From assembly GCF_035207705.1 (NCBI RefSeq), contig NZ_CP128187.1:4092001-4156000 (forward strand): DNA of 64,000 nt, in the 5' to 3' direction. The notes under the pieces were generated by a model. That model made no database searches. It was not told where the DNA came from and saw only the letters and a program-made list of their open reading frames with translations. Position numbers and translations under genes: made by a program. Below, piece by piece: positions 1 through 64,000 of the stretch (position 1 is its first letter; each line of letters begins with the position of its first letter). This stretch comes from Maribacter sp. BPC-D8. Lineage in GTDB: Bacteria > Bacteroidota > Bacteroidia > Flavobacteriales > Flavobacteriaceae.

Positions 1-614
1 GCCCCAACCATTTGCATGGTTTTGATGATAAATCTTTTAGAATAGATAGATAAACGTATAGAACTATTAATTAATAGAACTGCGATAAAGGTAAAAATAG
101 CGCTGGCTACCAAGATCCAGAAACCTATTTGTTCAACACTTTTGGCTACCATGCTTACTAATACCTTGTCGTAACTAACTTCATCAACAAAACTCTTTTC
201 TGAAAGGGTATCGGCAATTTCTTGTACTTTCTCGGCAGTAACGAAATCTGCATTCAACTTTACGTCGATAGAGTTCTTTAGCGGATTGTAGCCTAAATAG
301 TCAACAAAGTCTTCGCCGATTTCTTCGCTATGCTGTTCTGCAGCTTCTTCTTTAGATACGTACGTAGATGATTTCGTGTATTCAGACATTGCCAATGTCT
401 TTTGAAGCTGTTCGATCTCAATTTCTTTGGTGTTTTCTTTTAAGAAGACAGAGATGGTGATTTGTTCTTTAGAACGATCTGCCATTTTTTTGGTATTTAA
501 AACCAGTAATCCTAAAATGCCTAATAGGAATAAGACCAATGCAATACTTAGCACCACAGAAAAATAGGAGGAGATGAGTTTGCGTCTTTGATAATTTTCG
601 AAGGAGTTCGCCAT
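1..614 (-). CDS. ftsX: Cell division protein FtsX, ABC permease (3' end outside window)
   Basis: Reading the minus strand from the ATG at 614 gives an open frame that runs off the window edge after about 204 residues (start MANSFENYQRRKLISSYFSV). A short cytoplasmic N-terminus is followed by a membrane segment near residues 15-40, an extracytoplasmic domain of about 125 residues and a second membrane segment near 168-190. This is the layout of FtsX, the membrane partner of the ATPase FtsE, which activates septal cell-wall hydrolases. The C-terminal two membrane helices lie outside the window. The gene follows the DinB-like gene on the same strand by 43 bp. Identification rests on the order of segments and the KKMADRSKEQITISVFLKE stretch typical of FtsX; confidence is high. 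Confidence 0.85.
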   Translation of the reverse strand, partial: MANSFENYQRRKLISSYFSVVLSIALVLFLLGILGLLVLNTKKMADRSKEQITISVFLKENTKEIEIEQLQKTLAMSEYTKSSTYVSKEEAAEQHSEEIGEDFVDYLGYNPLKNSIDVKLNADFVTAEKVQEIADTLSEKSFVDEVSYDKVLVSMVAKSVEQIGFWILVASAIFTFIAVLLINSSIRLSIYSKRFIIKTMQMVG

Positions 615-657
615 AAACTTAAAATTCTCTGTAAAAATAACAAAGTAACCTTATACT

Positions 658-1788
658 TTAGTTTTTATTTAGTTTAGGAAGCGTTAAAGGTTCGGGAGCT
701 GGCGGAATTCTTTTTCTTAATAAAAGCATTTGACCAAGATGACTAGATTGATGTTCCATTACATGAAACCATGAAAAGTGATTGTTAATGCTTGATCCTG
801 GGTAAACTTCTGCTAACCAAGCGTCATCTCTAGCTTTGAAATTTTCTTTAGTTTTTGCTCTAACTTTTTTCCATAGATTAAAGTAGTAACTAGCTTCTTT
901 CCCGTTGATACTGTTACGTGCATCCTCTCCAAGAGCCATTGCGATATCTAATAGTTTAGTGTCTTCCTCATCATATTCCATTTCATCAAAAGTCAAGTTT
1001 TGGTAATATACTTCGGTAGCAATCAAGTGCATGATAAGTGCCCCTATAGAATTTGCCTCTTTATCCATGATGTGATCTAATTCCCTGACATCTAAAGAGC
1101 TCATTTGCTTTTCTATTCTAATACTTAAATTGTCTAGCATGGTAATTAAAGTGCCAATTTGTGGAGAATACCCATCAATAGGACCAATAAGATCAGATTT
1201 GTCTTTTACTACACCCTCGCCGACAATAACAATAGCATTTTTGCCATCAGTAGTATCACTGGTGTTTTTGAAAGTGAACTCTTTAATTTTTACAGGATTG
1301 TCTTGGCTAATGCCGCTAATCCATCCCAAGATTCCTTTGTCATTTAATCGTGTTTCAAAACTTGCATTTTTAATATCCAGTTTTTCAAACGAACCATCTG
1401 GTTTTTCTGTTTCTACAACAAAATTGTCATAATAGAATTCTCCGTTACCACTGCATAGTCCGCCGAATACCAGGGCTTTGGCATTCTCGTCTATTTCACC
1501 TTCAATAGTGTATGAATTCCAATCTTTAGAAAGAATAGGTCGGTCTCCCATGTTATCAAAAAAACCATTTTCACCGTTTTTAGTATCTACTCTAGCCCAA
1601 AGTCCAGACCAGCTGTCAGTATTCTCGCCAATAGTTTTAGCCGATGCGGTCACTCTGAATTTAATTTTTTGATCTGTAGTAATGGTAATAGTTTGAGCAA
1701 AAGAAGTCCATTCACGAGATATTTCTTTCTGCGAAAAAGATATAAATGTTGATAGGATAAGAGTTAATACAAGAAGTTTAGTTTTCAT
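658..1788 (-). CDS. Secreted protein with jelly-roll-like N-terminus and DinB-like C-terminal domain
   Basis: The 376-residue product begins with a signal peptide (MKTKLLVLTLILSTFISFSQ) and has no lipobox. Residues about 25-185 look like a carbohydrate-binding or galactose-binding-type beta-sandwich, with a WNSYTIEG... and FYYDNFVV pattern. Residues about 200-360 resemble the four-helix DinB/YfiT fold. The expected metal-binding histidines appear as one His in GALIMHLIATE and two in HVMEHQSSHLGQ. DinB-family proteins are usually cytoplasmic thiol- or metal-dependent enzymes, so an exported copy is uncommon. It lies 30 bp downstream of a T9SS cargo gene and may be co-transcribed with it. Function is unknown; the domain calls are inferred from sequence pattern. 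Confidence 0.7.
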   Translation of the reverse strand: MKTKLLVLTLILSTFISFSQKEISREWTSFAQTITITTDQKIKFRVTASAKTIGENTDSWSGLWARVDTKNGENGFFDNMGDRPILSKDWNSYTIEGEIDENAKALVFGGLCSGNGEFYYDNFVVETEKPDGSFEKLDIKNASFETRLNDKGILGWISGISQDNPVKIKEFTFKNTSDTTDGKNAIVIVGEGVVKDKSDLIGPIDGYSPQIGTLITMLDNLSIRIEKQMSSLDVRELDHIMDKEANSIGALIMHLIATEVYYQNLTFDEMEYDEEDTKLLDIAMALGEDARNSINGKEASYYFNLWKKVRAKTKENFKARDDAWLAEVYPGSSINNHFSWFHVMEHQSSHLGQMLLLRKRIPPAPEPLTLPKLNKN

Positions 1789-1818
1789 TATTCATTTTTT
1801 TAAAATAGATAGTTTGCC

Positions 1819-3699
1819 TTAACGTTTTAAACTGAAGTGTCCCTTAAATTGAGTAGAATCAGCTTCAATTAAATACCAATAATCATCTTCTGGCAATCGT
1901 TCACCTTGAAAAGTGCCATCCCAAGATGTGGAATTTGTATTACCGAATTTTAAGAGTTTCCCGTAGCGATCAAAAATTGAAATCATAACAGTGTTAAACA
2001 CCTCTAATCCGTCAGGTTCAAAAATATCATTATAAGAATCTCCGTTCGGTGTAAAGAATTTTTGAATGACCAGGTGATAAAAATCTTGGGTTACTACGCC
2101 GCAATCTGTATTATCTTGAACGTAAATAGTGTAGAATCCGCCTTCTACAGCTTCAAAAATGTTACTAGATTGAAATGAAATTCCGTCTAAAGAATATTCA
2201 AAATTTCCATTGTTAGAAGTAGAAACGACTATTGACGGTCCGTCAGATGTTATTTTATCAATTCTAGGTAAATCTATTTGTTCAACTGTGAAGGTGCGTT
2301 TAGCAGAGCAGCCATTTGCATTGGTAATGCTAACATCATAATCTCCAGGTTCGGTAACATCGATTGTTTGAGTTGTCGCACCTGTAGACCATTGATACAT
2401 GGCATTCTCAACTTCGGCATCTAGCGTGGTAGAAGAATCTTCACATAAAAAGGTACTAATGTCACCAGGTACTACGGGTAAAGGGTTGACGGTTAAGGTA
2501 ACTGCAGTTCTAGTAGTAGATGCGCATTCAATTTCTGTGGAATTGGCTTCTGCATAATAGGTGCCAGCAATGTCGATTTCTAAGTTTCGATTATCAGATA
2601 AAATCAAATTACCGCCAGTAGCGGCATCGTACCAGTTAATAGAATATGCGTTTTGTGTATTGACCGATAAAGTGCCTAATTCACCTTCGCAGATAGTTAC
2701 GTCTCCGTTATTTGTTGGGGCAGGCGGAATGGGTAGAACGGTAATATCAAAAACGTCAGATACCACATTGCATAAATCGTTATTTACATTGGCAATATCT
2801 TCTGCAATTTTTGTTCTAAAATAAGTGGTAGCAGTAACTGCCGGAGTATTTAGAATTGCACTATTCTCACCGGGTATGTCTGTCCATATTTGTTGGTCTG
2901 TACTTTGCTGCCATTGGTAGGCATGGGTGCTAAAAACAGAAGCATCTGGTGTTGCGGTCAATGTTCTTGACACACTGCCTTGGTCAGCACAAACAACTAA
3001 GCTGGCTTCATCAGCTGCAGTTGCAATAGTAACATTATCGCCACAAGATCTAAATAAAATGTCATCTATAGCGAGGTCATTACCGCAGCCGCCATTACTA
3101 TTGTTTCTCATTTTTAGAATAACAGAGGTTTGCCCAGGTGCGGTTTTAAAAATTAAGGCATATTGCTCCCATACGGTAGTGCCAATACCAGATATACTGC
3201 CCGTATCGCCTTGTGCAAGCATGTTGGTGTCTGTCTGGTCCCATATTTGAAAACGAACATTAACAGGTATGCTGTTGCCTTCGCAGCTACCTGCGATTTG
3301 TAAATTAATAAGCCATGATGAAAACTCATACGTAGTATTTTCGCACAAGCCTGTTACTTGGCGTTGGTAAAACTCACCCGCAGTAAAACTTGCATTAACA
3401 ATAAAAGATTTGCCGTTACTGTCGCCTGGTGTGTGGTCTTCAATTGAAAGCCAGTCGTAGTAATTAGTAGAGCTCGAAATGGTATAATCACCGTCATTTG
3501 GGGTGCCAGTGGTGAAGTTATAAGTGGTGGTGCCGGCGGGTAATGCTGGTCCGTCGGTGGTGCCAGAGCCAAAATCTTCGGTAAAAATTGGGTCTCCAGA
3601 ATTACCGCCACAAAAACCTAGTTGCGCGTGCAATGAAGTTATGCCGCAACACGTTAGTAAAATAGTAAGTAGAAAAAATCTGGAGTACATCATATTCAC
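1819..3699 (-). CDS. Secreted adhesin-like protein with gliding-motility-type (T9SS type B) C-terminal domain
   Basis: The 626-residue product has an N-terminal signal peptide ending near ...SLHAQ. Residues about 40-215 form a MAM/lectin-like beta-sandwich region (GGCGNDLAIDDILF). Two Ig-like or PKD-like stretches rich in Thr/Val follow, with repeated TYY(A/R) and VTLTV strands. The last 85 residues (FFTPNGDSYNDIF ... WDGTFQGERLPEDDYWYLI ... GHFSLKR) match the gliding motility-associated CTD used as a type B sorting signal by the type IX secretion system. The protein is therefore expected to cross the outer membrane and stay on, or leave, the cell surface. The binding target is not visible from sequence. 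The next gene upstream (UbiA) is divergent. Confidence 0.85.
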   Translation of the reverse strand: MNMMYSRFFLLTILLTCCGITSLHAQLGFCGGNSGDPIFTEDFGSGTTDGPALPAGTTTYNFTTGTPNDGDYTISSSTNYYDWLSIEDHTPGDSNGKSFIVNASFTAGEFYQRQVTGLCENTTYEFSSWLINLQIAGSCEGNSIPVNVRFQIWDQTDTNMLAQGDTGSISGIGTTVWEQYALIFKTAPGQTSVILKMRNNSNGGCGNDLAIDDILFRSCGDNVTIATAADEASLVVCADQGSVSRTLTATPDASVFSTHAYQWQQSTDQQIWTDIPGENSAILNTPAVTATTYFRTKIAEDIANVNNDLCNVVSDVFDITVLPIPPAPTNNGDVTICEGELGTLSVNTQNAYSINWYDAATGGNLILSDNRNLEIDIAGTYYAEANSTEIECASTTRTAVTLTVNPLPVVPGDISTFLCEDSSTTLDAEVENAMYQWSTGATTQTIDVTEPGDYDVSITNANGCSAKRTFTVEQIDLPRIDKITSDGPSIVVSTSNNGNFEYSLDGISFQSSNIFEAVEGGFYTIYVQDNTDCGVVTQDFYHLVIQKFFTPNGDSYNDIFEPDGLEVFNTVMISIFDRYGKLLKFGNTNSTSWDGTFQGERLPEDDYWYLIEADSTQFKGHFSLKR

Positions 3700-3841
3700 T
3701 GGTTAAAGATATACTTTTTACTACGATGAATAAATAATCTCAATTCAAGATATGGAGCCTATTTTGAGATTGGTATTTTTACTCGATAATTGAGATTTAA
3801 ATAAAATTTTCAATTCATTGCTTCGCGGACTTGCCAAGAGG

Positions 3842-3871
3842 TTGTTAACCAAAGTGATCACCTAATTTTTG
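3842..3871 (+). promoter_or_regulatory. Candidate Bacteroidota-type promoter for the UbiA gene
   Basis: TTG at 3842-3844 lies 19 bp before AATTTTTG at 3864-3871, which matches seven of eight positions of the -7 consensus TAnnTTTG. The -7 element ends only 5 bp before the ATG at 3877, so transcription would begin at or almost at the start codon. Confidence 0.35.
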
Positions 3872-3876
3872 ATAAT

Positions 3877-4737
3877 ATGTTTAATCTATTGGATTTAAAG
3901 ATATCTAGACCCGGACTTTGGTTTCCTACTATTTGGATTTATTTAGTTCCTTTTGCAAATCAGGTGGATTATTGGCAGTCGGTTAATTTTTGGCTCGGTT
4001 TGTTCTTCGTCACCTTCCCCTTAAATTATTTGGTTTATGGTCTTAACGATTATAATGATATAGATGCTGATGCCGTTAATGATAGAAAAGGAAATTTTCT
4101 ATTTGGCGCCAAGGCTTCAAAATCGCAACTCAAAGGTGTACTGACTAAAATTACCATTCTGACATCGGTATTTGTAATTGCCTTCACCTTTATTTCTGGG
4201 TTGAAAATGTTCTTTCTGCTGCTGTTTATGGTGGTCGTGAACATTCTTTATAATTTTAAGCCGTTCAGAATAAAAGAAAGACCTCCGTTTGAAATTCTAA
4301 TTCAGGTAGGGTATGTGGTTACGGTATTCTTTTCAACAGAACTGAATAATTTAGAAACGCTGCCGTGGCAAACATTGGTGTATTTGTCATTATTTGCATT
4401 TCAAGCACATATTGCTGGTGAAATAATGGATATTGAGCCAGATTTAGCTTCGGGCAAAAGAACCACCGCTACATTGATAGGGCGTAAAAATTCAAAATTT
4501 TTGATGCTCTTGATATTGGTATGCGAATCTGTTTTGGTTTGGTATTGGTTTGAAGATGTGGTGTTGGCATCATTTCTTGGTCTCTTTTCGGCATTTATGG
4601 TATTAGATATTTTTGTAATATTTAAAGGTAGAGCGTATGCCTTGCCAGAAATGAAATTGTTTGGTTATCTCATTAACTTATCGGCATTGGCATCTATGCT
4701 TTGGGTACTCTACGGCGGAAAGTTATTGATGGTTTAA
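3877..4737 (+). CDS. UbiA-family prenyltransferase
   Basis: The 286-residue integral membrane protein has about eight hydrophobic segments and both Asp-rich motifs of the family. NDYNDIDADAVNDRKGN near residues 56-72 is the NDxxDxxxD allylic-diphosphate/Mg site, and DIEPDLASGKRTTA near 187-200 is the second motif. Enzymes of this family transfer a prenyl chain onto an aromatic or isoprenoid acceptor in the membrane. The N-terminal KISRPGLWFPTIWIYLVPF resembles the carotenoid/archaeal-lipid branch (lycopene elongase-like) more than UbiA or MenA proper, but the acceptor cannot be read from sequence. No carotenoid genes are adjacent. Confidence 0.85.
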   Translation: MFNLLDLKISRPGLWFPTIWIYLVPFANQVDYWQSVNFWLGLFFVTFPLNYLVYGLNDYNDIDADAVNDRKGNFLFGAKASKSQLKGVLTKITILTSVFVIAFTFISGLKMFFLLLFMVVVNILYNFKPFRIKERPPFEILIQVGYVVTVFFSTELNNLETLPWQTLVYLSLFAFQAHIAGEIMDIEPDLASGKRTTATLIGRKNSKFLMLLILVCESVLVWYWFEDVVLASFLGLFSAFMVLDIFVIFKGRAYALPEMKLFGYLINLSALASMLWVLYGGKLLMV

Positions 4738-4763
4738 CCGAAACAGTATCAATGATGTTATTC

Positions 4764-4794
4764 TTTCGCTTTTAGCAGAATAAACCTATTTTTG
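4764..4794 (+). promoter_or_regulatory. Candidate promoter of leuS
   Basis: TATTTTTG at 4787-4794 matches the Bacteroidota -7 consensus TAnnTTTG exactly. A TTTCG at 4764-4768, 18 bp upstream, can serve as the -33 element. The predicted leader to the ATG at 4821 is about 20 nt. Confidence 0.5.
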
Positions 4795-4820
4795 CGACTT
4801 ACAGAAAAGAAGTAAAGATC

Positions 4821-7637
4821 ATGCAATACAATTTCAACGAAATTGAAGCCAAATGGCAAAAATACTGGGCAGAACATCAAACATTTAAAGCAGAGAACGA
4901 TTCTGATAAAGAAAAGTTCTATGTGTTAGATATGTTTCCTTATCCGTCTGGTGCGGGGCTACATGTTGGTCATCCGTTAGGGTATATTGCAAGTGATATT
5001 TATGCGCGTTACAAAAGGCATAAAGGGTTTAATGTATTGCACCCACAAGGCTACGATTCTTTTGGTTTGCCGGCAGAGCAGTATGCCATACAAACAGGGC
5101 AGCACCCTGCAGTTACTACTGCAGCAAATATTAAAACATACAGAAGACAGTTAGATCAATTAGGTTTTTCTTTTGATTGGAGTAGAGAAGTAAGAACTTC
5201 TAGTCCCGAGTATTACAAGTGGACGCAGTGGATATTTATTCAGATTTTCAATTCTTGGTATAATACCGATACTGATAAAGCAGAAGATATAGAAACCTTA
5301 ATTTCTAAGTTTTCTTCGGATGGAAATGCCAATGTAAATGCCGTTTGTGATGATGATATAGCATCCTTTTCTGCGGATGAGTGGAATTCTTTTTCTGATG
5401 TCAAAAAACAAGAAATATTATTACAATATAGATTAACGTATTTGGCAGATACTGAGGTAAACTGGTGTCCTGCACTAGGTACGGTATTGGCAAATGACGA
5501 AATAGTAAACGGAGTGTCAGAACGTGGTGGTCACCCGGTTGTTCGTAAAAAAATGACTCAGTGGAGCATGCGTATTTCTGCATACGCACAACGTTTATTA
5601 GATGGTTTGGCGAAAATCGATTGGCCACAGCCATTAAAAGATTCACAAACCAATTGGATTGGGAGAAGTCAAGGAGCATCTGCAACTTTCAATGTAAATG
5701 GTCACGATGCTGTTATTGATGTCTTTACTACCAGACCCGATACTATTTTCGGAGTGTCATTTATGACCTTAGCTCCAGAGCATGAGTTGGTAAGTGAAAT
5801 CACAACGGCAGAACAAAAAGCTGAGGTTGAAGCATATATTGAAGCAACAGCAAAACGTTCTGAGCGTGATCGTATGGCAGATGTAAAAACCATTTCAGGT
5901 GCTTTTACAGGTGCATATGCTGAGCATCCTTTTACTAAAGAACCTATTCCGATTTGGATTGGTGATTACGTATTGGCTGGTTATGGTACAGGAGCTGTAA
6001 TGTCGGTACCATGCGGAGATCAGCGTGATTATGATTTTGCGAAACATTTTAATATTGATATCCCAAACATTTTTGAAGGTGTAGATATTTCTGAAGAAGC
6101 ACATGCCGATAAAGATAAAACGGTGATAGCGAATAGCGATTTCTTAAGTGGTTTACCGTATAAGAAAGCGATGAAATTGGCTATTTATGAATTAGAGAAA
6201 TTAGGACAAGGCGAAGGAAAAATAAACTATCGTTTACGTGATGCTGTTTTTAGTCGCCAAAGATATTGGGGAGAACCATTCCCAGTATATTATGTAGACG
6301 GAATGCCGCAGATGATTTCTCCAGAACATTTACCGATTAAGTTACCCGAAGTAGAGAAATATTTACCAACTGAAACTGGTGAGCCGCCATTAGGAAATGC
6401 TGAGGTTTGGGCTTGGGATACTGTAGCAAATAAGGTTGTAAATAATAGCGAGATAAATAATACCACTGTATTCCCGTTGGAATTGAATACCATGCCAGGT
6501 TGGGCCGGTAGTTCTCAGTATTTCAATAGATACATGGATCCAGAGAATAGTGAAGAAATATTCTCACAGAAAGCCATTAATTATTGGCAAGATGTAGATT
6601 TATATATAGGCGGTAGCGAGCATGCAACAGGTCATTTATTATATTCTCGTTTCTGGCAAAAATTCATGTTCGATAAAGGATTGGTACCTAAAGATGAATT
6701 TGCTAAAAAGCTTATTAATCAAGGAATGATTACTGGGACTAGTGCTTTTGTTTATAGGGATGAGGATGGAACTTTGATATCTAAAGGATTAATAGAAGGA
6801 AGGAATGTAACTCCAATTCATGCAGATGTTTCATTGGTTAATTCTTCGGATGAGTTAGATGTTAAGGCATTTAAAAAATGGTTGCCAGAATATGCTAAAG
6901 TTGATTTCGTATTAGAGGATGGAAAGTATGTGGTAGGTCGCGAAGTCGAAAAAATGTCCAAATCTAAATACAACGTCGTTAATCCTGATGCTATTTGTGA
7001 GGAGTACGGTGCCGACAGTTTGCGTTTATATGAAATGTTCTTAGGTCCTTTAGAGCAATCTAAGCCTTGGAACACGGCTGGTATTACTGGTACACATTCT
7101 TTCTTAAAGAAACTATGGAGACAGTTTCATACAAGTGGAAATGCATCATTTTTGGTTAGTGAATACGAGCCTACTAAAGATGCTTGGAAAACATTACACA
7201 AAACCATTAAAAAAGTAGAAGAAGATATAGAGAACTTCAGTTTTAATACATCGGTATCTACATTTATGATCTGTGTAAATGAACTTTCATCTCAGAAATG
7301 TGTAAGTAGACAAATATTAGAACCTTTGGCTATTTTGGTATCGCCGTATGCACCACATATAGCAGAAGAGCTTTGGAGTAAATTAGGTCATACAGAATCT
7401 ATAGCTACAGCGCCTTTTCCGAAGTTTGAAGAAAAGTATTTGGTTGAGAGTAGTAAAGAATATCCTATTTCTTTCAATGGTAAAATGAAGTTTACTTTAG
7501 AGCTTTCTTTAGATTTATCAAAAGATGAAATAGAAGCTGCGGTAATGGCAAATGAAAAAACACAGCAACAGTTACAAGGTCGTGAACCTAAAAAGGTAAT
7601 TGTAGTGCCAGGTAAAATTGTCAATATAGTAGGGTAG
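4821..7637 (+). CDS. leuS: Leucyl-tRNA synthetase
   Basis: This 938-residue class Ia aminoacyl-tRNA synthetase charges tRNA-Leu. The HIGH-type signature is HVGH at residues 48-51 within YPSGAGLHVGHPLGY, and the KMSKS loop is at about 711-715. The editing domain (TRPDTIFGVSF ... GTGAVMSVPCGDQRDYDFA) lies between them. The protein is longer than the E. coli enzyme. Extra sequence occurs after DWSREVRTSSPEYYKWTQW (an acidic segment around residues 150-195) and around residues 635-700, as is common in Bacteroidota LeuRS. It ends with the anticodon-binding domain and a C-terminal ubiquitin-like appendix. It is a single gene with its own promoter and a strong terminator. Confidence 0.98.
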   Translation: MQYNFNEIEAKWQKYWAEHQTFKAENDSDKEKFYVLDMFPYPSGAGLHVGHPLGYIASDIYARYKRHKGFNVLHPQGYDSFGLPAEQYAIQTGQHPAVTTAANIKTYRRQLDQLGFSFDWSREVRTSSPEYYKWTQWIFIQIFNSWYNTDTDKAEDIETLISKFSSDGNANVNAVCDDDIASFSADEWNSFSDVKKQEILLQYRLTYLADTEVNWCPALGTVLANDEIVNGVSERGGHPVVRKKMTQWSMRISAYAQRLLDGLAKIDWPQPLKDSQTNWIGRSQGASATFNVNGHDAVIDVFTTRPDTIFGVSFMTLAPEHELVSEITTAEQKAEVEAYIEATAKRSERDRMADVKTISGAFTGAYAEHPFTKEPIPIWIGDYVLAGYGTGAVMSVPCGDQRDYDFAKHFNIDIPNIFEGVDISEEAHADKDKTVIANSDFLSGLPYKKAMKLAIYELEKLGQGEGKINYRLRDAVFSRQRYWGEPFPVYYVDGMPQMISPEHLPIKLPEVEKYLPTETGEPPLGNAEVWAWDTVANKVVNNSEINNTTVFPLELNTMPGWAGSSQYFNRYMDPENSEEIFSQKAINYWQDVDLYIGGSEHATGHLLYSRFWQKFMFDKGLVPKDEFAKKLINQGMITGTSAFVYRDEDGTLISKGLIEGRNVTPIHADVSLVNSSDELDVKAFKKWLPEYAKVDFVLEDGKYVVGREVEKMSKSKYNVVNPDAICEEYGADSLRLYEMFLGPLEQSKPWNTAGITGTHSFLKKLWRQFHTSGNASFLVSEYEPTKDAWKTLHKTIKKVEEDIENFSFNTSVSTFMICVNELSSQKCVSRQILEPLAILVSPYAPHIAEELWSKLGHTESIATAPFPKFEEKYLVESSKEYPISFNGKMKFTLELSLDLSKDEIEAAVMANEKTQQQLQGREPKKVIVVPGKIVNIVG

Positions 7638-7655
7638 TTAAGAGAATATATTTAA

Positions 7656-7685
7656 AAGAAGAGGCGATATTTATCGCCTCTTCTT
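7656..7685 (+). terminator. Intrinsic terminator after leuS
   Basis: A 14-bp perfect inverted repeat (AAGAAGAGGCGATA at 7656-7669, complement at 7672-7685) lies 18 bp after the leuS stop. The T-rich 3' arm completes the signal. The hairpin overlaps the TTG that would extend the next ORF, which supports the ATG at 7726 as that gene's start. Confidence 0.85.
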
Positions 7686-7725
7686 GTTTATTGGATTTAC
7701 TTGTGCGGTTGTAAAATATAAAAAT

Positions 7726-7980
7726 ATGGACAGTGTCGAAATCTTAGGTTTGGTCGCAGCTACTTTAACCACAGCGGCATATGTGCCACAGGTATATAAA
7801 ACCTGGAAAAATAAATCTGTAGAAGATATTTCCCTCACCATGTATACTGTATTATTAGTAGGGGTTTTGCTTTGGTTGCTTTATGGTATAAGTATAAATA
7901 GTCTTCCTGTTATTTTAGCAAATGGAATTACATCTACCCTGTTAATTTTAATGATTATAATAAAATTTAAGTATAAATAA
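7726..7980 (+). CDS. SemiSWEET-type sugar transporter
   Basis: The 84-residue protein has three membrane helices and a PQ-loop (TTAAYVPQVYKTWKNKSVEDIS, about residues 15-36), the architecture of bacterial SemiSWEETs. These form homodimers that let sugars equilibrate across the inner membrane. The frame can be extended upstream to a TTG at 7684, but that codon sits inside the leuS terminator hairpin. The ATG at 7726 gives the length and N-terminus (MDSVEILGLVAA) expected for the family. It is a single-gene unit. The transported sugar is not predictable. Confidence 0.88.
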   Translation: MDSVEILGLVAATLTTAAYVPQVYKTWKNKSVEDISLTMYTVLLVGVLLWLLYGISINSLPVILANGITSTLLILMIIIKFKYK

Positions 7981-8064
7981 GAATACACCCCATAATTTTA
8001 TAGGGGTCAATATGTATAAATACATATTTTTATCAATCAACCCCTACGTTTTATCGAATTATTG

Positions 8065-8095
8065 TTTGTTATCTGCGTAATTAGTATCAATTTTG
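8065..8095 (+). promoter_or_regulatory. Candidate promoter of ald
   Basis: TTTG at 8065-8068 is followed after 19 bp by CAATTTTG at 8088-8095, seven of eight matches to TAnnTTTG. The spacing is that of the Bacteroidota primary sigma factor. The leader to the ATG at 8120 is about 17-20 nt. Confidence 0.5.
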
Positions 8096-8119
8096 CAGTA
8101 TAACATAAATTGATAAATC

Positions 8120-9220
8120 ATGATTGTTGGTATTCCAAAAGAAATTAAGAACAATGAAAGCAGGGTAGGTATGACACCTGGCGGGGTTTTCGAATTGGTA
8201 AAGAACAACCACAAAGTATATGTTCAGTCAGATGCTGGTGAAGGCAGTGGTTTCTTCAATCAAGATTATCAACAAGCAGGGGCTATAATTCTAGATACTA
8301 TTGGTCAGGTATATGCCATGAGCGAAATGATCGTAAAAGTAAAAGAGCCTATTGAAGAAGAATATAATTTAATTCAAGAAGGTCAAATACTTTTTACTTA
8401 TTTCCACTTTGCATCAAGTGAAGCTTTAACGAAGGCAATGATCAAACAAAAAGCGGTTTGTATCGCTTATGAAACGGTAGAAGATGAAGAGGGTACTTTA
8501 CCCCTTTTAACACCAATGTCAGAAGTAGCCGGTAGAATGGCAATTCAGCAAGGTGCTAAATATTTAGAGAAACCTGTAAAAGGTCGTGGTGTATTATTAG
8601 GTGGCGTACCAGGTGTAGCTCCAGGTAAGGTTTTAGTCTTAGGTGCTGGTGTAGTGGGTATACAGGCTGCTAAAATGGCAGCAGGTTTAGGGGCTCACGT
8701 AACTATCTTAGATGTAAACATGAAACGTCTACGTTATGCAAATGATGTAATGCCACCGCATGTAGTAACAGAATTTTCAAACGAGTTTAATATTCGAAGA
8801 CTTATAAAAACGCATGATCTAATTATTGGAGGTGTTTTATTGAAAGGAGCTAAAGCTCCGAATTTGATTACAAGAGACATGTTGAAAGAAATGAGACCTG
8901 GTACCGTAATCGTTGATGTTGCTGTGGATCAAGGCGGATGTGTAGAAACAACCAAGCCTACCACGCATGAAGACCCTATTTATATTATAGATGATGTAGT
9001 GCATTACTCCGTTGCAAATATGCCGGGTGCAGTACCTTATACATCGACAATGGCATTGACCAATGTAACTTTACCTTTTGCTTTGAAATTAGCAAATTTA
9101 GGATGGGAAGCAGCATGTGAGAAAGATGCATCTTTAAAGAAAGGATTAAATATCGTAGAAGGAAAAATAGTGCTCCAAGAAATTATTGAAGCCTTTGGTT
9201 GGGAAGAAGTAGTTGCCTAA
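8120..9220 (+). CDS. ald: Alanine dehydrogenase
   Basis: The 366-residue protein begins MIVGIPKEIKNNESRVGMTP, the signature N-terminus of L-alanine dehydrogenase. This enzyme interconverts L-alanine and pyruvate plus ammonium with NAD. The substrate-site Lys is in KVKEP near residue 75 and the catalytic His is in YFHFASSE near 96. The NAD-binding Rossmann motif VLGAGVVGIQAAK lies near 172-184, and the C-terminal NMPGAVPYTSTMALTN matches the conserved substrate loop. Length is within the usual range of about 360-375. The gene stands alone between its own promoter and terminator, as expected for a catabolic or anaplerotic enzyme. Confidence 0.96.
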   Translation: MIVGIPKEIKNNESRVGMTPGGVFELVKNNHKVYVQSDAGEGSGFFNQDYQQAGAIILDTIGQVYAMSEMIVKVKEPIEEEYNLIQEGQILFTYFHFASSEALTKAMIKQKAVCIAYETVEDEEGTLPLLTPMSEVAGRMAIQQGAKYLEKPVKGRGVLLGGVPGVAPGKVLVLGAGVVGIQAAKMAAGLGAHVTILDVNMKRLRYANDVMPPHVVTEFSNEFNIRRLIKTHDLIIGGVLLKGAKAPNLITRDMLKEMRPGTVIVDVAVDQGGCVETTKPTTHEDPIYIIDDVVHYSVANMPGAVPYTSTMALTNVTLPFALKLANLGWEAACEKDASLKKGLNIVEGKIVLQEIIEAFGWEEVVA

Positions 9221-9245
9221 TCAATACATTCTGTCAGTATAATAG

Positions 9246-9284
9246 ACCTCGCCAGTTCTAAAAAGGAATTTGGCGGGGTTTTTG
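9246..9284 (+). terminator. Intrinsic terminator after ald
   Basis: ACCTCGCCA at 9246-9254 pairs with TGGCGGGGT at 9271-9279, with one G-U pair and a 16-nt loop, and is followed by a run of T. It lies 25 bp after the ald stop. Confidence 0.7.
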
Positions 9285-9355
9285 CTTTTATATAAATAGA
9301 TTCTTAAAAAGTAAGGATCTTTAGTATATTTAATCGATTTAAAAATTGAAAAGTT

Positions 9356-10051
9356 ATGATGGGATATTATATACTGCTCGGAGCAATCGCTTTGGTCAGC
9401 TGGTTAGTAAGTAATAAGTTAAAGAGTAAGTTTAAGTTTTATTCTAAGGTTCATTTAAAGAATGGAATGAGCGGTGCTGAGATTGCTGAAAAAATGTTAG
9501 CAGATCATGGTATTAGAGATGTAAAAGTAGTTTCTACGCCTGGGATGCTTACCGATCATTACAATCCTGCTAATAAAACAGTAAATCTAAGTGAAGGTGT
9601 GTATAACCAAAGAAATGCTTCAGCTGCTGCAGTTGCGGCTCACGAATGTGGTCACGCTGTGCAACATGCAGAGGCTTATGAATGGTTGGGCTTGCGTTCA
9701 AAATTAGTACCTATAGTAAATGTAACATCAGGCATGTCGCAATGGGTAGTTTTTGGTGGTTTGGCATTAGGTGCCGCTGCCGGATTAGGATTTGGTTATT
9801 GGGTAGCTGTAGCTGGTCTAATAATGATGGGTATGGCAACAGTATTTAGCCTTGTAACCTTGCCAGTTGAGTATGATGCTAGTAATAGAGCATTGGCATG
9901 GTTGAAAAATAAAAATATAGTTACACCAGAAGAATATAAAGGTTCTGAAGACGCTTTGAAATGGGCTGCACGTACTTATTTGGTAGCTGCAATTGGTTCA
10001 TTGGCAACTTTAGTGTACTGGGGATTACAAGTTTTTGGCGGTAGAGATTAA
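9356..10051 (+). CDS. Membrane zinc metallopeptidase (YugP/Zn_peptidase_2 family)
   Basis: The 231-residue protein has an N-terminal membrane anchor and the zinc motif HECGH at residues 96-100 in AAVAAHECGHAVQHAEAY. About three hydrophobic segments follow (SQWVVFGGLALGAAAGLGFGYW ... MMGMATVFSLVTLPVEYDAS), with the third metal ligand expected in the conserved PVEYDAS stretch. Length and order match the YugP-like family of membrane metallopeptidases, whose substrates are poorly defined. There are two adjacent ATG codons (9356 and 9359); either gives essentially the same protein. It is a single gene that shares a bidirectional terminator with the convergent lrp gene. Confidence 0.9.
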   Translation: MMGYYILLGAIALVSWLVSNKLKSKFKFYSKVHLKNGMSGAEIAEKMLADHGIRDVKVVSTPGMLTDHYNPANKTVNLSEGVYNQRNASAAAVAAHECGHAVQHAEAYEWLGLRSKLVPIVNVTSGMSQWVVFGGLALGAAAGLGFGYWVAVAGLIMMGMATVFSLVTLPVEYDASNRALAWLKNKNIVTPEEYKGSEDALKWAARTYLVAAIGSLATLVYWGLQVFGGRD

Positions 10052-10072
10052 GCTACTGTTAGTATCGAATAT

Positions 10073-10106
10073 AAAAAAAGCCTTCCCAAGTGGGGAGGCT
10101 TTTTTT
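10073..10106. terminator. Bidirectional terminator between the Zn-peptidase and lrp genes
   Basis: Seven A plus GCCTTCCC (10073-10087) pair with GGGGAGGC plus seven T (10092-10106), with one G-U pair and a 4-nt loop. The A and T tracts on either side make it functional in both directions. Its 3' end overlaps the lrp stop codon. Confidence 0.85.
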
Positions 10107-10575
10107 ATATACTTATTTGCCTGTCTATTTGCTGCGCTAATGATATAAAGGTTTCGGTTCTTGAAACCCCTTCAATGGCTTGTATTTCTTTATTTAATAC
10201 CTGCATTAAGTGTTCGTTATCTCTACATAACACTTTTATGAGGATAGACCAGTTTCCGGTAGTGTAGTGGCATTCCAATACTTCAGGAATTTTCTCTAGT
10301 TGTTTTACCGCCATTGGGTTGCTCATAGCTTTGTCTAGATATATTCCAATATATGCCATGGTAGTATACCCCAATGATTTAGGGTTTACAATAAATTTAG
10401 AGCCAGATAAAAGTCCCGATGCTTCTAGTTTTCTTAAACGTTGATGTATGGCTGCGCCAGATATTCCAATACTTCTCGCAATTTCAAGTACTGGCTTACG
10501 GGCGTCTTCCATTAAAAAACGCAAGATTTTTTTATCTATACCATCAATTTTAGCCAAAGAAGTCGGTGTTTTCAT
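10105..10575 (-). CDS. Lrp/AsnC-family transcriptional regulator
   Basis: The 156-residue protein has an N-terminal winged helix-turn-helix (about residues 9-65: IDGIDKKILRFLMEDARKPVLEIARSIGISGAAIHQRLRKLEASGLL). A RAM (ligand-binding/dimerisation) domain with the typical MAYIGIYLD start and a C-terminal EGVSRTETFISL strand follows. Proteins of this family form octamers that sense amino acids and control amino-acid metabolism. It lies downstream of a saccharopine dehydrogenase-like gene on the same strand, 149 bp away. That gap contains three hairpins in its own leader, suggesting separate or attenuated expression. Control of the neighbouring amino-acid gene is plausible but not shown. Confidence 0.92.
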   Translation of the reverse strand: MKTPTSLAKIDGIDKKILRFLMEDARKPVLEIARSIGISGAAIHQRLRKLEASGLLSGSKFIVNPKSLGYTTMAYIGIYLDKAMSNPMAVKQLEKIPEVLECHYTTGNWSILIKVLCRDNEHLMQVLNKEIQAIEGVSRTETFISLAQQIDRQISI

Positions 10576-10592
10576 GTTTTTTTCAAATCAAT

Positions 10593-10673
10593 AACCTCGA
10601 CCCAAGGGTACGAGGTTTACTTATCAATATATCATTTCGAGGCAAACCTCGAAAAATTAAGTCCTCAGTGAGG
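10593..10673 (-). promoter_or_regulatory. Three consecutive hairpins in the lrp leader
   Basis: The 149-bp gap upstream of lrp holds AACCTCGACCC/GGGTACGAGGTT (10593-10617, one bulged base). It also holds the perfect TTTCGAGG-CAAA-CCTCGAAA (10635-10654) and CCTCA-G-TGAGG (10663-10673). The first two share the unit CGAGGTT/AACCTCG. They could be operator palindromes for autoregulation, RNA hairpins acting as attenuator or leader structure, or the terminator of the upstream gene. The second lacks a strong T-run on the minus strand (only TGATATATTG follows). Confidence 0.55.
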
Positions 10674-10724
10674 GTTTAAAACATAAATGTACTTATTTGG
10701 TTTCAATATGATAGTTAAAAAGCA

Positions 10725-12098
10725 CTAGTTAACTACAGAATTCGGATTATAGCCTAAATACGGTATTTCGTATTCTTTAAAATTGACTCCGTAATCTTCA
10801 AGTTCTTTTAATATAGGTTCGTAAACTTCTTTGGTGATAGGAATCTGAACACCTGGGGTCGTAATATTGCCATTCAATATTTTTAGAGCAGCCATGGCTA
10901 CGGGTAAACCTACGGTTTTTGCCATTGCCGTAAACGTTTGGTTTTCACCTGTAACTACCAGTTTAGAATCTATTTGTTTCTTTTCTCCGTTTAATTCGTA
11001 ACCGAATTTATGATACATAACAATCATATCTTTCTCTTCGGCTTTAAGCGTCCAGCTGTCTTCTAGAATTTTCTGAAGTGCTTGGGCTGGTGTTGCATTG
11101 GGAATTCCGATTAGTTTAGTGTCGTCAAAAATGTTCAGTTCCAATAATTTATCCCAACGGATATCATCTTGATCCAACTTCAGGTAATGCCTAAGCTTTA
11201 ATTCAACAGAATCGGTAGGTGAATACGGAAGAAATAGATTAATGAATTCACGATAATTCATTTTTTCAGAGTTTTCTATAGCATACGTATCGTCGGTAGC
11301 ACCTAATTGAATAAACATATTCCATGCTTTCGAAAATCCTACACGACGCATGGTACCTCTGTATATGGTTAAGGCGTCTTGTAATTTATAAGCATCTCTG
11401 TAGTTTAAAGAATCGCGATTGGCATATCCTTCAAAACGACCATATCCTTCTATTTCAAAGAATTCGGTACGTCTAAACAAGCGATGGTAAGGTATATACT
11501 TATAGGTGCCTTCTTGTAAGAATTTAGCAGTACCACCTTGACCGGCAAGCACTACGTTTCTTGGGTTCCAAGTAAATTTATAATTCCAAAGATTGTTGTC
11601 GTATTCAGGGGCAACTAATCCGCCACAGAAAGATTCGAACAAAATTATTTTCCCACCTTTATCACGAATACGATCGATCACCTGCATGGCACTCATATGG
11701 TCAACACCAGGGTCTAAGCCTATTTCGTTCATGAAAACGAGTCCCGCTTCCTTCACCTCTTTGTCAAGAGCCAATAATTCTGGACTTACGTACGAGGCTG
11801 TAACCAAATGCTTTTTAAGGCGAACACAATCTTCTGCAACCTTAATGTGAAAACGGGCAGGAAGCATAGAGATAACGATGTTTGAGTTTTCAATAGCCTT
11901 TTGCCTTGCTGTTTCGTCAAAAATATCGAGTTTTATAACGTTGCAATGTTTGTGATTGGCAATCGAAGGGGAAATTGCGTCAGGGTTGATATCACCAATG
12001 GTGATCTCTAAATTTTCGGTTTCAGATTTACCTAAAAGGTAATCTAATAAATAAGAGGTTGATTTACCTGCGCCTATAACAAGAATTTTTCGCATCAT
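10725..12098 (-). CDS. Saccharopine dehydrogenase-like (LYS9-type) oxidoreductase
   Basis: The 457-residue protein begins with a Rossmann motif VIGAGKSTSYLLDYLL and contains the conserved N-terminal stretch ISMLPARFHIKVAEDC and HLVTASYVSPELLALDKEV. The middle part MNEIGLDPGVDHMSAMQVID is diagnostic for the glutamate-forming saccharopine reductase fold. A large C-terminal substrate domain follows. In bacteria such enzymes act in lysine degradation (saccharopine to glutamate and aminoadipate semialdehyde), but related proteins make polyamines, so the substrate is uncertain. Two ATGs are adjacent at the start. The lrp gene follows on the same strand; DUF423 is divergent. Confidence 0.87.
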   Translation of the reverse strand: MMRKILVIGAGKSTSYLLDYLLGKSETENLEITIGDINPDAISPSIANHKHCNVIKLDIFDETARQKAIENSNIVISMLPARFHIKVAEDCVRLKKHLVTASYVSPELLALDKEVKEAGLVFMNEIGLDPGVDHMSAMQVIDRIRDKGGKIILFESFCGGLVAPEYDNNLWNYKFTWNPRNVVLAGQGGTAKFLQEGTYKYIPYHRLFRRTEFFEIEGYGRFEGYANRDSLNYRDAYKLQDALTIYRGTMRRVGFSKAWNMFIQLGATDDTYAIENSEKMNYREFINLFLPYSPTDSVELKLRHYLKLDQDDIRWDKLLELNIFDDTKLIGIPNATPAQALQKILEDSWTLKAEEKDMIVMYHKFGYELNGEKKQIDSKLVVTGENQTFTAMAKTVGLPVAMAALKILNGNITTPGVQIPITKEVYEPILKELEDYGVNFKEYEIPYLGYNPNSVVN

Positions 12099-12179
12099 TC
12101 GATTTCAGTATTTTTGATTACTAACGATTTACTAAGGTATCAAATTGTTACATTTATAAAGAAAGTTATAGAAAAAGTT

Positions 12180-12572
12180 ATGAAAAAAACAATTTTAGGT
12201 ACAGCGTGCCTGTTTGGAATGCTAGCGGTAGTGTTAGGTGCATTTGGTGCACATGGGTTAAAAAAATTAGTAGATGTACAAGCGGTAGCCACTTTTGAAA
12301 CGGGAGTTCGGTACCAAATGTACCATGCATTTTTTCTATTTGCACTTGGGTTATTGCCTACTGGGCTATTGAAGTCTAAAAAAGCGATTTATATCTGTAC
12401 GGTAGTTGGTGTGGTGCTATTTTCGTTTTCAATTTACCTATTAGCATTGAATTCTTTGGTAGCATTCGACTTTAAGGTATTAGGTATTGTTACCCCTATC
12501 GGTGGTTTATTTTTAATTGCAGCTTGGGCAATGATAGGTTACGGAATTATGAAATCTAAAATTGAGAATTAG
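12180..12572 (+). CDS. DUF423-family inner-membrane protein
   Basis: The 130-residue protein has four predicted membrane helices. The family motif GAFGAHGLKK near residues 20-29 is followed by FETGVRYQMYHAFFLF, both typical of DUF423 (YwdK/YgdD-like) proteins of unknown function. The frame stays open upstream to 12114, but the extra 22 residues are non-family and lie in the divergent promoter region. I take the ATG at 12180 (MKKTILGTACLF). Confidence 0.85.
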   Translation: MKKTILGTACLFGMLAVVLGAFGAHGLKKLVDVQAVATFETGVRYQMYHAFFLFALGLLPTGLLKSKKAIYICTVVGVVLFSFSIYLLALNSLVAFDFKVLGIVTPIGGLFLIAAWAMIGYGIMKSKIEN

Positions 12573-12633
12573 AAGCTTAATTAGGTCGTTTTAGCACTTA
12601 AAAAACGTATTTTCATTCTGTAATGGTACTTCT

Positions 12634-14100
12634 ATGAGTAAAACAAAGTTATTAGGACTAGTCTTGGGTCCGCTTTCATTTATACTAATTCTTTTCTTTT
12701 TTCATCCGGTCGGACTTTCAGAGCAAGCCAATGCAGTATTAGCTTCTACAGTTTGGATTGCCATTTGGTGGATCACCGAAGCGATACCTATTGCAGTAAC
12801 AGCATTGTTGCCATTAGTACTTTTTCCGCTCTCTGGCGGGTTAGACCTATCATCAACCTCTGGTTCATTTGGTCACAAGTATGTATTTCTATATATGGGA
12901 GGATTCATAATTGCCATTGCCATAGAAAAATGGAATCTACATAGAAGAATAGCATTGAATATTATCAATTTTATTGGGTCAGATGTTCGAAAGATAATTC
13001 TTGGCTTTATGCTGGCAACTGCATTTTTGTCAATGTGGATATCTAATACGGCAACCGCTGTAATGATGCTACCTATTGGTTTAGCGATAATTAAGCAATT
13101 AGAAGATAATCCTGATACTGCAGAAGATGAAAACAAGACTTTTGGTAAAGCGCTAATGCTGGCAATTGCTTATAGTGCTTCTATTGGTGGTGTGGCGACA
13201 TTGATAGGTACACCTCCAAATTTAGTATTGGCAGGTGTTGTTTTTGATACCTATGGTTATGAAATTACATTCATGCAATGGTTTGCGTTCGGACTGCCAA
13301 TTTCTATCATTCTAATTTTTATATGTTGGAAATACTTGACTAAATATGCTTTTCAGTTTAAGCAAAAATCTTTTCCCGGAGGAAAACAAGAAATACAACG
13401 CCTGTTATCTAATCTTGGTAAAATATCATATGAAGAGAAAGTTGTGGCATTCGTTTTTGCATTAACAGCTTTTTGCTGGATCACGCGTTCGTTTCTATTG
13501 CAGAAAATATTACCTGGTTTAGATGATTCTATTATCGCTATATTCTTTGCGATAGTATTGTTCCTAATCCCTTCAAAGAAAAAAGGGGAGAAAATTATTA
13601 ATTGGGAAGAAGCGGTAAAAATGCCTTGGGGAATTATTCTCTTGTTCGGTGGCGGTATGGCATTGGCAAAAGGTTTTGAAGTTAGTGGTTTGGCAGTTTG
13701 GATCGGTAGTCAAATGACAACATTGGCTGGTTTGCCGATAATTGTGTTGATATTAATATTGATAGCAGCAGTAAACTTCTTAACAGAAATAACCTCAAAT
13801 TTGGCAACAACGGCAATGTTGTTGCCCGTTTTGGCGCCAATGGCATTGACAATAGATGTTCACCCGTTCGTATTAATGGTGGGTGCAGCGGTCGCGGCAT
13901 CATGTGCTTTTATGTTACCGGTAGCCACACCACCAAATGCTGTAGTTTTTGGTTCTGGGTACCTGAGAATTCCTGATATGGTGCGTAAAGGATTCTTTAT
14001 GAATATTATTTCTATCATTATATTAACCTTTTTCGTATATTTTGTACTCCCAGAGTTATGGGATATTTCAATAAATAGTTTCCCCAACAAATTCAAATAA
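12634..14100 (+). CDS. DASS/SLC13-family sodium-coupled anion transporter
   Basis: The 488-residue protein is strongly hydrophobic with two inverted-repeat halves. Each carries the substrate/sodium signature: SNTATAVMMLP near residues 137-147 and TSNLATTAMLLPVLAP near 387-402. ITEAIPIAVTALLPLVLFP near residues 48-66 and the terminal PVATPPNAVVFGSGYL near 430-445 are conserved in the family, which imports dicarboxylates, citrate or sulfate. The gene ends directly against the ATG of glycerate kinase with no gap. The two are almost certainly co-translated, which suggests glycerate or a related hydroxy-acid as the substrate. That substrate assignment is inference. Confidence 0.92.
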   Translation: MSKTKLLGLVLGPLSFILILFFFHPVGLSEQANAVLASTVWIAIWWITEAIPIAVTALLPLVLFPLSGGLDLSSTSGSFGHKYVFLYMGGFIIAIAIEKWNLHRRIALNIINFIGSDVRKIILGFMLATAFLSMWISNTATAVMMLPIGLAIIKQLEDNPDTAEDENKTFGKALMLAIAYSASIGGVATLIGTPPNLVLAGVVFDTYGYEITFMQWFAFGLPISIILIFICWKYLTKYAFQFKQKSFPGGKQEIQRLLSNLGKISYEEKVVAFVFALTAFCWITRSFLLQKILPGLDDSIIAIFFAIVLFLIPSKKKGEKIINWEEAVKMPWGIILLFGGGMALAKGFEVSGLAVWIGSQMTTLAGLPIIVLILILIAAVNFLTEITSNLATTAMLLPVLAPMALTIDVHPFVLMVGAAVAASCAFMLPVATPPNAVVFGSGYLRIPDMVRKGFFMNIISIIILTFFVYFVLPELWDISINSFPNKFK

Positions 14101-15228
14101 ATGAGGCTATTACTTATACCAGATAAATTTAAAGGATCGCTAACCAGTGAAGCTTTTACAAAGGCTTTTATTTCGGGTGTAGAGAAATCGGGCGTTTCTT
14201 TTACTTCTCATTTCATCAAAGCATCAGATGGTGGCGATGGTTTTATGAATGCCGTGGCAAGCTATAGGCCATGTATTGCTATGCAGGTAATTAGTGAAAA
14301 TCCGTTAGGCAAGTTAATTCAATCGTACTATCTATATAATCAGCAAACTAATTCGGCATATATAGAATTGGCAAACGCTTCAGGTATGGAGTTGTTGAAG
14401 CCAGAAGAACGAAACCCAATGTTAACTTCTACATATGGTACAGGTTTACAGATCAAAGATGCCGTCGATAAAGGTGTTGAACATATTTATTTAGGTTTAG
14501 GTGGTAGTGCTACAAATGACGGTGGTATAGGTATAGCTCAAGCTTTAGGCTATGTGTTCTTAAATGATGAAGGGCAAGAGTTAGCATCCATAGGGTCTAG
14601 TTTGCAATTAATACATAGTATCGATGATTCGGCTGTTTCAGATAAGGTGAAGCAGGCAAATTTTTATGCAGTAAATGATGTTACCAATCCGTTATTCGGA
14701 GAAAATGGAGCATCTTATATGTACGCCAAGCAAAAGGGAGCTACAGATGTTATTATTGAAGATTTAGATAAGGGACTTAGAAATTTAGATGCCGTGGTTT
14801 CTAAAAAATACAAAGTTAATAACGGAGAATTACCAGGTGCAGGTGCGGCTGGAGGAACAGCCTTTGGGTTAAAATCTTTTTTTGATGCAGAAATGTTAAG
14901 CGGTATAGATTTTATTTTAGAACTATCGGATGTACATAAATTATTGGCTCGAGAGAAATTCGATTATATCATTACCGGTGAAGGTAGAATTGATAAGCAA
15001 ACATTAAACGGTAAATTATTACAAGGGATACTTAATTTGGGTAAAAAATACCATTTGCCTGTAATTGCAATTTGTGGAAAATTAGAAATTTCAAAAGAGG
15101 CATTACTGGAGAGCGGTATTTTTGATGTATTTGAAATTCAAGATAACAGTAAAGATCTTGAATATAATATGAAGCACGCAGCGCTGCTTTTAGCTACAAA
15201 AACAGCTGATTATTTTAATGTAAAGTGA
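14101..15228 (+). CDS. Glycerate kinase (GarK/GlxK family)
   Basis: The 375-residue protein begins MRLLLIPDKFKGSLTSEAF, the hallmark of the GarK/GlxK glycerate kinases that phosphorylate D-glycerate to 2- or 3-phosphoglycerate. Other family blocks are ASDGGDGFMNA, IYLGLGGSATNDGGIG, LPGAGAAGGTAFGL and ITGEGRIDKQTLNGKL. Length fits the family. The ATG follows immediately after the stop of the DASS transporter, making a two-gene operon. It feeds glycerate into lower glycolysis, and pckA lies next but has a 258-bp gap and probably its own promoter. Confidence 0.95.
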   Translation: MRLLLIPDKFKGSLTSEAFTKAFISGVEKSGVSFTSHFIKASDGGDGFMNAVASYRPCIAMQVISENPLGKLIQSYYLYNQQTNSAYIELANASGMELLKPEERNPMLTSTYGTGLQIKDAVDKGVEHIYLGLGGSATNDGGIGIAQALGYVFLNDEGQELASIGSSLQLIHSIDDSAVSDKVKQANFYAVNDVTNPLFGENGASYMYAKQKGATDVIIEDLDKGLRNLDAVVSKKYKVNNGELPGAGAAGGTAFGLKSFFDAEMLSGIDFILELSDVHKLLAREKFDYIITGEGRIDKQTLNGKLLQGILNLGKKYHLPVIAICGKLEISKEALLESGIFDVFEIQDNSKDLEYNMKHAALLLATKTADYFNVK

Positions 15229-15241
15229 AAATAAAGGCTAT

Positions 15242-15260
15242 AAAAAATAGTCTATTTTTT
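15242..15260 (+). terminator. Weak AT-rich hairpin after glycerate kinase
   Basis: AAAAAATA at 15242-15249 pairs with TATTTTTT at 15253-15260 around a 3-nt loop, followed by more T. It lies 13 bp after the stop codon. The stem is entirely A-T, so termination would be weak. The rest of the 258-bp gap to pckA (to 15486) is AT-rich and shows no other gene or strong motif; TAGTTTTA at 15458-15465 is a weak -7 candidate for pckA. Confidence 0.4.
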
Positions 15261-15486
15261 TATTCATTTCTTAAAATTATACATACAAAATAGCAATAAT
15301 GTATTTAAAATACGTTATTCCTTTATAATGTGTATTAAAAGAGATAAAGTGTCTGCGGATATTTTTCATTTATTATGATTCTTTAATCGAATTCGTATTT
15401 CGACGAGAAATGGCGCTAATTGAGCTCTGAAAATCAGTGGTTCAGCTTTTATTTTTTTAGTTTTACACGAACAAATTTTCTAAAGC

Positions 15487-17103
15487 ATGAAAAGCTCAAT
15501 GACAAATGCGAATACCATATCCCTTAAAAATTATGGGATTACACACGCCAATTTTCATTATCAGGAAACACCAGAAGAACTTCAGAAAGCCACTCTAGAA
15601 ATGGATATGGGAGTTGAAACCAGCAATGGAACACTTGCGGTCAATACTGGTGAATTTACAGGCAGATCCCCTAAAGATAGATTTATTGTAAAAGATGATA
15701 TCACAAAAGACAAAGTCTGGTGGGGCGACATTAATATTCCGTTTGAAAAGGAAAAATTTGATGCATTATACACTAAGGTAATTGCCTATTTAAACGAAAA
15801 AGAACTTTTTGTTAGAGATAGTTATGCTTGTGCAGATGAAGATTATAAACTGAACATTAGGGTTATCAATGAGTATCCTTGGTCGAATATGTTTGCTTAT
15901 AATATGTTTTTGCGCCCTACGGAGGAAGAATTAAAAGATTTTACTCCTGAGTGGACGGTAATCAACGCACCAGGCTTTATGGCCGATGCAGAAGTTGACG
16001 GAACAAGACAGCATAATTTTGCAATCTTAAACTTTACAGATAAAATTGCATTAATTGGAGGAACAGGATATACCGGAGAAATCAAAAAAGGAATTTTCTC
16101 TGCCTTAAACTTTATTTTGCCAGTATACAAAGAGACTTTGCCAATGCATTGTTCTTCTAATATTGGTGAAGATGGCGATACAGCAATCTTTTTCGGATTA
16201 TCAGGAACAGGAAAAACAACCTTATCAACAGATCCTAATAGAAAATTAATAGGTGATGATGAACATGGTTGGACGAGTAGAAACACCGTTTTCAACTTTG
16301 AAGGTGGTTGTTATGCGAAGGTTATCAATTTATCTGAAGAGCAAGAACCAGAAATTTATGGTGCTATCAAGCCAGGTGCAATATTAGAAAATGTTGTATT
16401 AGATGATAAGGGCAATGTAGATTTTGCAGATACTTCAATTACACAAAATACAAGAGTTAGTTATCCAATTCATCATATCGATAACATTCAACAACCATCT
16501 ATTGGTAAGAATGTAAAGAACATATTCTTTTTAACTGCCGATGCATTTGGTGTACTACCTCCAATATCAAAGCTTACTCCTAGTCAGGCTGCATATCACT
16601 TTATATCTGGTTATACTGCTAAGGTTGCAGGTACAGAAGCTGGTGTTGTAGAGCCGGTACCATCGTTTTCTGCATGTTTCGGTGCGCCATTTATGCCATT
16701 GCACCCAACAAAGTATGCTGAAATGTTGAGTAAGAAAATGAAAGAATCTGGTGTAGATGTATGGCTTGTAAATACAGGCTGGACAGGTGGACCTTACGGT
16801 ATTGGAACTCGTATGAAATTAAAGTATACTAGAGCGATGATCACAGCGGCCTTAAATGGCGATTTAGGCTTGTATTCTTATGATAAGTACCATATTCACT
16901 CTGTATTCGGTGTAGCGCAACCTAGAGAGTGTCCGGGTGTGCCAACGTCAGTATTGAGTCCGAGATCAACTTGGAACGATGATGAGAAATATTATACCAC
17001 TGCATTTAAATTGACAAATGCCTTTAGAGAAAACTTTAAAAAGTTTGAAAGTTATGCCAGTGAAGAAATAAGAAGAGGCGGACCGCAACGGTACGCATTT
17101 TAA
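15487..17103 (+). CDS. pckA: Phosphoenolpyruvate carboxykinase (ATP)
   Basis: The 538-residue protein catalyses oxaloacetate + ATP to PEP + CO2, the entry to gluconeogenesis. The kinase-1a P-loop GLSGTGKTTLSTD is at about residues 236-248, the kinase-2 motif LIGDDEHGW follows, and the R/Y substrate motif appears as GEFTGRSPKDRFIVKD near residues 57-72. The metal ligands Lys/His are in the MHCSSNIG stretch. Length fits ATP-type PckA (about 530-540). It is monocistronic, with a 258-bp upstream region and a strong terminator. Confidence 0.97.
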   Translation: MKSSMTNANTISLKNYGITHANFHYQETPEELQKATLEMDMGVETSNGTLAVNTGEFTGRSPKDRFIVKDDITKDKVWWGDINIPFEKEKFDALYTKVIAYLNEKELFVRDSYACADEDYKLNIRVINEYPWSNMFAYNMFLRPTEEELKDFTPEWTVINAPGFMADAEVDGTRQHNFAILNFTDKIALIGGTGYTGEIKKGIFSALNFILPVYKETLPMHCSSNIGEDGDTAIFFGLSGTGKTTLSTDPNRKLIGDDEHGWTSRNTVFNFEGGCYAKVINLSEEQEPEIYGAIKPGAILENVVLDDKGNVDFADTSITQNTRVSYPIHHIDNIQQPSIGKNVKNIFFLTADAFGVLPPISKLTPSQAAYHFISGYTAKVAGTEAGVVEPVPSFSACFGAPFMPLHPTKYAEMLSKKMKESGVDVWLVNTGWTGGPYGIGTRMKLKYTRAMITAALNGDLGLYSYDKYHIHSVFGVAQPRECPGVPTSVLSPRSTWNDDEKYYTTAFKLTNAFRENFKKFESYASEEIRRGGPQRYAF

Positions 17104-17108
17104 GACAA

Positions 17109-17139
17109 TAAAAAAGCCTTGCATTGCAAGGCTTTTTTT
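17109..17139 (+). terminator. Intrinsic terminator after pckA
   Basis: AAAAAGCCTTG pairs with CAAGGCTTTTT (17110-17138) around a short loop, with flanking A and T runs, directly after the stop. It can also act for the convergent hemD operon, which ends at 17161. Confidence 0.9.
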
Positions 17140-17160
17140 ATATAAAGTAATGTGAGTGTA

Positions 17161-17904
17161 TTATTTATTTACGCTCATAATATATTTCTGTAATGCCATC
17201 GTCATAGAAGGTGTCTCAGGCGTCGGTGCTTTGATATCTATACGTAAGCCAGCTCCTGTAGCTGCATCTACCGTAGAGTTACCGAAAACAGCTATTCTAG
17301 TTTCCTTTTGATCGAAATCTGGAAAATTCTGTAATAAGGATTCAATGCCAGACGGACTAAAAAATACCAAAATGTCATAGTATACATTTCTTAAATCAGA
17401 AAGGTCGCTAATTACAGTTTTGTAAAAAATGGCTCTTTTCCAATTGATACTTAAAGAATCTAAAGTATCAGGTACATCTTGTTTAAGTACATCTGAAGAA
17501 GGAAGTAAGAATTTTTCATCCTTATATTTCTTGATCAATGGTACTAAATCTGTAAATAATCTTTTTCCAACGTAAATTTTACGTTTTCTGTAGACGACGT
17601 ATTTTTGAAGGTAATAGGCTACCGCTTCAGATTGGCAGAAATATTTCATAGAATCTGGCACTTTAAAGCGCATTTCGTCTGCGATTCTAAAGAAGTGGTC
17701 TACTGCGTTTCTGCTTGTTAATACAATCGCGGTAAAATCATTCAAATCTATCTTTTGCTGTCGCACTGTTTTTGCGTCAACTCCTTCTACATGAATGAAC
17801 GGTCTAAAATCAACCTTTACTTTCTCTTTGTCAATAAGCTTGGAATAGGGGGAGTTTTCCATTTTCGGCTCAGGTTGAGAGACCAAAATCGTTTTTACTT
17901 TCAT
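17161..17904 (-). CDS. hemD: Uroporphyrinogen-III synthase
   Basis: The 247-residue protein (start MKVKTILVSQPEP) has the two-domain HemD pattern. A first Rossmann-like half contains DFTAIVLTSRNAVDHFF. A second half contains ILVFFSPSGIESLLQNFP and IAVFGNSTVDAATGAGLRIDIKAPTPETPSMTMALQKYI. The enzyme closes hydroxymethylbilane to uroporphyrinogen III in haem synthesis. The open frame extends to 18033, but that part overlaps the DUF4271 gene. The ATG at 17904 sits 8 bp after that gene's stop and matches family length. It is the last gene of a three-gene minus-strand operon. Confidence 0.93.
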   Translation of the reverse strand: MKVKTILVSQPEPKMENSPYSKLIDKEKVKVDFRPFIHVEGVDAKTVRQQKIDLNDFTAIVLTSRNAVDHFFRIADEMRFKVPDSMKYFCQSEAVAYYLQKYVVYRKRKIYVGKRLFTDLVPLIKKYKDEKFLLPSSDVLKQDVPDTLDSLSINWKRAIFYKTVISDLSDLRNVYYDILVFFSPSGIESLLQNFPDFDQKETRIAVFGNSTVDAATGAGLRIDIKAPTPETPSMTMALQKYIMSVNK

Positions 17905-17912
17905 ATGCTGCA

Positions 17913-18566
17913 CTATTTTAGAAAGCTTCCCATAATAACTAAGGGTGCAATTTCGAGTGCGCAAAGGTACAAAATAAAATAGAAAAAATAGGTGCTTATG
18001 AATTTTTGATAATTCCTGAGGACTGTTACCCAACCAATTATATTAATAACGAAAAACATAATGAGGGCAATAATAATTACGATTTGTGAGTCAATAAAAA
18101 CATAGGCTAAAAATATATTAGCAATGAAAAGAACAATACCTGCATAGTTAAGGTAAGTTAGTTTCTTAAAAATCAACTCATTAAAGGTGTTATATGAATT
18201 AAATATGAATCCGTTGAATAATTGCGCCATTGTTTTCGCAGTTATAAATAAGAAAACACCTGCAAGAAGTAAAGGAAAAATATAGGGGTTTTTTGCTTCG
18301 GTAGGGTTTAAATATGAACGCCAAATAAAAAAAATAAATAAGGTCGTATTTATGATTTGAAACACGCTCATTTGAAAATGAAACCAATTAAACAGCTTTT
18401 CTTTCTTTGTATACATCGTAATGTACTTGTTGTTAAAAGGAAGAATAATGAAGTTTAAAAAACGGGTATAATAGATGCTTTTTGCAATTAACGGGAACAA
18501 CAGACTAACCATAAGTGTTATGGTGATCCAATCAGTTTGCTCAAAAGTTCTTGCAATAGGTTCCAT
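17913..18566 (-). CDS. DUF4271 membrane protein
   Basis: The 217-residue protein has about six membrane segments and contains NFIILPFNNKYITMY and LFNWFHFQMSVFQIINTTLF, the recognisable DUF4271 core. Its function is unknown. In flavobacteria it commonly precedes hemD, as it does here with an 8-bp gap. Its ATG overlaps the stop of the upstream glycosyltransferase by one base (TAATG), so translation is coupled. A role linked to haem or envelope glycan synthesis would be guesswork. Confidence 0.85.
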   Translation of the reverse strand: MEPIARTFEQTDWITITLMVSLLFPLIAKSIYYTRFLNFIILPFNNKYITMYTKKEKLFNWFHFQMSVFQIINTTLFIFFIWRSYLNPTEAKNPYIFPLLLAGVFLFITAKTMAQLFNGFIFNSYNTFNELIFKKLTYLNYAGIVLFIANIFLAYVFIDSQIVIIIALIMFFVINIIGWVTVLRNYQKFISTYFFYFILYLCALEIAPLVIMGSFLK

Positions 18567-20245
18567 TATTTAACAGGAATTGCTTTTCCGTTTAGACCGT
18601 ATAAAAGATCGTTCTCAGAAATAACTACTCTAAAGTAGCCAATGTTTTCCTTTTTTGTTTTAGGAAGTTGAAATATAAAATTAGTAGTGTCTTGTTGCTT
18701 TAAGAATGTAATGCCCGTTTGGATAGATTTTGGAGTCATTTGAAGTGTCTCTACAGGAATTTTGTAATCATCCATATAACTTACAGCAAACTTCAGTTTT
18801 TTAAGGTCTATATCTTCTTGGTATGGATTGTAGATTTTAAGTTCAATACTTTCTTCTGAGTTCAAAGTAACAGGAATGTCCTCTACAATACAATCTAACT
18901 TTCGGTACGACTGAAAGTTAGCTATGTATTTGCCTTTGTATAAGCCGCCATCTTCTCTAGTGTACGTAAATGTTGGGTTATTTGCATATTTAGAAACATA
19001 AGCCACGTCTTTACCGCGAACCTGCTCTTCAGAGCCATCAATTGAGTATTGATTTTTTCGATACATAAAGTTGTTCAAAGAAAACGTCGGTGTTGCATCG
19101 GTGTAAAAAGAGTACATAGGGGCATTTCTGTACGAGTTTTCAAATACCACAGGTATATTGCCAACTTCTTCTTCAATAGCCTCTGCCCATTCTTTATTAC
19201 CATGACTTTCGTAATAGAAATTAAAAAGTAAAGGTTGGTAGGCAAGTCCCATTCTTAAATAAATAATTAGAACAGTATTGATGAGTCCTAATCTGAAAAT
19301 CCAGGTTAAGGCTTGTTTGTTCTGTAGCATGTAGTTAAAGGCAATAATCACCAATGGTATGCAAACAATAATAATCCATTGTGTTTGAACCCTTCTGTTA
19401 AAACTAGAAACAAAAAAGAAAATAAGTACGCCGTAAGTAAGATAGATCAGAGCCTTGTTGAATAGGTCATTACTTTTAGTTTTAAACAACGCTTTGTAAA
19501 TAAACGGAAAGGTTAAACCGAATATGGCAACCAAGTTTACAAAGAAACCTAGGGTGTATTTTTCGAAACGATATGCACCGTTGGGGCGTTCATATAAATG
19601 ATATTTTATAGATACAAAGTCATTTTCGTATAACCAATAAAAATGGGGGGCATAGCAAAACAAAGCCACTGCTACGGCTAGCCATGCATATTTGTTGGTG
19701 GTAAGTTTAAGGTTTGAAAGTAGTACAAAGAATATGACCAGTACGGCATGGTACTTACTGTACATTAAGGCAGCCATAAATATACCCATCACTATCGCTA
19801 AAGCTGCGGTTGGTTTTTTAATGAAATACTTGTAGGTCAATAAAAAGCAACTCGTAAAAAATAATAGGGGAGTATCTGGTAATGTGAAAAAGCCATAAGC
19901 ATTTAGCAGTGTCATCGAAAACACCAATACAAAGAAGTGTTTAATGTATTCGTTCTTTTTTGGGTTGTCTATCATTAACCAAAGAAGAATAATATTGACA
20001 GCAGATAGTACGCAGCTCATGAAGCGAACACCTAGTTCGCCATTAAAAAAGAAGCTGCTGATTTTCACCATCAAGGCCACCATCGGCGGGTGGTCAAAAT
20101 AACCCCAAGCCATATTCTGACTGTAGTACCAGTAATAAGCTTCGTCAAAAATGAGTTGCGTATAACTAGATTGAATAAGGTTAAGAATGAATATTACAGC
20201 TAAAAAAAAGTAAAACTGCTTCGGAATTTTAGTCAACATTTGCAT
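18566..20245 (-). CDS. GT39/ArnT-like membrane glycosyltransferase
   Basis: The 559-residue protein has about ten N-terminal membrane helices (residues 10-360) and a C-terminal extracytoplasmic beta-rich domain (about 370-559). The first loop carries FDEAYYWYYSQNMAWGYFDHPPMVA near residues 33-57. It contains the Asp-Glu pair and the YFDHPPM block of the PMT/ArnT family, which transfers a sugar from a polyprenyl-phosphate carrier in the periplasm. A polyprenol-phosphate-mannose synthase gene starts 129 bp away on the other strand, so that enzyme may make the donor. The acceptor (protein, lipid A or polysaccharide) is unknown. ATGs at 20245 and 20239 are both possible starts. Confidence 0.88.
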   Translation of the reverse strand: MQMLTKIPKQFYFFLAVIFILNLIQSSYTQLIFDEAYYWYYSQNMAWGYFDHPPMVALMVKISSFFFNGELGVRFMSCVLSAVNIILLWLMIDNPKKNEYIKHFFVLVFSMTLLNAYGFFTLPDTPLLFFTSCFLLTYKYFIKKPTAALAIVMGIFMAALMYSKYHAVLVIFFVLLSNLKLTTNKYAWLAVAVALFCYAPHFYWLYENDFVSIKYHLYERPNGAYRFEKYTLGFFVNLVAIFGLTFPFIYKALFKTKSNDLFNKALIYLTYGVLIFFFVSSFNRRVQTQWIIIVCIPLVIIAFNYMLQNKQALTWIFRLGLINTVLIIYLRMGLAYQPLLFNFYYESHGNKEWAEAIEEEVGNIPVVFENSYRNAPMYSFYTDATPTFSLNNFMYRKNQYSIDGSEEQVRGKDVAYVSKYANNPTFTYTREDGGLYKGKYIANFQSYRKLDCIVEDIPVTLNSEESIELKIYNPYQEDIDLKKLKFAVSYMDDYKIPVETLQMTPKSIQTGITFLKQQDTTNFIFQLPKTKKENIGYFRVVISENDLLYGLNGKAIPVK

Positions 20246-20344
20246 CGGTTACTAAATGGCAAAATTACAAATTTAAGGTTAGCTACCTAGTGTAAAAATT
20301 TCATAAAGGTATTGTTGTCCATTTTAATAAGACTTTTAAAACCT

Positions 20345-20352
20345 TACTTTTG
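20345..20352 (+). promoter_or_regulatory. Candidate -7 element for the GT2-pyrC-DUF4296 operon
   Basis: TACTTTTG matches TAnnTTTG exactly, 22 bp before the ATG at 20375. A convincing -33 TTTG at the usual distance is not visible; TTG at 20315 is too far. Confidence 0.4.
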
Positions 20353-20374
20353 TCGAAACACCTATAAATAATAT

Positions 20375-21103
20375 ATGTCTAGTAGTATCGTAATCATACC
20401 TACGTATAACGAAATTGAGAATGTAGAGGCTATAATTCGTGCGGTATTTGATTTGCAGAAAGAATTTCATGTTCTCATAGTAGATGATAATTCTCCAGAC
20501 AAAACAGGAGATTGTGTTCGCGGTCTTCAAGAAGAGTTTAAGGGGAAATTGTTTTTAGAGACTAGACTAGAGAAATCAGGTTTAGGTACTGCATACATTC
20601 ACGGTTTTAAATGGGCGATAGCGAAGGGTTACGACTATATATTTGAAATGGATGCTGATTTTTCGCATACACCATCAGATTTGTTAAGATTGCTGAAAGC
20701 CTGTGAGAACGGTGCTGATTTGGCGGTGGGTTCTCGATATAAAAAAGGAGTAAATGTAGTCAATTGGCCACTACACAGAGTCTTGTTGTCATATGGTGCT
20801 TCAATATATGTAAAGCTGATTACCGGTATGCGTGTAGATGATCCTACCGCTGGTTTTGTATGTTATAAAAGAAAAGTGTTGGAAGCTATAGATTTAGATT
20901 CGGTTCGTTTTGTAGGTTATGCATTTCAAATTGAAATGAAGTTTAGGGCGCATTTAAAGCACTTTAAAATAGAAGAAGTTTCTATTATTTTTAGAGACCG
21001 GGTATTAGGAAAGTCAAAAATGAGTTCTTCGATTATTAGTGAGGCTATTTTTGGGGTGTTTATTATGAAAATGAGAAGTCTATTTTTGAAAAATAAGTTT
21101 TAG
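20375..21103 (+). CDS. Polyprenol monophosphomannose synthase (DPM1-like GT2)
   Basis: The 242-residue cytoplasmic family-2 glycosyltransferase begins SIVIIPTYNEIENVEAII, has the nucleotide motif VDDNSPDKTGD near residues 37-47 and the metal-binding FEMDADFSHTPSDL near 91-104. The last part (RVLGKSKMSSSIISEAIFGVF) is the RxxGxSKM block of dolichol-phosphate mannose synthases. These make polyprenyl-phosphate-mannose from GDP-mannose at the inner leaflet. The protein lacks the C-terminal membrane anchor found in some homologues. It is first in an operon with pyrC (2-bp gap) and divergent from the GT39 gene. Confidence 0.92.
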   Translation: MSSSIVIIPTYNEIENVEAIIRAVFDLQKEFHVLIVDDNSPDKTGDCVRGLQEEFKGKLFLETRLEKSGLGTAYIHGFKWAIAKGYDYIFEMDADFSHTPSDLLRLLKACENGADLAVGSRYKKGVNVVNWPLHRVLLSYGASIYVKLITGMRVDDPTAGFVCYKRKVLEAIDLDSVRFVGYAFQIEMKFRAHLKHFKIEEVSIIFRDRVLGKSKMSSSIISEAIFGVFIMKMRSLFLKNKF

Positions 21104-21105
21104 TT

Positions 21106-22443
21106 ATGGGTAAAATTTTATTGAAAAACGGAATAATAGTTAATGAGGGAGTAGCACAAGACAGTGATATTCTAATTGTTGATGATATTATCGCAAAAAT
21201 CGGAAAAGACATATCTGATGCAGATGCCGAAGTTATAGACGTTACGGGTAAACATATATTACCTGGTGTAATAGATGATCAAGTTCATTTTAGAGAACCT
21301 GGTCTTACCCATAAAGGCACCATAGCAACTGAGAGTAGAGCAGCACTTGCGGGTGGTATTACCACTTTCATGGAGCAGCCCAACACAACGCCGCAAACGA
21401 CCACAATAGAAAAGTTAGAAGAAAAGTTTGCAACCGCAGCCAATTCTGCATTTGCCAATTATTCTTTTCTATTCGGTGGTACCAATGATAATCTTGAAGA
21501 ATTAAAGAAACTTGATAAAAATGCCTGTTCAGGTATTAAATTATTTTTAGGATCATCGACAGGTAATATGTTGGTAGATGATGAAAAAGTAATTGAAAGT
21601 ATATTCAGTAATACCGAAATGGTGATCTCTGCACATTGCGAAGATGAAACGACCATTCGTAAAAACATGGTGAAGTATAAGGCAGAGTACGGCGATGATA
21701 TTCCTATTGCCATGCATCCTATTATTAGAAGCGAAGAAGCTTGTTATCTTTCTTCATCAAGGGCAATTGCGTTGGCTAAGAAAACAGGTGCGAGGTTGCA
21801 CGTTTTTCATTTATCCACCGGAAAAGAAACCGATTTATTCCGCAATGATATTCCGTTAGAGCAAAAGAAAATTACTGCAGAAGTATGTATACATCACTTG
21901 TGGTTTTCTGATGCCGATTATGCAAAAAAAGGAACGTTGATCAAATGGAACCCTGCGGTGAAAACAGCCAAGGATAGAGATATGTTATGGGATGCGCTGT
22001 TAGATGACCGAATAGATGTCATCGCAACCGATCATGCGCCTCATTTATTAGAAGAAAAAGACAATGTGTATACCAAAGCACCTTCTGGCGGCCCATTAGT
22101 GCAACATGCATTAAATGCTATGTTAGAGAAGGTAAGAGAGGGGAAGATCACACTAGAGAAAATGGTACAGAAAATGTGTCATAACCCAGCGATTTTATTT
22201 CAAATAGAAAAGCGTGGGTATATACGTGAAGGCTATTATGCCGATTTGGTAGTAGCAGATTTAAATAGTTCTTGGACGGTTACAAAAGAAAATATCGCTT
22301 ATAAATGTAAATGGTCTCCTTTTGAGGATACTACATTCTCATCTAAGATTGTACATACGTTCATTAACGGACATTTAGGGTATAGTAACGGACAGTTTTC
22401 TGAGAAACGAAATGCAAAAAGGCTAACATTCAATAGACCATGA
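21106..22443 (+). CDS. pyrC: Dihydroorotase, with Gln in place of the first HxH histidine
   Basis: The 445-residue amidohydrolase catalyses the third step of pyrimidine synthesis (carbamoyl-aspartate to dihydroorotate). Metal-site residues visible are H61 in DDQVHFREPG (57-66), K145 in GIKLFLGSS (the likely carboxylated Lys), H177 in SAHCEDE, H232/H235 in HVFHLS and D309 in ATDHAPH. The usual D-x-H-x-H motif reads D57-D-Q59-V-H61, so the first His ligand is Gln. The rest of the family blocks are intact (GGITTFMEQPNT, GGPLVQHALNAML). The stop overlaps the next ATG by 4 bp (ATGA). Confidence 0.92.
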   Translation: MGKILLKNGIIVNEGVAQDSDILIVDDIIAKIGKDISDADAEVIDVTGKHILPGVIDDQVHFREPGLTHKGTIATESRAALAGGITTFMEQPNTTPQTTTIEKLEEKFATAANSAFANYSFLFGGTNDNLEELKKLDKNACSGIKLFLGSSTGNMLVDDEKVIESIFSNTEMVISAHCEDETTIRKNMVKYKAEYGDDIPIAMHPIIRSEEACYLSSSRAIALAKKTGARLHVFHLSTGKETDLFRNDIPLEQKKITAEVCIHHLWFSDADYAKKGTLIKWNPAVKTAKDRDMLWDALLDDRIDVIATDHAPHLLEEKDNVYTKAPSGGPLVQHALNAMLEKVREGKITLEKMVQKMCHNPAILFQIEKRGYIREGYYADLVVADLNSSWTVTKENIAYKCKWSPFEDTTFSSKIVHTFINGHLGYSNGQFSEKRNAKRLTFNRP

Positions 22444-22874
22444 AGCACTTATTCTTTTTAGTGGTAGCGATGTTAATGCTTTCTTCGTGTGCAGAAGAAT
22501 TAGTAGAAAAGCCAGATAATTTAATACCAGAAGATAAGATGGTGGCGGTTATTAAAGAGATGGCTATTGTCAATGCTGCAAAAGCGACGAACCTTTCTAA
22601 ACTACGCGAAAATGGTGTAGAGCCAACATCTTTCATATTTAAGAAGTTTGAAATCGATAGTGCCCAATTTGTAGATAGTGACAGGTACTATGCGTCAAAA
22701 CCTTTACGATACGAAAATATGTATAAGAAGGTGGAGTCTGATCTAGAAGATCAACGTTTAAAATTAGAAACTGAGAAAAGAATTAGAGATAGTTTAAGTG
22801 TTGTTGAGAAGTCTAAAAAGAACATCGATATTAAAGTGAAAGACTCGGTATCGTCTAAGAGTGTTCAGAAATAA
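22440..22874 (+). CDS. DUF4296 lipoprotein
   Basis: The 144-residue protein has a lipoprotein signal with lipobox LMLSSC (Cys17). A conserved core IPEDKMVAVIKEMAIVNAAKAT and KFEIDSAQFVDSDRYYASKPLRYENMYKKVESDLE follows, matching DUF4296, a Bacteroidota-specific family of unknown function. The end is Lys/Ser-rich and coiled-coil-like. Start and stop overlap the upstream pyrC by 4 bp, so it is the third gene of that operon. Its 3' end overlaps the convergent SDR gene by 20 bp. Confidence 0.85.
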   Translation: MKHLFFLVVAMLMLSSCAEELVEKPDNLIPEDKMVAVIKEMAIVNAAKATNLSKLRENGVEPTSFIFKKFEIDSAQFVDSDRYYASKPLRYENMYKKVESDLEDQRLKLETEKRIRDSLSVVEKSKKNIDIKVKDSVSSKSVQK

Positions 22875-23862
22875 ATAGCTTCGAAGAAAATTTCACTTGT
22901 TCGTCTAAGTTCTCAAATTCCATATTCAACTTCTTCTTTATTTTCTTGTTATTGAATGTAGTAGGGTTTTTTAGTCCGTAGATAGTACTTTTTGTTATCG
23001 TTCTTGGGCTTCCGGTTATTAGGTTTCTAAGTCTATCTGCAAACTTCCCGATATTTAACTGCCAAAATTTTAAAGATGTAGAAGGTGGCTTTTTATCCAT
23101 CGATAAAGCAATTTTTTTCAATATCTCTTGATAGGTCAAGTTTTCTGCTACCAGTATAAAACGTTCATTATAAATATCAGAATTCATAAGTGCGATCATA
23201 ATATTAGTAACATCGTTTACAGTTACAAACCCTGATCCGCCTGGTGGGTAATAATTATATCCTTTAGAAGCGGTTTTGAAGAAAGAACCACTACCGCTAT
23301 TCCAAAATCCTGGACCAAGAATCACTCCCGGGTTTACAATTACGACTTCAAGATTTTCTTGAGCACCACGCCAAACTTCCATTTCGGCTAGGTGCTTTGT
23401 TATCGCATATGGATTAGCATTCTGTCGTGTCCACTCCGTTTCTTCGTCAGCGTGTTCATTGGTAATCGTTCTTCCGATAGTGCCAATGGTACTTACATGG
23501 CATAGTTTTTTGATACCGTTCGCAATACAGATATTTACAATATTAGCGGTGCCTTCTCTATTTATACGTTCCAATTTTTTGAAATCTGACGGGTCAAAAG
23601 AAATATAAGCGGCACAGTGGTAAACATAGGTAATGCTTTCAAAAGCATTTTCTAAAGAAGGTATATCTAAAATATCAGCCTGTACCCAATCGATTTTAGC
23701 GAATAAAGAAGCAGAATCGTCAGCGTAGTAAGAGAAGATTTTTTTTACCTGAGTAAGCTTATCTTCAGTTCTATACAAAGCCTGAACAGCTGTATTGTTC
23801 ATCGTTAATTTCAGTAGCAAATGCGACCCCACCAAACCCGTGCCTCCTGTAACTAATACCAT
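22855..23862 (-). CDS. Extended SDR: NAD-dependent epimerase/dehydratase-like protein
   Basis: The 335-residue protein starts with the Rossmann motif VTGGTGLVGSH at residues 4-14. YHCAAYISF follows near residue 80 and then the catalytic-type YAITK near residue 155 with upstream STIGTIG. It resembles dihydroflavonol-4-reductase-like SDRs of Bacteroidota (VNPGVILGPGFWNSGSGSFF). The substrate is unknown. The gene is convergent and overlapping with DUF4296, and divergent from tyrS. Length is typical for extended SDRs. Confidence 0.88.
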   Translation of the reverse strand: MVLVTGGTGLVGSHLLLKLTMNNTAVQALYRTEDKLTQVKKIFSYYADDSASLFAKIDWVQADILDIPSLENAFESITYVYHCAAYISFDPSDFKKLERINREGTANIVNICIANGIKKLCHVSTIGTIGRTITNEHADEETEWTRQNANPYAITKHLAEMEVWRGAQENLEVVIVNPGVILGPGFWNSGSGSFFKTASKGYNYYPPGGSGFVTVNDVTNIMIALMNSDIYNERFILVAENLTYQEILKKIALSMDKKPPSTSLKFWQLNIGKFADRLRNLITGSPRTITKSTIYGLKNPTTFNNKKIKKKLNMEFENLDEQVKFSSKLFISEHS

Positions 23863-23910
23863 AATTCAAATTTAGGAAATACAGATGGATAAATTCATGC
23901 TTTAATCTAC

Positions 23911-23941
23911 TGTGTACTGGCAAGAATTCCATTTATATTTG
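23911..23941 (+). promoter_or_regulatory. Candidate promoter of tyrS
   Basis: TATATTTG at 23934-23941 matches TAnnTTTG exactly. TGTG at 23911-23914, 19 bp upstream, is a three-of-four match to TTTG. The ATG at 23967 follows 25 bp later. Confidence 0.5.
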
Positions 23942-23966
23942 CACTTCAATTAAAATACAGGAAGAG

Positions 23967-25259
23967 ATGACAAATTTTGTCAAGGAGTTACAATGGCGCG
24001 GAATGTTGCATGATGCAATGCCAGGAACAGAAGAACATTTATTAGAAAATATGCAGTCTGCGTATGTGGGTATAGATCCAACCGCAGATTCTTTACATAT
24101 AGGTCACTTGGTAGGGGTAATGATGCTTCGTCATTTTCAATTGGCAGGGCACAAACCATATGCTTTAATAGGTGGTGCAACAGGTATGATCGGTGATCCT
24201 TCTGGTAAATCTACAGAACGTAATTTACTTGATGAGAAAACACTTCGTCATAATCAGAATGCCTTAAAAGATCAATTATCTCGTTTTTTAGATTTTTCTG
24301 GAGATGAAGAAAATGCCGCCGTTTTGGTCAATAATTATGACTGGATGAAAGACTTCTCTTTCTTAGAATTCATTAGAGATGTAGGTAAGCATATTACGGT
24401 AAACTACATGATGTCTAAAGACTCTGTAAAAAAACGCCTTTCATCAGAAGCAAAAGAAGGTATGTCATTTACTGAATTTACCTACCAATTGGTTCAAGGG
24501 TACGATTTTCTGCACTTGTACAGGGAACATAATTGTAGCCTTCAAATGGGTGGTAGTGATCAGTGGGGTAATATTACTACGGGTACAGAATTAATTAGAA
24601 GAATAGCCGGTGGTAAAGGGTATGCACTTACGTGCCCGTTAATTACAAAGGCAGATGGTACTAAATTCGGTAAAACAGAAGGCGGTAACGTTTGGTTAGA
24701 TGCTGAAAGAACATCACCATATAAATTCTACCAATACTGGTTGAACACATCAGATGATGATGCCAATAAATACATAAAGATTTTTACTTTGTTGGGTCAA
24801 CAAGAAATTGAAGATTTAATAAAAGAACATGCAGAAGCACCGCATTTAAGATTACTACAAAAGAGGTTAGCCGACGAAATTACCGTTATGGTACATTCTA
24901 AAGATGATTTAGATAATGCAGAACGTGCAAGTCAAATTTTGTTTGGTAAGTCTACAGCGTCTGATTTAAAAGGATTGAATGAAAAAACATTCTTAGAAAT
25001 TTTTGATGGCGTACCTCAAGCAGAACTTTCAAAATCTGAATTGACAGACGGTCTAGATATGATCGGGGCATTGGCAGCTAAAACTAACTTTTTAGGATCT
25101 AATGGTGAGGCAAGAAGAGAATTAAAGCAAAATTCAATTTCAGTAAATAAAGAGAAAGTAAAAGAAGAGTTTTTGATTACTGCTGATGATTTGATAAATG
25201 ACAAGTTTGTCTTATTACAAAGAGGTAAGAAGAACTATTTTGTATTGGTATTTAACTAG
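23967..25259 (+). CDS. tyrS: Tyrosyl-tRNA synthetase
   Basis: The 430-residue class Ic enzyme charges tRNA-Tyr. The HIGH motif is at residues 44-47 ([10 protein letters not shown]), the tyrosine pocket is in YDFLHLY and [11 protein letters not shown], and the KMSKS-equivalent is KFGKT at about 233-237. The C-terminal 70 residues form an S4-like RNA-binding domain ([17 protein letters not shown]). Length fits the bacterial TyrRS of the TyrS type. It has its own promoter and is followed by a small lipoprotein gene after 25 bp. Confidence 0.98.
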
Positions 25260-25284
25260 ATAAATTTCTTTTAGACTGTATTTT

Positions 25285-25668
25285 ATGAAGTTGAAACTTG
25301 TAGCAGTATTGTTCTTGTTATTTATTTCTTGTAGTGATGATGATCGCGTAATAGAAGATCTGGCTTTAGAAGGCGAATGGATACTTTCTAATGTTGTTTG
25401 TTATTGTGGTTTTGAGGAGGATATAGATTTTTCTTTAACCACAATTAATTTCGATTCAAGCAGAAGTATGGTTACCGTTACCAATGAAAGTGAATATGCT
25501 TTTTTCAGAGAAAATGGGGAGCATTTTTATGGCGGACAAGCCAATAGAATCAATTTTTCTGACGGTTCTGTGTACTTTTTCGAAACTAGAGGTGAGCAAC
25601 TTATACTTACGTATGAAGACAATCCTGATATTGCAGATGATGAGGTAACCTTTGTTTTTACGCGCTAG
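25285..25668 (+). CDS. Small acidic surface-type lipoprotein (lipocalin-like)
   Basis: The 127-residue protein has a lipoprotein signal peptide with lipobox LFISC. The Cys is followed by SDDDR, which resembles the Bacteroidota lipoprotein export signal for the outer face. The mature part (LEGEWILSNVVCYCGFEEDIDF ... TRGEQLILTYED) has the strand pattern of small lipocalin-like proteins. No function is known. It lies just after tyrS and is the first of three unrelated-looking small lipoproteins in a row. Confidence 0.7.
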   Translation: MKLKLVAVLFLLFISCSDDDRVIEDLALEGEWILSNVVCYCGFEEDIDFSLTTINFDSSRSMVTVTNESEYAFFRENGEHFYGGQANRINFSDGSVYFFETRGEQLILTYEDNPDIADDEVTFVFTR

Positions 25669-25746
25669 TAAAGAGTACGTCATTTAGGGTAGTTATTTTT
25701 AAATATTTCTTTTAGAATAGCGTTTGTTAGCATAAACCCCCAAGTT

Positions 25747-26280
25747 ATGTTTAAGAAGAGTATTGCTATTATCTGTTTGTTTACATTGTTTACTGCTTGC
25801 GATAAGCTCGATGATTTGACAAAGTTTGATATGGAATATAGCCAGCGCGCTACTATACCTTCTACTGCAGGTATCGATTTACCTTTTGATGTTTTTACTC
25901 CAGAAATAGAGACGAATTCCGAATCTACTTTTGAAGTAAACGATACCAGAAAAGACCTTATTGAAGAAATTAAGTTGACCGAATTAGAATTGGTTATCAT
26001 TTCGCCAGAAAGTGCTGATTTCAGCTTTTTAAATTCGATAGAAGTATATATCTCTGCGGATGGACTAGAAGAAATTAGAATTGCGAGTTTAGACGAAGTT
26101 CCTGAAGATGCTGGTAATAAAATAACTTTAGATACTTCAGATACAGATTTGAAAGAGTATATAAAGAGCGATGAATTCAGCTTGCGATTAAATACCGTTA
26201 CCGACGAGTTAATGAGTAGCGACCACGAATTAGAGGTGAATTCTACCTTTTTTGTAGATGCCAAAATATTAGGACTTTAA
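25747..26280 (+). CDS. Hypothetical lipoprotein
   Basis: The 177-residue protein has a signal peptide ending in lipobox LFTAC, followed by DKLDD. The mature part is acidic and rich in beta-strand patterns (IKLTELELVIISPESADFSFLNSIEVYISADGLEEIRIASL). I recognise no family. An antisense ORF of 194 codons covers most of it, but only this strand has a coherent signal peptide and lipobox. It sits between two other small lipoprotein genes on the same strand. Confidence 0.7.
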   Translation: MFKKSIAIICLFTLFTACDKLDDLTKFDMEYSQRATIPSTAGIDLPFDVFTPEIETNSESTFEVNDTRKDLIEEIKLTELELVIISPESADFSFLNSIEVYISADGLEEIRIASLDEVPEDAGNKITLDTSDTDLKEYIKSDEFSLRLNTVTDELMSSDHELEVNSTFFVDAKILGL

Positions 26281-26349
26281 TTTAAGATTGCCTTAACGCA
26301 ACTATTTGTTAAGTTGGGTATCTTGTAACTAGTTAAAAGTCTTCGAGCT

Positions 26350-26799
26350 ATGAAAAGATATGCCCTTTTATTTTTGTTTCTTGTTTTTCTTACCTCTTGT
26401 GCTAATGACGATGATTTCGGATTAGAGTCAACACAATTTGTATTCTCAGAACAAAAATGGGAGCTAACTCAAATGTCTGGTAGTTTTCAAAATTCAGAAA
26501 CTACAGGCGAAGAAATGGAATGGCAAGAATATTACATTTTTTCACCAGAAGGTACTTTTGTAAAATCAAGAACTATTGGTGATGAGCTTGTTGAAGCTAC
26601 GGGTAGTTTTGAGGTCGTAGAATACGAGAATGATCTAAATCATTACTTAGAACTAACCTTTGAAACAGGTAACGAATTGGCAGGTAATTGTACGGGCGAC
26701 GATAAAGAGCTTTTAATGTACAGAAATTCAACCATGATTTCTAGCCTTTGGATGGCTTGTGATGGACCTGGGTTAGATTATTCGCTGAGTAAGAATTAA
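26350..26799 (+). CDS. Small lipocalin-like lipoprotein
   Basis: The 149-residue protein has lipobox FLTSC followed by ANDDD, again an acidic export-signal-like stretch. The mature part (FSEQKWELTQMSGSFQNSE ... YIFSPEGTFVKSR ... ATGSFEV) has the W-x-L...G and G-x-F patterns of lipocalin-like Bacteroidota lipoproteins. Two Cys in the C-terminal half (GNCTGDDKE and WMACDG) could form a disulfide. Function is unknown. It ends 5 bp before the convergent DUF3857 gene. Confidence 0.7.
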   Translation: MKRYALLFLFLVFLTSCANDDDFGLESTQFVFSEQKWELTQMSGSFQNSETTGEEMEWQEYYIFSPEGTFVKSRTIGDELVEATGSFEVVEYENDLNHYLELTFETGNELAGNCTGDDKELLMYRNSTMISSLWMACDGPGLDYSLSKN

Positions 26800-26804
26800 A
26801 TCTC

Positions 26805-29324
26805 TTATATTTTTAATTGCAATTCTTCAATTTCAGACTCTGTATTGCTATAGGTATTCACAAAAGTATTTTTAACCCTTTCAGAATTTAGAAAATAAGG
26901 TATCCAGATAGCAGAAGAAATAATGGCTTTAAGAATATCTGCAGTAGCTGTTGGGTCAGGTATTGCAAATTGATTCATAAGAAAACTTTCAAGTAATGTA
27001 ATACCCAAATTGCAACCATAAAATATGATCATCATTTTTGGGGCAGCCGTTCGTTTTTGTAAAAACAATAGTATGGTTAATACAGCGAATGTTAAGAAGG
27101 CAAAGTTATAGAAGAGCTCAAAACCTAGGTATGCTTCTAACATTTTTGCATTTTCGTAACCGGCATATTCGAAACCGTCCCAAATAGTTTTATCAAAATA
27201 CCCATTTTGGTAAATATTAAAAATGAGTATAACAGGTGTCAGCACTAAACCGATTAATGGAAGAATTAACCAGCCTCCAAATTCTTGTCCGGGTAAAGAT
27301 GCTTCTTCGTCCTTTTTTGGGTTGTAGCTTTTGTAAAGTTTAATAGCGAAAAAGATGCTTAACGCAGTTGATAATAACATTATAAAAATGGATAACCAAC
27401 TAATTCCCGACTCCGATTCGTTATCGCCATAGGTAAGTTGTAATCCAATTTTATCTCTAAGGTCGTCGTGTTCTTTTATGAAAGATCGGGTATCGTCTGC
27501 TGGTATAACATCTTTCTTTAATTCATATTCATAATTTAAAGTTATCATGTTCCCTGTTTGCTTAATCGTCTTCGAAAAGCTGTAATAATCATTATCTATT
27601 CTGATGTCTTTTAAATTTAAAGACCAAGGTTCTGGTAATAATATGCGTGTAGTTTGTGTAAAACTAAAAGGAACTCCAGCACTATATGGCATTTCTCTTT
27701 CTAAAGAATTGTTGTAGCTAATTAATCCGTCTAAGACTAGTGAATTGGTATCAAAGTAGATTGTTTCATCGTTTTCTATCGTGCTCCAAAGACCTTCAAT
27801 ATCATAGTATTCGTTTGTGGTGAATATATTTTCCCATGGTCTTGAATCATCTAAATAAGTTACTTTTTCACTTGAAGAAATTGAAGGGTATAAGCTGCTA
27901 TAGAAATTTAGATATTCCTTATTTATACTTTCTTCCTTATTATTTTTGAAATAAGCTCTTGTGTTATCGGCTCTACTGCCAAAGTATTCTGTTTTTACTT
28001 CAAATTTAGCGTTACCACCAATTTTGTCTACAGTGATATCTTCAACAATTCTAATACGAGAATTTGTTTTATAGGGTATCTTCTTTAATGAGGCGCTTCC
28101 CTCTTTAAGTAGTAATCCGTTTTTATAATCGGGTGTGTATAGATGGTATAGATTACCACCTTGGTTAGAAATAGTAGGATCCACGAAATACTCATTGCCG
28201 CCGTGTTCGAAGTAGACAATACAATGATCGAACATTAGGTGACTAGGTAAAAATTTATCTAAATTTTCACTTGATTTAGAGTTTACCAAAATAGGAAATG
28301 AGCTGACACCTTGGTTTTGTAATAAAGTTGCTAGAAGTAAAGATTTGTCTTTGCAATCTCCGTATCTACGATCTAATACGACATCTGGTTTAGTAGGTTT
28401 AAAGGCACCAATACCAGATTCAAACCCTAAATAGCGAATATCATCTTGTACAAATCTAATGAGCTTTATGATAACATCTTGTTTAGAATCTAGCTCTTTA
28501 TCTATAGTTATAGGGTTCTTCAAATGTTCTTTAGGAAATTTATAATATGGTGTCATTAACTCAACGACACTTTTCCAATTATTAAAGGTTGAAACAGAAA
28601 TGCGCTTTTGTGAGTTATACCAATAAGGGGTGTTACTATCATAAGTTACATATGCACCACTATTATTTGTCCAAGTATATTCTTTACCTAAAGTTGTATT
28701 ATTTACTTTCGGATCATTAGCTCCATTAAGCGTTTTATATGTGATGGGGTTGTTTGAATCGGTTAAAATTCTATTGTATATACTATTAACCGGTGTTGTA
28801 TATTCCTCATAGACAAGGTTAGAATAATTGCCTTCATTTATGGGGTTAAAGCCATTGATAGAGTAAGAATATTCAATGATATCACCAACACGAATATCTG
28901 ATAGATTAATTACAGAAGTTAATGACCCATCATATAATGAACGTTCTAAATTGGTTTCTCTCTGAAAGGTATTTATGAATGATTTTTCTAATTTATCAAT
29001 GATTTCACCATCTCTAATAACTTGTGCTTTATGAAATTCTATTTTTTGGTATTCTGGGTCGTAAGATGCGCTAATGTCAGACATCTCTTGAATACCATCA
29101 CTATTCAAAATTTTAAAAGCATAGTGAACAAACTGTTCTTTTTTAATTAAATTATCTTGATAATCTAATAGCAAGTATTTGTAGGCTCCTTCTTCTTTAG
29201 CATCTTTTTTGTCTGTAATTGATATAGGAGTAACCCAATTCGGAGTTGAGGTTTTTTTTGCTTGTTGAGCATTTGTGAAAAGAGATGCAAGTAAGAAAAG
29301 AATGATATAAATATGAAAGCGCAT
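26805..29324 (-). CDS. DUF3857/transglutaminase-like protein with C-terminal membrane domain
   Basis: The 839-residue protein has a signal peptide (to about residue 20) and a DUF3857 region (about 50-210, KAQVIRDGEIIDKLEKSF). A transglutaminase-like core follows near residues 265-380, with the catalytic Cys in RRYGDCKDKSLLLATLL and His in HLMFDHCIVYFE. After a beta-rich stretch come one membrane helix near 640-660 and a DUF2569-like four-helix domain (FGGWLILPLIGLVLTPVILIFNIY) with a short tail. Such proteins are common in Bacteroidota, often near T9SS or peptidase genes, and probably act in the periplasm on protein or peptide substrates. Fusion of the transglutaminase part to a DUF2569 module is less usual. 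Confidence 0.85.
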   Translation of the reverse strand: MRFHIYIILFLLASLFTNAQQAKKTSTPNWVTPISITDKKDAKEEGAYKYLLLDYQDNLIKKEQFVHYAFKILNSDGIQEMSDISASYDPEYQKIEFHKAQVIRDGEIIDKLEKSFINTFQRETNLERSLYDGSLTSVINLSDIRVGDIIEYSYSINGFNPINEGNYSNLVYEEYTTPVNSIYNRILTDSNNPITYKTLNGANDPKVNNTTLGKEYTWTNNSGAYVTYDSNTPYWYNSQKRISVSTFNNWKSVVELMTPYYKFPKEHLKNPITIDKELDSKQDVIIKLIRFVQDDIRYLGFESGIGAFKPTKPDVVLDRRYGDCKDKSLLLATLLQNQGVSSFPILVNSKSSENLDKFLPSHLMFDHCIVYFEHGGNEYFVDPTISNQGGNLYHLYTPDYKNGLLLKEGSASLKKIPYKTNSRIRIVEDITVDKIGGNAKFEVKTEYFGSRADNTRAYFKNNKEESINKEYLNFYSSLYPSISSSEKVTYLDDSRPWENIFTTNEYYDIEGLWSTIENDETIYFDTNSLVLDGLISYNNSLEREMPYSAGVPFSFTQTTRILLPEPWSLNLKDIRIDNDYYSFSKTIKQTGNMITLNYEYELKKDVIPADDTRSFIKEHDDLRDKIGLQLTYGDNESESGISWLSIFIMLLSTALSIFFAIKLYKSYNPKKDEEASLPGQEFGGWLILPLIGLVLTPVILIFNIYQNGYFDKTIWDGFEYAGYENAKMLEAYLGFELFYNFAFLTFAVLTILLFLQKRTAAPKMMIIFYGCNLGITLLESFLMNQFAIPDPTATADILKAIISSAIWIPYFLNSERVKNTFVNTYSNTESEIEELQLKI

Positions 29325-29417
29325 TAATTCTTGTTTACGTTAAATATAAGTAAGAAATATCTTAAGTAAACAACGTTTGGCTTTTCTAAAACGTATACAA
29401 TGGCATTGTAAAGAAAA

Positions 29418-30416
29418 TTAAAGCACCATTAAATTACACCCTCTAATATCAGAATTATCGAATCTTCCGATAATTTCAAAAGTGCCGTCTTGGTTTATTT
29501 TACCTAAATCTTGAGTGGCAATAAAAGAGCAGGAGTTGATGTTTGCTAAATCGATTACATTGATTCCGCCAGACTTGCCATAGGTTAAATAGGTAAGTGG
29601 GTCTTCGGTATCGCGCACTAAAATCTTCATCCAAGTTGGGCAGTCGAAAACCCCGTTTCCTTTAGAATACGCTTGCGATAAAAGTTCTGTCATTCCGTAT
29701 TCAGAGTGAATATTTGGTACTCCGAATCCGTTCGATAAAAGCTGATGCAATTCTTGGCGTACAATTTCTTTTCTACGACCCTTCATGCCACCAGTTTCCA
29801 TGATAATGGTGTTATGTAAAGACATCTGGTATTGCTCGGTAAATTCTAGCAAGGCAAAAGAAACACCTATAATTAATATTTTGGTATCCGTTTTTTGAAG
29901 TTCAATAAGTAGCTCATGCAGTTGTTCGTATTCGTTTAGAAAGAAACCGCTTTCTGGGTGATTCGATTTTTTGATCAAATCATCTGCCATATAGATCAAT
30001 GAAGAGCCTGTACGTTCTAGATAAGAAGGTAACAGTGCAAGAACACAATAGTCAGTAATATCGCCATAAAAATGGTTAAAAGCCTTTAAATAGCTCTGCT
30101 CGTATAGACTTAAGTCGGTAACAAAGTGCTTACTGGTTTCACTGCCTGTGGTGCCGCTACTGGTAAAGGTAATTTCTGGTGTATCAGTGGTGCTAAGAAC
30201 ATCTTTAGACTTAAAGAATTCTATAGGTAAAAACGGAATCTGTTCTAAAGTTTGAACAGCATCTGGTTGCACATTTAAATAAGTACAAAAATCGTGGTAG
30301 ACTACATTGTTGTCGTATTGAAACTTGAATATACGCAGTGCTTGGGTTAGAAAATCCCCTTCTGTTTGTATATCAAAAATAGCATTATGCTTCATGTTCG
30401 GCACCAATTCTGGCAA
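29418..30416 (-). CDS. LuxE/PaaK-family acyl-protein synthetase-like protein
   Basis: The 332-residue protein contains the ATP-site motif ITFTSSGTTGSETSKH near residues 82-97 and HSEYGMTELLSQAY near 237-250, both typical of the LuxE branch of adenylate-forming enzymes. LuxE activates a fatty acid as an acyl-enzyme in bioluminescence, but no luxCDAB genes are nearby. Bacteroidota carry such orphan copies, sometimes near surface-polysaccharide genes. The first ATG (30416) or the one at 30395 (MKHNAIFDIQTEG) could be the start; the family's usual N-terminus favours the latter. Confidence 0.85.
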   Translation of the reverse strand: MPELVPNMKHNAIFDIQTEGDFLTQALRIFKFQYDNNVVYHDFCTYLNVQPDAVQTLEQIPFLPIEFFKSKDVLSTTDTPEITFTSSGTTGSETSKHFVTDLSLYEQSYLKAFNHFYGDITDYCVLALLPSYLERTGSSLIYMADDLIKKSNHPESGFFLNEYEQLHELLIELQKTDTKILIIGVSFALLEFTEQYQMSLHNTIIMETGGMKGRRKEIVRQELHQLLSNGFGVPNIHSEYGMTELLSQAYSKGNGVFDCPTWMKILVRDTEDPLTYLTYGKSGGINVIDLANINSCSFIATQDLGKINQDGTFEIIGRFDNSDIRGCNLMVL

Positions 30417-30469
30417 AGGTACTGAACCAAATTATTTTAATTGTTTTGAGATGAAAATATGTAGGTAAT

Positions 30470-30793
30470 TTATTTCACCACAAGCTTACGAGTAATAGAT
30501 TTTTCGTCTTCGGTTACCTGAACAACATAAACGCCAGGCGATAGTCTAGAGATATTCATTGCCTTTGCAGACAATTTTTCGGTTAAGACGAGCTCTCCGA
30601 ATACATCATAAACTCTTACTTCTTTTATACTGTTTTTCTGTGTTGTTACATAAACAACATCAGCAATTGCTGGGTTGGGGTATAATTTGAATCCGGCAAT
30701 TTCATCGTTACGTAGGTCGTTGATATCTATAGTGTCTTGGGCGTATAAGCCAACAGAGACTGCCATAAATAGCATAAAGTAGATTTTCTTCAT
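30470..30793 (-). CDS. Minimal T9SS type A cargo: signal peptide plus sorting domain
   Basis: The 107-residue protein begins with a signal peptide (MKKIYFMLFMAVSVGLYAQ). After about 16 residues (DTIDINDLRNDEIAGF) it enters a complete type A T9SS C-terminal domain: KLYPNPAIADVVYVT ... VRVYDVFGELVL ... LSPGVYVVQV ... RKLVVK. Sorting domains are normally cleaved from a much larger passenger, so almost nothing would remain here. I chose the ATG at 30793 because upstream codons add no signal-like sequence. A very similar gene lies 176 bp upstream on the same strand. Confidence 0.85.
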   Translation of the reverse strand: MKKIYFMLFMAVSVGLYAQDTIDINDLRNDEIAGFKLYPNPAIADVVYVTTQKNSIKEVRVYDVFGELVLTEKLSAKAMNISRLSPGVYVVQVTEDEKSITRKLVVK

Positions 30794-30969
30794 TTGATAT
30801 TGATTTGGGATCAACACTTCAAAGGTATGGTTAAGTGTAACTTGAACACTGAAAATGTTGTGAAACCAATTTTTTTGTAGGTCAATGAGAAAGTCGAAGT
30901 AATTCGTCGTAAAAACGTGTAGTTAACCGATAGTGGATTTTGAAAATACCGAGAAAAAGAGGGGAGTTG

Positions 30970-31278
30970 TTACTTAACAATCAACTTACGTGTACACATC
31001 TTGTTTTTTTCAAGAACACGTAATACGTACACACCAGAATCTAAATCAGAAAGATTCAATTCTTTACCTAAAATAGTTGTCTTCAATAATAATGTACCAA
31101 ATACATCATAGATGAAAATTTCTTTAGGTGCGTTAAGGTTGGTAGAAATATAAACTTTACCTGTAGTAACCGGATTTGGGTACATACTAAAACCATCAAT
31201 GTCTCCATTACTTTGGGTACTTTGCCCATAGCTGAAAGAAATAAAGAAAAAGAAGATGATTAGGTAAAGGTGCTTCAT
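30970..31278 (-). CDS. Second minimal T9SS type A cargo
   Basis: The 102-residue protein has a signal peptide (MKHLYLIIFFFFISFSYGQ) and a passenger of only about a dozen residues (STQSNGDIDGF). It then has a full type A sorting domain: MYPNPVTTGKVYIS ... IFIYDVFGTLLL ... LDSGVYVLRV ... RKLIVK. It is a paralogue of the gene at 30470-30793. The frame extends to 31377, but the added residues are not signal-like, so I take the ATG at 31278. Confidence 0.85.
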   Translation of the reverse strand: MKHLYLIIFFFFISFSYGQSTQSNGDIDGFSMYPNPVTTGKVYISTNLNAPKEIFIYDVFGTLLLKTTILGKELNLSDLDSGVYVLRVLEKNKMCTRKLIVK

Positions 31279-31474
31279 ATATAGCTGGTTACAAATGCTA
31301 TGCCACAAATATAAGAATTTAACACTCCTTTTTATTTTTGTAAGAGTAGATATTGTGAAAAGATCGATGAAATGCAATATAATCGATGAAATGCACTATT
31401 TATGACTTAAACTACCTGTTTTATTGTGGTTTTAAGTAGCGTGTAGTCTTTGATTGTAAGAATTATTCTAAACA

Positions 31475-31499
31475 AAAAGCCCGCAATTTGCGGGCTTTT
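31475..31499 (-). terminator. Terminator of the beta-helix lipoprotein gene
   Basis: AAAAGCCCGCA (31475-31485) pairs with TGCGGGCTTTT (31489-31499). On the minus strand the hairpin ends in TTTTTG, 22 bp after the stop at 31522. The remaining 243-bp gap to 31278 shows no further gene. Confidence 0.8.
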
Positions 31500-31521
31500 A
31501 AAATATATATAATACTGTTAT

Positions 31522-33576
31522 TTAGTTTCCAGTTGCCCAAGCAAAAATTGCAACATCAACTGCTGTTCCGTTAAAAACATCGTCTTCAACTGTAGTAAGT
31601 GCAGTTTCGTCAACAATTACGTTAGCTAATGGACCGTTATCTTTCATGTCTACATTAGTATCATAACCAGATAGGCTTACGTTAGTTAAGGTTGCACCAG
31701 AAGTCGCTTTGAATTGTAAAGCAGTGCCACCAACAGTAGATACAGCAGTAAAGTCAATTAACTTCGGATTACCGTTTGCTTTATCAGCTTCAACCGCAGT
31801 CGAAAAGCCTTCTTCGCTATGTAATACATATGCTGTTGTAACAGTACCGTTCCAACCTTCTGTCCAGTCAATAGAATCATCTTGGTTGTTTTCGAAATAC
31901 AAGTTAGTAGCAGAAACAGTTCCGCCAAAGAACTCAACTCCGTCATCTTCACCATCGATCATAGCAACATTGTCAATAGTTGTTCCAGAACCTACAGCGT
32001 AAAGCGTAAGTCCGTTGTACTGAGATTCAGCATCAATTTGAGCACCAGCATTCTTAATTATCAAGTAGCTAATTGAACCAGAATTATCATCATCAGTAGT
32101 ACCGCCATATTTAAAGTTTCCTACTTCTGCAGTTGCATCTACACCTTCAGTAGTAGTTGCATCACCTAAAATCACCAATCCGCCCCAATCGCCAGGGTTA
32201 TCGTTTGTAGAAGTCATAACTACTGGGTTAGCAGCAGTACCTTCTATTGAAATCATTCCACCTTTTTGTACTACAATATAGGTTTCAGTTTCGTCGCCAG
32301 ACTCAACCTGAGCAGTAATTTTTGTGCCTGCAGGTATTGTAAGCGTAGCGCCATCTTCAACACTAAGGTTTTTAGATAAGAAGTAGTTTATACCAGCATC
32401 TAAAGTAAGGTCGCTAGTTAAGTTGCCTGTTAAAATACTACTACCAACAGCTGCATCTGTATTTACCCAATCAAAAATTGCGATATCAACTGTTGCATTT
32501 GCATTGTAGCTAGTATCTGGGTTACCAGCTTCACCTTCTATAATTACGTTAGCCAAAGGACCGTCGTCTTTCATATCAATTGAAGTTTCATAACCACTTA
32601 AAGAAAGTCCGGTAATTGTCGCTCCAGAAGTCGCTTTAAATTGTAAAGCAGTACCACCTACTGTAGAAACAGCAGTAAAGTTTATTAATTGAGGATTCCC
32701 GTTCGCTTTATCAGCTTCAACAGCTGTAGAGAAACCTTCTTTAGTATGAAGAACATATGCATTGGTAACGGTACCGTTCCAACCTTCTGTCCAGTCGATA
32801 GAATCATCTTGGTTGTTCTCGAAGTATAAGTTAGAAGCAGAAACAGTTCCACCAAAAAACTCAACTCCGTCATCATCACCATCAATCATAGCAACGTTGT
32901 CAATAGTTGTACCTGAACCTACAGCATACAGCGTAAGACCGTTATATTGAGATTCGGCATCGATTTGAGCACCTGCATGCTTTATAATCAAATACGAAAT
33001 TGAACCAGAATTATCATCATTTGTAGATCCACCATATTTAAAGTTACCAACTTCAGCAGTTGCATCAACACCTTCGGTAGTAGTTGCGTCACCTAAGACC
33101 ACTAATCCACCCCATTGACCAGGTTGGCCACCTGTAGATTGCATAGTTACTGGAGCAGCAGCTGTACCTTGTACATCTATTTCACCACCTCTTTGAACAA
33201 CAATGTATGTTGAAGTTTCGTCACCTGTTTCAACAGTTGCGTTGATTACGGTTCCTGCAGGTATAATTAATTTAGCCCCAGCTTCAATACTATAATTTTT
33301 TTCTAATGAATAGGTTTTAGTAGCGTCAAGTGTTCTTTCTTCAGTTAATTCTCCTGTTAAAACAGTACTTTCTTCTGGGTTTGTTGCTTCGCAAGCAGTA
33401 CAAGAACCCCCACAATCAACTCCTGTTTCATCACCATTTTTTATACCATCGGTACAAGTCGGTGATACCGCGTCTGGTCCATTATCTGGATCATTATCAT
33501 CACTACTACAACTGGCAAAGGTAATAGCTGCTGCAAGAGCAAAAACTTTTACAAAATTTTTCGTTTTCAATTTCAT
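31522..33576 (-). CDS. Surface lipoprotein with two tandem right-handed beta-helix repeats
   Basis: The 684-residue protein has lipobox TFASC followed by SSDDNDPDNG, an acidic export-signal-like stretch. A Cys-rich module of the CxDGIxNGxETGVDCGGxCxxC type comes next. Two repeats of about 309 residues follow (roughly 75-385 and 385-684), both containing WGGLVVLGDATTTEGVDA/WGGLVILGD..., NQDDSIDWTEGWNGTVT and TALQFKATSGAT. The period is also visible in DNA, with the same sequence at 31844 and 32771, 927 bp apart. The repeat has the short-strand pattern of parallel beta-helix proteins. It lies 55 bp after the TonB receptor stop and is probably its lipoprotein partner. The substrate is unknown. 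Confidence 0.85.
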   Translation of the reverse strand: MKLKTKNFVKVFALAAAITFASCSSDDNDPDNGPDAVSPTCTDGIKNGDETGVDCGGSCTACEATNPEESTVLTGELTEERTLDATKTYSLEKNYSIEAGAKLIIPAGTVINATVETGDETSTYIVVQRGGEIDVQGTAAAPVTMQSTGGQPGQWGGLVVLGDATTTEGVDATAEVGNFKYGGSTNDDNSGSISYLIIKHAGAQIDAESQYNGLTLYAVGSGTTIDNVAMIDGDDDGVEFFGGTVSASNLYFENNQDDSIDWTEGWNGTVTNAYVLHTKEGFSTAVEADKANGNPQLINFTAVSTVGGTALQFKATSGATITGLSLSGYETSIDMKDDGPLANVIIEGEAGNPDTSYNANATVDIAIFDWVNTDAAVGSSILTGNLTSDLTLDAGINYFLSKNLSVEDGATLTIPAGTKITAQVESGDETETYIVVQKGGMISIEGTAANPVVMTSTNDNPGDWGGLVILGDATTTEGVDATAEVGNFKYGGTTDDDNSGSISYLIIKNAGAQIDAESQYNGLTLYAVGSGTTIDNVAMIDGEDDGVEFFGGTVSATNLYFENNQDDSIDWTEGWNGTVTTAYVLHSEEGFSTAVEADKANGNPKLIDFTAVSTVGGTALQFKATSGATLTNVSLSGYDTNVDMKDNGPLANVIVDETALTTVEDDVFNGTAVDVAIFAWATGN

Positions 33577-33631
33577 AATAAACATTTTAAAAGATTAAAA
33601 TTAAAGATTAGTGAGTATTGAGTGTTTCTAA

Positions 33632-36460
33632 TTAGAATTTGTAATTAAGCCCTAAGCTTATTCCCATACCGGTAGAGTAAGAGCTAACAGTTTGCTCTAG
33701 TTCTATTTCAGTTACTGGGTTGCGAATTAATTGTGTTTGCTTTATTTCTGGATTCAATAAGTTTTTACCTGTAAGACTTACTTTAATATGCTCACCAAAT
33801 TCTTTGCTGATTTGGGCATTTAAGACTACGAAACCATTTTCAACGATAGCGTCATCATAAAAGATATCTCTATTGGTTTGATCGGTAGGTACACCTAAAG
33901 AATAAATTTTGTCTGATGCGTAATTTGCATTTATAGATGCTGCAAAAGGATTGTCGCCAGCGGTATCATAATTTAAACTAGTATTGAAAATCCAATCAGA
34001 AGCACCTTGAAGATCAGTTTTGGTGATACCTTTATATTGAAAGCTTCTTAATAAATTACCTTCATCGTTATAAATTTCTTTTAAATCTTGTTGATGCCAC
34101 ATACGGGTTACATTAAGAACCATGTTAAGGTTATAACCAGATTCTGAACCATCGTCATCGTTGTAAGCAGGGGTTACTAAATCTAATTTAGTTTCTGCTT
34201 CAAGACCAAAAATTTCAGCTTTCTCACCAGAGTTGAAGTAAGAGAAGATACCTGCAGAACCTCTTTCTCTAACTCTGTTGATTGGGTCAGATATATCTTT
34301 ATAGAAGGCAGCAACAGAAACAAGCTGAGCGGCAGATGGAAAGTATTCCCATTTTAAATCTAGATTAATATCTTTTGAAGCTATTAAATCTGGATTACCT
34401 CTAGTTATTTGACCAGTAGGAGAAACATAGTTAAAAGGCGCTATTTCTTTAAATTCTGGTAATGTAATTGTGCGGCTTATTGCTAAACGTAATGCGTTTA
34501 GTTCGTTAATAGTGTACTTAATATTTAAGCTAGGGTAGAAGTTGCTGTAATCTTGATTGCTATCTCCTGTTCTAGGCGAAAGGTTTCCTATATCATAAGC
34601 AACTTTAATTTCATCTCTTTGAAAACGTAGGCCTGCATCAAAGTTCCATTGGTCAAGTCCGACATTAAAAGAAAAGAATGCTGCCTTAGAATCTAAAGTT
34701 CCTAAATAGATATCTTTTCTTTCGTCATTAGCATTTGAGCCTAAAAGATTAATTTCTAAGAGTCCCGCATCAAAATAAGATTGACGAAAAACTGCACCAA
34801 GATCATCAATAGATGATGGGTTAACTGCATTTGTATTGACTTCTTCTACACCAACAAATTCAGAACTAAAATCACGTTCTTTATTGCGGTAAGAAACACC
34901 AAAGTTTAGTTTGAAGTTTCTTGTTTCCTCATCAATTATTTTTAATTCGTCTTTTAGGTAAGCACTGAATTCGTTGTCCTCAATTTTTTGACTAGACTTA
35001 CGTTGTTGAAATCCGCCATTTCTACCTAGTTGAACAAGTGTGCCATCGGGATCAAAATTGACTTCGTTTCTAATTCTGTTTGGTTCATCGGCATTTAAAA
35101 GATTATAACCAGCGGCCCAGTGCAGTGTGTTTTTCTCACCAATTTGGTGTCTACCTATTAATTGAGTTATTAATAATCTCGTTTGTTTAGTGTTTTGATC
35201 TCTAATAAATTGAAAAAGACCTTCACTTGGGCTCGTTTCTTCAAAGATTGTTGCCTCGCCATTACGACCTGCTTCAAAAACATTTTCATCTAGTTTATTA
35301 ACGAAAAAAGTGCTTGACTTAATTTTGTTCTTGGCGTTGGCTAAATAAGTAATATCTAATAACCCCGTATTTACTATTTTCTTTTGATAGGTAGTTGCAT
35401 CGGTAATGGTGTCATCGATAAAGTTAGAACGGTATTGTCTAAAGACCCCTTCTCTATGCTCAAAAGATCTTGAGTGAGAAGCTGTGAAAAATATAGCAAG
35501 CTTATCTGCTATTTTCTTACCTGCAGCGATAGACATAGAATAATCCATCGGGTTTTCTTGTCGTAAAGTATTCCACCCTTGGTTGGTAATTAACTGTTGT
35601 GTAGAAAGATTTTGGTCGTAGAAACCGAATGTTGTATTCTTAGAATTCTGTGATATTCTAAAGTTATCGTAAACTCCGCTTTTAGCTACATTAGAATTTA
35701 CACCACCAGAAACACCAATTGCAAGTTCACTAGAACCCGCTAATTCTCTAGAAGTAATATTAACTGTACCAGAAGCTTGATCAGCAGACCCTTCTACTCC
35801 GTATGTTTTACTGATACTTACATTTTGAAGAACACGTGTTGGGAATAAAGAAAGATTAATGTTTTTTTTATCAATATCATCAGACGGAACAGGAAGTCCG
35901 TTTAATGTAGAAGATAAATATCTGTCACCTAATCCTCTAACGAAAACATCGCCAGAAGCTTCGCTACTAGATACACCAGATATTTTTGTAGTTGCAGTAG
36001 CAGCATCAGATACTCCGATCTTAGCAAGTTCAACAGCACCGATACTTTCTTTAATTTCGATAGCTCTTTTTTGATCCAATAATAATGCTGTCTCAGAATC
36101 TTTACGAGCTACAGTTGTAACCGTTACCTCGTCTAAAGAAACACCTTGCGATGCGCTAAGTGAAACATCGATAGTGGTAGACTTACCTGCTAAGATTTCA
36201 ACATTCGGCATTTCAACAGTTTCGTATCCTAAATAACTAAATGATATGGTATAGGTGCCAGGCTCAATGTCTGATATCTCATATAGTCCGTCAAAATCAG
36301 AAGTAGTACCTTTAGTAGTACCTTTTAATAATACGTTTGCAAATGGTAATGGTTCGTCGTTTAATTCTTTGTCTGTAATTGTTCCGGCAATGCTTCCTGT
36401 GTCTTGAGCACTAGAAATAATAGAGATAAAAAGGAATGTAAAAAATAGTAACTTGTTCAT
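33632..36460 (-). CDS. TonB-dependent outer-membrane receptor
   Basis: The 942-residue protein begins with a signal peptide (MNKLLFFTFLFISIISSAQ) and a carboxypeptidase-D-like regulatory domain (GSIAGTITDKELNDEPLPFANVLLKGT ... YEISDIEPGTYTISFSYLGYETVEM). A plug with SGVSSSEASGDVFVRGLGDRYLSSTLNGLPVPSDD and a long beta-barrel ending in an aromatic residue (GLNYKF) follow. Such receptors import large or scarce nutrients with TonB energy. The gene forms an operon with the beta-helix lipoprotein. It is divergent from a PhoB/PhoR-like two-component system whose promoter region has 11-bp direct repeats. Phosphate- or phospho-compound-related uptake is a reasonable but unproven guess. The ATG at 36460 is chosen because it precedes the signal peptide directly. 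Confidence 0.93.
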   Translation of the reverse strand: MNKLLFFTFLFISIISSAQDTGSIAGTITDKELNDEPLPFANVLLKGTTKGTTSDFDGLYEISDIEPGTYTISFSYLGYETVEMPNVEILAGKSTTIDVSLSASQGVSLDEVTVTTVARKDSETALLLDQKRAIEIKESIGAVELAKIGVSDAATATTKISGVSSSEASGDVFVRGLGDRYLSSTLNGLPVPSDDIDKKNINLSLFPTRVLQNVSISKTYGVEGSADQASGTVNITSRELAGSSELAIGVSGGVNSNVAKSGVYDNFRISQNSKNTTFGFYDQNLSTQQLITNQGWNTLRQENPMDYSMSIAAGKKIADKLAIFFTASHSRSFEHREGVFRQYRSNFIDDTITDATTYQKKIVNTGLLDITYLANAKNKIKSSTFFVNKLDENVFEAGRNGEATIFEETSPSEGLFQFIRDQNTKQTRLLITQLIGRHQIGEKNTLHWAAGYNLLNADEPNRIRNEVNFDPDGTLVQLGRNGGFQQRKSSQKIEDNEFSAYLKDELKIIDEETRNFKLNFGVSYRNKERDFSSEFVGVEEVNTNAVNPSSIDDLGAVFRQSYFDAGLLEINLLGSNANDERKDIYLGTLDSKAAFFSFNVGLDQWNFDAGLRFQRDEIKVAYDIGNLSPRTGDSNQDYSNFYPSLNIKYTINELNALRLAISRTITLPEFKEIAPFNYVSPTGQITRGNPDLIASKDINLDLKWEYFPSAAQLVSVAAFYKDISDPINRVRERGSAGIFSYFNSGEKAEIFGLEAETKLDLVTPAYNDDDGSESGYNLNMVLNVTRMWHQQDLKEIYNDEGNLLRSFQYKGITKTDLQGASDWIFNTSLNYDTAGDNPFAASINANYASDKIYSLGVPTDQTNRDIFYDDAIVENGFVVLNAQISKEFGEHIKVSLTGKNLLNPEIKQTQLIRNPVTEIELEQTVSSYSTGMGISLGLNYKF

Positions 36461-36526
36461 TAGATATATCGATTCTTTAATCAGCGGCAAAGAAACAGAG
36501 AGGGTGTAATGTTCGGGTTAGATCCA

Positions 36527-36564
36527 TGTTAAACATTTATTTTGTTAATGTTATGTAAACGTTA
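36527..36564 (-). promoter_or_regulatory. Pho-box-like direct repeats between the TonB receptor and the response regulator gene
   Basis: TGTTAATGTTA (36543-36553) and TGTAAACGTTA (36554-36564) are adjacent 11-bp repeats with nine of eleven matches, and TGTTAAAC recurs at 36527. Read on the minus strand they give TTTACA-N5-TTAACA, the spacing of OmpR/PhoB-family sites. A weak -7 (TTTCTTTG, complement of 36488-36495) for the TonB receptor lies about 50 bp away, so the repeats sit in an activator position. Confidence 0.5.
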
Positions 36565-36590
36565 CTACATTAAATCAATGTTAAGTGGCG

Positions 36591-36619
36591 TTGCAGTAAT
36601 AGTATTATCTTTACTTTTG
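36591..36619 (+). promoter_or_regulatory. Candidate promoter of the response-regulator operon
   Basis: TACTTTTG at 36612-36619 matches TAnnTTTG exactly. TTG at 36591-36593 lies 18 bp upstream. The ATG at 36645 follows 25 bp later. Confidence 0.5.
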
Positions 36620-36644
36620 AGCGAATCAATCTAATTTGAAAACC

Positions 36645-37331
36645 ATGAAAAAGAAGGACATTAAGATACTTTTAGTTGATGATGAACCAGATATTCTAGA
36701 GATAGTAGCTTATAATTTATCTGCTGAAGGGTACGATGTGTATACTGCTAAAAATGGAGCTGATGGTGTTGCCAAGGCAAAAAAGAAAATGCCCCACCTT
36801 ATTATACTAGATGTAATGATGCCTGAAATGGATGGTATTGAAGCTTGTGAAATTCTAAGAAGAACTTCCGGATTAGAAAATACTATCATTACCTTCTTAA
36901 CAGCTAGAGGAGAAGATTATTCTCAAGTAGCAGGTTTTGATGCTGGTGCAGATGATTACATTACCAAGCCTATAAAACCAAAAGTTTTGGTTAGTAAAGT
37001 AAATGCACTTCTTAGACGCCTTAAAAACGATGAGAATGCTCAAGAAGATATTACCCAGGTAGGTGATATCGTTATTAATAGGGAAGAGTATAAAATTGTT
37101 AAGAAGGGTAAAGAGATTATTTTACCTAGAAAAGAGTTTGAACTTCTAGCTTTGTTAACTTCAAAACCTAGTAAAGTTTTCAAGAGAGAAGTAATTCTTG
37201 ATAAAGTTTGGGGCAATGAAGTGGTTGTTGGTGGTCGTACTATAGATGTACATATTAGAAAGCTTCGTGAAAAAATTGGAGAAGACCATTTTAAGACCGT
37301 TAAAGGAGTAGGATATAAGTTTGTACTTTAA
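36645..37331 (+). CDS. OmpR/PhoB-family response regulator
   Basis: The 228-residue protein has a receiver domain with the acidic pair D12-D13, phospho-acceptor D56 (LIILDVMMPEMDG) and the conserved Lys in DDYITKP. A C-terminal winged helix of the OmpR/PhoB type follows (LPRKEFELLALLTSKPSKVFKREVILDKVWGNEVVVGGRTIDVHIRKLREKIG). The frame opens at a TTG (36636), but the ATG at 36645 is a better start. The kinase gene begins right after the stop. Sequence alone does not prove the signal; the kinase resembles PhoR and the divergent promoter has Pho-box-like repeats. Confidence 0.93.
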   Translation: MKKKDIKILLVDDEPDILEIVAYNLSAEGYDVYTAKNGADGVAKAKKKMPHLIILDVMMPEMDGIEACEILRRTSGLENTIITFLTARGEDYSQVAGFDAGADDYITKPIKPKVLVSKVNALLRRLKNDENAQEDITQVGDIVINREEYKIVKKGKEIILPRKEFELLALLTSKPSKVFKREVILDKVWGNEVVVGGRTIDVHIRKLREKIGEDHFKTVKGVGYKFVL

Positions 37332-38402
37332 ATGGCTGCTAAAGTTCGTTCAAGAAAATCATATCGTTTTGCGTTGCGCTCATCGCTTTATATTGTTATA
37401 ATTAGCATAGCGATGCTCGCTTTATTACAATGGCGATTTAGCACCATAAACTGGGGTATTTTAATATCTGCGGCGATAATTTTTTTTATAATCTCTTTTG
37501 TTACACTACAATTAAGAATAGAGAAATTCATTTACAAGCGAATTAAAAAAATCTATGATGATGTAGAGTTGCTAGAATCAAGTACCATACTTTCATACCC
37601 TGTTACTACAGATATGAAAACCTTAACTGCAGAAATCGAGAAGTTTGCTAAAGATAAAAGGATAGAGATAGACACTTTGAAAATTCGGGAAGAATACCGG
37701 AAGGACTTCTTGGGTAACGTATCTCATGAATTAAAAACGCCGTTATTTACTGTGCAAGGTTATATTGAAACCTTGCTAGATGGTGCTATTGATGACAAAA
37801 ATGTTCGTAAGAAGTATTTAATACGAGCCAATAAAGCGGTAGACCGGTTAATTTATATTGTAAAAGATTTAGATTTAATAACCAAGTTAGAAGTTGGGCA
37901 CCTTACTCTTGAAAAGCGCTCGTTCGATATTATAGATTTAATACAAAGTGTATTTGATCTGTTGGAGATGAAAGCAGCCAAGAAAAATATAACCCTAACT
38001 TTCGATATGGAATATGTTGATCCCATATTCGTATTTGCCGATAAAGAAAAAATACAACAGGTGCTTACCAATTTATTGGTCAACTCTATTAAGTACGGCA
38101 ATGATAATGGTACAACAGAGGTAAGTGTTGAAAATTTGGTCAAGAATAAGGTAATTGTTAGGGTAACCGATAATGGTGAAGGTATACCTGCAATTCATAT
38201 TCCTCGACTTTTTGAACGTTTTTATAGGGTAGACCAAAGTGGTAGTCGTCGTGAAGGTGGCTCTGGGTTGGGTCTGGCCATTGTAAAACATGTTATAGAA
38301 GCGCATGGAGAAAAAATCTATGTAGAAAGCGCTGTAGAGGTAGGTTCTGAGTTTTCTTTTACTTTAGAGAAAAGTATCGTTCAAATAGAGGAAGTACAAT
38401 AA
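37332..38402 (+). CDS. PhoR-like sensor histidine kinase
   Basis: The 356-residue protein has two membrane helices (about 17-33 and 38-60) with almost no periplasmic loop, so it probably senses through membrane partners or the membrane itself. The H-box FLGNVSHELKTPLF has phospho-accepting H132, followed by the N box LLVNSIKYGND and G boxes DNGEGIP and GGSGLGLAIVKH. The ATG comes directly after the response regulator stop. PhoR proteins that work with the Pst transporter have this layout. No pst genes are in the window. Confidence 0.93.
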   Translation: MAAKVRSRKSYRFALRSSLYIVIISIAMLALLQWRFSTINWGILISAAIIFFIISFVTLQLRIEKFIYKRIKKIYDDVELLESSTILSYPVTTDMKTLTAEIEKFAKDKRIEIDTLKIREEYRKDFLGNVSHELKTPLFTVQGYIETLLDGAIDDKNVRKKYLIRANKAVDRLIYIVKDLDLITKLEVGHLTLEKRSFDIIDLIQSVFDLLEMKAAKKNITLTFDMEYVDPIFVFADKEKIQQVLTNLLVNSIKYGNDNGTTEVSVENLVKNKVIVRVTDNGEGIPAIHIPRLFERFYRVDQSGSRREGGSGLGLAIVKHVIEAHGEKIYVESAVEVGSEFSFTLEKSIVQIEEVQ

Positions 38403-38424
38403 TCGCTAACCCTCACTTTTTTCT

Positions 38425-38432
38425 TAGATTTG
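38425..38432 (+). promoter_or_regulatory. Candidate -7 element for trmB
   Basis: TAGATTTG matches TAnnTTTG exactly, 22 bp before the GTG start. No convincing -33 element is seen, and the position is just after the kinase stop. Confidence 0.4.
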
Positions 38433-38454
38433 CCGCAGTTTAGATGTAATAATT

Positions 38455-39123
38455 GTGGGAAGTAAAAATAAATTAAAGAGATTTCAGGAAAACGAGACGT
38501 TTTCAAACGTAATTCAACCAACAAGAGAAGAAGTGGTAGGCGGTTTCCCGTTGAAAGGAAAGTGGAATACACATTTCAAAAACGACAACCCTATTGTCTT
38601 AGAATTGGGTTGTGGTAAAGGGGAGTACACCGTTGGCTTGGCTAAAAAATTTCCGAATAAGAATTTTATCGGTATCGATATTAAAGGTGCCCGTTTTTGG
38701 AAAGGAGCTAAAGAAGCTGTTGAAGAAGATATACCCAATGTTTGTTTTATACGAACTCAAATAGAATTGGTAGATCATCTTTTTGGTAAAGAAGAGGTAT
38801 CTGAAATTTGGATCACCTTCCCAGACCCACAAATAAAATACAAACGTACCAAACACCGTATGACCAATACGGCATTTTTAGAACGCTACAGACAAGTTTT
38901 AAAACCTGAAGGGACGGTTAATTTAAAAACAGACAGTGAGTTCATGCACGGGTACACTTTAGGTTTACTTCACGGTCTTGGTTTAGAGGTAGTTTATGCC
39001 AATCATGATGTGTATAAGAATGAAGGTAGCCCAAAAGAAGTTTTAGAAATACAGACTTTCTACGAAAATCAGTATCTTGAAAAAGGAAAGCCTATTACTT
39101 TTATTAGGTTCAAGGTAAACTGA
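38455..39123 (+). CDS. trmB: tRNA (guanine-N7)-methyltransferase
   Basis: The 222-residue protein methylates G46 of tRNA using S-adenosylmethionine. The SAM motif is LELGCGKGEYTVGLAKKFP near residues 47-65. The signature FPDPQIKYKRTKHRMTNTAFLERY near 122-145 corresponds to the usual FPDPWPKKRHxKRR block. It starts at a GTG (MGSKNKLKRFQENETF), which matches the N-terminus of flavobacterial homologues; no in-frame ATG lies upstream. A LysE-type gene follows after 4 bp. Confidence 0.95.
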   Translation: MGSKNKLKRFQENETFSNVIQPTREEVVGGFPLKGKWNTHFKNDNPIVLELGCGKGEYTVGLAKKFPNKNFIGIDIKGARFWKGAKEAVEEDIPNVCFIRTQIELVDHLFGKEEVSEIWITFPDPQIKYKRTKHRMTNTAFLERYRQVLKPEGTVNLKTDSEFMHGYTLGLLHGLGLEVVYANHDVYKNEGSPKEVLEIQTFYENQYLEKGKPITFIRFKVN

Positions 39124-39127
39124 TTCA

Positions 39128-39754
39128 ATGCAACAATTACCTATTTTATTTGTATTCACTTTTGGTGCGGCTTTCTTCGCGTCATTACCACCCGGTTTGC
39201 TGAATTTAAATGCAGCAAAGACCAGTGTAGAAAAGGGAAAAACAAATGGAATAATTTTTGGTTTGGGTGTTGCTCTTGCCGTAATGTTACAAACGTATGT
39301 ATCGGTACGTATCGCAAAATTAATTTCTAGAAATCAGCATGTTATAGAAATATTATTGCAATTGGCCTTAGGTATTTTCTTTGTGCTGGCAATTGTATTT
39401 TTTATAAAAGGTAGAAAGCAAGAAAATAAGCCGTTGATACTAACCGAGACTAAAAAACGAAATAGTTTTTCTAAAGGAGTGTTCTTGGCACTTATTAATC
39501 TTTTGGCGATACCGTACTATAGCGGATTGAATACGGTTTTTCACTCGCAAGGATTTATGACCTTTAAAATCATAGATGAGGTTTTGTTCATTCTGGCTGC
39601 AGGCAGTGGTACTTTTCTTGCCATGTATTTATATGTGATCTATTTTAATAAGTGGGAGCATAAAACAAAATCATTCTCTAAGAATAGTAATTTTATTTTA
39701 AGCGGATTAATGTTGTTGCTATTTGTGATTACAGCTTTTAGATTGTTTAATTAA
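39128..39754 (+). CDS. LysE/RhtB-family exporter
   Basis: The 208-residue protein has about six membrane helices and the N-terminal FASLPPGLLNLNAAKTSVEKGKTNGIIFGLGVAL pattern of the LysE family, which exports amino acids or related small molecules. Length is typical. The substrate cannot be inferred. It lies 4 bp after trmB and 13 bp before the MGMT-like gene, so the three probably form one transcript. Confidence 0.85.
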   Translation: MQQLPILFVFTFGAAFFASLPPGLLNLNAAKTSVEKGKTNGIIFGLGVALAVMLQTYVSVRIAKLISRNQHVIEILLQLALGIFFVLAIVFFIKGRKQENKPLILTETKKRNSFSKGVFLALINLLAIPYYSGLNTVFHSQGFMTFKIIDEVLFILAAGSGTFLAMYLYVIYFNKWEHKTKSFSKNSNFILSGLMLLLFVITAFRLFN

Positions 39755-39767
39755 ACGGATGTAGCCG

Positions 39768-40112
39768 ATGAAACCTGAAAATGAGAATTTCTTTGAAAGA
39801 GTATATCAGGTAGCACGGTTAATACCCGAGGGGCGTGTAACTTCTTACGGCGCAATAGCCAAATACTTAGGTGCGGCCCGTAGTGCAAGAATGGTAGGCT
39901 GGGCAATGAATGCATCGCACAATATGGATGACATACCCGCACATAGAGTAGTCAATAAAGCCGGGCTATTAACTGGTAAGCATCATTTTGATGGCACCAA
40001 TCTCATGCAACAACTGTTAGAAGGTGAGGGAGTAGTAATTAAAGACTTGCAAATAGTACAATTAGAAAATTACTTTTGGGATCCATTTACAGAGCTAAAA
40101 GCAGAATTATAG
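39768..40112 (+). CDS. Alkyltransferase-like protein (MGMT fold without the catalytic Cys)
   Basis: The 114-residue protein corresponds to the DNA-binding domain of O6-alkylguanine-DNA alkyltransferase. It has the wing/arginine-finger region IPEGRVTSYGAIAKYLGAARSARMVGWAMNAS. The active-site motif PCHR(V/I) reads PAHRVV, so the acceptor Cys is Ala. ATL proteins keep the fold, bind O6-alkylguanine and recruit nucleotide excision repair instead of removing the alkyl group. The gene is the last of the trmB-LysE-ATL run and converges on the kinase gene with a 2-bp gap. Confidence 0.88.
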   Translation: MKPENENFFERVYQVARLIPEGRVTSYGAIAKYLGAARSARMVGWAMNASHNMDDIPAHRVVNKAGLLTGKHHFDGTNLMQQLLEGEGVVIKDLQIVQLENYFWDPFTELKAEL

Positions 40113-40114
40113 CG

Positions 40115-41461
40115 CTATTGAAATGTTAGGGTAAATGTTGTCTTTTCATTAGATACTACCCGAATTGACCCGCCGTGCAAACGCATTATCTGCTTGCTTA
40201 AGCTTAAACCGATTCCTGTTCCAGTATTTTTGGTTGTAAAAAACGGAACAAATATTTCATCTAACAACTCCGCAGAAACCCCAGGTCCGTTATCGGTAAC
40301 CGTAATATATTTTTTACCCTGCGCATCTTCTTCTGCTTTTATAATGATGCTACCCTCATCTTGTTCTTCTAAAGCCTGCTGGGCATTTTTTCCTAGGTTT
40401 AAAAGTATTTGGGTAAGCTGTTTTTCGTCAATATACAGTTCTAAGTCTTCAGGTTCAGATGATACTTCTAAGGTAATATTATGTCCGTTGGTATACTCCT
40501 GTAATAACAACCGTACTTTTTCTAAAATCTTGCTAGCTGGTATTAATTCTCGATCAGGTTCGGGTACACTTAAAAATGTTCGGTACGACTGTACAAAACT
40601 CATTAAATCATTGCCTTGTTCTTTGATAACCTCTAAACCTTTTGCAGAATTTTTTATCTGAAGTTCTCCGAATTCTTCGGGCGTAGAAAGCACATTACCT
40701 TTTTTAAAGTATTTTAAGATAGACTCAGATATAGAAGTAATCGGAGTAATGGTATTCATGATTTCATGGGTTAGAACACGTATTAATTTTGCCCAAGAAT
40801 CAGTTTCTTTATCATCTAATTCCTTTTGAATATCATGAACAATAACCAATAATAACTGCTTACCTTCAATAGTGATAGGCGTACACTTTAGCGTTAATAC
40901 TTTTTTACCCCGTTCATTACCTAAAGAATATAATGTGCTTTCGAAAGGCTCTAAAGATTCAAAAAGGCTATAGAGATTAGGGTCTATTTGTTTTAATTGC
41001 TTAACATGGTTAAGTGGTCGGTAGTTGAGCAAATCTTGCACCGTTGGGTTCGCGTATAAAATATGCCCCTTGTCATTAACGGTAAATATACCAATGTCTG
41101 CTTGCCTTAATATTTCTTGGTAATACTGCTCTTGGGCTTGTTTTTTTACATGAATATCTTGAATCATTCCATTCAGCATATTCAAGCTTTGGTTGAGTTC
41201 TTCAATAGATTTTACACTCAGTTTTTCAGGAAAACGTAAAGTGAAATCTTCATTTTTAATGGCGTCAAAGAAATAAGCAATTTTTCTATTGGTCTGGTTC
41301 ACGTAATGTATGAGTCCGTATGTCTGTCCTATAAAAACAAGACTTAAAATAACACTGAGCAGATAATGTTCTTTAAAAAACAGAAATGCAGTGAGTAGCG
41401 CACAAACGGCTATCAGAATAATTCTGAAAACAAGTTGGTAGTATATACTTTTGCTGACCAT
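40115..41461 (-). CDS. NtrY-like sensor histidine kinase of the export regulon
   Basis: The 448-residue protein has two N-terminal membrane helices (about residues 8-50) and a HAMP-like segment. A PAS domain follows near 110-210 (ILRQADIGIFTVNDKGHILYANPTVQDLL). The H-box is VLTHEIMNTITPITSISESI with H232, the HEIMN form seen in NtrY/NtrB-type kinases. The ATP-binding domain ends with DNGPGVS and GTGIGLSLSKQIMRLHGG. Its ATG overlaps the stop of the NtrC-type gene by one base (TAATG), so the pair is translationally coupled. It probably senses an envelope signal and drives the sigma-54-type promoters found at 43, 51.7 and 54.4 kb. Confidence 0.92.
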   Translation of the reverse strand: MVSKSIYYQLVFRIILIAVCALLTAFLFFKEHYLLSVILSLVFIGQTYGLIHYVNQTNRKIAYFFDAIKNEDFTLRFPEKLSVKSIEELNQSLNMLNGMIQDIHVKKQAQEQYYQEILRQADIGIFTVNDKGHILYANPTVQDLLNYRPLNHVKQLKQIDPNLYSLFESLEPFESTLYSLGNERGKKVLTLKCTPITIEGKQLLLVIVHDIQKELDDKETDSWAKLIRVLTHEIMNTITPITSISESILKYFKKGNVLSTPEEFGELQIKNSAKGLEVIKEQGNDLMSFVQSYRTFLSVPEPDRELIPASKILEKVRLLLQEYTNGHNITLEVSSEPEDLELYIDEKQLTQILLNLGKNAQQALEEQDEGSIIIKAEEDAQGKKYITVTDNGPGVSAELLDEIFVPFFTTKNTGTGIGLSLSKQIMRLHGGSIRVVSNEKTTFTLTFQ

Positions 41462-42825
41462 TATTTGCTCGATTTTTTAAGTTTATTGTAAAGCGTTTGT
41501 CTCGAAATACCCAATTGATCGGCAGCGGCACTGTAATTTCCTTCATGGTCGTTCAGCGCTTTATTGATCATTACCAGTTCCATTTCTTCCAGCGTTTTTG
41601 GTCCGCCTTCAATAGTTACCGTAGTTTTGGTGTCCAATAGAAAATCGGTAGGTTTTAATACATTTCCTTCAGAAAGGATAACGGCACGCTCCATGGTATG
41701 CAAAAGCTCTCTAACATTACCAGGCCACGGGTAGCTCATTAATTTCTCTTGTGCAGATTGATTGATTTTTAAACTAGGCTTGCCGTATTTATTGGCGAAT
41801 TTTTTCAAGAAGAAATCTGATAATACTAACACATCATTATCTCGATCTCGTAATGCAGGTACCTGTACTTGAATGGTATTTATTCGGTATAAAAGATCTT
41901 CACGAAACAAGCCGTCAGAAACCATTTGTTCTAAATTACCATTGGTAGCGCAAATTAATCTGATATCTACAGCAATAGGTTTATTGGATCCCACACGCAC
42001 AACAACCCTATTCTGAATAACAGATAGCAGCTTTGCTTGCATCTGTAAAGAAAGGTTACCGATTTCATCTAAGAAAAGTGTACCACCATTGGCGGCTTCA
42101 AATTTACCTGCGCGGTCATCTTTAGCATCTGTAAAGGATCCTTTTACATGACCAAAAAGTTCACTTTCAAATAAATTTTCAGAGATAGACCCCATATCCA
42201 CCGAAATAAAAACCTCATTATTTCTAGCTGAAGATTTGTGAAGTTCGCGAGCGATTAGTTCTTTGCCCGTTCCGTTTTCGCCAGTAACTAATATATTCAC
42301 ATCTGTTTTGGCAACTTTCTGTACGAGGTTTAAAACACTGTTCAATGCTTTAGAATTCCCGATAATGTAATTTGAATTCTGATTGATAACCTGCTTCAAA
42401 TTACTCTCTTTCTGTTTTAGGTGCTGTACCTCTTTCTGCGATTTTCTAAGCTCGTAGGCAGATTTTACTGTGGTTAATAGTCGCTCGTTGTTCCAGGGTT
42501 TGAGAACAAAATCGGTGGCACCTTCTTTTATAGCTTCAACCGCAAGTTCTACGGCACCATAAGCGGTCATCATAATCACAGAAATATGCGATGCCTTCTT
42601 TTTTATTTCTCGAAGCCAATATAATCCCTCATTACCGGTGTTTACTCCCGCAGAAAAATTCATATCTAATAGTATGATATCAATGTCTTTTAGGTTGGGG
42701 AAAGAGGTAAGTAAATTGGGATTAGAAATAGTCTGTACACTTTTATATTCAAACTGTAATAATATCTCTAAAGCGCTCAATACACTTTTGGTATCATCTA
42801 CAACAAGTATTTTAGCATCGATCAT
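41461..42825 (-). CDS. NtrC-family sigma-54-dependent response regulator
   Basis: The 454-residue activator has a receiver domain (acidic D10-D11, phospho-acceptor D54). An AAA+ domain follows with Walker A GENGTGKE near residue 180 and Walker B GGTLFLDEIGN. The C-terminal Fis-type HTH is NYSAAADQLGISRQTLYNKLKK. The sigma-54 contact loop GAFTGA reads GSFTDA at about residues 229-234. Such proteins bind enhancer palindromes about 100 bp upstream and open -24/-12 promoters. The nearest paired palindromes start 57 bp from its ATG, in front of the divergent tolC gene, and recur before two permease units. Confidence 0.94.
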   Translation of the reverse strand: MIDAKILVVDDTKSVLSALEILLQFEYKSVQTISNPNLLTSFPNLKDIDIILLDMNFSAGVNTGNEGLYWLREIKKKASHISVIMMTAYGAVELAVEAIKEGATDFVLKPWNNERLLTTVKSAYELRKSQKEVQHLKQKESNLKQVINQNSNYIIGNSKALNSVLNLVQKVAKTDVNILVTGENGTGKELIARELHKSSARNNEVFISVDMGSISENLFESELFGHVKGSFTDAKDDRAGKFEAANGGTLFLDEIGNLSLQMQAKLLSVIQNRVVVRVGSNKPIAVDIRLICATNGNLEQMVSDGLFREDLLYRINTIQVQVPALRDRDNDVLVLSDFFLKKFANKYGKPSLKINQSAQEKLMSYPWPGNVRELLHTMERAVILSEGNVLKPTDFLLDTKTTVTIEGGPKTLEEMELVMINKALNDHEGNYSAAADQLGISRQTLYNKLKKSSK

Positions 42826-42882
42826 GGTAAATTCTATTAACTCTTTTAAAACTACACATACAAGTTTGTATTTTCATGGTAC

Positions 42883-42921
42883 TGTAAAAATATTTGACAT
42901 TATCTGTACAACATTTTTACA
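42883..42921 (+). promoter_or_regulatory. Paired enhancer palindromes, copy A (before tolC)
   Basis: TGTAAAAATATTTGACA (42883-42899) and TGTACAACATTTTTACA (42905-42921) are 17-bp imperfect palindromes separated by exactly 5 bp. The same arrangement occurs at 51634-51672 and 54324-54362. The common pattern is TGTMMA-N5-TKKACA with centres 22 bp apart, two helical turns. The pair ends 63 bp before a TGGCAC promoter element. I infer that the NtrC-type activator encoded next door binds here. Confidence 0.8.
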
Positions 42922-42984
42922 CTGATAAATAAGTGGCGATTATTTTAATGTTGTAATCAGCTGTTAATCAATATTTTAAAATTA

Positions 42985-42999
42985 TGGCACGTATATAGT
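42985..42999 (+). promoter_or_regulatory. Sigma-54-like promoter, copy A (tolC operon)
   Basis: TGGCAC (42985-42990), 5 bp, then TAGT (42996-42999). The -24 half is the canonical TGGCAC. The -12 half has GT where GC is usual, keeping the GG-N10-G spacing. Predicted transcription start is near 43010, 16 nt before the ATG at 43026. Confidence 0.65.
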
Positions 43000-43025
43000 A
43001 TAGAGAATGGCATACCAATGAAGAA

Positions 43026-44372
43026 ATGAATCAAAAATTTAAAATAACGACACTTTTACTACTCTCTATTTGGGGGTCTATACTTGCTCAAGAAAGCTGG
43101 ACATTAGATGAATGTGTTTCTTATGCAATGGAGCATAACTTGCAGTTGAACGACTTTAAATATACCAACCAATCTAACAGAGAAACCTACAGACAATCGG
43201 TTCGTAATTTGTTGCCATCGGTAAATGCATCTTCAAGCTATCTTATTAATTATGGTAGAGCAGAAGATCCTAACACAGGTACATTCGTAAATCAAGATTT
43301 TTACTCGAATAACTACTCTTTAGAATCTTCGATTGATTTGTTTCAGGGGTTTCAGAAAATAAATTCAATAAAAGCCTCTAAGTTGTTATTTAAGGCAACA
43401 CAAGAAGAAGTATTACAGCAAAAGTATTTATTGGCATTTAGAGTCATGCAAGCCTTTTATGACATTCAATTTTTTGAAGGATTGGTAGAAATATCAAAAG
43501 AACAATTAACAGTATCACAATCGAACTATAGCTTAGTTGAGAAGCAGGTAGAATTAGGCTTGAAAGCAGGAGCAGATTTGTATGAAGCAGAATCTTTATT
43601 GTTGACCGATAAATTAAATGTTACTCAAAGCAAAAATCAATTGGCTTCGGCGAAGTTGACCTTAATTCAAGAAATGAATTTAGAGAACACTTCAGACATA
43701 ACGATCCAGAAAGACTTAGAAGAAATAGTATCAGAATTTAATAGTCAAGAAATGAAATCTGATTCTGTTTATACTGAAGCAAGGGAGTTTATACCAATGA
43801 TAAAAGCGCAGGAATTTAGAGCAGAAGCAGCTAAAAAACAAGTGGCGGTTTCTAGAGGTAGATTGTACCCATCACTATCATTCTTTGCAGGTATTGGAAC
43901 AGGATATTTCGAGACCTTTAGAGATACATTAGGGAATACATTACCATTTAGAGAGCAGTTTAGAGACAATACTTCACAATATTTAGGTATTAATTTAAAT
44001 GTGCCAATTAGTAATGGCTGGTCGGCTAGATCAAGGGTTAAACAATCTAAAATTGAAAAGTTACGCGCAGAGAATAATTTAAAGACACAAGAACAGGTGT
44101 TGTTTCAGGCTATTCAGAAATTAGTACAAGATTATAATTCATTACTGGTAGAGTTGGTGCAGAGCAATCAGAAAATGGACGCGCAGAATTTAGCGTTCAC
44201 CATTGCTCAAAAGCGATATGAAAAAGGATTGATAAATGCTTTAGAACTTTTTACCGCTAAGAATTTATATGCGAGTGCCCAAAATGAAAATTTACAAGTA
44301 AAATTAAGGTCAGAAATTAATAAGAGTACGTTAGATTTTTATAGAGGATTACCAGTATTCAATATTGATTAG
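43026..44372 (+). CDS. TolC-family outer-membrane efflux protein
   Basis: The 448-residue protein has a signal peptide ending ...WGSILAQ and two copies of the outer-membrane efflux (OEP) repeat. Long alpha-helical stretches show the family patterns (WTLDECVSYAMEHNLQL, LNVTQSKNQLASAKLTLIQEMNL, LAFTIAQKRYEKGLINALELFTAKNLYASAQ). It should form the trimeric exit duct for the ABC export system encoded downstream. It is the first gene behind the sigma-54-like promoter at 42985 and is the only TolC in the cluster, so all six permeases would have to share it. Confidence 0.93.
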   Translation: MNQKFKITTLLLLSIWGSILAQESWTLDECVSYAMEHNLQLNDFKYTNQSNRETYRQSVRNLLPSVNASSSYLINYGRAEDPNTGTFVNQDFYSNNYSLESSIDLFQGFQKINSIKASKLLFKATQEEVLQQKYLLAFRVMQAFYDIQFFEGLVEISKEQLTVSQSNYSLVEKQVELGLKAGADLYEAESLLLTDKLNVTQSKNQLASAKLTLIQEMNLENTSDITIQKDLEEIVSEFNSQEMKSDSVYTEAREFIPMIKAQEFRAEAAKKQVAVSRGRLYPSLSFFAGIGTGYFETFRDTLGNTLPFREQFRDNTSQYLGINLNVPISNGWSARSRVKQSKIEKLRAENNLKTQEQVLFQAIQKLVQDYNSLLVELVQSNQKMDAQNLAFTIAQKRYEKGLINALELFTAKNLYASAQNENLQVKLRSEINKSTLDFYRGLPVFNID

Positions 44373-44382
44373 AAGAAAAAAA

Positions 44383-44407
44383 CGTCTTTGCGAGGTACGA
44401 AGCAAAC
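44383..44407. repeat. REP-like intergenic sequence between tolC and hlyD
   Basis: The segment TTGCGAGGTACGAAGCAA (44388-44405) forms a short hairpin (TTGC/GCAA). From memory it resembles the widespread flavobacterial intergenic unit TTGCGAGGAACGAAGCAA. The 96-bp gap otherwise shows nothing. Confidence 0.5.
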
Positions 44408-44468
44408 TGCTGAACCTTTGACTAGATGCTAAAAAGAAATAAGATTTAATAAAGAACAAACGATTACC

Positions 44469-45719
44469 ATGGATATAAAATTAGAAAAGAAAAAAGGATT
44501 TAAGCCAAAACATTACGGCTACATCGCATTAAGTGTATTGCTACTATTTGTTGGGTATCAGCTATTGTTTGCCAGTTCTGTGTCTACATTTAGAACAGAA
44601 AAAGATAAGCTTTCGATTGCTGAGGTTTCTGCAGGTAAATTCGATGACTACATTACTATTAACGGTAGCGTAGCACCAATAGCCACCATTTATATGGATG
44701 CTTATGAAGGTGGTCGTGTAAGTGAGAAATTGATTGAAGAAGGTGCCATGGTGAAGAAAGGTGATATCATCTTGAAGCTTGAGAACATGAATTTGTACGA
44801 GCAGATTTTAGCAAGTGAAAGTAATTTGGCACTAAAGCAAAATGATTTAAGATCAACCAAAATGAGTTTCGATTCAAGACAGGTAGAAGGTAGAAGGTCA
44901 TTGGCAACAACGAGTACAGATTTGCAACGCTTGAAAAGAAATTATGAGCAAAATAAAGCGTTGTTCGATGATGAATTAATTTCAAGAGAAGCATTTCAAC
45001 TATCTAAAGAAAACTATGAATTATCTCAAAAACAACATGAAATTATCAAAGTGCAAACTGTGCAAGATGATGAGTTACGTGAGACATCATTGAAAGGGTT
45101 AGATACCGATTTGGCGCGTATGCAAAAAACTTTGGGTATGGTGTACCAAAGACTAGATCACTTAAATGTACGTGCCCCTGCAGATGGTCAATTAGGGTTT
45201 TTAGATGCCGAAATTGGGCAGAGTATTGCGCAAGGTCAGCGTATAGGTCAGATTAACGTACTTACAGACTATAAGATAGAAGCTGAAATCGATGAGCACT
45301 ATATAGACCGTGTAAAAAGAGATTTGGTAGCGGTTTTAGAACGTAACGGAACAGAATTTCCATTGCGATTACGAAAAGTATATCCTGAGGTTAGAAATGG
45401 TAGGTTTAAGGTTGATTTGGTTTTTACCGATAGTAAGCCAGAAACCATTCGTTCAGGTCAGAGCTATAATATTAAATTACAATTAGGGGAATCTAACGAC
45501 GCACTTTTATTACCAAAAGGAAGCTTTTTTCAAAGCACAGGCGGACAATGGATTTTTGTTGTGAATTCTGATGGAGGAGAAGCAATTAAGAGAAACATTA
45601 GAATAGGAAAACAGAATTCTAGATACTATGAGGTTTTAGAAGGCTTAGAACCTGGAGAAAAAGTAATTACAAGTAACTACGATAATTTCGGAGAAGCCGA
45701 GAGAATAGTATTAAAATAG
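44469..45719 (+). CDS. HlyD/MacA-family periplasmic adaptor
   Basis: The 416-residue protein has one membrane helix near residues 18-33 and a barrel-sandwich (lipoyl-like) part (GSVAPIATIYMDAYEGGRVSEKLIEEGAMVKKGDIILKLEN). A long coiled-coil hairpin spans about 110-210, the second lipoyl half LNVRAPADGQLGFLDAEIGQSI follows, and beta-barrel and membrane-proximal domains end the chain. It links inner-membrane permeases to TolC. It is the only adaptor in the cluster. Its last codons and stop form the first copy of an 18-bp direct repeat that flanks a palindromic element. Confidence 0.93.
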   Translation: MDIKLEKKKGFKPKHYGYIALSVLLLFVGYQLLFASSVSTFRTEKDKLSIAEVSAGKFDDYITINGSVAPIATIYMDAYEGGRVSEKLIEEGAMVKKGDIILKLENMNLYEQILASESNLALKQNDLRSTKMSFDSRQVEGRRSLATTSTDLQRLKRNYEQNKALFDDELISREAFQLSKENYELSQKQHEIIKVQTVQDDELRETSLKGLDTDLARMQKTLGMVYQRLDHLNVRAPADGQLGFLDAEIGQSIAQGQRIGQINVLTDYKIEAEIDEHYIDRVKRDLVAVLERNGTEFPLRLRKVYPEVRNGRFKVDLVFTDSKPETIRSGQSYNIKLQLGESNDALLLPKGSFFQSTGGQWIFVVNSDGGEAIKRNIRIGKQNSRYYEVLEGLEPGEKVITSNYDNFGEAERIVLK

Positions 45720-45810
45720 CTTCGGCTTCGCTCAGCTACCTATAAAGTTCAGTTTCGAACCCTGAGCGTAGCCGAAGGGTGAAAAGGACTAAAGAATAGT
45801 ATTAAAATAG
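45702..45810. repeat. Palindromic element flanked by an 18-bp direct repeat
   Basis: AGAATAGTATTAAAATAG occurs at 45702-45719 (the end of hlyD, including its TAG) and again at 45793-45810. The 73 bp between the copies contain an inverted repeat: CTTCGGCTTCGCTCAG at 45720-45735 with CTGAGCGTAGCCGAAG at 45762-45777, 15 of 16 paired. The arrangement looks like insertion of a REP-type hairpin with duplication of its target, or a local duplication. Confidence 0.75.
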
Positions 45811-45871
45811 AAAATCAACTGTCACATCTGAGAATTCTCGGTGTCATTATAACAATCAAAATAGCAGGAAT

Positions 45872-46567
45872 ATGATAACCATTACGAACCTTAAAAAAAG
45901 TTTTAGAACAGAAGAAGTAGAAACCTTGGCATTGAATAGTGTCAACCTAAAAGTAGAAGACGGCGAGTTTGTGGCTATTATGGGTCCGTCTGGTTGTGGT
46001 AAATCTACGTTATTGAACATTATTGGAATGTTAGATAACCCAACAGATGGCAGCTACAATTTTGCAGGTAATGAAGTAGGCGGATTAAAAGAGAGTCAGC
46101 GTACACAATTACGTAAAGGAAATTTAGGTTTCGTTTTTCAAAGCTTTAATCTTATCGATGAGTTAACGGTGTTTGAAAATGTAGAGCTCCCATTAATCTA
46201 TTTAAAGATGGGTAAGGCAGAACGAAAAGAAAAGGTAATGAAGGTGTTAGAGCGAATGAAAATTGCACATAGAGAAAAGCATTTTCCGCAGCAATTATCT
46301 GGTGGTCAGCAACAACGTGTGGCAATATCGAGAGCGGTAGTAACTAACCCGAAATTAATATTAGCTGATGAGCCAACAGGTAACTTAGATTCTAAAAACG
46401 GAATCGAAGTAATGAACCTATTAACAGAACTAAACCAAGAGGGAACCACAATTGTCATGGTAACGCACTCAGACAGAGATTCGCATTATGCGCATAGAAT
46501 TGTAAATCTATTCGATGGTCAAATCGTTACTGAAAGCCAGAACCGAGCGATCGGTGCTATGATGTAA
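45872..46567 (+). CDS. MacB/LolD-type ABC transporter ATPase
   Basis: The 231-residue protein has Walker A GPSGCGKST at residues 38-46, the signature LSGGQQQRVAISRA near 139-152 and Walker B LILADEPTGNLDSKNG near 160-175. The LDNPTDGSYNFAGNEV insert and the lack of a membrane part place it with LolD/MacB/FtsE-type ATPases that drive FtsX-like permeases. It lies between hlyD and the first permease and presumably powers permeases 1 and 2 and perhaps others. Confidence 0.95.
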   Translation: MITITNLKKSFRTEEVETLALNSVNLKVEDGEFVAIMGPSGCGKSTLLNIIGMLDNPTDGSYNFAGNEVGGLKESQRTQLRKGNLGFVFQSFNLIDELTVFENVELPLIYLKMGKAERKEKVMKVLERMKIAHREKHFPQQLSGGQQQRVAISRAVVTNPKLILADEPTGNLDSKNGIEVMNLLTELNQEGTTIVMVTHSDRDSHYAHRIVNLFDGQIVTESQNRAIGAMM

Positions 46568-46576
46568 TCCCCCATG

Positions 46577-46747
46577 CCCCCGAAGGGGGTTTTAAAAAAG
46601 AGTTTATTTATCAATCAATTTTCAATTTCGTTCACAAATCGGAGTCGAAGACAAATCAACCGAAAACCAAACCTATCCCTTAATCACGGATAATAGAGTA
46701 TCATCAATCAATCAATCACCAAACCATTCCCCCTCCTTCGGAGGGGG
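46577..46747. repeat. Two G/C-rich hairpins in the gap before permease 1
   Basis: CCCCC-GAA-GGGGG (46577-46589) follows the ATPase stop. CCCCCTCC with GGAGGGGG (46729-46747, TTC loop) precedes the permease ATG and is trailed by CTAGGGGGAGGA. The 205-bp gap between them shows no gene; it has a TCATCAATCAATCAATCA stretch at 46701-46718. Such hairpins could pause transcription or protect the mRNA. Confidence 0.6.
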
Positions 46748-46773
46748 CTAGGGGGAGGAAAAATCAAAAAATC

Positions 46774-49191
46774 ATGTTTAGAAACCATCTTAAAATTGCT
46801 TGGAGAAGTTTAAAGAAAGACAAGCTCTTTGCCGCTATAAAAATTGGCGGTTTCGCTGTTGGTATAGCAGCATGTCTTTTAATAGCATTGTTCATTCGTA
46901 ATGAGGTGGGTTATGATCAACACTACGCCAATAAGGATCAAATGTACCGTGTAGTGTTGGAGGGTATGTATAAAGGAGAGGTAATGAAAAGTACACACTT
47001 TCAGTTACCTTTTGCAGATGCCTTGCAAAGTGATTTCCCTGAAATTATAAAAGCAGCAAAAGTTAATACAACAGGAATATTTGGAGCCGGTAAACGTGGT
47101 ATTAGATTAGCTGGTGAGAAGCAAAATAACCTAGAAGACGGATTTTTACTTGCAGACCAAGAAGCATTTGAGATTTTAGAAGTTCAGCTCGAACAAGGTA
47201 ATGCAAGCACGGCATTGGCAAATCCGAAAAGCATTGTTATCTCAGAATCTAAAGCAGCAAAATATTTTAAAGACGGTACGATTATAGGCGAAACAATCAT
47301 TTTAGACAATGATCCTACAAAGCCATATACCGTAACTGGTGTCATGAAAGATGCGCCTAAAAACTCGCATTTAACATACGATTTTTTAATTCCCATTGAA
47401 GATACCAATGCAAGTTGGACCAACCAAAACTACTTCACTTATATTCTAGTAGATCCAAATACAAATGTTCAGCAACTAGAGAAAAAAATGGTTTCTATTG
47501 TTGAAGATTACATCATTCCCGCGCAAAGAGAACGAGGTCGTGCTCCAGACTTTATTGATGTGCTAAGAACCATGGAGTATAAGCTTCAGCCTATCACAGA
47601 TATTCATTTGTATTCAGACATTAAAATGGCAGATGGTCTAAAGCATGGCGATATCAGATTCGTTTGGCTTTTTGCGGCTATTGCCGGTTTCGTATTACTG
47701 TTAGCAGTGATCAATTTTATAAACCTTTCTACTGCAAAATCAGCAAATAGAGCAAAAGAAGTAGGACTTAGAAAAACTATTGGTGCTTATAAAAGCAATT
47801 TGGTGGTTCAGTTCATGACCGAATCAATAATGTTCAGTTTTGTCTCTTTTATTTTAGGGGTTTTATTGGCTTGGGCATTATTACCATCATTCAATTCTAT
47901 TGCATCAAAAACAATTGAAATGCCTTGGGCAGCATGGTGGTTCATTCCAATTATATTAGTTGCTGCGCTGTTGGTAGGTTCTTTGGCAGGGCTTTATCCT
48001 GCATTTTATTTATCAGCATTTAAACCGGTTAATGTTTTAAAAGGAAGTTTAAGCATTGGTAGTAAAAGTGGAAAATTAAGAAGCGGACTCGTTATTTTTC
48101 AATTTTCTACATCTGTAATTCTGATTATAGCCACGTTGATTATTTACCAACAAATGGATTTTATACTTCAGAAAGAATTGGGATATGATAAAGAACAAGT
48201 GGTGATACTAGAGGGAACAGGAGTTTTAGGAAATAGCGCAGAGAATTTTAAAGAACAATTACTACAATTACCACAAGTAAAATCGGCAACGATATCTAAT
48301 TATTTACCAGTAGATGGTGGCAGTAGAAACGGAAATACCTTTAGAAGAGAAGATGAAGGTAATGAAGGTAGAGGCATACCTGCTCAAATTTGGCGAGTAG
48401 ATTATGACTACATAAAAACATTGGGTATTACTCTAAAAACAGGTAGAGATTTCTCTAAGCAGTTTGCTTCAGACTCTTTGAATTCCATCATTATAAATGC
48501 TAATATGGAAAGAGAGCTTGGCTTGGATAATGCAATTGGTAAAGAGATTAATAACAACGGACAACTATTTACGGTTATAGGGGTGGTTGATGATTTTCAT
48601 TTTAAATCTCTAAAAGAAGATATTTCTTCATTGTCATTGGTAATTGGTAAAGATTTAGGGTCCATATCACTGAAGTTAGAAAAAGGAAATGTGAATCAGG
48701 CATTGGCATCTATCGCATCGGTATGGAATAAAAACATTCCCAATCAGTCTATAAATTATAGCTTTTTAGATCAAGAGTTTAGTCGTATGCATGACGATGT
48801 AGGGCGTATGGGTAAGATATTCAACAGCTTTGCACTGTTCGCCATATTGGTGGCATGTTTAGGGTTGTTTGCACTCTCTGCCTTTATGGTAGAACAACGT
48901 AAAAAAGAGATAAGCATTAGGCTGGTTTTAGGCGCACCATTTAAAAGTATATACCGACTACTAACGTTAGATTTTATGAAGCTTATTTTGGTATCCATCA
49001 TTATTGCAATACCAATTGGTTGGTACATTATGAGCCGTTGGCTAGAAGATTTCGCCTATCATATCACCATCGGTTGGGGCATATTTCTAGCTGCAGGTTT
49101 AATAGCATTAACCATTGCAATACTGACCATAAGTTACCAATCTGTTGGTGCAGCATTAATACAACCTTTGAAAAGCCTTAGAAAAGAATAA
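46774..49191 (+). CDS. Double-FtsX (MacB-like) ABC permease 1
   Basis: The 805-residue protein has two copies of the MacB layout. A membrane helix (about 20-41) and periplasmic MacB_PCD-like domain (about 45-270) lead to three helices with GLRKTIGAYKSNLVVQFMTES. A second membrane helix (about 430-450) and periplasmic domain lead to three more helices with LGLFALSAFMVEQRKKEISIRLVLGAPFKSIY. With eight helices each protein can form a complete pseudo-dimer. MacB-like permeases do not conduct; they move substrates from the periplasm through TolC by mechanotransmission. The end is QPLKSLRKE, slightly different from the NPVKSLRTE of its paralogues. Confidence 0.93.
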   Translation: MFRNHLKIAWRSLKKDKLFAAIKIGGFAVGIAACLLIALFIRNEVGYDQHYANKDQMYRVVLEGMYKGEVMKSTHFQLPFADALQSDFPEIIKAAKVNTTGIFGAGKRGIRLAGEKQNNLEDGFLLADQEAFEILEVQLEQGNASTALANPKSIVISESKAAKYFKDGTIIGETIILDNDPTKPYTVTGVMKDAPKNSHLTYDFLIPIEDTNASWTNQNYFTYILVDPNTNVQQLEKKMVSIVEDYIIPAQRERGRAPDFIDVLRTMEYKLQPITDIHLYSDIKMADGLKHGDIRFVWLFAAIAGFVLLLAVINFINLSTAKSANRAKEVGLRKTIGAYKSNLVVQFMTESIMFSFVSFILGVLLAWALLPSFNSIASKTIEMPWAAWWFIPIILVAALLVGSLAGLYPAFYLSAFKPVNVLKGSLSIGSKSGKLRSGLVIFQFSTSVILIIATLIIYQQMDFILQKELGYDKEQVVILEGTGVLGNSAENFKEQLLQLPQVKSATISNYLPVDGGSRNGNTFRREDEGNEGRGIPAQIWRVDYDYIKTLGITLKTGRDFSKQFASDSLNSIIINANMERELGLDNAIGKEINNNGQLFTVIGVVDDFHFKSLKEDISSLSLVIGKDLGSISLKLEKGNVNQALASIASVWNKNIPNQSINYSFLDQEFSRMHDDVGRMGKIFNSFALFAILVACLGLFALSAFMVEQRKKEISIRLVLGAPFKSIYRLLTLDFMKLILVSIIIAIPIGWYIMSRWLEDFAYHITIGWGIFLAAGLIALTIAILTISYQSVGAALIQPLKSLRKE

Positions 49192-49206
49192 ATATCCCAT
49201 CCCCAG

Positions 49207-49225
49207 CCCTTCCCGAAGGGAAGGG
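49207..49225. repeat. Perfect hairpin between permeases 1 and 2
   Basis: CCCTTCCC-GAA-GGGAAGGG, 8-bp perfect stem, lies in the 51-bp gap just before the permease 2 ATG. No T-run follows, so it is not an obvious terminator. Confidence 0.65.
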
Positions 49226-49242
49226 AAGAAAAAACGAGAACT

Positions 49243-51591
49243 ATGTTTAAGAACTATATAAAAATCGCTTGGCGAAATCTTTGGAAGAATAAAGGCTATA
49301 GCCTATTGAATATTTTTGGTCTGGCAATAGGGATAACCTGTGCCGCTATGATTTTACTTTGGGTAGAAGATGAGGTAGGTTATGATAAAGATTTTGCAAA
49401 ACAAGATGTGGTGTATTACATACCTACCAACCAACAATACGATGGCGAATGGAGAACATTTTTTCAAGCTACTCCGGGGCCGTTAGCAGAAGTTTTAAAG
49501 CAAGAAGTTCCAGGAATTGTAGGAGCTGCAAGAACAAAAAGTGATGATTTTTTGTTTCAGGTAGATGATACTTCTATTAATAAAAACGGACGATATGCTG
49601 ACCCAGATTTTTTAAGCATGTTCAGTCTAACTTTTGTAGAAGGCAATTTAGAAACAGCTTTTAATGATGTAGATGCTATTATTATTTCACAAGAAACGGC
49701 TACCCAATTATTCGGAGAAAACACTTCAGCCATTAATAAAGTGGTGAAAATAAATAACGAAACTAATTATACTGTCTCTGGTGTTTATGAAGATTTGCCA
49801 AACAATGTCACCTATACTTTTGATTGGTTGGCGCCATTTGAGCGTTTTGCAGAAGGTAAAGAGTGGATGAAAGATTACGGCTCTAATTTCTCAGACACAT
49901 TTGTAGAACTTTCGCCAGAAGCAAATTTTGAAGTAGTTAATCAAAAGGTGAAGGCAATACTGCCTATGAAGACCGAAGATGATGAAACTGTTGCATTTTT
50001 ATTTTCTATGAAAGATTGGCATTTACGGTCAGCTTTTGAAGGAGGAAAGAATGTAGGTGGGCAAATTACTTATGTAAGACTGTTCAGCCTTATTGCAATA
50101 ATCATATTATTAATAGCCTGTATTAACTTCATGAACTTGGCTACCGCCAGAAGTGAAAAAAGAGCTAATGAAGTCGGAGTCCGCAAAGTATTGGGATCTG
50201 GTAGAAAAGGATTGATATCTCAATTTATGGCAGAGGCAATAATAACTGCAGCATTATCTGCGGTATTAAGTGTGCTGTTATTGAAATTATTGGTGCCGCA
50301 ATTCAATATGATTATCGACAAACAGCTAGAGTTAAGTTTATTTAACCCCACACATATTTTAACCTTAGTTGGCATTACCCTGGTTTGTGGTATTGTTGCG
50401 GGTTGGTATCCGGCATTTTATTTGTCTTCTTTTAAACCTATAGATGTGTTGAAGGGAGCACGAAAAACAAAAGGGAGCGCATCATTTATTAGAAAAGGGC
50501 TAGTGGCTACTCAGTTTGTAGTTTCTATAGTATTCATCATAAGTACTATAATCGTGTATCAACAAGTACAACATGTAAAAGGGCGCGATTTAGGGTATGA
50601 TAAAGAAAATCTGGTTAAAATTCCTGTAACAGGAGGTATCATAAAAAACTTCAAACCTCTTGAAGAAGATATGAAATCTTCAGGTATGATAGAAAGCATC
50701 GGTCTCAATAATTCAGATATTTTATCCGGTGGTAATAATACATCTAATTTAGAATGGCAAGGTGGTATTGATACCGAAAATGTGCTGGTATCTATTAGAA
50801 GTATTACATCAGATTTCTTTAATACCGCTGGGATGGAGATTGTAGAAGGTAGAGGATTTAGTAACAACCCTGTTCAAGACAGTACCAATATTATTGTAAG
50901 TGAATCTTTTGCAAAATTGATGGGTAGTGGCAGTGCTATAGGCAAAACAGTAGAAGGTGATTACCCAGTAATTGGCGTAGTAAAAGATTATTTATACGAT
51001 GACATGTATGGATCTAGTGATCCGGTTATATTTTTTAATAACCCTAGTGATGCAAGTTTTCTCTATGTAAAGACAAAAAAGGGTATAGCAACAGCATCGG
51101 CTTTGACAGCTATGGAAACATCGTTGAAAAAGTTCAATCCCGCATTTCCTTTTGAATATGAATTTGTAGATGATACCTATAATGCCAAGTTTAAAAGTGA
51201 AAAATTAATCGGGAACCTTTCTCAAATTTTTGCGCTACTAGCTATATTAATTTCTTGTTTAGGACTCTTCGGATTATCAGCCTTTACCGCAGATCAGCGT
51301 AGAAAAGAAATAGGAGTTCGTAAAGTTTTAGGGTCAAGCATATCGAGTATTGTAGGCTTGTTGTCAAAAGATTTTATGCAATTGGTAGTAATCGCAATTT
51401 TAATTGCTAGTCCGCTTGCATGGCTATTAATGCACAATTGGTTAGAAGGTTATTCGTACCGTATTTCTATAGATATATGGGCTTTTGTAATTGCAGGTGT
51501 TGTCGCTATTGTTATAGCGTTAGTAACGATAAGCTTTCAAGCTTTAAAAGCAGCTAGAGCGAATCCGGTTAAAAGTTTACGTACAGAGTAA
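49243..51591 (+). CDS. Double-FtsX (MacB-like) ABC permease 2
   Basis: The 782-residue paralogue has the same eight-helix, two-periplasmic-domain layout. It begins MFKNYIKIAWRNLWKNKGYSLLN, the cytoplasmic amphipathic stretch that precedes helix 1 in all six copies. FtsX-domain blocks are GVRKVLGSGRKGLISQFMAEA and LGLFGLSAFTADQRRKEIGVRKVLGSSISSIVGLLSKDF. The C-terminus is NPVKSLRTE. It is the last gene of transcription unit A; 223 bp follow before permease 3, holding a new paired-palindrome promoter. Confidence 0.93.
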   Translation: MFKNYIKIAWRNLWKNKGYSLLNIFGLAIGITCAAMILLWVEDEVGYDKDFAKQDVVYYIPTNQQYDGEWRTFFQATPGPLAEVLKQEVPGIVGAARTKSDDFLFQVDDTSINKNGRYADPDFLSMFSLTFVEGNLETAFNDVDAIIISQETATQLFGENTSAINKVVKINNETNYTVSGVYEDLPNNVTYTFDWLAPFERFAEGKEWMKDYGSNFSDTFVELSPEANFEVVNQKVKAILPMKTEDDETVAFLFSMKDWHLRSAFEGGKNVGGQITYVRLFSLIAIIILLIACINFMNLATARSEKRANEVGVRKVLGSGRKGLISQFMAEAIITAALSAVLSVLLLKLLVPQFNMIIDKQLELSLFNPTHILTLVGITLVCGIVAGWYPAFYLSSFKPIDVLKGARKTKGSASFIRKGLVATQFVVSIVFIISTIIVYQQVQHVKGRDLGYDKENLVKIPVTGGIIKNFKPLEEDMKSSGMIESIGLNNSDILSGGNNTSNLEWQGGIDTENVLVSIRSITSDFFNTAGMEIVEGRGFSNNPVQDSTNIIVSESFAKLMGSGSAIGKTVEGDYPVIGVVKDYLYDDMYGSSDPVIFFNNPSDASFLYVKTKKGIATASALTAMETSLKKFNPAFPFEYEFVDDTYNAKFKSEKLIGNLSQIFALLAILISCLGLFGLSAFTADQRRKEIGVRKVLGSSISSIVGLLSKDFMQLVVIAILIASPLAWLLMHNWLEGYSYRISIDIWAFVIAGVVAIVIALVTISFQALKAARANPVKSLRTE

Positions 51592-51633
51592 GGGCATTAA
51601 TTATGATAACAAGACTTATTATCAGAATTCTAC

Positions 51634-51672
51634 TGTAAATATATTTTACAAATTTTGTCCAAATATTTGACA
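51634..51672 (+). promoter_or_regulatory. Paired enhancer palindromes, copy B (before permease 3)
   Basis: TGTAAATATATTTTACA (51634-51650, TGTAAA-N5-TTTACA is perfect) and TGTCCAAATATTTGACA (51656-51672) are separated by 5 bp. The pair ends 53 bp before TGGCAT at 51726, compared with 63 bp in copy A, a difference of one helical turn. Confidence 0.8.
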
Positions 51673-51725
51673 GTTAAGATATTAGATTTTATTTTAAACA
51701 ACTATAGATCAGCACATTAAACTAA

Positions 51726-51740
51726 TGGCATGAAATTAGA
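51726..51740 (+). promoter_or_regulatory. Sigma-54-like promoter, copy B (permease 3)
   Basis: TGGCAT (51726-51731), 5 bp, TAGA (51737-51740). GG-N10-G spacing is kept; the -24 half ends in T and the -12 half has GA. It is the weakest of the three copies. Predicted start is near 51751 with a 64-nt leader to the ATG at 51815. Confidence 0.55.
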
Positions 51741-51814
51741 CTTCTTATTTTTTGTTGTCAATCACCATCATCAAATCTCGCTAAGCAAAGTCTAAGCATC
51801 AAAAAACGAAAATC

Positions 51815-54247
51815 ATGTTTAAAAATTATCTAAAAATTGCCTGGAGAAGTTTAAAGAAGCAAGCCTTTTTTACTTTCTTAAATACATTTGGACTAGCCAT
51901 TGGTATGGCTGGGGCATTGATTATATCGTTATATATCTACGACGAGCTTAGTTATGATAAAATGTTTACCGATGTAGATAGGATTTATCGTATAGATGCA
52001 GATATAAAATTTGGTGGAGCTGAAATGAAGGCAGGTGAAGCTGCCGCACCAATGGCAGAAACCTTAAAAAGAGATTATCCGCAAGTAGAATCAACTGTTC
52101 GTCTTAGAACTATAGGTAGTGCGTATGTGAAAAAAGAAGGAGGAAACAGAAGTGCCAAAGAAAGCCATATAGCCTTTGCCGATTCTACAATGTTCGATTT
52201 TTTCGGAATAGAGTTGCTCGCAGGTAACGCTAAAACGGCATTGACCGGCACCAACTCGTTAGTCTTGACCAAAAGTGCAGCAGAGAAACATTTTGGGGAT
52301 ACAGATGTTATTGGTCAAAATTTACTGTTGGACAATACCGATACTTATACGGTAACCGGAGTGATTGAAGACATGCCCCAAAATTCCTATTTCAATGACT
52401 ATAGTGTGTTTTTGGCTATGGCGGGCAATGTGGCATCTAGGGAAGATAATTGGGGTGGTAATAATTATTTTACGTTTGTAAAATTAATACCTGAAGCCAA
52501 TGCAGAAGATTTTCAAAAGCCTTTGCAAGACATGTTAGAAAGGTATATGTTACCATGGTCACAAAAGTATTTTCCGGGTATGACGGCAGAGTCGTTTGCG
52601 GCATCTGGTAATTATATTAGGTATCATACCATGCCATTGACCGATATTCATTTGTATTCTGATAGAGATACGGAAATGAATGCAACAAGTAGTATTCAAA
52701 ATATTTACATTTTATCATTTATTGGATTGTTTTTGATCATTTTGGCAAGTGTAAACTTTATGAACTTGTCTACGGCACATTCTTTAAAGAGAGCCAAAGA
52801 AGTTGGAGTTAGAAAGACTTTGGGTTCCAATAGAATGAATCTGGTTTTTCAGTTTTTAACAGAATCAGGTTTAATAGCATTTGTGTCTTTGTTAGCGGCA
52901 CTAATAATTTCAATGATAGCATTACCATTTTTCAATAGCTTCACGGGCAAATCAATTGTTATTCCGTTTACTCAGCCCTTATTTTGGTTGGCGTTATTTG
53001 GGGCAACCTTTTTACTAGGATTATTTTCAGGCAGTTACCCTGCATTTTTCATGTCAAGATTTACTGCCGTTAAAAGCTTAAAAGGTGGTAGTACAGAAAG
53101 TGTAGGTAATGGTAGGGTGCGTAATGCCTTGGTCATATTTCAATTTTCAATTTCGGTATTTCTCATCGTAAGCACTTTGGTAGTTTTTCAACAATTAAAT
53201 TATATACAGAACAAAGATTTGGGCTTTTCCAAAGATCGGGTGCTGTTAATTAACGAAATAGGGGCGCTAGGATCAAAGACCAAAGCTTTTAAAGAACAAA
53301 TTGCTAACATGGCTTTTGTGGAAAGCGCTACGTTAAGCGATTACTATCCAACACCATCTTGGAGGTCAAATACCTCGTTCTTTGAAGAAGGTGCAAGAGA
53401 TCAAGAATTTGCCATTCAAATGCAAGAATGGAAGGTAGATTCAGATTACTTAAAAGCTATGGAAATGGAGATAGTTGCTGGGCGAGATTTTAATCCGAAA
53501 TATGTATCAGATTCTACGGCTATCATTATAAATGAAGCTACGTTGCCTATTATGAATGTCACCGCAGAAGAAGCTTTGGGTATGCGTATATCAGAAGAAA
53601 TTGAACTCGAAAACCCTACCTACTATACTATCATCGGTGTAGTTAAAGACTTTCATTTTACATCTTTGCGTAATAATATAGAGGCACTAGGTATACAACT
53701 TAAATCTGATGCCGAAAATATGGCGGTTAGAATGAGCGGTGGAAACTTTGTAAATAATATTTCAGCAATAGAAAGTACATGGAACGCCATTGCACCCGGT
53801 CAACCATTTGATTATCGCTTTATGGACGAAGCTTTCAATACCACCTATGAAGCGGAACAAAAACTGAGTAAGATATTTTTCATTTTTACTATGCTGTCCA
53901 TTTTTATTGCTTGTTTGGGATTATTTGGATTAGCTGCCTTTAATGCCGAAAAACGAACAAAAGAAATCGGTGTTAGAAAAGTGTTGGGAGCTACTGTAAG
54001 TCAAATTTCTTACCGACTTACAGTAGATTTTCTAAAACTGGTCGGTGTAGCAATATTAGTGTCATTGCCATTAGGTTGGTATGTTATGAATAAATGGCTC
54101 GAAGATTTTTCATACCGAATAGAAATAGGATTTGGCATTTTCGCCCTTGCAGGACTACTTGCAATTATAGTGGCTATTGTAACGGTTAGTTATCAAAGTA
54201 TAAAAGCGGCGGTTGTAAACCCCGTTAAGAGTTTACGTTCAGAATAA
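51815..54247 (+). CDS. Double-FtsX (MacB-like) ABC permease 3, own transcription unit
   Basis: The 810-residue paralogue (MFKNYLKIAWRSLKKQAFFTFLN) has the eight-helix layout with GVRKTLGSNRMNLVFQFLTES and GLAAFNAEKRTKEIGVRKVLGATVSQISYRLTVDF. Its periplasmic domain 1 shares FFGIELLAGNAKTALTGTNSLVLT with the same region of permease 1. It ends NPVKSLRSE. It is flanked on both sides by paired-palindrome promoters, so it is probably transcribed alone or with read-through into permease 4. No ATPase is in its unit. Confidence 0.92.
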   Translation: MFKNYLKIAWRSLKKQAFFTFLNTFGLAIGMAGALIISLYIYDELSYDKMFTDVDRIYRIDADIKFGGAEMKAGEAAAPMAETLKRDYPQVESTVRLRTIGSAYVKKEGGNRSAKESHIAFADSTMFDFFGIELLAGNAKTALTGTNSLVLTKSAAEKHFGDTDVIGQNLLLDNTDTYTVTGVIEDMPQNSYFNDYSVFLAMAGNVASREDNWGGNNYFTFVKLIPEANAEDFQKPLQDMLERYMLPWSQKYFPGMTAESFAASGNYIRYHTMPLTDIHLYSDRDTEMNATSSIQNIYILSFIGLFLIILASVNFMNLSTAHSLKRAKEVGVRKTLGSNRMNLVFQFLTESGLIAFVSLLAALIISMIALPFFNSFTGKSIVIPFTQPLFWLALFGATFLLGLFSGSYPAFFMSRFTAVKSLKGGSTESVGNGRVRNALVIFQFSISVFLIVSTLVVFQQLNYIQNKDLGFSKDRVLLINEIGALGSKTKAFKEQIANMAFVESATLSDYYPTPSWRSNTSFFEEGARDQEFAIQMQEWKVDSDYLKAMEMEIVAGRDFNPKYVSDSTAIIINEATLPIMNVTAEEALGMRISEEIELENPTYYTIIGVVKDFHFTSLRNNIEALGIQLKSDAENMAVRMSGGNFVNNISAIESTWNAIAPGQPFDYRFMDEAFNTTYEAEQKLSKIFFIFTMLSIFIACLGLFGLAAFNAEKRTKEIGVRKVLGATVSQISYRLTVDFLKLVGVAILVSLPLGWYVMNKWLEDFSYRIEIGFGIFALAGLLAIIVAIVTVSYQSIKAAVVNPVKSLRSE

Positions 54248-54323
54248 CCGTGCTATAGATTGCACCCATTCTTATAAAGATGATACAGGGATTAATGTAA
54301 CGATCCGTTTTTCAAATAGTCTT

Positions 54324-54362
54324 TGTAAATATATTGTACATGTTTTGTCAAAAAATTTGACA
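54324..54362 (+). promoter_or_regulatory. Paired enhancer palindromes, copy C (before permease 4)
   Basis: TGTAAATATATTGTACA (54324-54340) and TGTCAAAAAATTTGACA (54346-54362, TGTCAAA-N3-TTTGACA is perfect) are separated by 5 bp. The pair ends 52 bp before TGGCAC at 54415, almost identical to copy B. Confidence 0.8.
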
Positions 54363-54414
54363 CTTAAATATTCTATAGTATCATAAATAACTAATATTCA
54401 ATAGGTTAATAGTG

Positions 54415-54429
54415 TGGCACGGATTTAGT
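54415..54429 (+). promoter_or_regulatory. Sigma-54-like promoter, copy C (permeases 4-6 and ATPase 2)
   Basis: TGGCAC (54415-54420), 5 bp, TAGT (54426-54429), the same -24 and -12 halves as copy A. The predicted start near 54440 falls on the upstream GTG, which supports the ATG at 54467 as the true start of permease 4. Confidence 0.65.
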
Positions 54430-54466
54430 CTTAGATTTAGTGTCATCAATCAAAAAACGCGCAATC

Positions 54467-56851
54467 ATGCTAAAAAACCACCTAAAGTTATCTATTCGAA
54501 ACCTCTGGAAAAACAGATTGCTCTCCTCATTAAATCTACTAGGCTTAAGTATCGGTATTGGTAGTGTGTTGACATTGTTATTTTCAGTGTATGCATATTA
54601 TGTAGCAGATGCTAATATTCCTAATCAAGAAAATATAGTGTATTTAAAAACGCACTTAACAGATGGCAATAGCTACAATGAAGTTACCTACCCTTTGTTA
54701 GATAAAATTCTAAGCACTTCACCTGAGATAAAAGCAGGTACACACATGCATGGCTGGGGCAATATTTGGTTAGAGAGCGATAATAAAGAATTTCAAAAGA
54801 CAACGACGTATGCGGATCCAGAATTTTTCGAGGTATTCGGGTTGCCTTTAAAATATGGAAATCAGAGTGATGCCTTAAAAGAGAAATATTCTATTGTTTT
54901 AACTGATAAGGTGAGTAAACAATTATTCGGAGAAGAGAACCCCGTTGGTAAAAACTTAATAGCTGCAGATACTTTAAATCTCACCATTACTGGGGTTTTA
55001 GAACCTATTAGTCCGTACTCATCATTTAGGCTAGGGGTATTGTTACCGAATACGATTTTAGAAGATAATCCGATATTTATCAGACAAACAAATTGGGACA
55101 ACAGTTTTTCGCCCATATTCTTAAAGCTAGATGAAAAGGCAGATGCATTGCAATTCGAAAAGAAAGTAAATCAACTAGTAGTAGAAAATTATGCCGATCC
55201 TAGAACCATTTCAAGAATTGAATTGATGCCATATAAGGAGATGCGAATGGATACCGTTCCCGTTGCTAAAATTATAATTAACGGAAATATCGCGGCAGCT
55301 TTTTTTGTACTGCTTATTGTGCTAGTTAATTTGTTGAACTTGAATACTTCTACCATGTTTCGTCGCACAAAAGACATAGCGGTCAGAAAAATATTAGGAG
55401 GAACTAAAAAAGGAGTGATAGTACAGTTCTGTCTTGAAAATGGAATATTGGTTTTATTGTCAGTTTTAATCTCTGGCGGACTCTTTCTTGGTATTTTATT
55501 GCCGAAGATGAATGCTGTTTTCGGGGCAGATTTTGGTGAGATTAGTTTCAGTTTTGTAGATGATTATCCAGTCATTATAGGAGCTGTAGTATTGGGTTTA
55601 GTTGTTACTTTAATAGTAGGTATTTTGCCTACGTTGAGGTTTATATCTTTACCCATTTCAAAAGGGATTAAAGGAAAAATAGATGCCGCAAAGGGCAATT
55701 TCCTATTTCGAAATTCTTTTGTCATTTTGCAATTTACCATCGCTATACTTTTTATCTGTGTTGCCATTATTCTCAATAGTCAGATCGGGTTTATGAAAAG
55801 TGCAGATTTAGGTTTTGATAGGGAAAATGTTATCGCAGCGAACATAGATCTGGATTATAAAAATATAGATGCAGCGAACTCTAGCTTTAATGCGTTGTTA
55901 GATGAGTTAAAAGCCAATCCATTTGTAGAAAGTGTTAGCACTAGCCAAGCTGTACCTTCAGATTATTATTTTAACTACAGTACGTTTTATGACCCAAATA
56001 CCGATGTAGATGTTCGTATACGTCGCTCATATGTAGATGATGGTTATCTAAAAACTTTGAAGATACCGATGGCTATGGGTCGAGATTTTGATAACATTTT
56101 AGATACAGAAGAAAGTAAATCGGTTATCATTAATCGTAGTGCTATGAGAGCATTTGGCTGGTCATCAATAGAAGGCAAACGGTTAGAATATAGAGGTGAT
56201 GATTCTGATGGTTTTGCGATTGTAGGTGTTATGGAAGATTTTAATTATCAAGATTTACAAAACTCGGTAGAGCCTTTAGTGCATTATTACAATAATGAAA
56301 AAGATTTGGCACATCATCGGTATTTATCTGTTCGGGTAATGGAGGGGAACGAAAAAGAAATTCAGAATTTAATGAATACTGCTTTTTCTAAAATAAGTTC
56401 TCGTAAAAGTTTCTCGCAAGAATTTATAAGTGAAAAAGTAAGTGGTCAATATAGGTTAATAGACGGCATGTTAAAGACGGTAAATGTGGTTGCAATGATG
56501 ACCATTTTCATATCATGTTTAGGCATGTTCGGTCTTATCTCATTTATGGCGAAAAGAAGAATCAAAGAAATAGGTATACGAAAAGTATTAGGTGCTGGTG
56601 TGCTTAAAATAGTAGTGTTACTGTCTAAAGATTATATTTTGTTAGTAGGTATAGGAGCGTTAATCGCCTTCCCTATTGCATGGTTTGTAATGAATGCATG
56701 GCTGGGCAGTTTCGCTTACAGTATTGCTATACAATGGTGGATGTTTGTTTTGGCAGGATTAATTGCCTTTTTAATAACAGCATTCACATTAGGCATACAA
56801 GCGGTAAAATCAGCAATGGTAAACCCAGTGAAGAGTTTAAGAACAGAATAA
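54467..56851 (+). CDS. Double-FtsX (MacB-like) ABC permease 4
   Basis: The 794-residue paralogue starts MLKNHLKLSIRNLWKNRLLSSLN. The frame extends nine codons up to a GTG at 54440, but that codon is at the predicted transcription start. FtsX blocks are AVRKILGGTKKGVIVQFCLEN and GLISFMAKRRIKEIGIRKVLGAGVLKIVVLLSKDY. It diverges most in the first periplasmic domain, which lacks the EVGYD-type motif after helix 1 found in several paralogues and instead reads YYVADANIPN. It ends NPVKSLRTE. It is first in unit C. Confidence 0.92.
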   Translation: MLKNHLKLSIRNLWKNRLLSSLNLLGLSIGIGSVLTLLFSVYAYYVADANIPNQENIVYLKTHLTDGNSYNEVTYPLLDKILSTSPEIKAGTHMHGWGNIWLESDNKEFQKTTTYADPEFFEVFGLPLKYGNQSDALKEKYSIVLTDKVSKQLFGEENPVGKNLIAADTLNLTITGVLEPISPYSSFRLGVLLPNTILEDNPIFIRQTNWDNSFSPIFLKLDEKADALQFEKKVNQLVVENYADPRTISRIELMPYKEMRMDTVPVAKIIINGNIAAAFFVLLIVLVNLLNLNTSTMFRRTKDIAVRKILGGTKKGVIVQFCLENGILVLLSVLISGGLFLGILLPKMNAVFGADFGEISFSFVDDYPVIIGAVVLGLVVTLIVGILPTLRFISLPISKGIKGKIDAAKGNFLFRNSFVILQFTIAILFICVAIILNSQIGFMKSADLGFDRENVIAANIDLDYKNIDAANSSFNALLDELKANPFVESVSTSQAVPSDYYFNYSTFYDPNTDVDVRIRRSYVDDGYLKTLKIPMAMGRDFDNILDTEESKSVIINRSAMRAFGWSSIEGKRLEYRGDDSDGFAIVGVMEDFNYQDLQNSVEPLVHYYNNEKDLAHHRYLSVRVMEGNEKEIQNLMNTAFSKISSRKSFSQEFISEKVSGQYRLIDGMLKTVNVVAMMTIFISCLGMFGLISFMAKRRIKEIGIRKVLGAGVLKIVVLLSKDYILLVGIGALIAFPIAWFVMNAWLGSFAYSIAIQWWMFVLAGLIAFLITAFTLGIQAVKSAMVNPVKSLRTE

Positions 56852-56890
56852 CAAGTATATCATCAGTCAATCAATAAAAAATAAATAATC

Positions 56891-59251
56891 ATGTTTAGAA
56901 ACCATCTAAAAGTAGCTTGGCGGAATTTAATTCGGAATAAAAGCTTTTCGGTATTAAACATTGCAGGACTCTCTATAGGGTTAACTGTTTTTACGCTAAT
57001 TGTGCTTTGGATAAATTTTGAATTAGGCTTCGATAGATTTCATGAAAACCAAGAGCGTATTTATGAAGTAAATAATCAGTATGATGTAGATGGAGAAATT
57101 TGGACATGGAATTCCACACCAAAGGCAATGGCCCTTGCCATTAAAAAAGATTACCCAGAAGTAGAGCGGGTATCTAGATACTATTATGATACGCCTTTTT
57201 TGTTCTCTGTAGATGACAAACGAATTAAGGGAAATGGAACAATAGTAGATCCAGATTTCTTACATATTTTCAGTTTTCCTTTAGTTCAGGGAGATATCGA
57301 GAGCGTATTAAGCGACGTAAACTCGGTAGTAATTACAGAAACATTCGCAAAAAAGATATTCGGTGAAAAAGACCCTATTGGTAAGTTGGTTAAAATTGAT
57401 AATGCCGATAGCTTTAAGGTTACAGGAGTATTAAAAGATCTGCCCGATAATACCGATTTTACTTTCGAATTTTTAGTCCCTTGGGATTATTTGATTCAAA
57501 AAGACTGGGATGATAACAACTGGGGGAACAATTCTGTAGCAACGTATGTAAAACTTAAAGAGGGTGTTGATTTCACTCCGTTTTCAGCAAAGATTAAGAC
57601 CCTTCGTGAGAATTATGATAAAGATTCGCCAGATATGGAAACCCTGTTATATCCATATTCAAGAACCTATTTATATTCAGAATTTGAAAACGGAAAAGAA
57701 ATAGATGGTAGAATAGAATTAATACGGATGTTCGGTTTTATAGCAGCGATCATATTGCTCATCGCCTGTATTAATTTCATGAATTTAAGTACCGCTAGAA
57801 GTGAGAAAAGAGCTAAAGAAGTAGGCGTTCGAAAAGTAATGGGAGCTCCTAAAAAGTATTTGATATATCAGTTTTTGGGCGAATCAATGTTGATTTCTTC
57901 TATTGCGGCGCTACTCGCTTTTGTAATCATACTTCTAGTATTACCAGCGTTTGGTAATTTAGTAGGTAAAGAGCTCTCCATAGATTTTACAAGTAAATGG
58001 TTTTGGTTATCTGCAATAGGTATTGTGTTATTTACAGGAATATTGGCAGGTAGTTATCCTGCATTATACTTATCTGCTTTTAAACCATCTGCAGTATTAA
58101 AAGGAACATTTCATAAAGTAAATACATTAATTACCCCTAGAAAAGTATTAGTTGTTGTTCAATTTTCGGTAGCTATAATTTTAATTACCGCAACATTAAT
58201 TATTACGCAACAATTAGAAAAAGTACAGGATAGACAATTGGGATACGCAAAAGATAATCTCGTTTATACTTTCATGGAGGGTGATATTGAAAAAAACTAT
58301 GATGCCCTAAGAGAAGAACTTTTAAAGTCTGGCGCTGCCACTTCAGTAACTAAAACAAGCTCTCCAATAACAGAAAGTTGGAGCAATACTTGGGGTGTAG
58401 AATGGGAAGGTAAAAAAGAGAATAATAAAACAATCATTTTAAGAATGATGGCTGATGATGCTGTTGTTCGAACGTTAGGCTTAGAGCTTTTGGAAGGAAG
58501 AGATTTAGATCTGCAAAAATTCCCAACAGATTCGACAGCAGTAATATTAAACGAAGCTTCGGTAGCATTAATGGGTTTTGAAAATCCAATAGGGAAAATT
58601 ATAAATGATAATGGTAAAAAATGGCATGTAATTGGTGTGGTTAAAGATTTTGTATTCAATTCTCCTTTTCAGAAGATTGAACCTTTGGTTATTGAAGGGG
58701 CAATGGGTTGGTTCAACGTTGTTCATATGAAATTAAACGAGGCAAATACCACGGCAAATAATTTGGCTACGATAGAACACGTGTACAAAAACTATAACCC
58801 AGAGTATCCATTTAATTATGACTTTGTAGATGGCGAGTATGCTAAGAAATTCAGTGATCAACAGATTACAAGTAAGCTTGCGGGGCTTTTTACTTTGCTA
58901 ACCATATTAATTTCTTGTTTAGGTTTATTTGGTTTGGCTAGCTATATGGCAGAAAATAGAATTAAAGAAGTAGGTATTAGAAAAGTATTAGGTGCTTCGG
59001 TTGGTACAATTGTAACACTATTATCAAAAGATTTTTTAAAACTAGTATGTATTTCCATTTTAATTGCAATACCTATTTCGTGGTATTATATGTCTAATTG
59101 GTTAGAAGACTTTGCTTTTAGAATAGCTATTTCGTGGTGGATTTTTGCAATCGCTGGTGTATTAACACTGCTAATCGCTTTGATCACGGTAAGTTTCCAA
59201 GCCGTAAAAGCAGCAAAGGCAAACCCGGTAAAGAGTCTAAGAACAGAGTAG
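56891..59251 (+). CDS. Double-FtsX (MacB-like) ABC permease 5
   Basis: The 786-residue paralogue (MFRNHLKVAWRNLIRNKSFSVLN) resembles permease 2 most closely in length and blocks: LLIACINFMNLSTARSEKRAKEVGVRKVMGAPKKYLIYQFLGES and LGLFGLASYMAENRIKEVGIRKVLGASVGTIVTLLSKDF. It ends NPVKSLRTE. The 39-bp gap upstream carries TCATCAGTCAATCAA and no promoter-like element, so it is co-transcribed with permease 4. Confidence 0.92.
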   Translation: MFRNHLKVAWRNLIRNKSFSVLNIAGLSIGLTVFTLIVLWINFELGFDRFHENQERIYEVNNQYDVDGEIWTWNSTPKAMALAIKKDYPEVERVSRYYYDTPFLFSVDDKRIKGNGTIVDPDFLHIFSFPLVQGDIESVLSDVNSVVITETFAKKIFGEKDPIGKLVKIDNADSFKVTGVLKDLPDNTDFTFEFLVPWDYLIQKDWDDNNWGNNSVATYVKLKEGVDFTPFSAKIKTLRENYDKDSPDMETLLYPYSRTYLYSEFENGKEIDGRIELIRMFGFIAAIILLIACINFMNLSTARSEKRAKEVGVRKVMGAPKKYLIYQFLGESMLISSIAALLAFVIILLVLPAFGNLVGKELSIDFTSKWFWLSAIGIVLFTGILAGSYPALYLSAFKPSAVLKGTFHKVNTLITPRKVLVVVQFSVAIILITATLIITQQLEKVQDRQLGYAKDNLVYTFMEGDIEKNYDALREELLKSGAATSVTKTSSPITESWSNTWGVEWEGKKENNKTIILRMMADDAVVRTLGLELLEGRDLDLQKFPTDSTAVILNEASVALMGFENPIGKIINDNGKKWHVIGVVKDFVFNSPFQKIEPLVIEGAMGWFNVVHMKLNEANTTANNLATIEHVYKNYNPEYPFNYDFVDGEYAKKFSDQQITSKLAGLFTLLTILISCLGLFGLASYMAENRIKEVGIRKVLGASVGTIVTLLSKDFLKLVCISILIAIPISWYYMSNWLEDFAFRIAISWWIFAIAGVLTLLIALITVSFQAVKAAKANPVKSLRTE

Positions 59252-59284
59252 TTTAAAATTCATCAATCAATTTAAAATCAAATC

Positions 59285-61702
59285 ATGTTTAAGAATTATA
59301 TAAAAATAGCTTGGCGAAACTTGTTTAAGAATAGGGTATTCACTGCTGCAAATATTGTTGGACTTACTTTAGCATTTGCGGTGGCGTTGTTGTTGACCAT
59401 GACAGCATTATTTGAGTTGTCTTATGATCAATTTCATGTAAATAAGGCATCTACCTATCAAGTGTATTATTCAAACCAGACACCAAAAGGTCCAGATATT
59501 TCTACGGCCAACCCTGTGCCTTTTGCTCCGGCATTAAAAGAAGAAGTTCCAGGTGTAAAACATGTTGCTAGAGCATTGAGTGAAAATGTCTTGGTGTCGT
59601 ATGGCGAGAATGATTTTAATTTAGATGCCGAATATGTAGATACAGATTTTTTCTCCATTTTTAGTTATCCAACACTTGCGGGCCATAACAATAAACCCAT
59701 ACAAGATCAAAATTCAATAACACTTACAGAAGAGGCATCTAAAAAGTTATTTGGTACTACAGATGCTATAGGTAAAACGGTGAAAGTGCTCATAGGTAAA
59801 GACGAAAAACCATTTAAGGTTTCAAGCATTCTAAAAAGCATACCAGATAATAGTAGTGTTAGTTTTGATATTGCTATCCCTTTCGATAGTCATTATGAAT
59901 ACAAAGAGAATATAGATGTTTGGGATGCTCGTAATCACCCAGTATATATTCAATTGGAAGACGGAATTTCTAAATCTCAGTTTGAAAAAAGTACGGTAGA
60001 TTTCACTTTACTGCATAACGAAGAGTTAATAAATAATATGAAACGCGATGGCGCACAGCCAGATGTTAATGGTAATTATGCTCAACTAGGCTTGTTGTCG
60101 TATACCGACAAACGTTTTGCGAACATTAATTCGGGCGTACTGCAGATAAAAAGAACCTTTCCGTATATGATTTTGGGTATTGCCTTTTTAATCATTTTCA
60201 TAGCCTGTGCCAATTTTGTCAACATGAATATTGCTTTAGGCGAAAAACGTTTGAAAGAAATAGGCATGAGAAAAACATTAGGTGCTGTAAAAGGACAACT
60301 TTTCAGTCAATTTTGGTTAGAAAGTTTATTGGTATTTGTCATAGCAATTGTTTTTGCGTTAGTACTATCTAATTTGCTAAATGATCCTTATAAAACCTTG
60401 TTTAATACTGAAGCAACCTTCGCGAATCTAATGACGCCTACAATTCTTGGTAGTTTTTTGGTAGGTATTTTATTGGTGACTTTGATTACAGGTGGGTATC
60501 CAGCTTTACTACTTAGTAAATTGAATACGTTAAAGGCATTAAAGGGTAAATGGGAGTTGGGTAAAAACGGAGTTAGAAATGCTTTGATTGTTGTGCAATT
60601 TGTAATTGCAATTGTATTGATAACGGGGACTTTGGTTTTTCAAGGTCAAATTCAATTCATGAGAAATAAAAATCTCGGATTTAATAAAGAACAAGTAGTA
60701 TCGATACCCTTAAACGGAAAGAAAGATAGTTATCGCGTGGTAGAACTTCTACGAAACGAGCTGCAGGGTAATGGTAATATTTTAGGCGTTAGTGGATCAG
60801 ATAATAATTTAGGGCGTGGTAAAGATGGTAGCATCTCAAGTAGTGTTTTGGGTTTTGAATATAAGGGTAGAATTGTACATAGTAATGTACTTACGGTAGA
60901 TTACGACTATGCAAAAACCTTAGATTTACAGTTAGTAGAAGGTCGTATGTTCAGTAAAGAGTATAGTGCAGATAGCTTAAGTATGGTTATCAACGAAGCA
61001 ATGATGAGGGAGTTGAATGAAAAAGAAAACCCGTTAGCGACAAGAGTATATTTTGATGAAGATTCTGTAGCGTATAATGTCATCGGAGTATTAAAAGATT
61101 TTAATCATCAAGATATTAGTAAAAGTATAGAGCCATTAACCTTTTTTCTAGATAGAGATTATGAGCTGTATTACGCTTACGTAAAAGTGGCACCTGCAGA
61201 TATGGCAAAATCTTTCGATGCAATCAAAAATGCATGGCAAAAAATAGAGCCTAACGCTGAGTTTCTGGGGTCTTTCTTAGATGAGAATATAGATAGAACA
61301 TTTAGGCGAGAAAAAACGATGGCAACCATTGTAACGGCAGGTTCCGTTTTAGGTATAGTGCTTAGCTGTATTGGTTTGTTTGCTATGTCATTATTAGTAG
61401 TTGCTCAGCGCACAAAAGAAATAGGTGTACGTAAGGTCATTGGAGCAAGTACATCTTCAATAACCATATTGTTAACCAAAGACTTTTTGAAATTAGTCGG
61501 TATAGCATTTGTGATAGGAACACCGATTTCGTGGTATGTTTTAGATCAATGGCTACAAGATTATGCATTTAGAGTTCCGTTAAGTGTTTGGTTTTTTATC
61601 GGATCAGGATTGTTAGCTGCTTTAATAGCATTATTGACCGTTGGTGCAAGAACTATGAAAGCAGCAGCGGCAAACCCGGTAAAAAGTTTAAGAACAGAGT
61701 GA
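59285..61702 (+). CDS. Double-FtsX (MacB-like) ABC permease 6
   Basis: The 805-residue paralogue (MFKNYIKIAWRNLFKNRVFTAAN) has the same architecture. FtsX blocks are GMRKTLGAVKGQLFSQFWLES and GLFAMSLLVVAQRTKEIGVRKVIGASTSSITILLTKDF. It differs from the others in the first FtsX half (CANFVNMNIALGEKRLKEIG in place of NFMNLSTA) and ends NPVKSLRTE. The 33-bp gap upstream contains TCATCAATCAAT. The second ATPase follows after 66 bp. Confidence 0.92.
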   Translation: MFKNYIKIAWRNLFKNRVFTAANIVGLTLAFAVALLLTMTALFELSYDQFHVNKASTYQVYYSNQTPKGPDISTANPVPFAPALKEEVPGVKHVARALSENVLVSYGENDFNLDAEYVDTDFFSIFSYPTLAGHNNKPIQDQNSITLTEEASKKLFGTTDAIGKTVKVLIGKDEKPFKVSSILKSIPDNSSVSFDIAIPFDSHYEYKENIDVWDARNHPVYIQLEDGISKSQFEKSTVDFTLLHNEELINNMKRDGAQPDVNGNYAQLGLLSYTDKRFANINSGVLQIKRTFPYMILGIAFLIIFIACANFVNMNIALGEKRLKEIGMRKTLGAVKGQLFSQFWLESLLVFVIAIVFALVLSNLLNDPYKTLFNTEATFANLMTPTILGSFLVGILLVTLITGGYPALLLSKLNTLKALKGKWELGKNGVRNALIVVQFVIAIVLITGTLVFQGQIQFMRNKNLGFNKEQVVSIPLNGKKDSYRVVELLRNELQGNGNILGVSGSDNNLGRGKDGSISSSVLGFEYKGRIVHSNVLTVDYDYAKTLDLQLVEGRMFSKEYSADSLSMVINEAMMRELNEKENPLATRVYFDEDSVAYNVIGVLKDFNHQDISKSIEPLTFFLDRDYELYYAYVKVAPADMAKSFDAIKNAWQKIEPNAEFLGSFLDENIDRTFRREKTMATIVTAGSVLGIVLSCIGLFAMSLLVVAQRTKEIGVRKVIGASTSSITILLTKDFLKLVGIAFVIGTPISWYVLDQWLQDYAFRVPLSVWFFIGSGLLAALIALLTVGARTMKAAAANPVKSLRTE

Positions 61703-61768
61703 TAATCAAGACATTTAACCAACAACCAACAACCACTATTTCACTAACAAACTAATTCACTAAATAAG

Positions 61769-62434
61769 ATGTTATTACAAATTAGAAATATTTTCAAATG
61801 GGTACAGCAAGGCGGTCAACGTATTTTTTTGCTAAAAGATATTAATCTAGAAGTAGCTGAAGGGGAGTTCATTTCCATCATGGGTCCGTCGGGATCAGGG
61901 AAATCTACTTTGCTGAATGTTATTGGTATGCTCGATACTTTTGATGAAGGCGAGTATGATTTCTTAAGTGAATCGGTTCACACGTTAAAAGAGAAATATC
62001 GTTCTAATTTGTATAAGGAGTATATCGGATTTGTATTTCAATCATATCACTTGTTAGATGATTTAACGGTGGAAGAAAATTTAGAAATGCCATTGTTGTA
62101 CAAAAAGATAAAAGGCTCTGAGCGCAAGGCTCTGGTTGCAGATATGTTGGATAGATTTAATATAGTAGGGAAGAAAGATTTGTTCCCAACACAATTAAGT
62201 GGCGGTCAACAGCAGTTGGTTGGCGTAGCACGTGCATTGATTGGTAAGCCAAAATTGATTCTAGCAGATGAGCCAACAGGAAACCTGAACTCACAACAAA
62301 GCGAAGAAATCATGCAGCTTTTTAAGAAGTTGAATGAGGAAGAAGGTGTCACTATTATTCAAGTAACACACTCCGAAAAGAACGCTGAATACGGTTCAAG
62401 AATCATCAACCTTTTAGATGGCAGAAAGATTTAG
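61769..62434 (+). CDS. MacB/LolD-type ABC ATPase 2 with variant signature and D-loop
   Basis: The 221-residue protein has Walker A GPSGSGKST at residues 39-47, a signature region LSGGQQQLVGVARALIGKP near 144-162 and Walker B LILADEPTGNLNSQQ near 165-179. Compared with ATPase 1, the Arg after LSGGQQQ is Leu, and the D-loop Asp of GNLD is Asn. Both changes touch the dimer interface, but the catalytic Walker B Glu is present, so activity is still expected. It is the last gene of unit C and presumably serves permeases 4-6. Confidence 0.93.
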   Translation: MLLQIRNIFKWVQQGGQRIFLLKDINLEVAEGEFISIMGPSGSGKSTLLNVIGMLDTFDEGEYDFLSESVHTLKEKYRSNLYKEYIGFVFQSYHLLDDLTVEENLEMPLLYKKIKGSERKALVADMLDRFNIVGKKDLFPTQLSGGQQQLVGVARALIGKPKLILADEPTGNLNSQQSEEIMQLFKKLNEEEGVTIIQVTHSEKNAEYGSRIINLLDGRKI

Positions 62435-62516
62435 TTTTGAAATGTGTAAGATGACACTTCGATCGCGGCCGAGAAGTGATAAGTTTTAATGTAATTTACG
62501 AATGTCAGTTCGAGTG

Positions 62517-62548
62517 CCTATTATTCAATTTTTTCATTGGATAATAGG
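62517..62548. repeat. Hairpin at the end of the export cluster
   Basis: CCTATTATTCAAT (62517-62529) pairs with ATTGGATAATAGG (62536-62548), 12 of 13, around a T-rich loop. It may terminate unit C or be another intergenic palindrome. The 181-bp gap to the amidase holds no gene. Confidence 0.5.
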
Positions 62549-62615
62549 TGTATCCAGAACCTTTTGAAAACAAATAGTTCCCGACTGAAAAAATGCAACA
62601 ACCAACAAACAACAA

Positions 62616-64000
62616 CTAATCCGTATACCCTTCCGGATGCATTTCATCAAACTCGGTTTGATCCTGAAAAGCTTTTGCTAGTAAAAGAATACTTGCTTCA
62701 TCGTACAGATTGCCAACTAGGGTAATACTTGTTGGGTGTTTCTCTTTATCTAATCCTGTAGGTATGGCAATAACAGGATGACCAGTAAGGTTTGTGATAA
62801 TTAATTGTTTATTGCCGAACGTTGGGGATATCAGCACATCATAATCTTTCATGATAACCTGCATTTTTTCGATAAGCACTTGTCGGTGCCTATTTGCTTG
62901 TAGGTATTCTACAGCAGGTATAAAACGAGCTTGTCGTAAAGAATTTGCACGTGAACGTTCATCTTGTTCTACCATTTTATCTACTTCTCTTGCACGAACC
63001 ATATCATCAAAAAATGCTCCTGCTTCTGCCCTTAATATCACATCAAAACTTTTATAAGGCACATCTTCTGGTAGTTCCACTTCGTTTAAAGTCAGTCCCA
63101 TTTCTCTAAAAGTCTTCAAAGCTTTTTCAAGGTTGACTTTACTTAGAGAAGTGTCTTTGTTGATATCCTTTTTTAGGTATCCGATTCTTAGCGATTTATA
63201 ATCTTTTGTAGGTTCGAATCCGTCAGGGTAATTAGTGGTCATTCCGTCTTTAGGGTCTTTGCCGGTAATTACGCTATACACAATAGCACAATCTTCGGCA
63301 CTTCTCGCCATAGGTCCGACCTTGTCCATAGACCAACTTAAACTCATCACTCCGTGTCTACTTACTCGACCGTATGTTGGGCGTAAACCAGTAATTCCGT
63401 TTCTATTACTTGGCGATGTAATTGAACCTAATGTTTCTGTACCCAAGGCAAAAGGGACCAATCCTGCTGAGGTCGCCGAGCCAGAACCAGCAGATGAGCC
63501 TGTGGCACCTTGTTTCGTATCCCACGGATTTTTAGTTTTTCCATCGAACCAAACATCGCCACGCGCTAAAGAACCAGATACAAGTTTCGCAACTAAGACT
63601 CCGCCAGCAGCTTGTAATTTTTCAACCACCGTAGCTGTCATTTCAATTTGTTGATTACGGTAGGGTTCTGCACCCCATGTGGTTTTATAACCTTCAACCG
63701 CCATAAGGTCTTTTACGCCGTATGGTATGCCATGTAAAATTCCGCGGTAGTTTCCGGCAGCCAGTTCTGCATCTAAAAGTTTAGCCTGCTCCAATGCCAT
63801 TTCTTCGGTTATGGTAATAGTGCATTGTAAAAGTGGATTGTATTTTTTTAATCGGGCTATAAAGAACTGGGTCAATTCTAGCGAACTCATTTTTTTGCTT
63901 TTAATGAGTGAAGCAAGCTGGGGTATGGAGTAAAAAGCAAGGTCAGCTTTTTTGTTTGGTAGTTCTACGTTAACGGCAATTTCCCATTCTGGGAATCCCG
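62616..64000 (-). CDS. Amidase-signature family protein (5' end outside window)
   Basis: At least 460 residues are encoded; the frame stays open to the window edge with family-like sequence (LAFYSIPQLASLIKSKKMSSLELTQFFIARLKKYNP), so the ATG at 63890 is internal. The Ser-cisSer-Lys site is visible: the Lys in HGIPYGVKDLMAV, and the Gly/Ser-rich GATGSSAGSGSATSAGLVPFALGTETLGSITSPS. The family hydrolyses amide bonds in a wide range of substrates. Here no GatB/GatC partner is seen and the C-terminus (FDEMHPEGYTD) is unlike GatA. A stand-alone amidase is most likely. It is convergent with the export cluster. Confidence 0.9.
   Translation of the reverse strand, partial: GFPEWEIAVNVELPNKKADLAFYSIPQLASLIKSKKMSSLELTQFFIARLKKYNPLLQCTITITEEMALEQAKLLDAELAAGNYRGILHGIPYGVKDLMAVEGYKTTWGAEPYRNQQIEMTATVVEKLQAAGGVLVAKLVSGSLARGDVWFDGKTKNPWDTKQGATGSSAGSGSATSAGLVPFALGTETLGSITSPSNRNGITGLRPTYGRVSRHGVMSLSWSMDKVGPMARSAEDCAIVYSVITGKDPKDGMTTNYPDGFEPTKDYKSLRIGYLKKDINKDTSLSKVNLEKALKTFREMGLTLNEVELPEDVPYKSFDVILRAEAGAFFDDMVRAREVDKMVEQDERSRANSLRQARFIPAVEYLQANRHRQVLIEKMQVIMKDYDVLISPTFGNKQLIITNLTGHPVIAIPTGLDKEKHPTSITLVGNLYDEASILLLAKAFQDQTEFDEMHPEGYTD

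Follow-up and report, generated by a model that had tools for sequence, protein, structure and literature searches.

Gene organization and features of the locus

The DNA analysed here (the window) was a stretch of 64,000 nt from Maribacter sp. BPC-D8 (GCF_035207705.1, NZ_CP128187.1, positions 4,092,001-4,156,000 of the forward strand), whose genome comprises 4,783,464 bases. Features are listed by window position, strand and identity, with the evidence in parentheses.

40115-41461, minus: sensor histidine kinase (Pfam PAS and HATPase_c; hydropathy)
41461-42825, minus: NtrC-type response regulator (Pfam receiver, sigma-54 activation AAA+ and Fis-type HTH; GSFTDA loop)
42847-42854, minus: TAGTTTTA, -7 box of a housekeeping promoter presumed for the regulator gene (conserved TAnnTTT)
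42883-42921: putative enhancer of unit 1, 17-bp palindromes at 42883-42899 and 42905-42921 (exact pattern, conservation)
42966-42978, plus: IHF-like site of unit 1, AATCAATATTTTA, exact to WATCARN4TTR, 6 bp before TGGCAC (sequence; conserved offset)
42985-42999, plus: sigma-54-type -24/-12 element of unit 1, TGGCACGTATATAGT (exact match, conservation)
43008-43013, plus: another TGGCAY-type motif, TGGCAT, 23 bp downstream of the -24 one and close to the predicted transcription start (same offset in relatives)
43026-44372, plus: TolC-type outer membrane protein, unit 1 (Pfam OEP)
44469-45719, plus: HlyD-type adaptor, unit 1 (Pfam HlyD_3, NCBIfam RND_mfp)
45872-46567, plus: ABC ATPase, unit 1 (Pfam ABC_tran)
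46774-49191, plus: FtsX/MacB permease, unit 1 (Pfam)
49243-51591, plus: FtsX/MacB permease, unit 1 (Pfam)
51634-51672: putative enhancer of unit 2 (exact pattern)
51707-51719, plus: IHF-like site of unit 2, GATCAGCACATTA, one mismatch (sequence, fixed offset)
51726-51740, plus: -24/-12 element of unit 2, TGGCATGAAATTAGA (exact match)
51815-54247, plus: FtsX/MacB permease, unit 2 (Pfam)
54324-54362: putative enhancer of unit 3 (exact pattern)
54396-54408, plus: IHF-like site of unit 3, ATTCAATAGGTTA, one mismatch (sequence, fixed offset)
54415-54429, plus: -24/-12 element of unit 3, TGGCACGGATTTAGT (exact match)
54467-56851, plus: FtsX/MacB permease, unit 3 (Pfam, sequence)
56891-59251, plus: FtsX/MacB permease, unit 3 (Pfam)
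59285-61702, plus: FtsX/MacB permease, unit 3 (Pfam)
61769-62434, plus: second ABC ATPase, unit 3, the tenth gene (ORF, Pfam ABC_tran)

The IHF-like sites were named from WATCARN4TTR, which we take to be the IHF consensus, and TAnnTTT was read as a -7 box from what we take to be the Bacteroidota -7 consensus. The ten genes in three units of the initial annotation were recovered: unit 1 has five ORFs (43026-51591), unit 2 has one (51815-54247) and unit 3 has four (54467-62434). Strand and spacing were used to set the presumed limits of the units, and within unit 1 further promoters could be hidden in gaps of 152 and 206 bp. For the first permease of unit 3, the ATG at 54467 fits the predicted transcription start better than the GTG at 54440. 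All parts of a MacAB-TolC-like tripartite ABC exporter (TolC, HlyD-type adaptor, ABC ATPase and MacB/FtsX permease) were identified using Pfam. One adaptor, one TolC and two ATPases are accompanied by six full-length FtsX/MacB permeases (46774-61702) in this single cluster.

The regulator scored above the cut-offs for PF00072, PF00158 and PF02954 (receiver, sigma-54 AAA+ and Fis-type HTH domains, respectively). Its loop reads GSFTDA rather than GAFTGA and is unlike the loops of the other four clear activators in the genome. Among the best 80 of 583 loci with regulator relatives (L006-L085), GSFTDA accounted for 49 and GAFTDA for 29 of 78 motif matches. A sigma-54 DNA-binding domain was found in one gene of the genome, and HU/IHF-family genes numbered two. 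Hydropathy analysis of the kinase revealed two hydrophobic stretches with almost no loop between them; because hardly any loop is present, sensing within the membrane is suggested.

Paired palindromes and their conservation

TGTMMA-N5-TKKACA pairs separated by 5 bp were located by a window scan allowing up to three mismatches, and the three pairs of the initial annotation were the only places recovered, with 0 mismatches each. The 39-bp double-palindrome pattern had no match in 100 dinucleotide shuffles of the window, so occurrence at chance frequency is not supported. The three pairs were the only exact matches in the whole genome, and the reversed control gave none. At up to three mismatches two more places appeared (two and three mismatches), which is noise level, the reversed control also giving two. 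When the search for the pair with its promoter element (the composite) was extended from the genome to its relatives, the composite was found at orthologous clusters.

TGGCAYN5TAGW occurred exactly three times in the window (42985, 51726 and 54415), each time downstream of a pair and at the gaps reported initially (63, 53 and 52 bp). With one mismatch allowed, the element alone was not enriched in the window (18 matches against 12.2 expected; 11 of 100 shuffles reached 18), and position after the pair is therefore what counts. The canonical TGGCAYN5TTGCW was uninformative in this genome: it matched 11 times, 3 of them outside long open frames, and its reversed control matched 3 times.

Conservation was examined at the best 80 loci mentioned above, the first 68 of which (L006-L073) ranged from 94% to 52% identity and were mostly from Flavobacteriaceae. 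The pair-to-element gap was left free (40-89) in the first locus scan, in which 65 loci were positive. A pair with a TGGCAY-like element 62-64 bp away was present in 66 of the 67 testable neighbourhoods among L006-L073. These included the Bacteroidales locus L068 (exact pair, TGGCAT at 63 bp) and L049, where the composite has a 63-bp gap and a 6-bp instead of 5-bp inner spacer. At L037 the regulator was present with neither pair nor promoter beside it; L011, at a contig edge, was left out. In 66 rows (65 loci plus the window) the gap was 63 bp in 50, 62 in 15 and 64 in one. Without exception the second palindrome began with TGT and ended with AC, and GG was invariant, although these unit-1 promoters are orthologous and near-identical at some loci, so that the counts are not independent. 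This pair was absent from the 12 more distant loci (L074-L085).

Of 149 family genomes, 19 carry the regulator (E <= 1e-150); the strict composite was detected in 15 of these 19 and in none of the 130 regulator-free genomes (Fisher p 2.7e-17). The exact narrow pair was present in 11 of the 149. In three regulator-bearing genomes (G001, G044 and G080) the composite departed from the strict pattern by one or two letters, with gaps of 63, 64 and 63 bp, respectively; in G037, likewise regulator-bearing and without a strict match, the contig ends. Two composite rows (G075 266942 and G018 C1 231967, minus strand) were dropped as already-counted pairs read in the other direction. A class-wide search, in a sample with few family members, was positive for 3 of 395 genomes, and the match in G522 was chance-like. 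Co-occurrence in the family sample does not distinguish the regulator from the other members of its cluster.

A pair-only search (up to three mismatches) of 12 of the 19 regulator-bearing genomes returned 45 distinct places, of which 7 were chance-like and 38 regulon-like (12 at unit 1 and 26 elsewhere, some on other contigs). Among the chance-like pairs, L201 and L202 lay within long open frames and L203 had a poor match to the promoter; the other four (two in G032, one each in G011 and G108) were set aside without their surroundings having been fetched. The first genes after the 26 elsewhere pairs encoded 21 FtsX/MacB permeases, 2 ABC ATPases and 3 others, namely a DUF2807 protein, a 73-residue HTH-like ORF and a lipoprotein with GldB/DUF2268 matches. 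G018 carried 14 pairs, so that the regulon is spread over that genome, while in the window's species it does not extend beyond the cluster.

DUF2807 proteins stand first after two enhancers (L157 9257-9859 and L050 3-641), and a secreted DUF2807 protein may belong to the regulon. The lipoprotein (L157 1988-3013, in G018) lies downstream of a pair with an AGGTAT-type promoter. The HTH-like open frame begins about 147 bp after the pair at L192, where the composite is perfect; it is perhaps a second layer of regulation.

Promoter elements, spacing and distant relatives

A set of 27 promoters away from the regulator was compiled from 25 of the 26 elsewhere sites together with units 2 and 3 of the window. 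GG at -24 was present in all 66 unit-1 sites, a set biased toward invariance by its limit of one promoter mismatch, and in all 27 of the others. The G of T-N-G was found in 66/66 and 26/27, respectively, and the canonical C after it in only 16/66 and 2/27. The -12 element is thus relaxed, with its G kept and its C mostly lost. TAGW, proposed initially as the -12 element, holds in the window; across orthologues T-N-G is what is kept, and TAGW is one version of it. Joint evolution of the relaxed -12 box and the loop aspartate was considered and rejected, since L081, L084 and L085 combine GAFTDA with an exact TGGCAYN5TTGCW. The GSFTDA loop does not explain the relaxed box, because relatives with canonical promoters have GAFTDA.

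The spacing difference of one helical turn noted initially was borne out by the Flavobacteriaceae sites, whose gaps lay at 52/53 and 61-65 bp. Among the 27 promoters the gap was 61-64 in 23 and 52-53 in 4. In a scan of offsets 45-79 on the gene side, the best promoter match fell at 61-64 in all 12 loci kept as regulon members (of 15), with 0-2 mismatches. The 52/53 class among flavobacterial sites was limited to the window, the same-genus genome G075 and the Maribacter loci L006 and L009. The two gap classes fit a difference of one helical turn, and two helical phases are kept, as expected for looping. A gap of 74 at G018:C2:628759 was rejected as a third helical class, as TGGCA there is not followed by T-N-G; this site has an AGGTAT-type element about 63 bp after the pair and was left out of the set of 27.

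An IHF-like match (up to two mismatches) 6 bp before TGGCAY was found in 23 of the 27 promoters, compared with 2.6% of shuffled spacers. Without a fixed position the reverse complement of the motif matched equally often, and only the fixed offset is therefore telling. A conserved TAA-N4-YTGATWWTCAR-N3-TTTA at 42950-42985, before TGGCAY, is longer than IHF would need and partly palindromic. At 43 of 84 sites, some entered twice from one organism, a second TGGCAY followed exactly 23 bp after the -24 element, in most cases lacking a -12 partner. On the regulator side, 58 of 66 rows had TAnnTTT at a distance of 28 bp from the pair, and this is likely the housekeeping promoter of the regulator gene.

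That box, which extends to TAnnTTTR, and the degenerate GC at -12 would suit a different reading, in which TGGCAY is not a sigma-54 promoter at all, the genes are served by housekeeping (-33/-7) promoters, and a repressor or a classical activator uses the palindromes as its operators. We regard this as improbable in view of the invariant GG, the near-invariant G of T-N-G, the sigma-54 activation domain carried by the regulator, and an enhancer-promoter gap that holds to two helical phases.

The 12 distant loci came from KSB1, Aminicenantes, a deltaproteobacterium, Cyclobacteriaceae and Bacteroidales. A sigma-54-like element (0-2 mismatches to TGGCAYN5TTGCW) was present in 9 of the 12, the promoter candidates having been picked by eye. 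In 8 of these 9, tandem palindromes of 16-17 bp and of other sequence lay upstream, at 21-23 bp start to start, and beat at least 295 of 300 shuffles; L078 was the one that did not. Five loci had an HlyD gene next (at a distance of 671 bp in L081) and two a permease gene, the next gene being unassigned in L077 and L078. Gaps (n=8) were 52, 53, 53, 54, 54, 66, 74 and 93 bp, largely though not wholly in helical-turn steps. On these sequences, the plan looks older than the Flavobacteriaceae.

These relatives, with their own tandem palindromes near exporter genes, bear on the proposal that another DNA-binding protein of the same neighbourhood binds the palindromes while the adjacent regulator acts elsewhere. 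Co-occurrence with the whole cluster, not with the regulator alone, is compatible with such a protein. It is nevertheless a very slight prospect, given that the regulator is the sole transcription regulator among the cluster proteins scanned and that every family-sample genome with a composite outside the cluster also bears the regulator. Hardly any weight attaches to the view that the pair mainly controls the regulator's own gene through the presumed -7 box, with secondary effects on the exporter, for although that 28-bp distance is fixed in most rows, pairs away from the regulator hold the same distance to TGGCAY, and autoregulation is in any case compatible with sigma-54 control of the exporter genes.

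A probable sigma-54 exporter regulon and its relation to known systems

We consider it very probable that the tripartite exporters form a dedicated sigma-54 regulon under an NtrC-type activator of a two-component system. The initial annotation had read the locus as an NtrC-type regulator acting on -24/-12 promoters, a reading that the sequences support; the refutation tests that could be computed (random occurrence and missing conservation) did not refute it. The sequences themselves show the architecture, its conservation, its presence alongside the regulator and the kind of gene it precedes; we infer protein binding, a requirement for sigma-54, DNA looping, phosphorylation, the nature of the signal and the exported substrate.

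The paired palindromes would serve as the enhancer of the adjacent response regulator, which when phosphorylated would bind as two dimers whose centres lie two helical turns (22 bp) from each other. Bending at the IHF-like site would allow the AAA+ ring to meet sigma-54 RNA polymerase at TGGCAY-N5-TNG, and ATP hydrolysis would open the promoter. From the three promoters, all ten genes (those for the TolC, the HlyD adaptor, both ABC ATPases and the six FtsX/MacB permeases) would be turned on jointly. The signal would reach them through the neighbouring kinase and is probably envelope disturbance. This textbook route for sigma-54 activators is proposed because of the regulator domains, the sigma-54 gene, the in-phase paired sites and the bend-like site.

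More tentatively, and with the odds rather against it, the enhancer could be the membership tag of a modular exporter. Numerous interchangeable orphan FtsX permeases, scattered over the genome in some species, would share a TolC-HlyD-ATPase core, and the near-loopless kinase would read the state of these permeases or of the membrane and set their joint level via sigma-54.

The locus offers an unusually clean, clearly sequence-defined candidate sigma-54 regulon in Bacteroidota, with a search key that finds most targets without prior gene knowledge. Through it, a set of FtsX permeases about which little is understood would be linked to a single signal and a single exporter core.

No earlier description of this enhancer was found in searches of open-access papers. 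A 2025 survey (PMC12316311) reports sigma-54 control of COG0577 FtsX permeases as enriched in Bacteroidia, gamma-Proteobacteria and Opitutia; in its accessible portion no enhancer or activator is assigned to this link, and only activators with the GAFTGA motif are described as retained. As given there, that filter would drop the GSFTDA regulator. The Desulfovibrio vulgaris sigma-54 regulome (PMC4641369) includes dedicated activators for transport operons and counts GAFTDA among loop variants expected to keep activity; it concerns another phylum, and the sections available contain nothing on this regulator. The available part of PMC3162934 holds nothing on Bacteroidota or on these exporters, and PMC10434189 is unrelated. 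The regulon would escape surveys that insist on TTGC in the -12 box or on an unaltered GAFTGA in the loop.

NtrC-type activators bind paired upstream palindromes and act on -24/-12 promoters. In the NtrC/glnA and NifA/nifH systems, upstream palindromes, an AAA+ activator and a -24/-12 promoter are combined, with an IHF-type bend in the nif case. The present system differs in its palindrome sequence, its relaxed -12 element, its FtsX/MacB exporter targets and its occurrence in Bacteroidota. In BceRS-BceAB-type systems, the kinase accompanying the FtsX-family permeases crosses the membrane twice and has scarcely any loop. The window kinase likewise has two spans with hardly any loop and lies near FtsX-family permeases, whereas its partner response regulator is of the NtrC type and the exporter includes TolC and HlyD parts.
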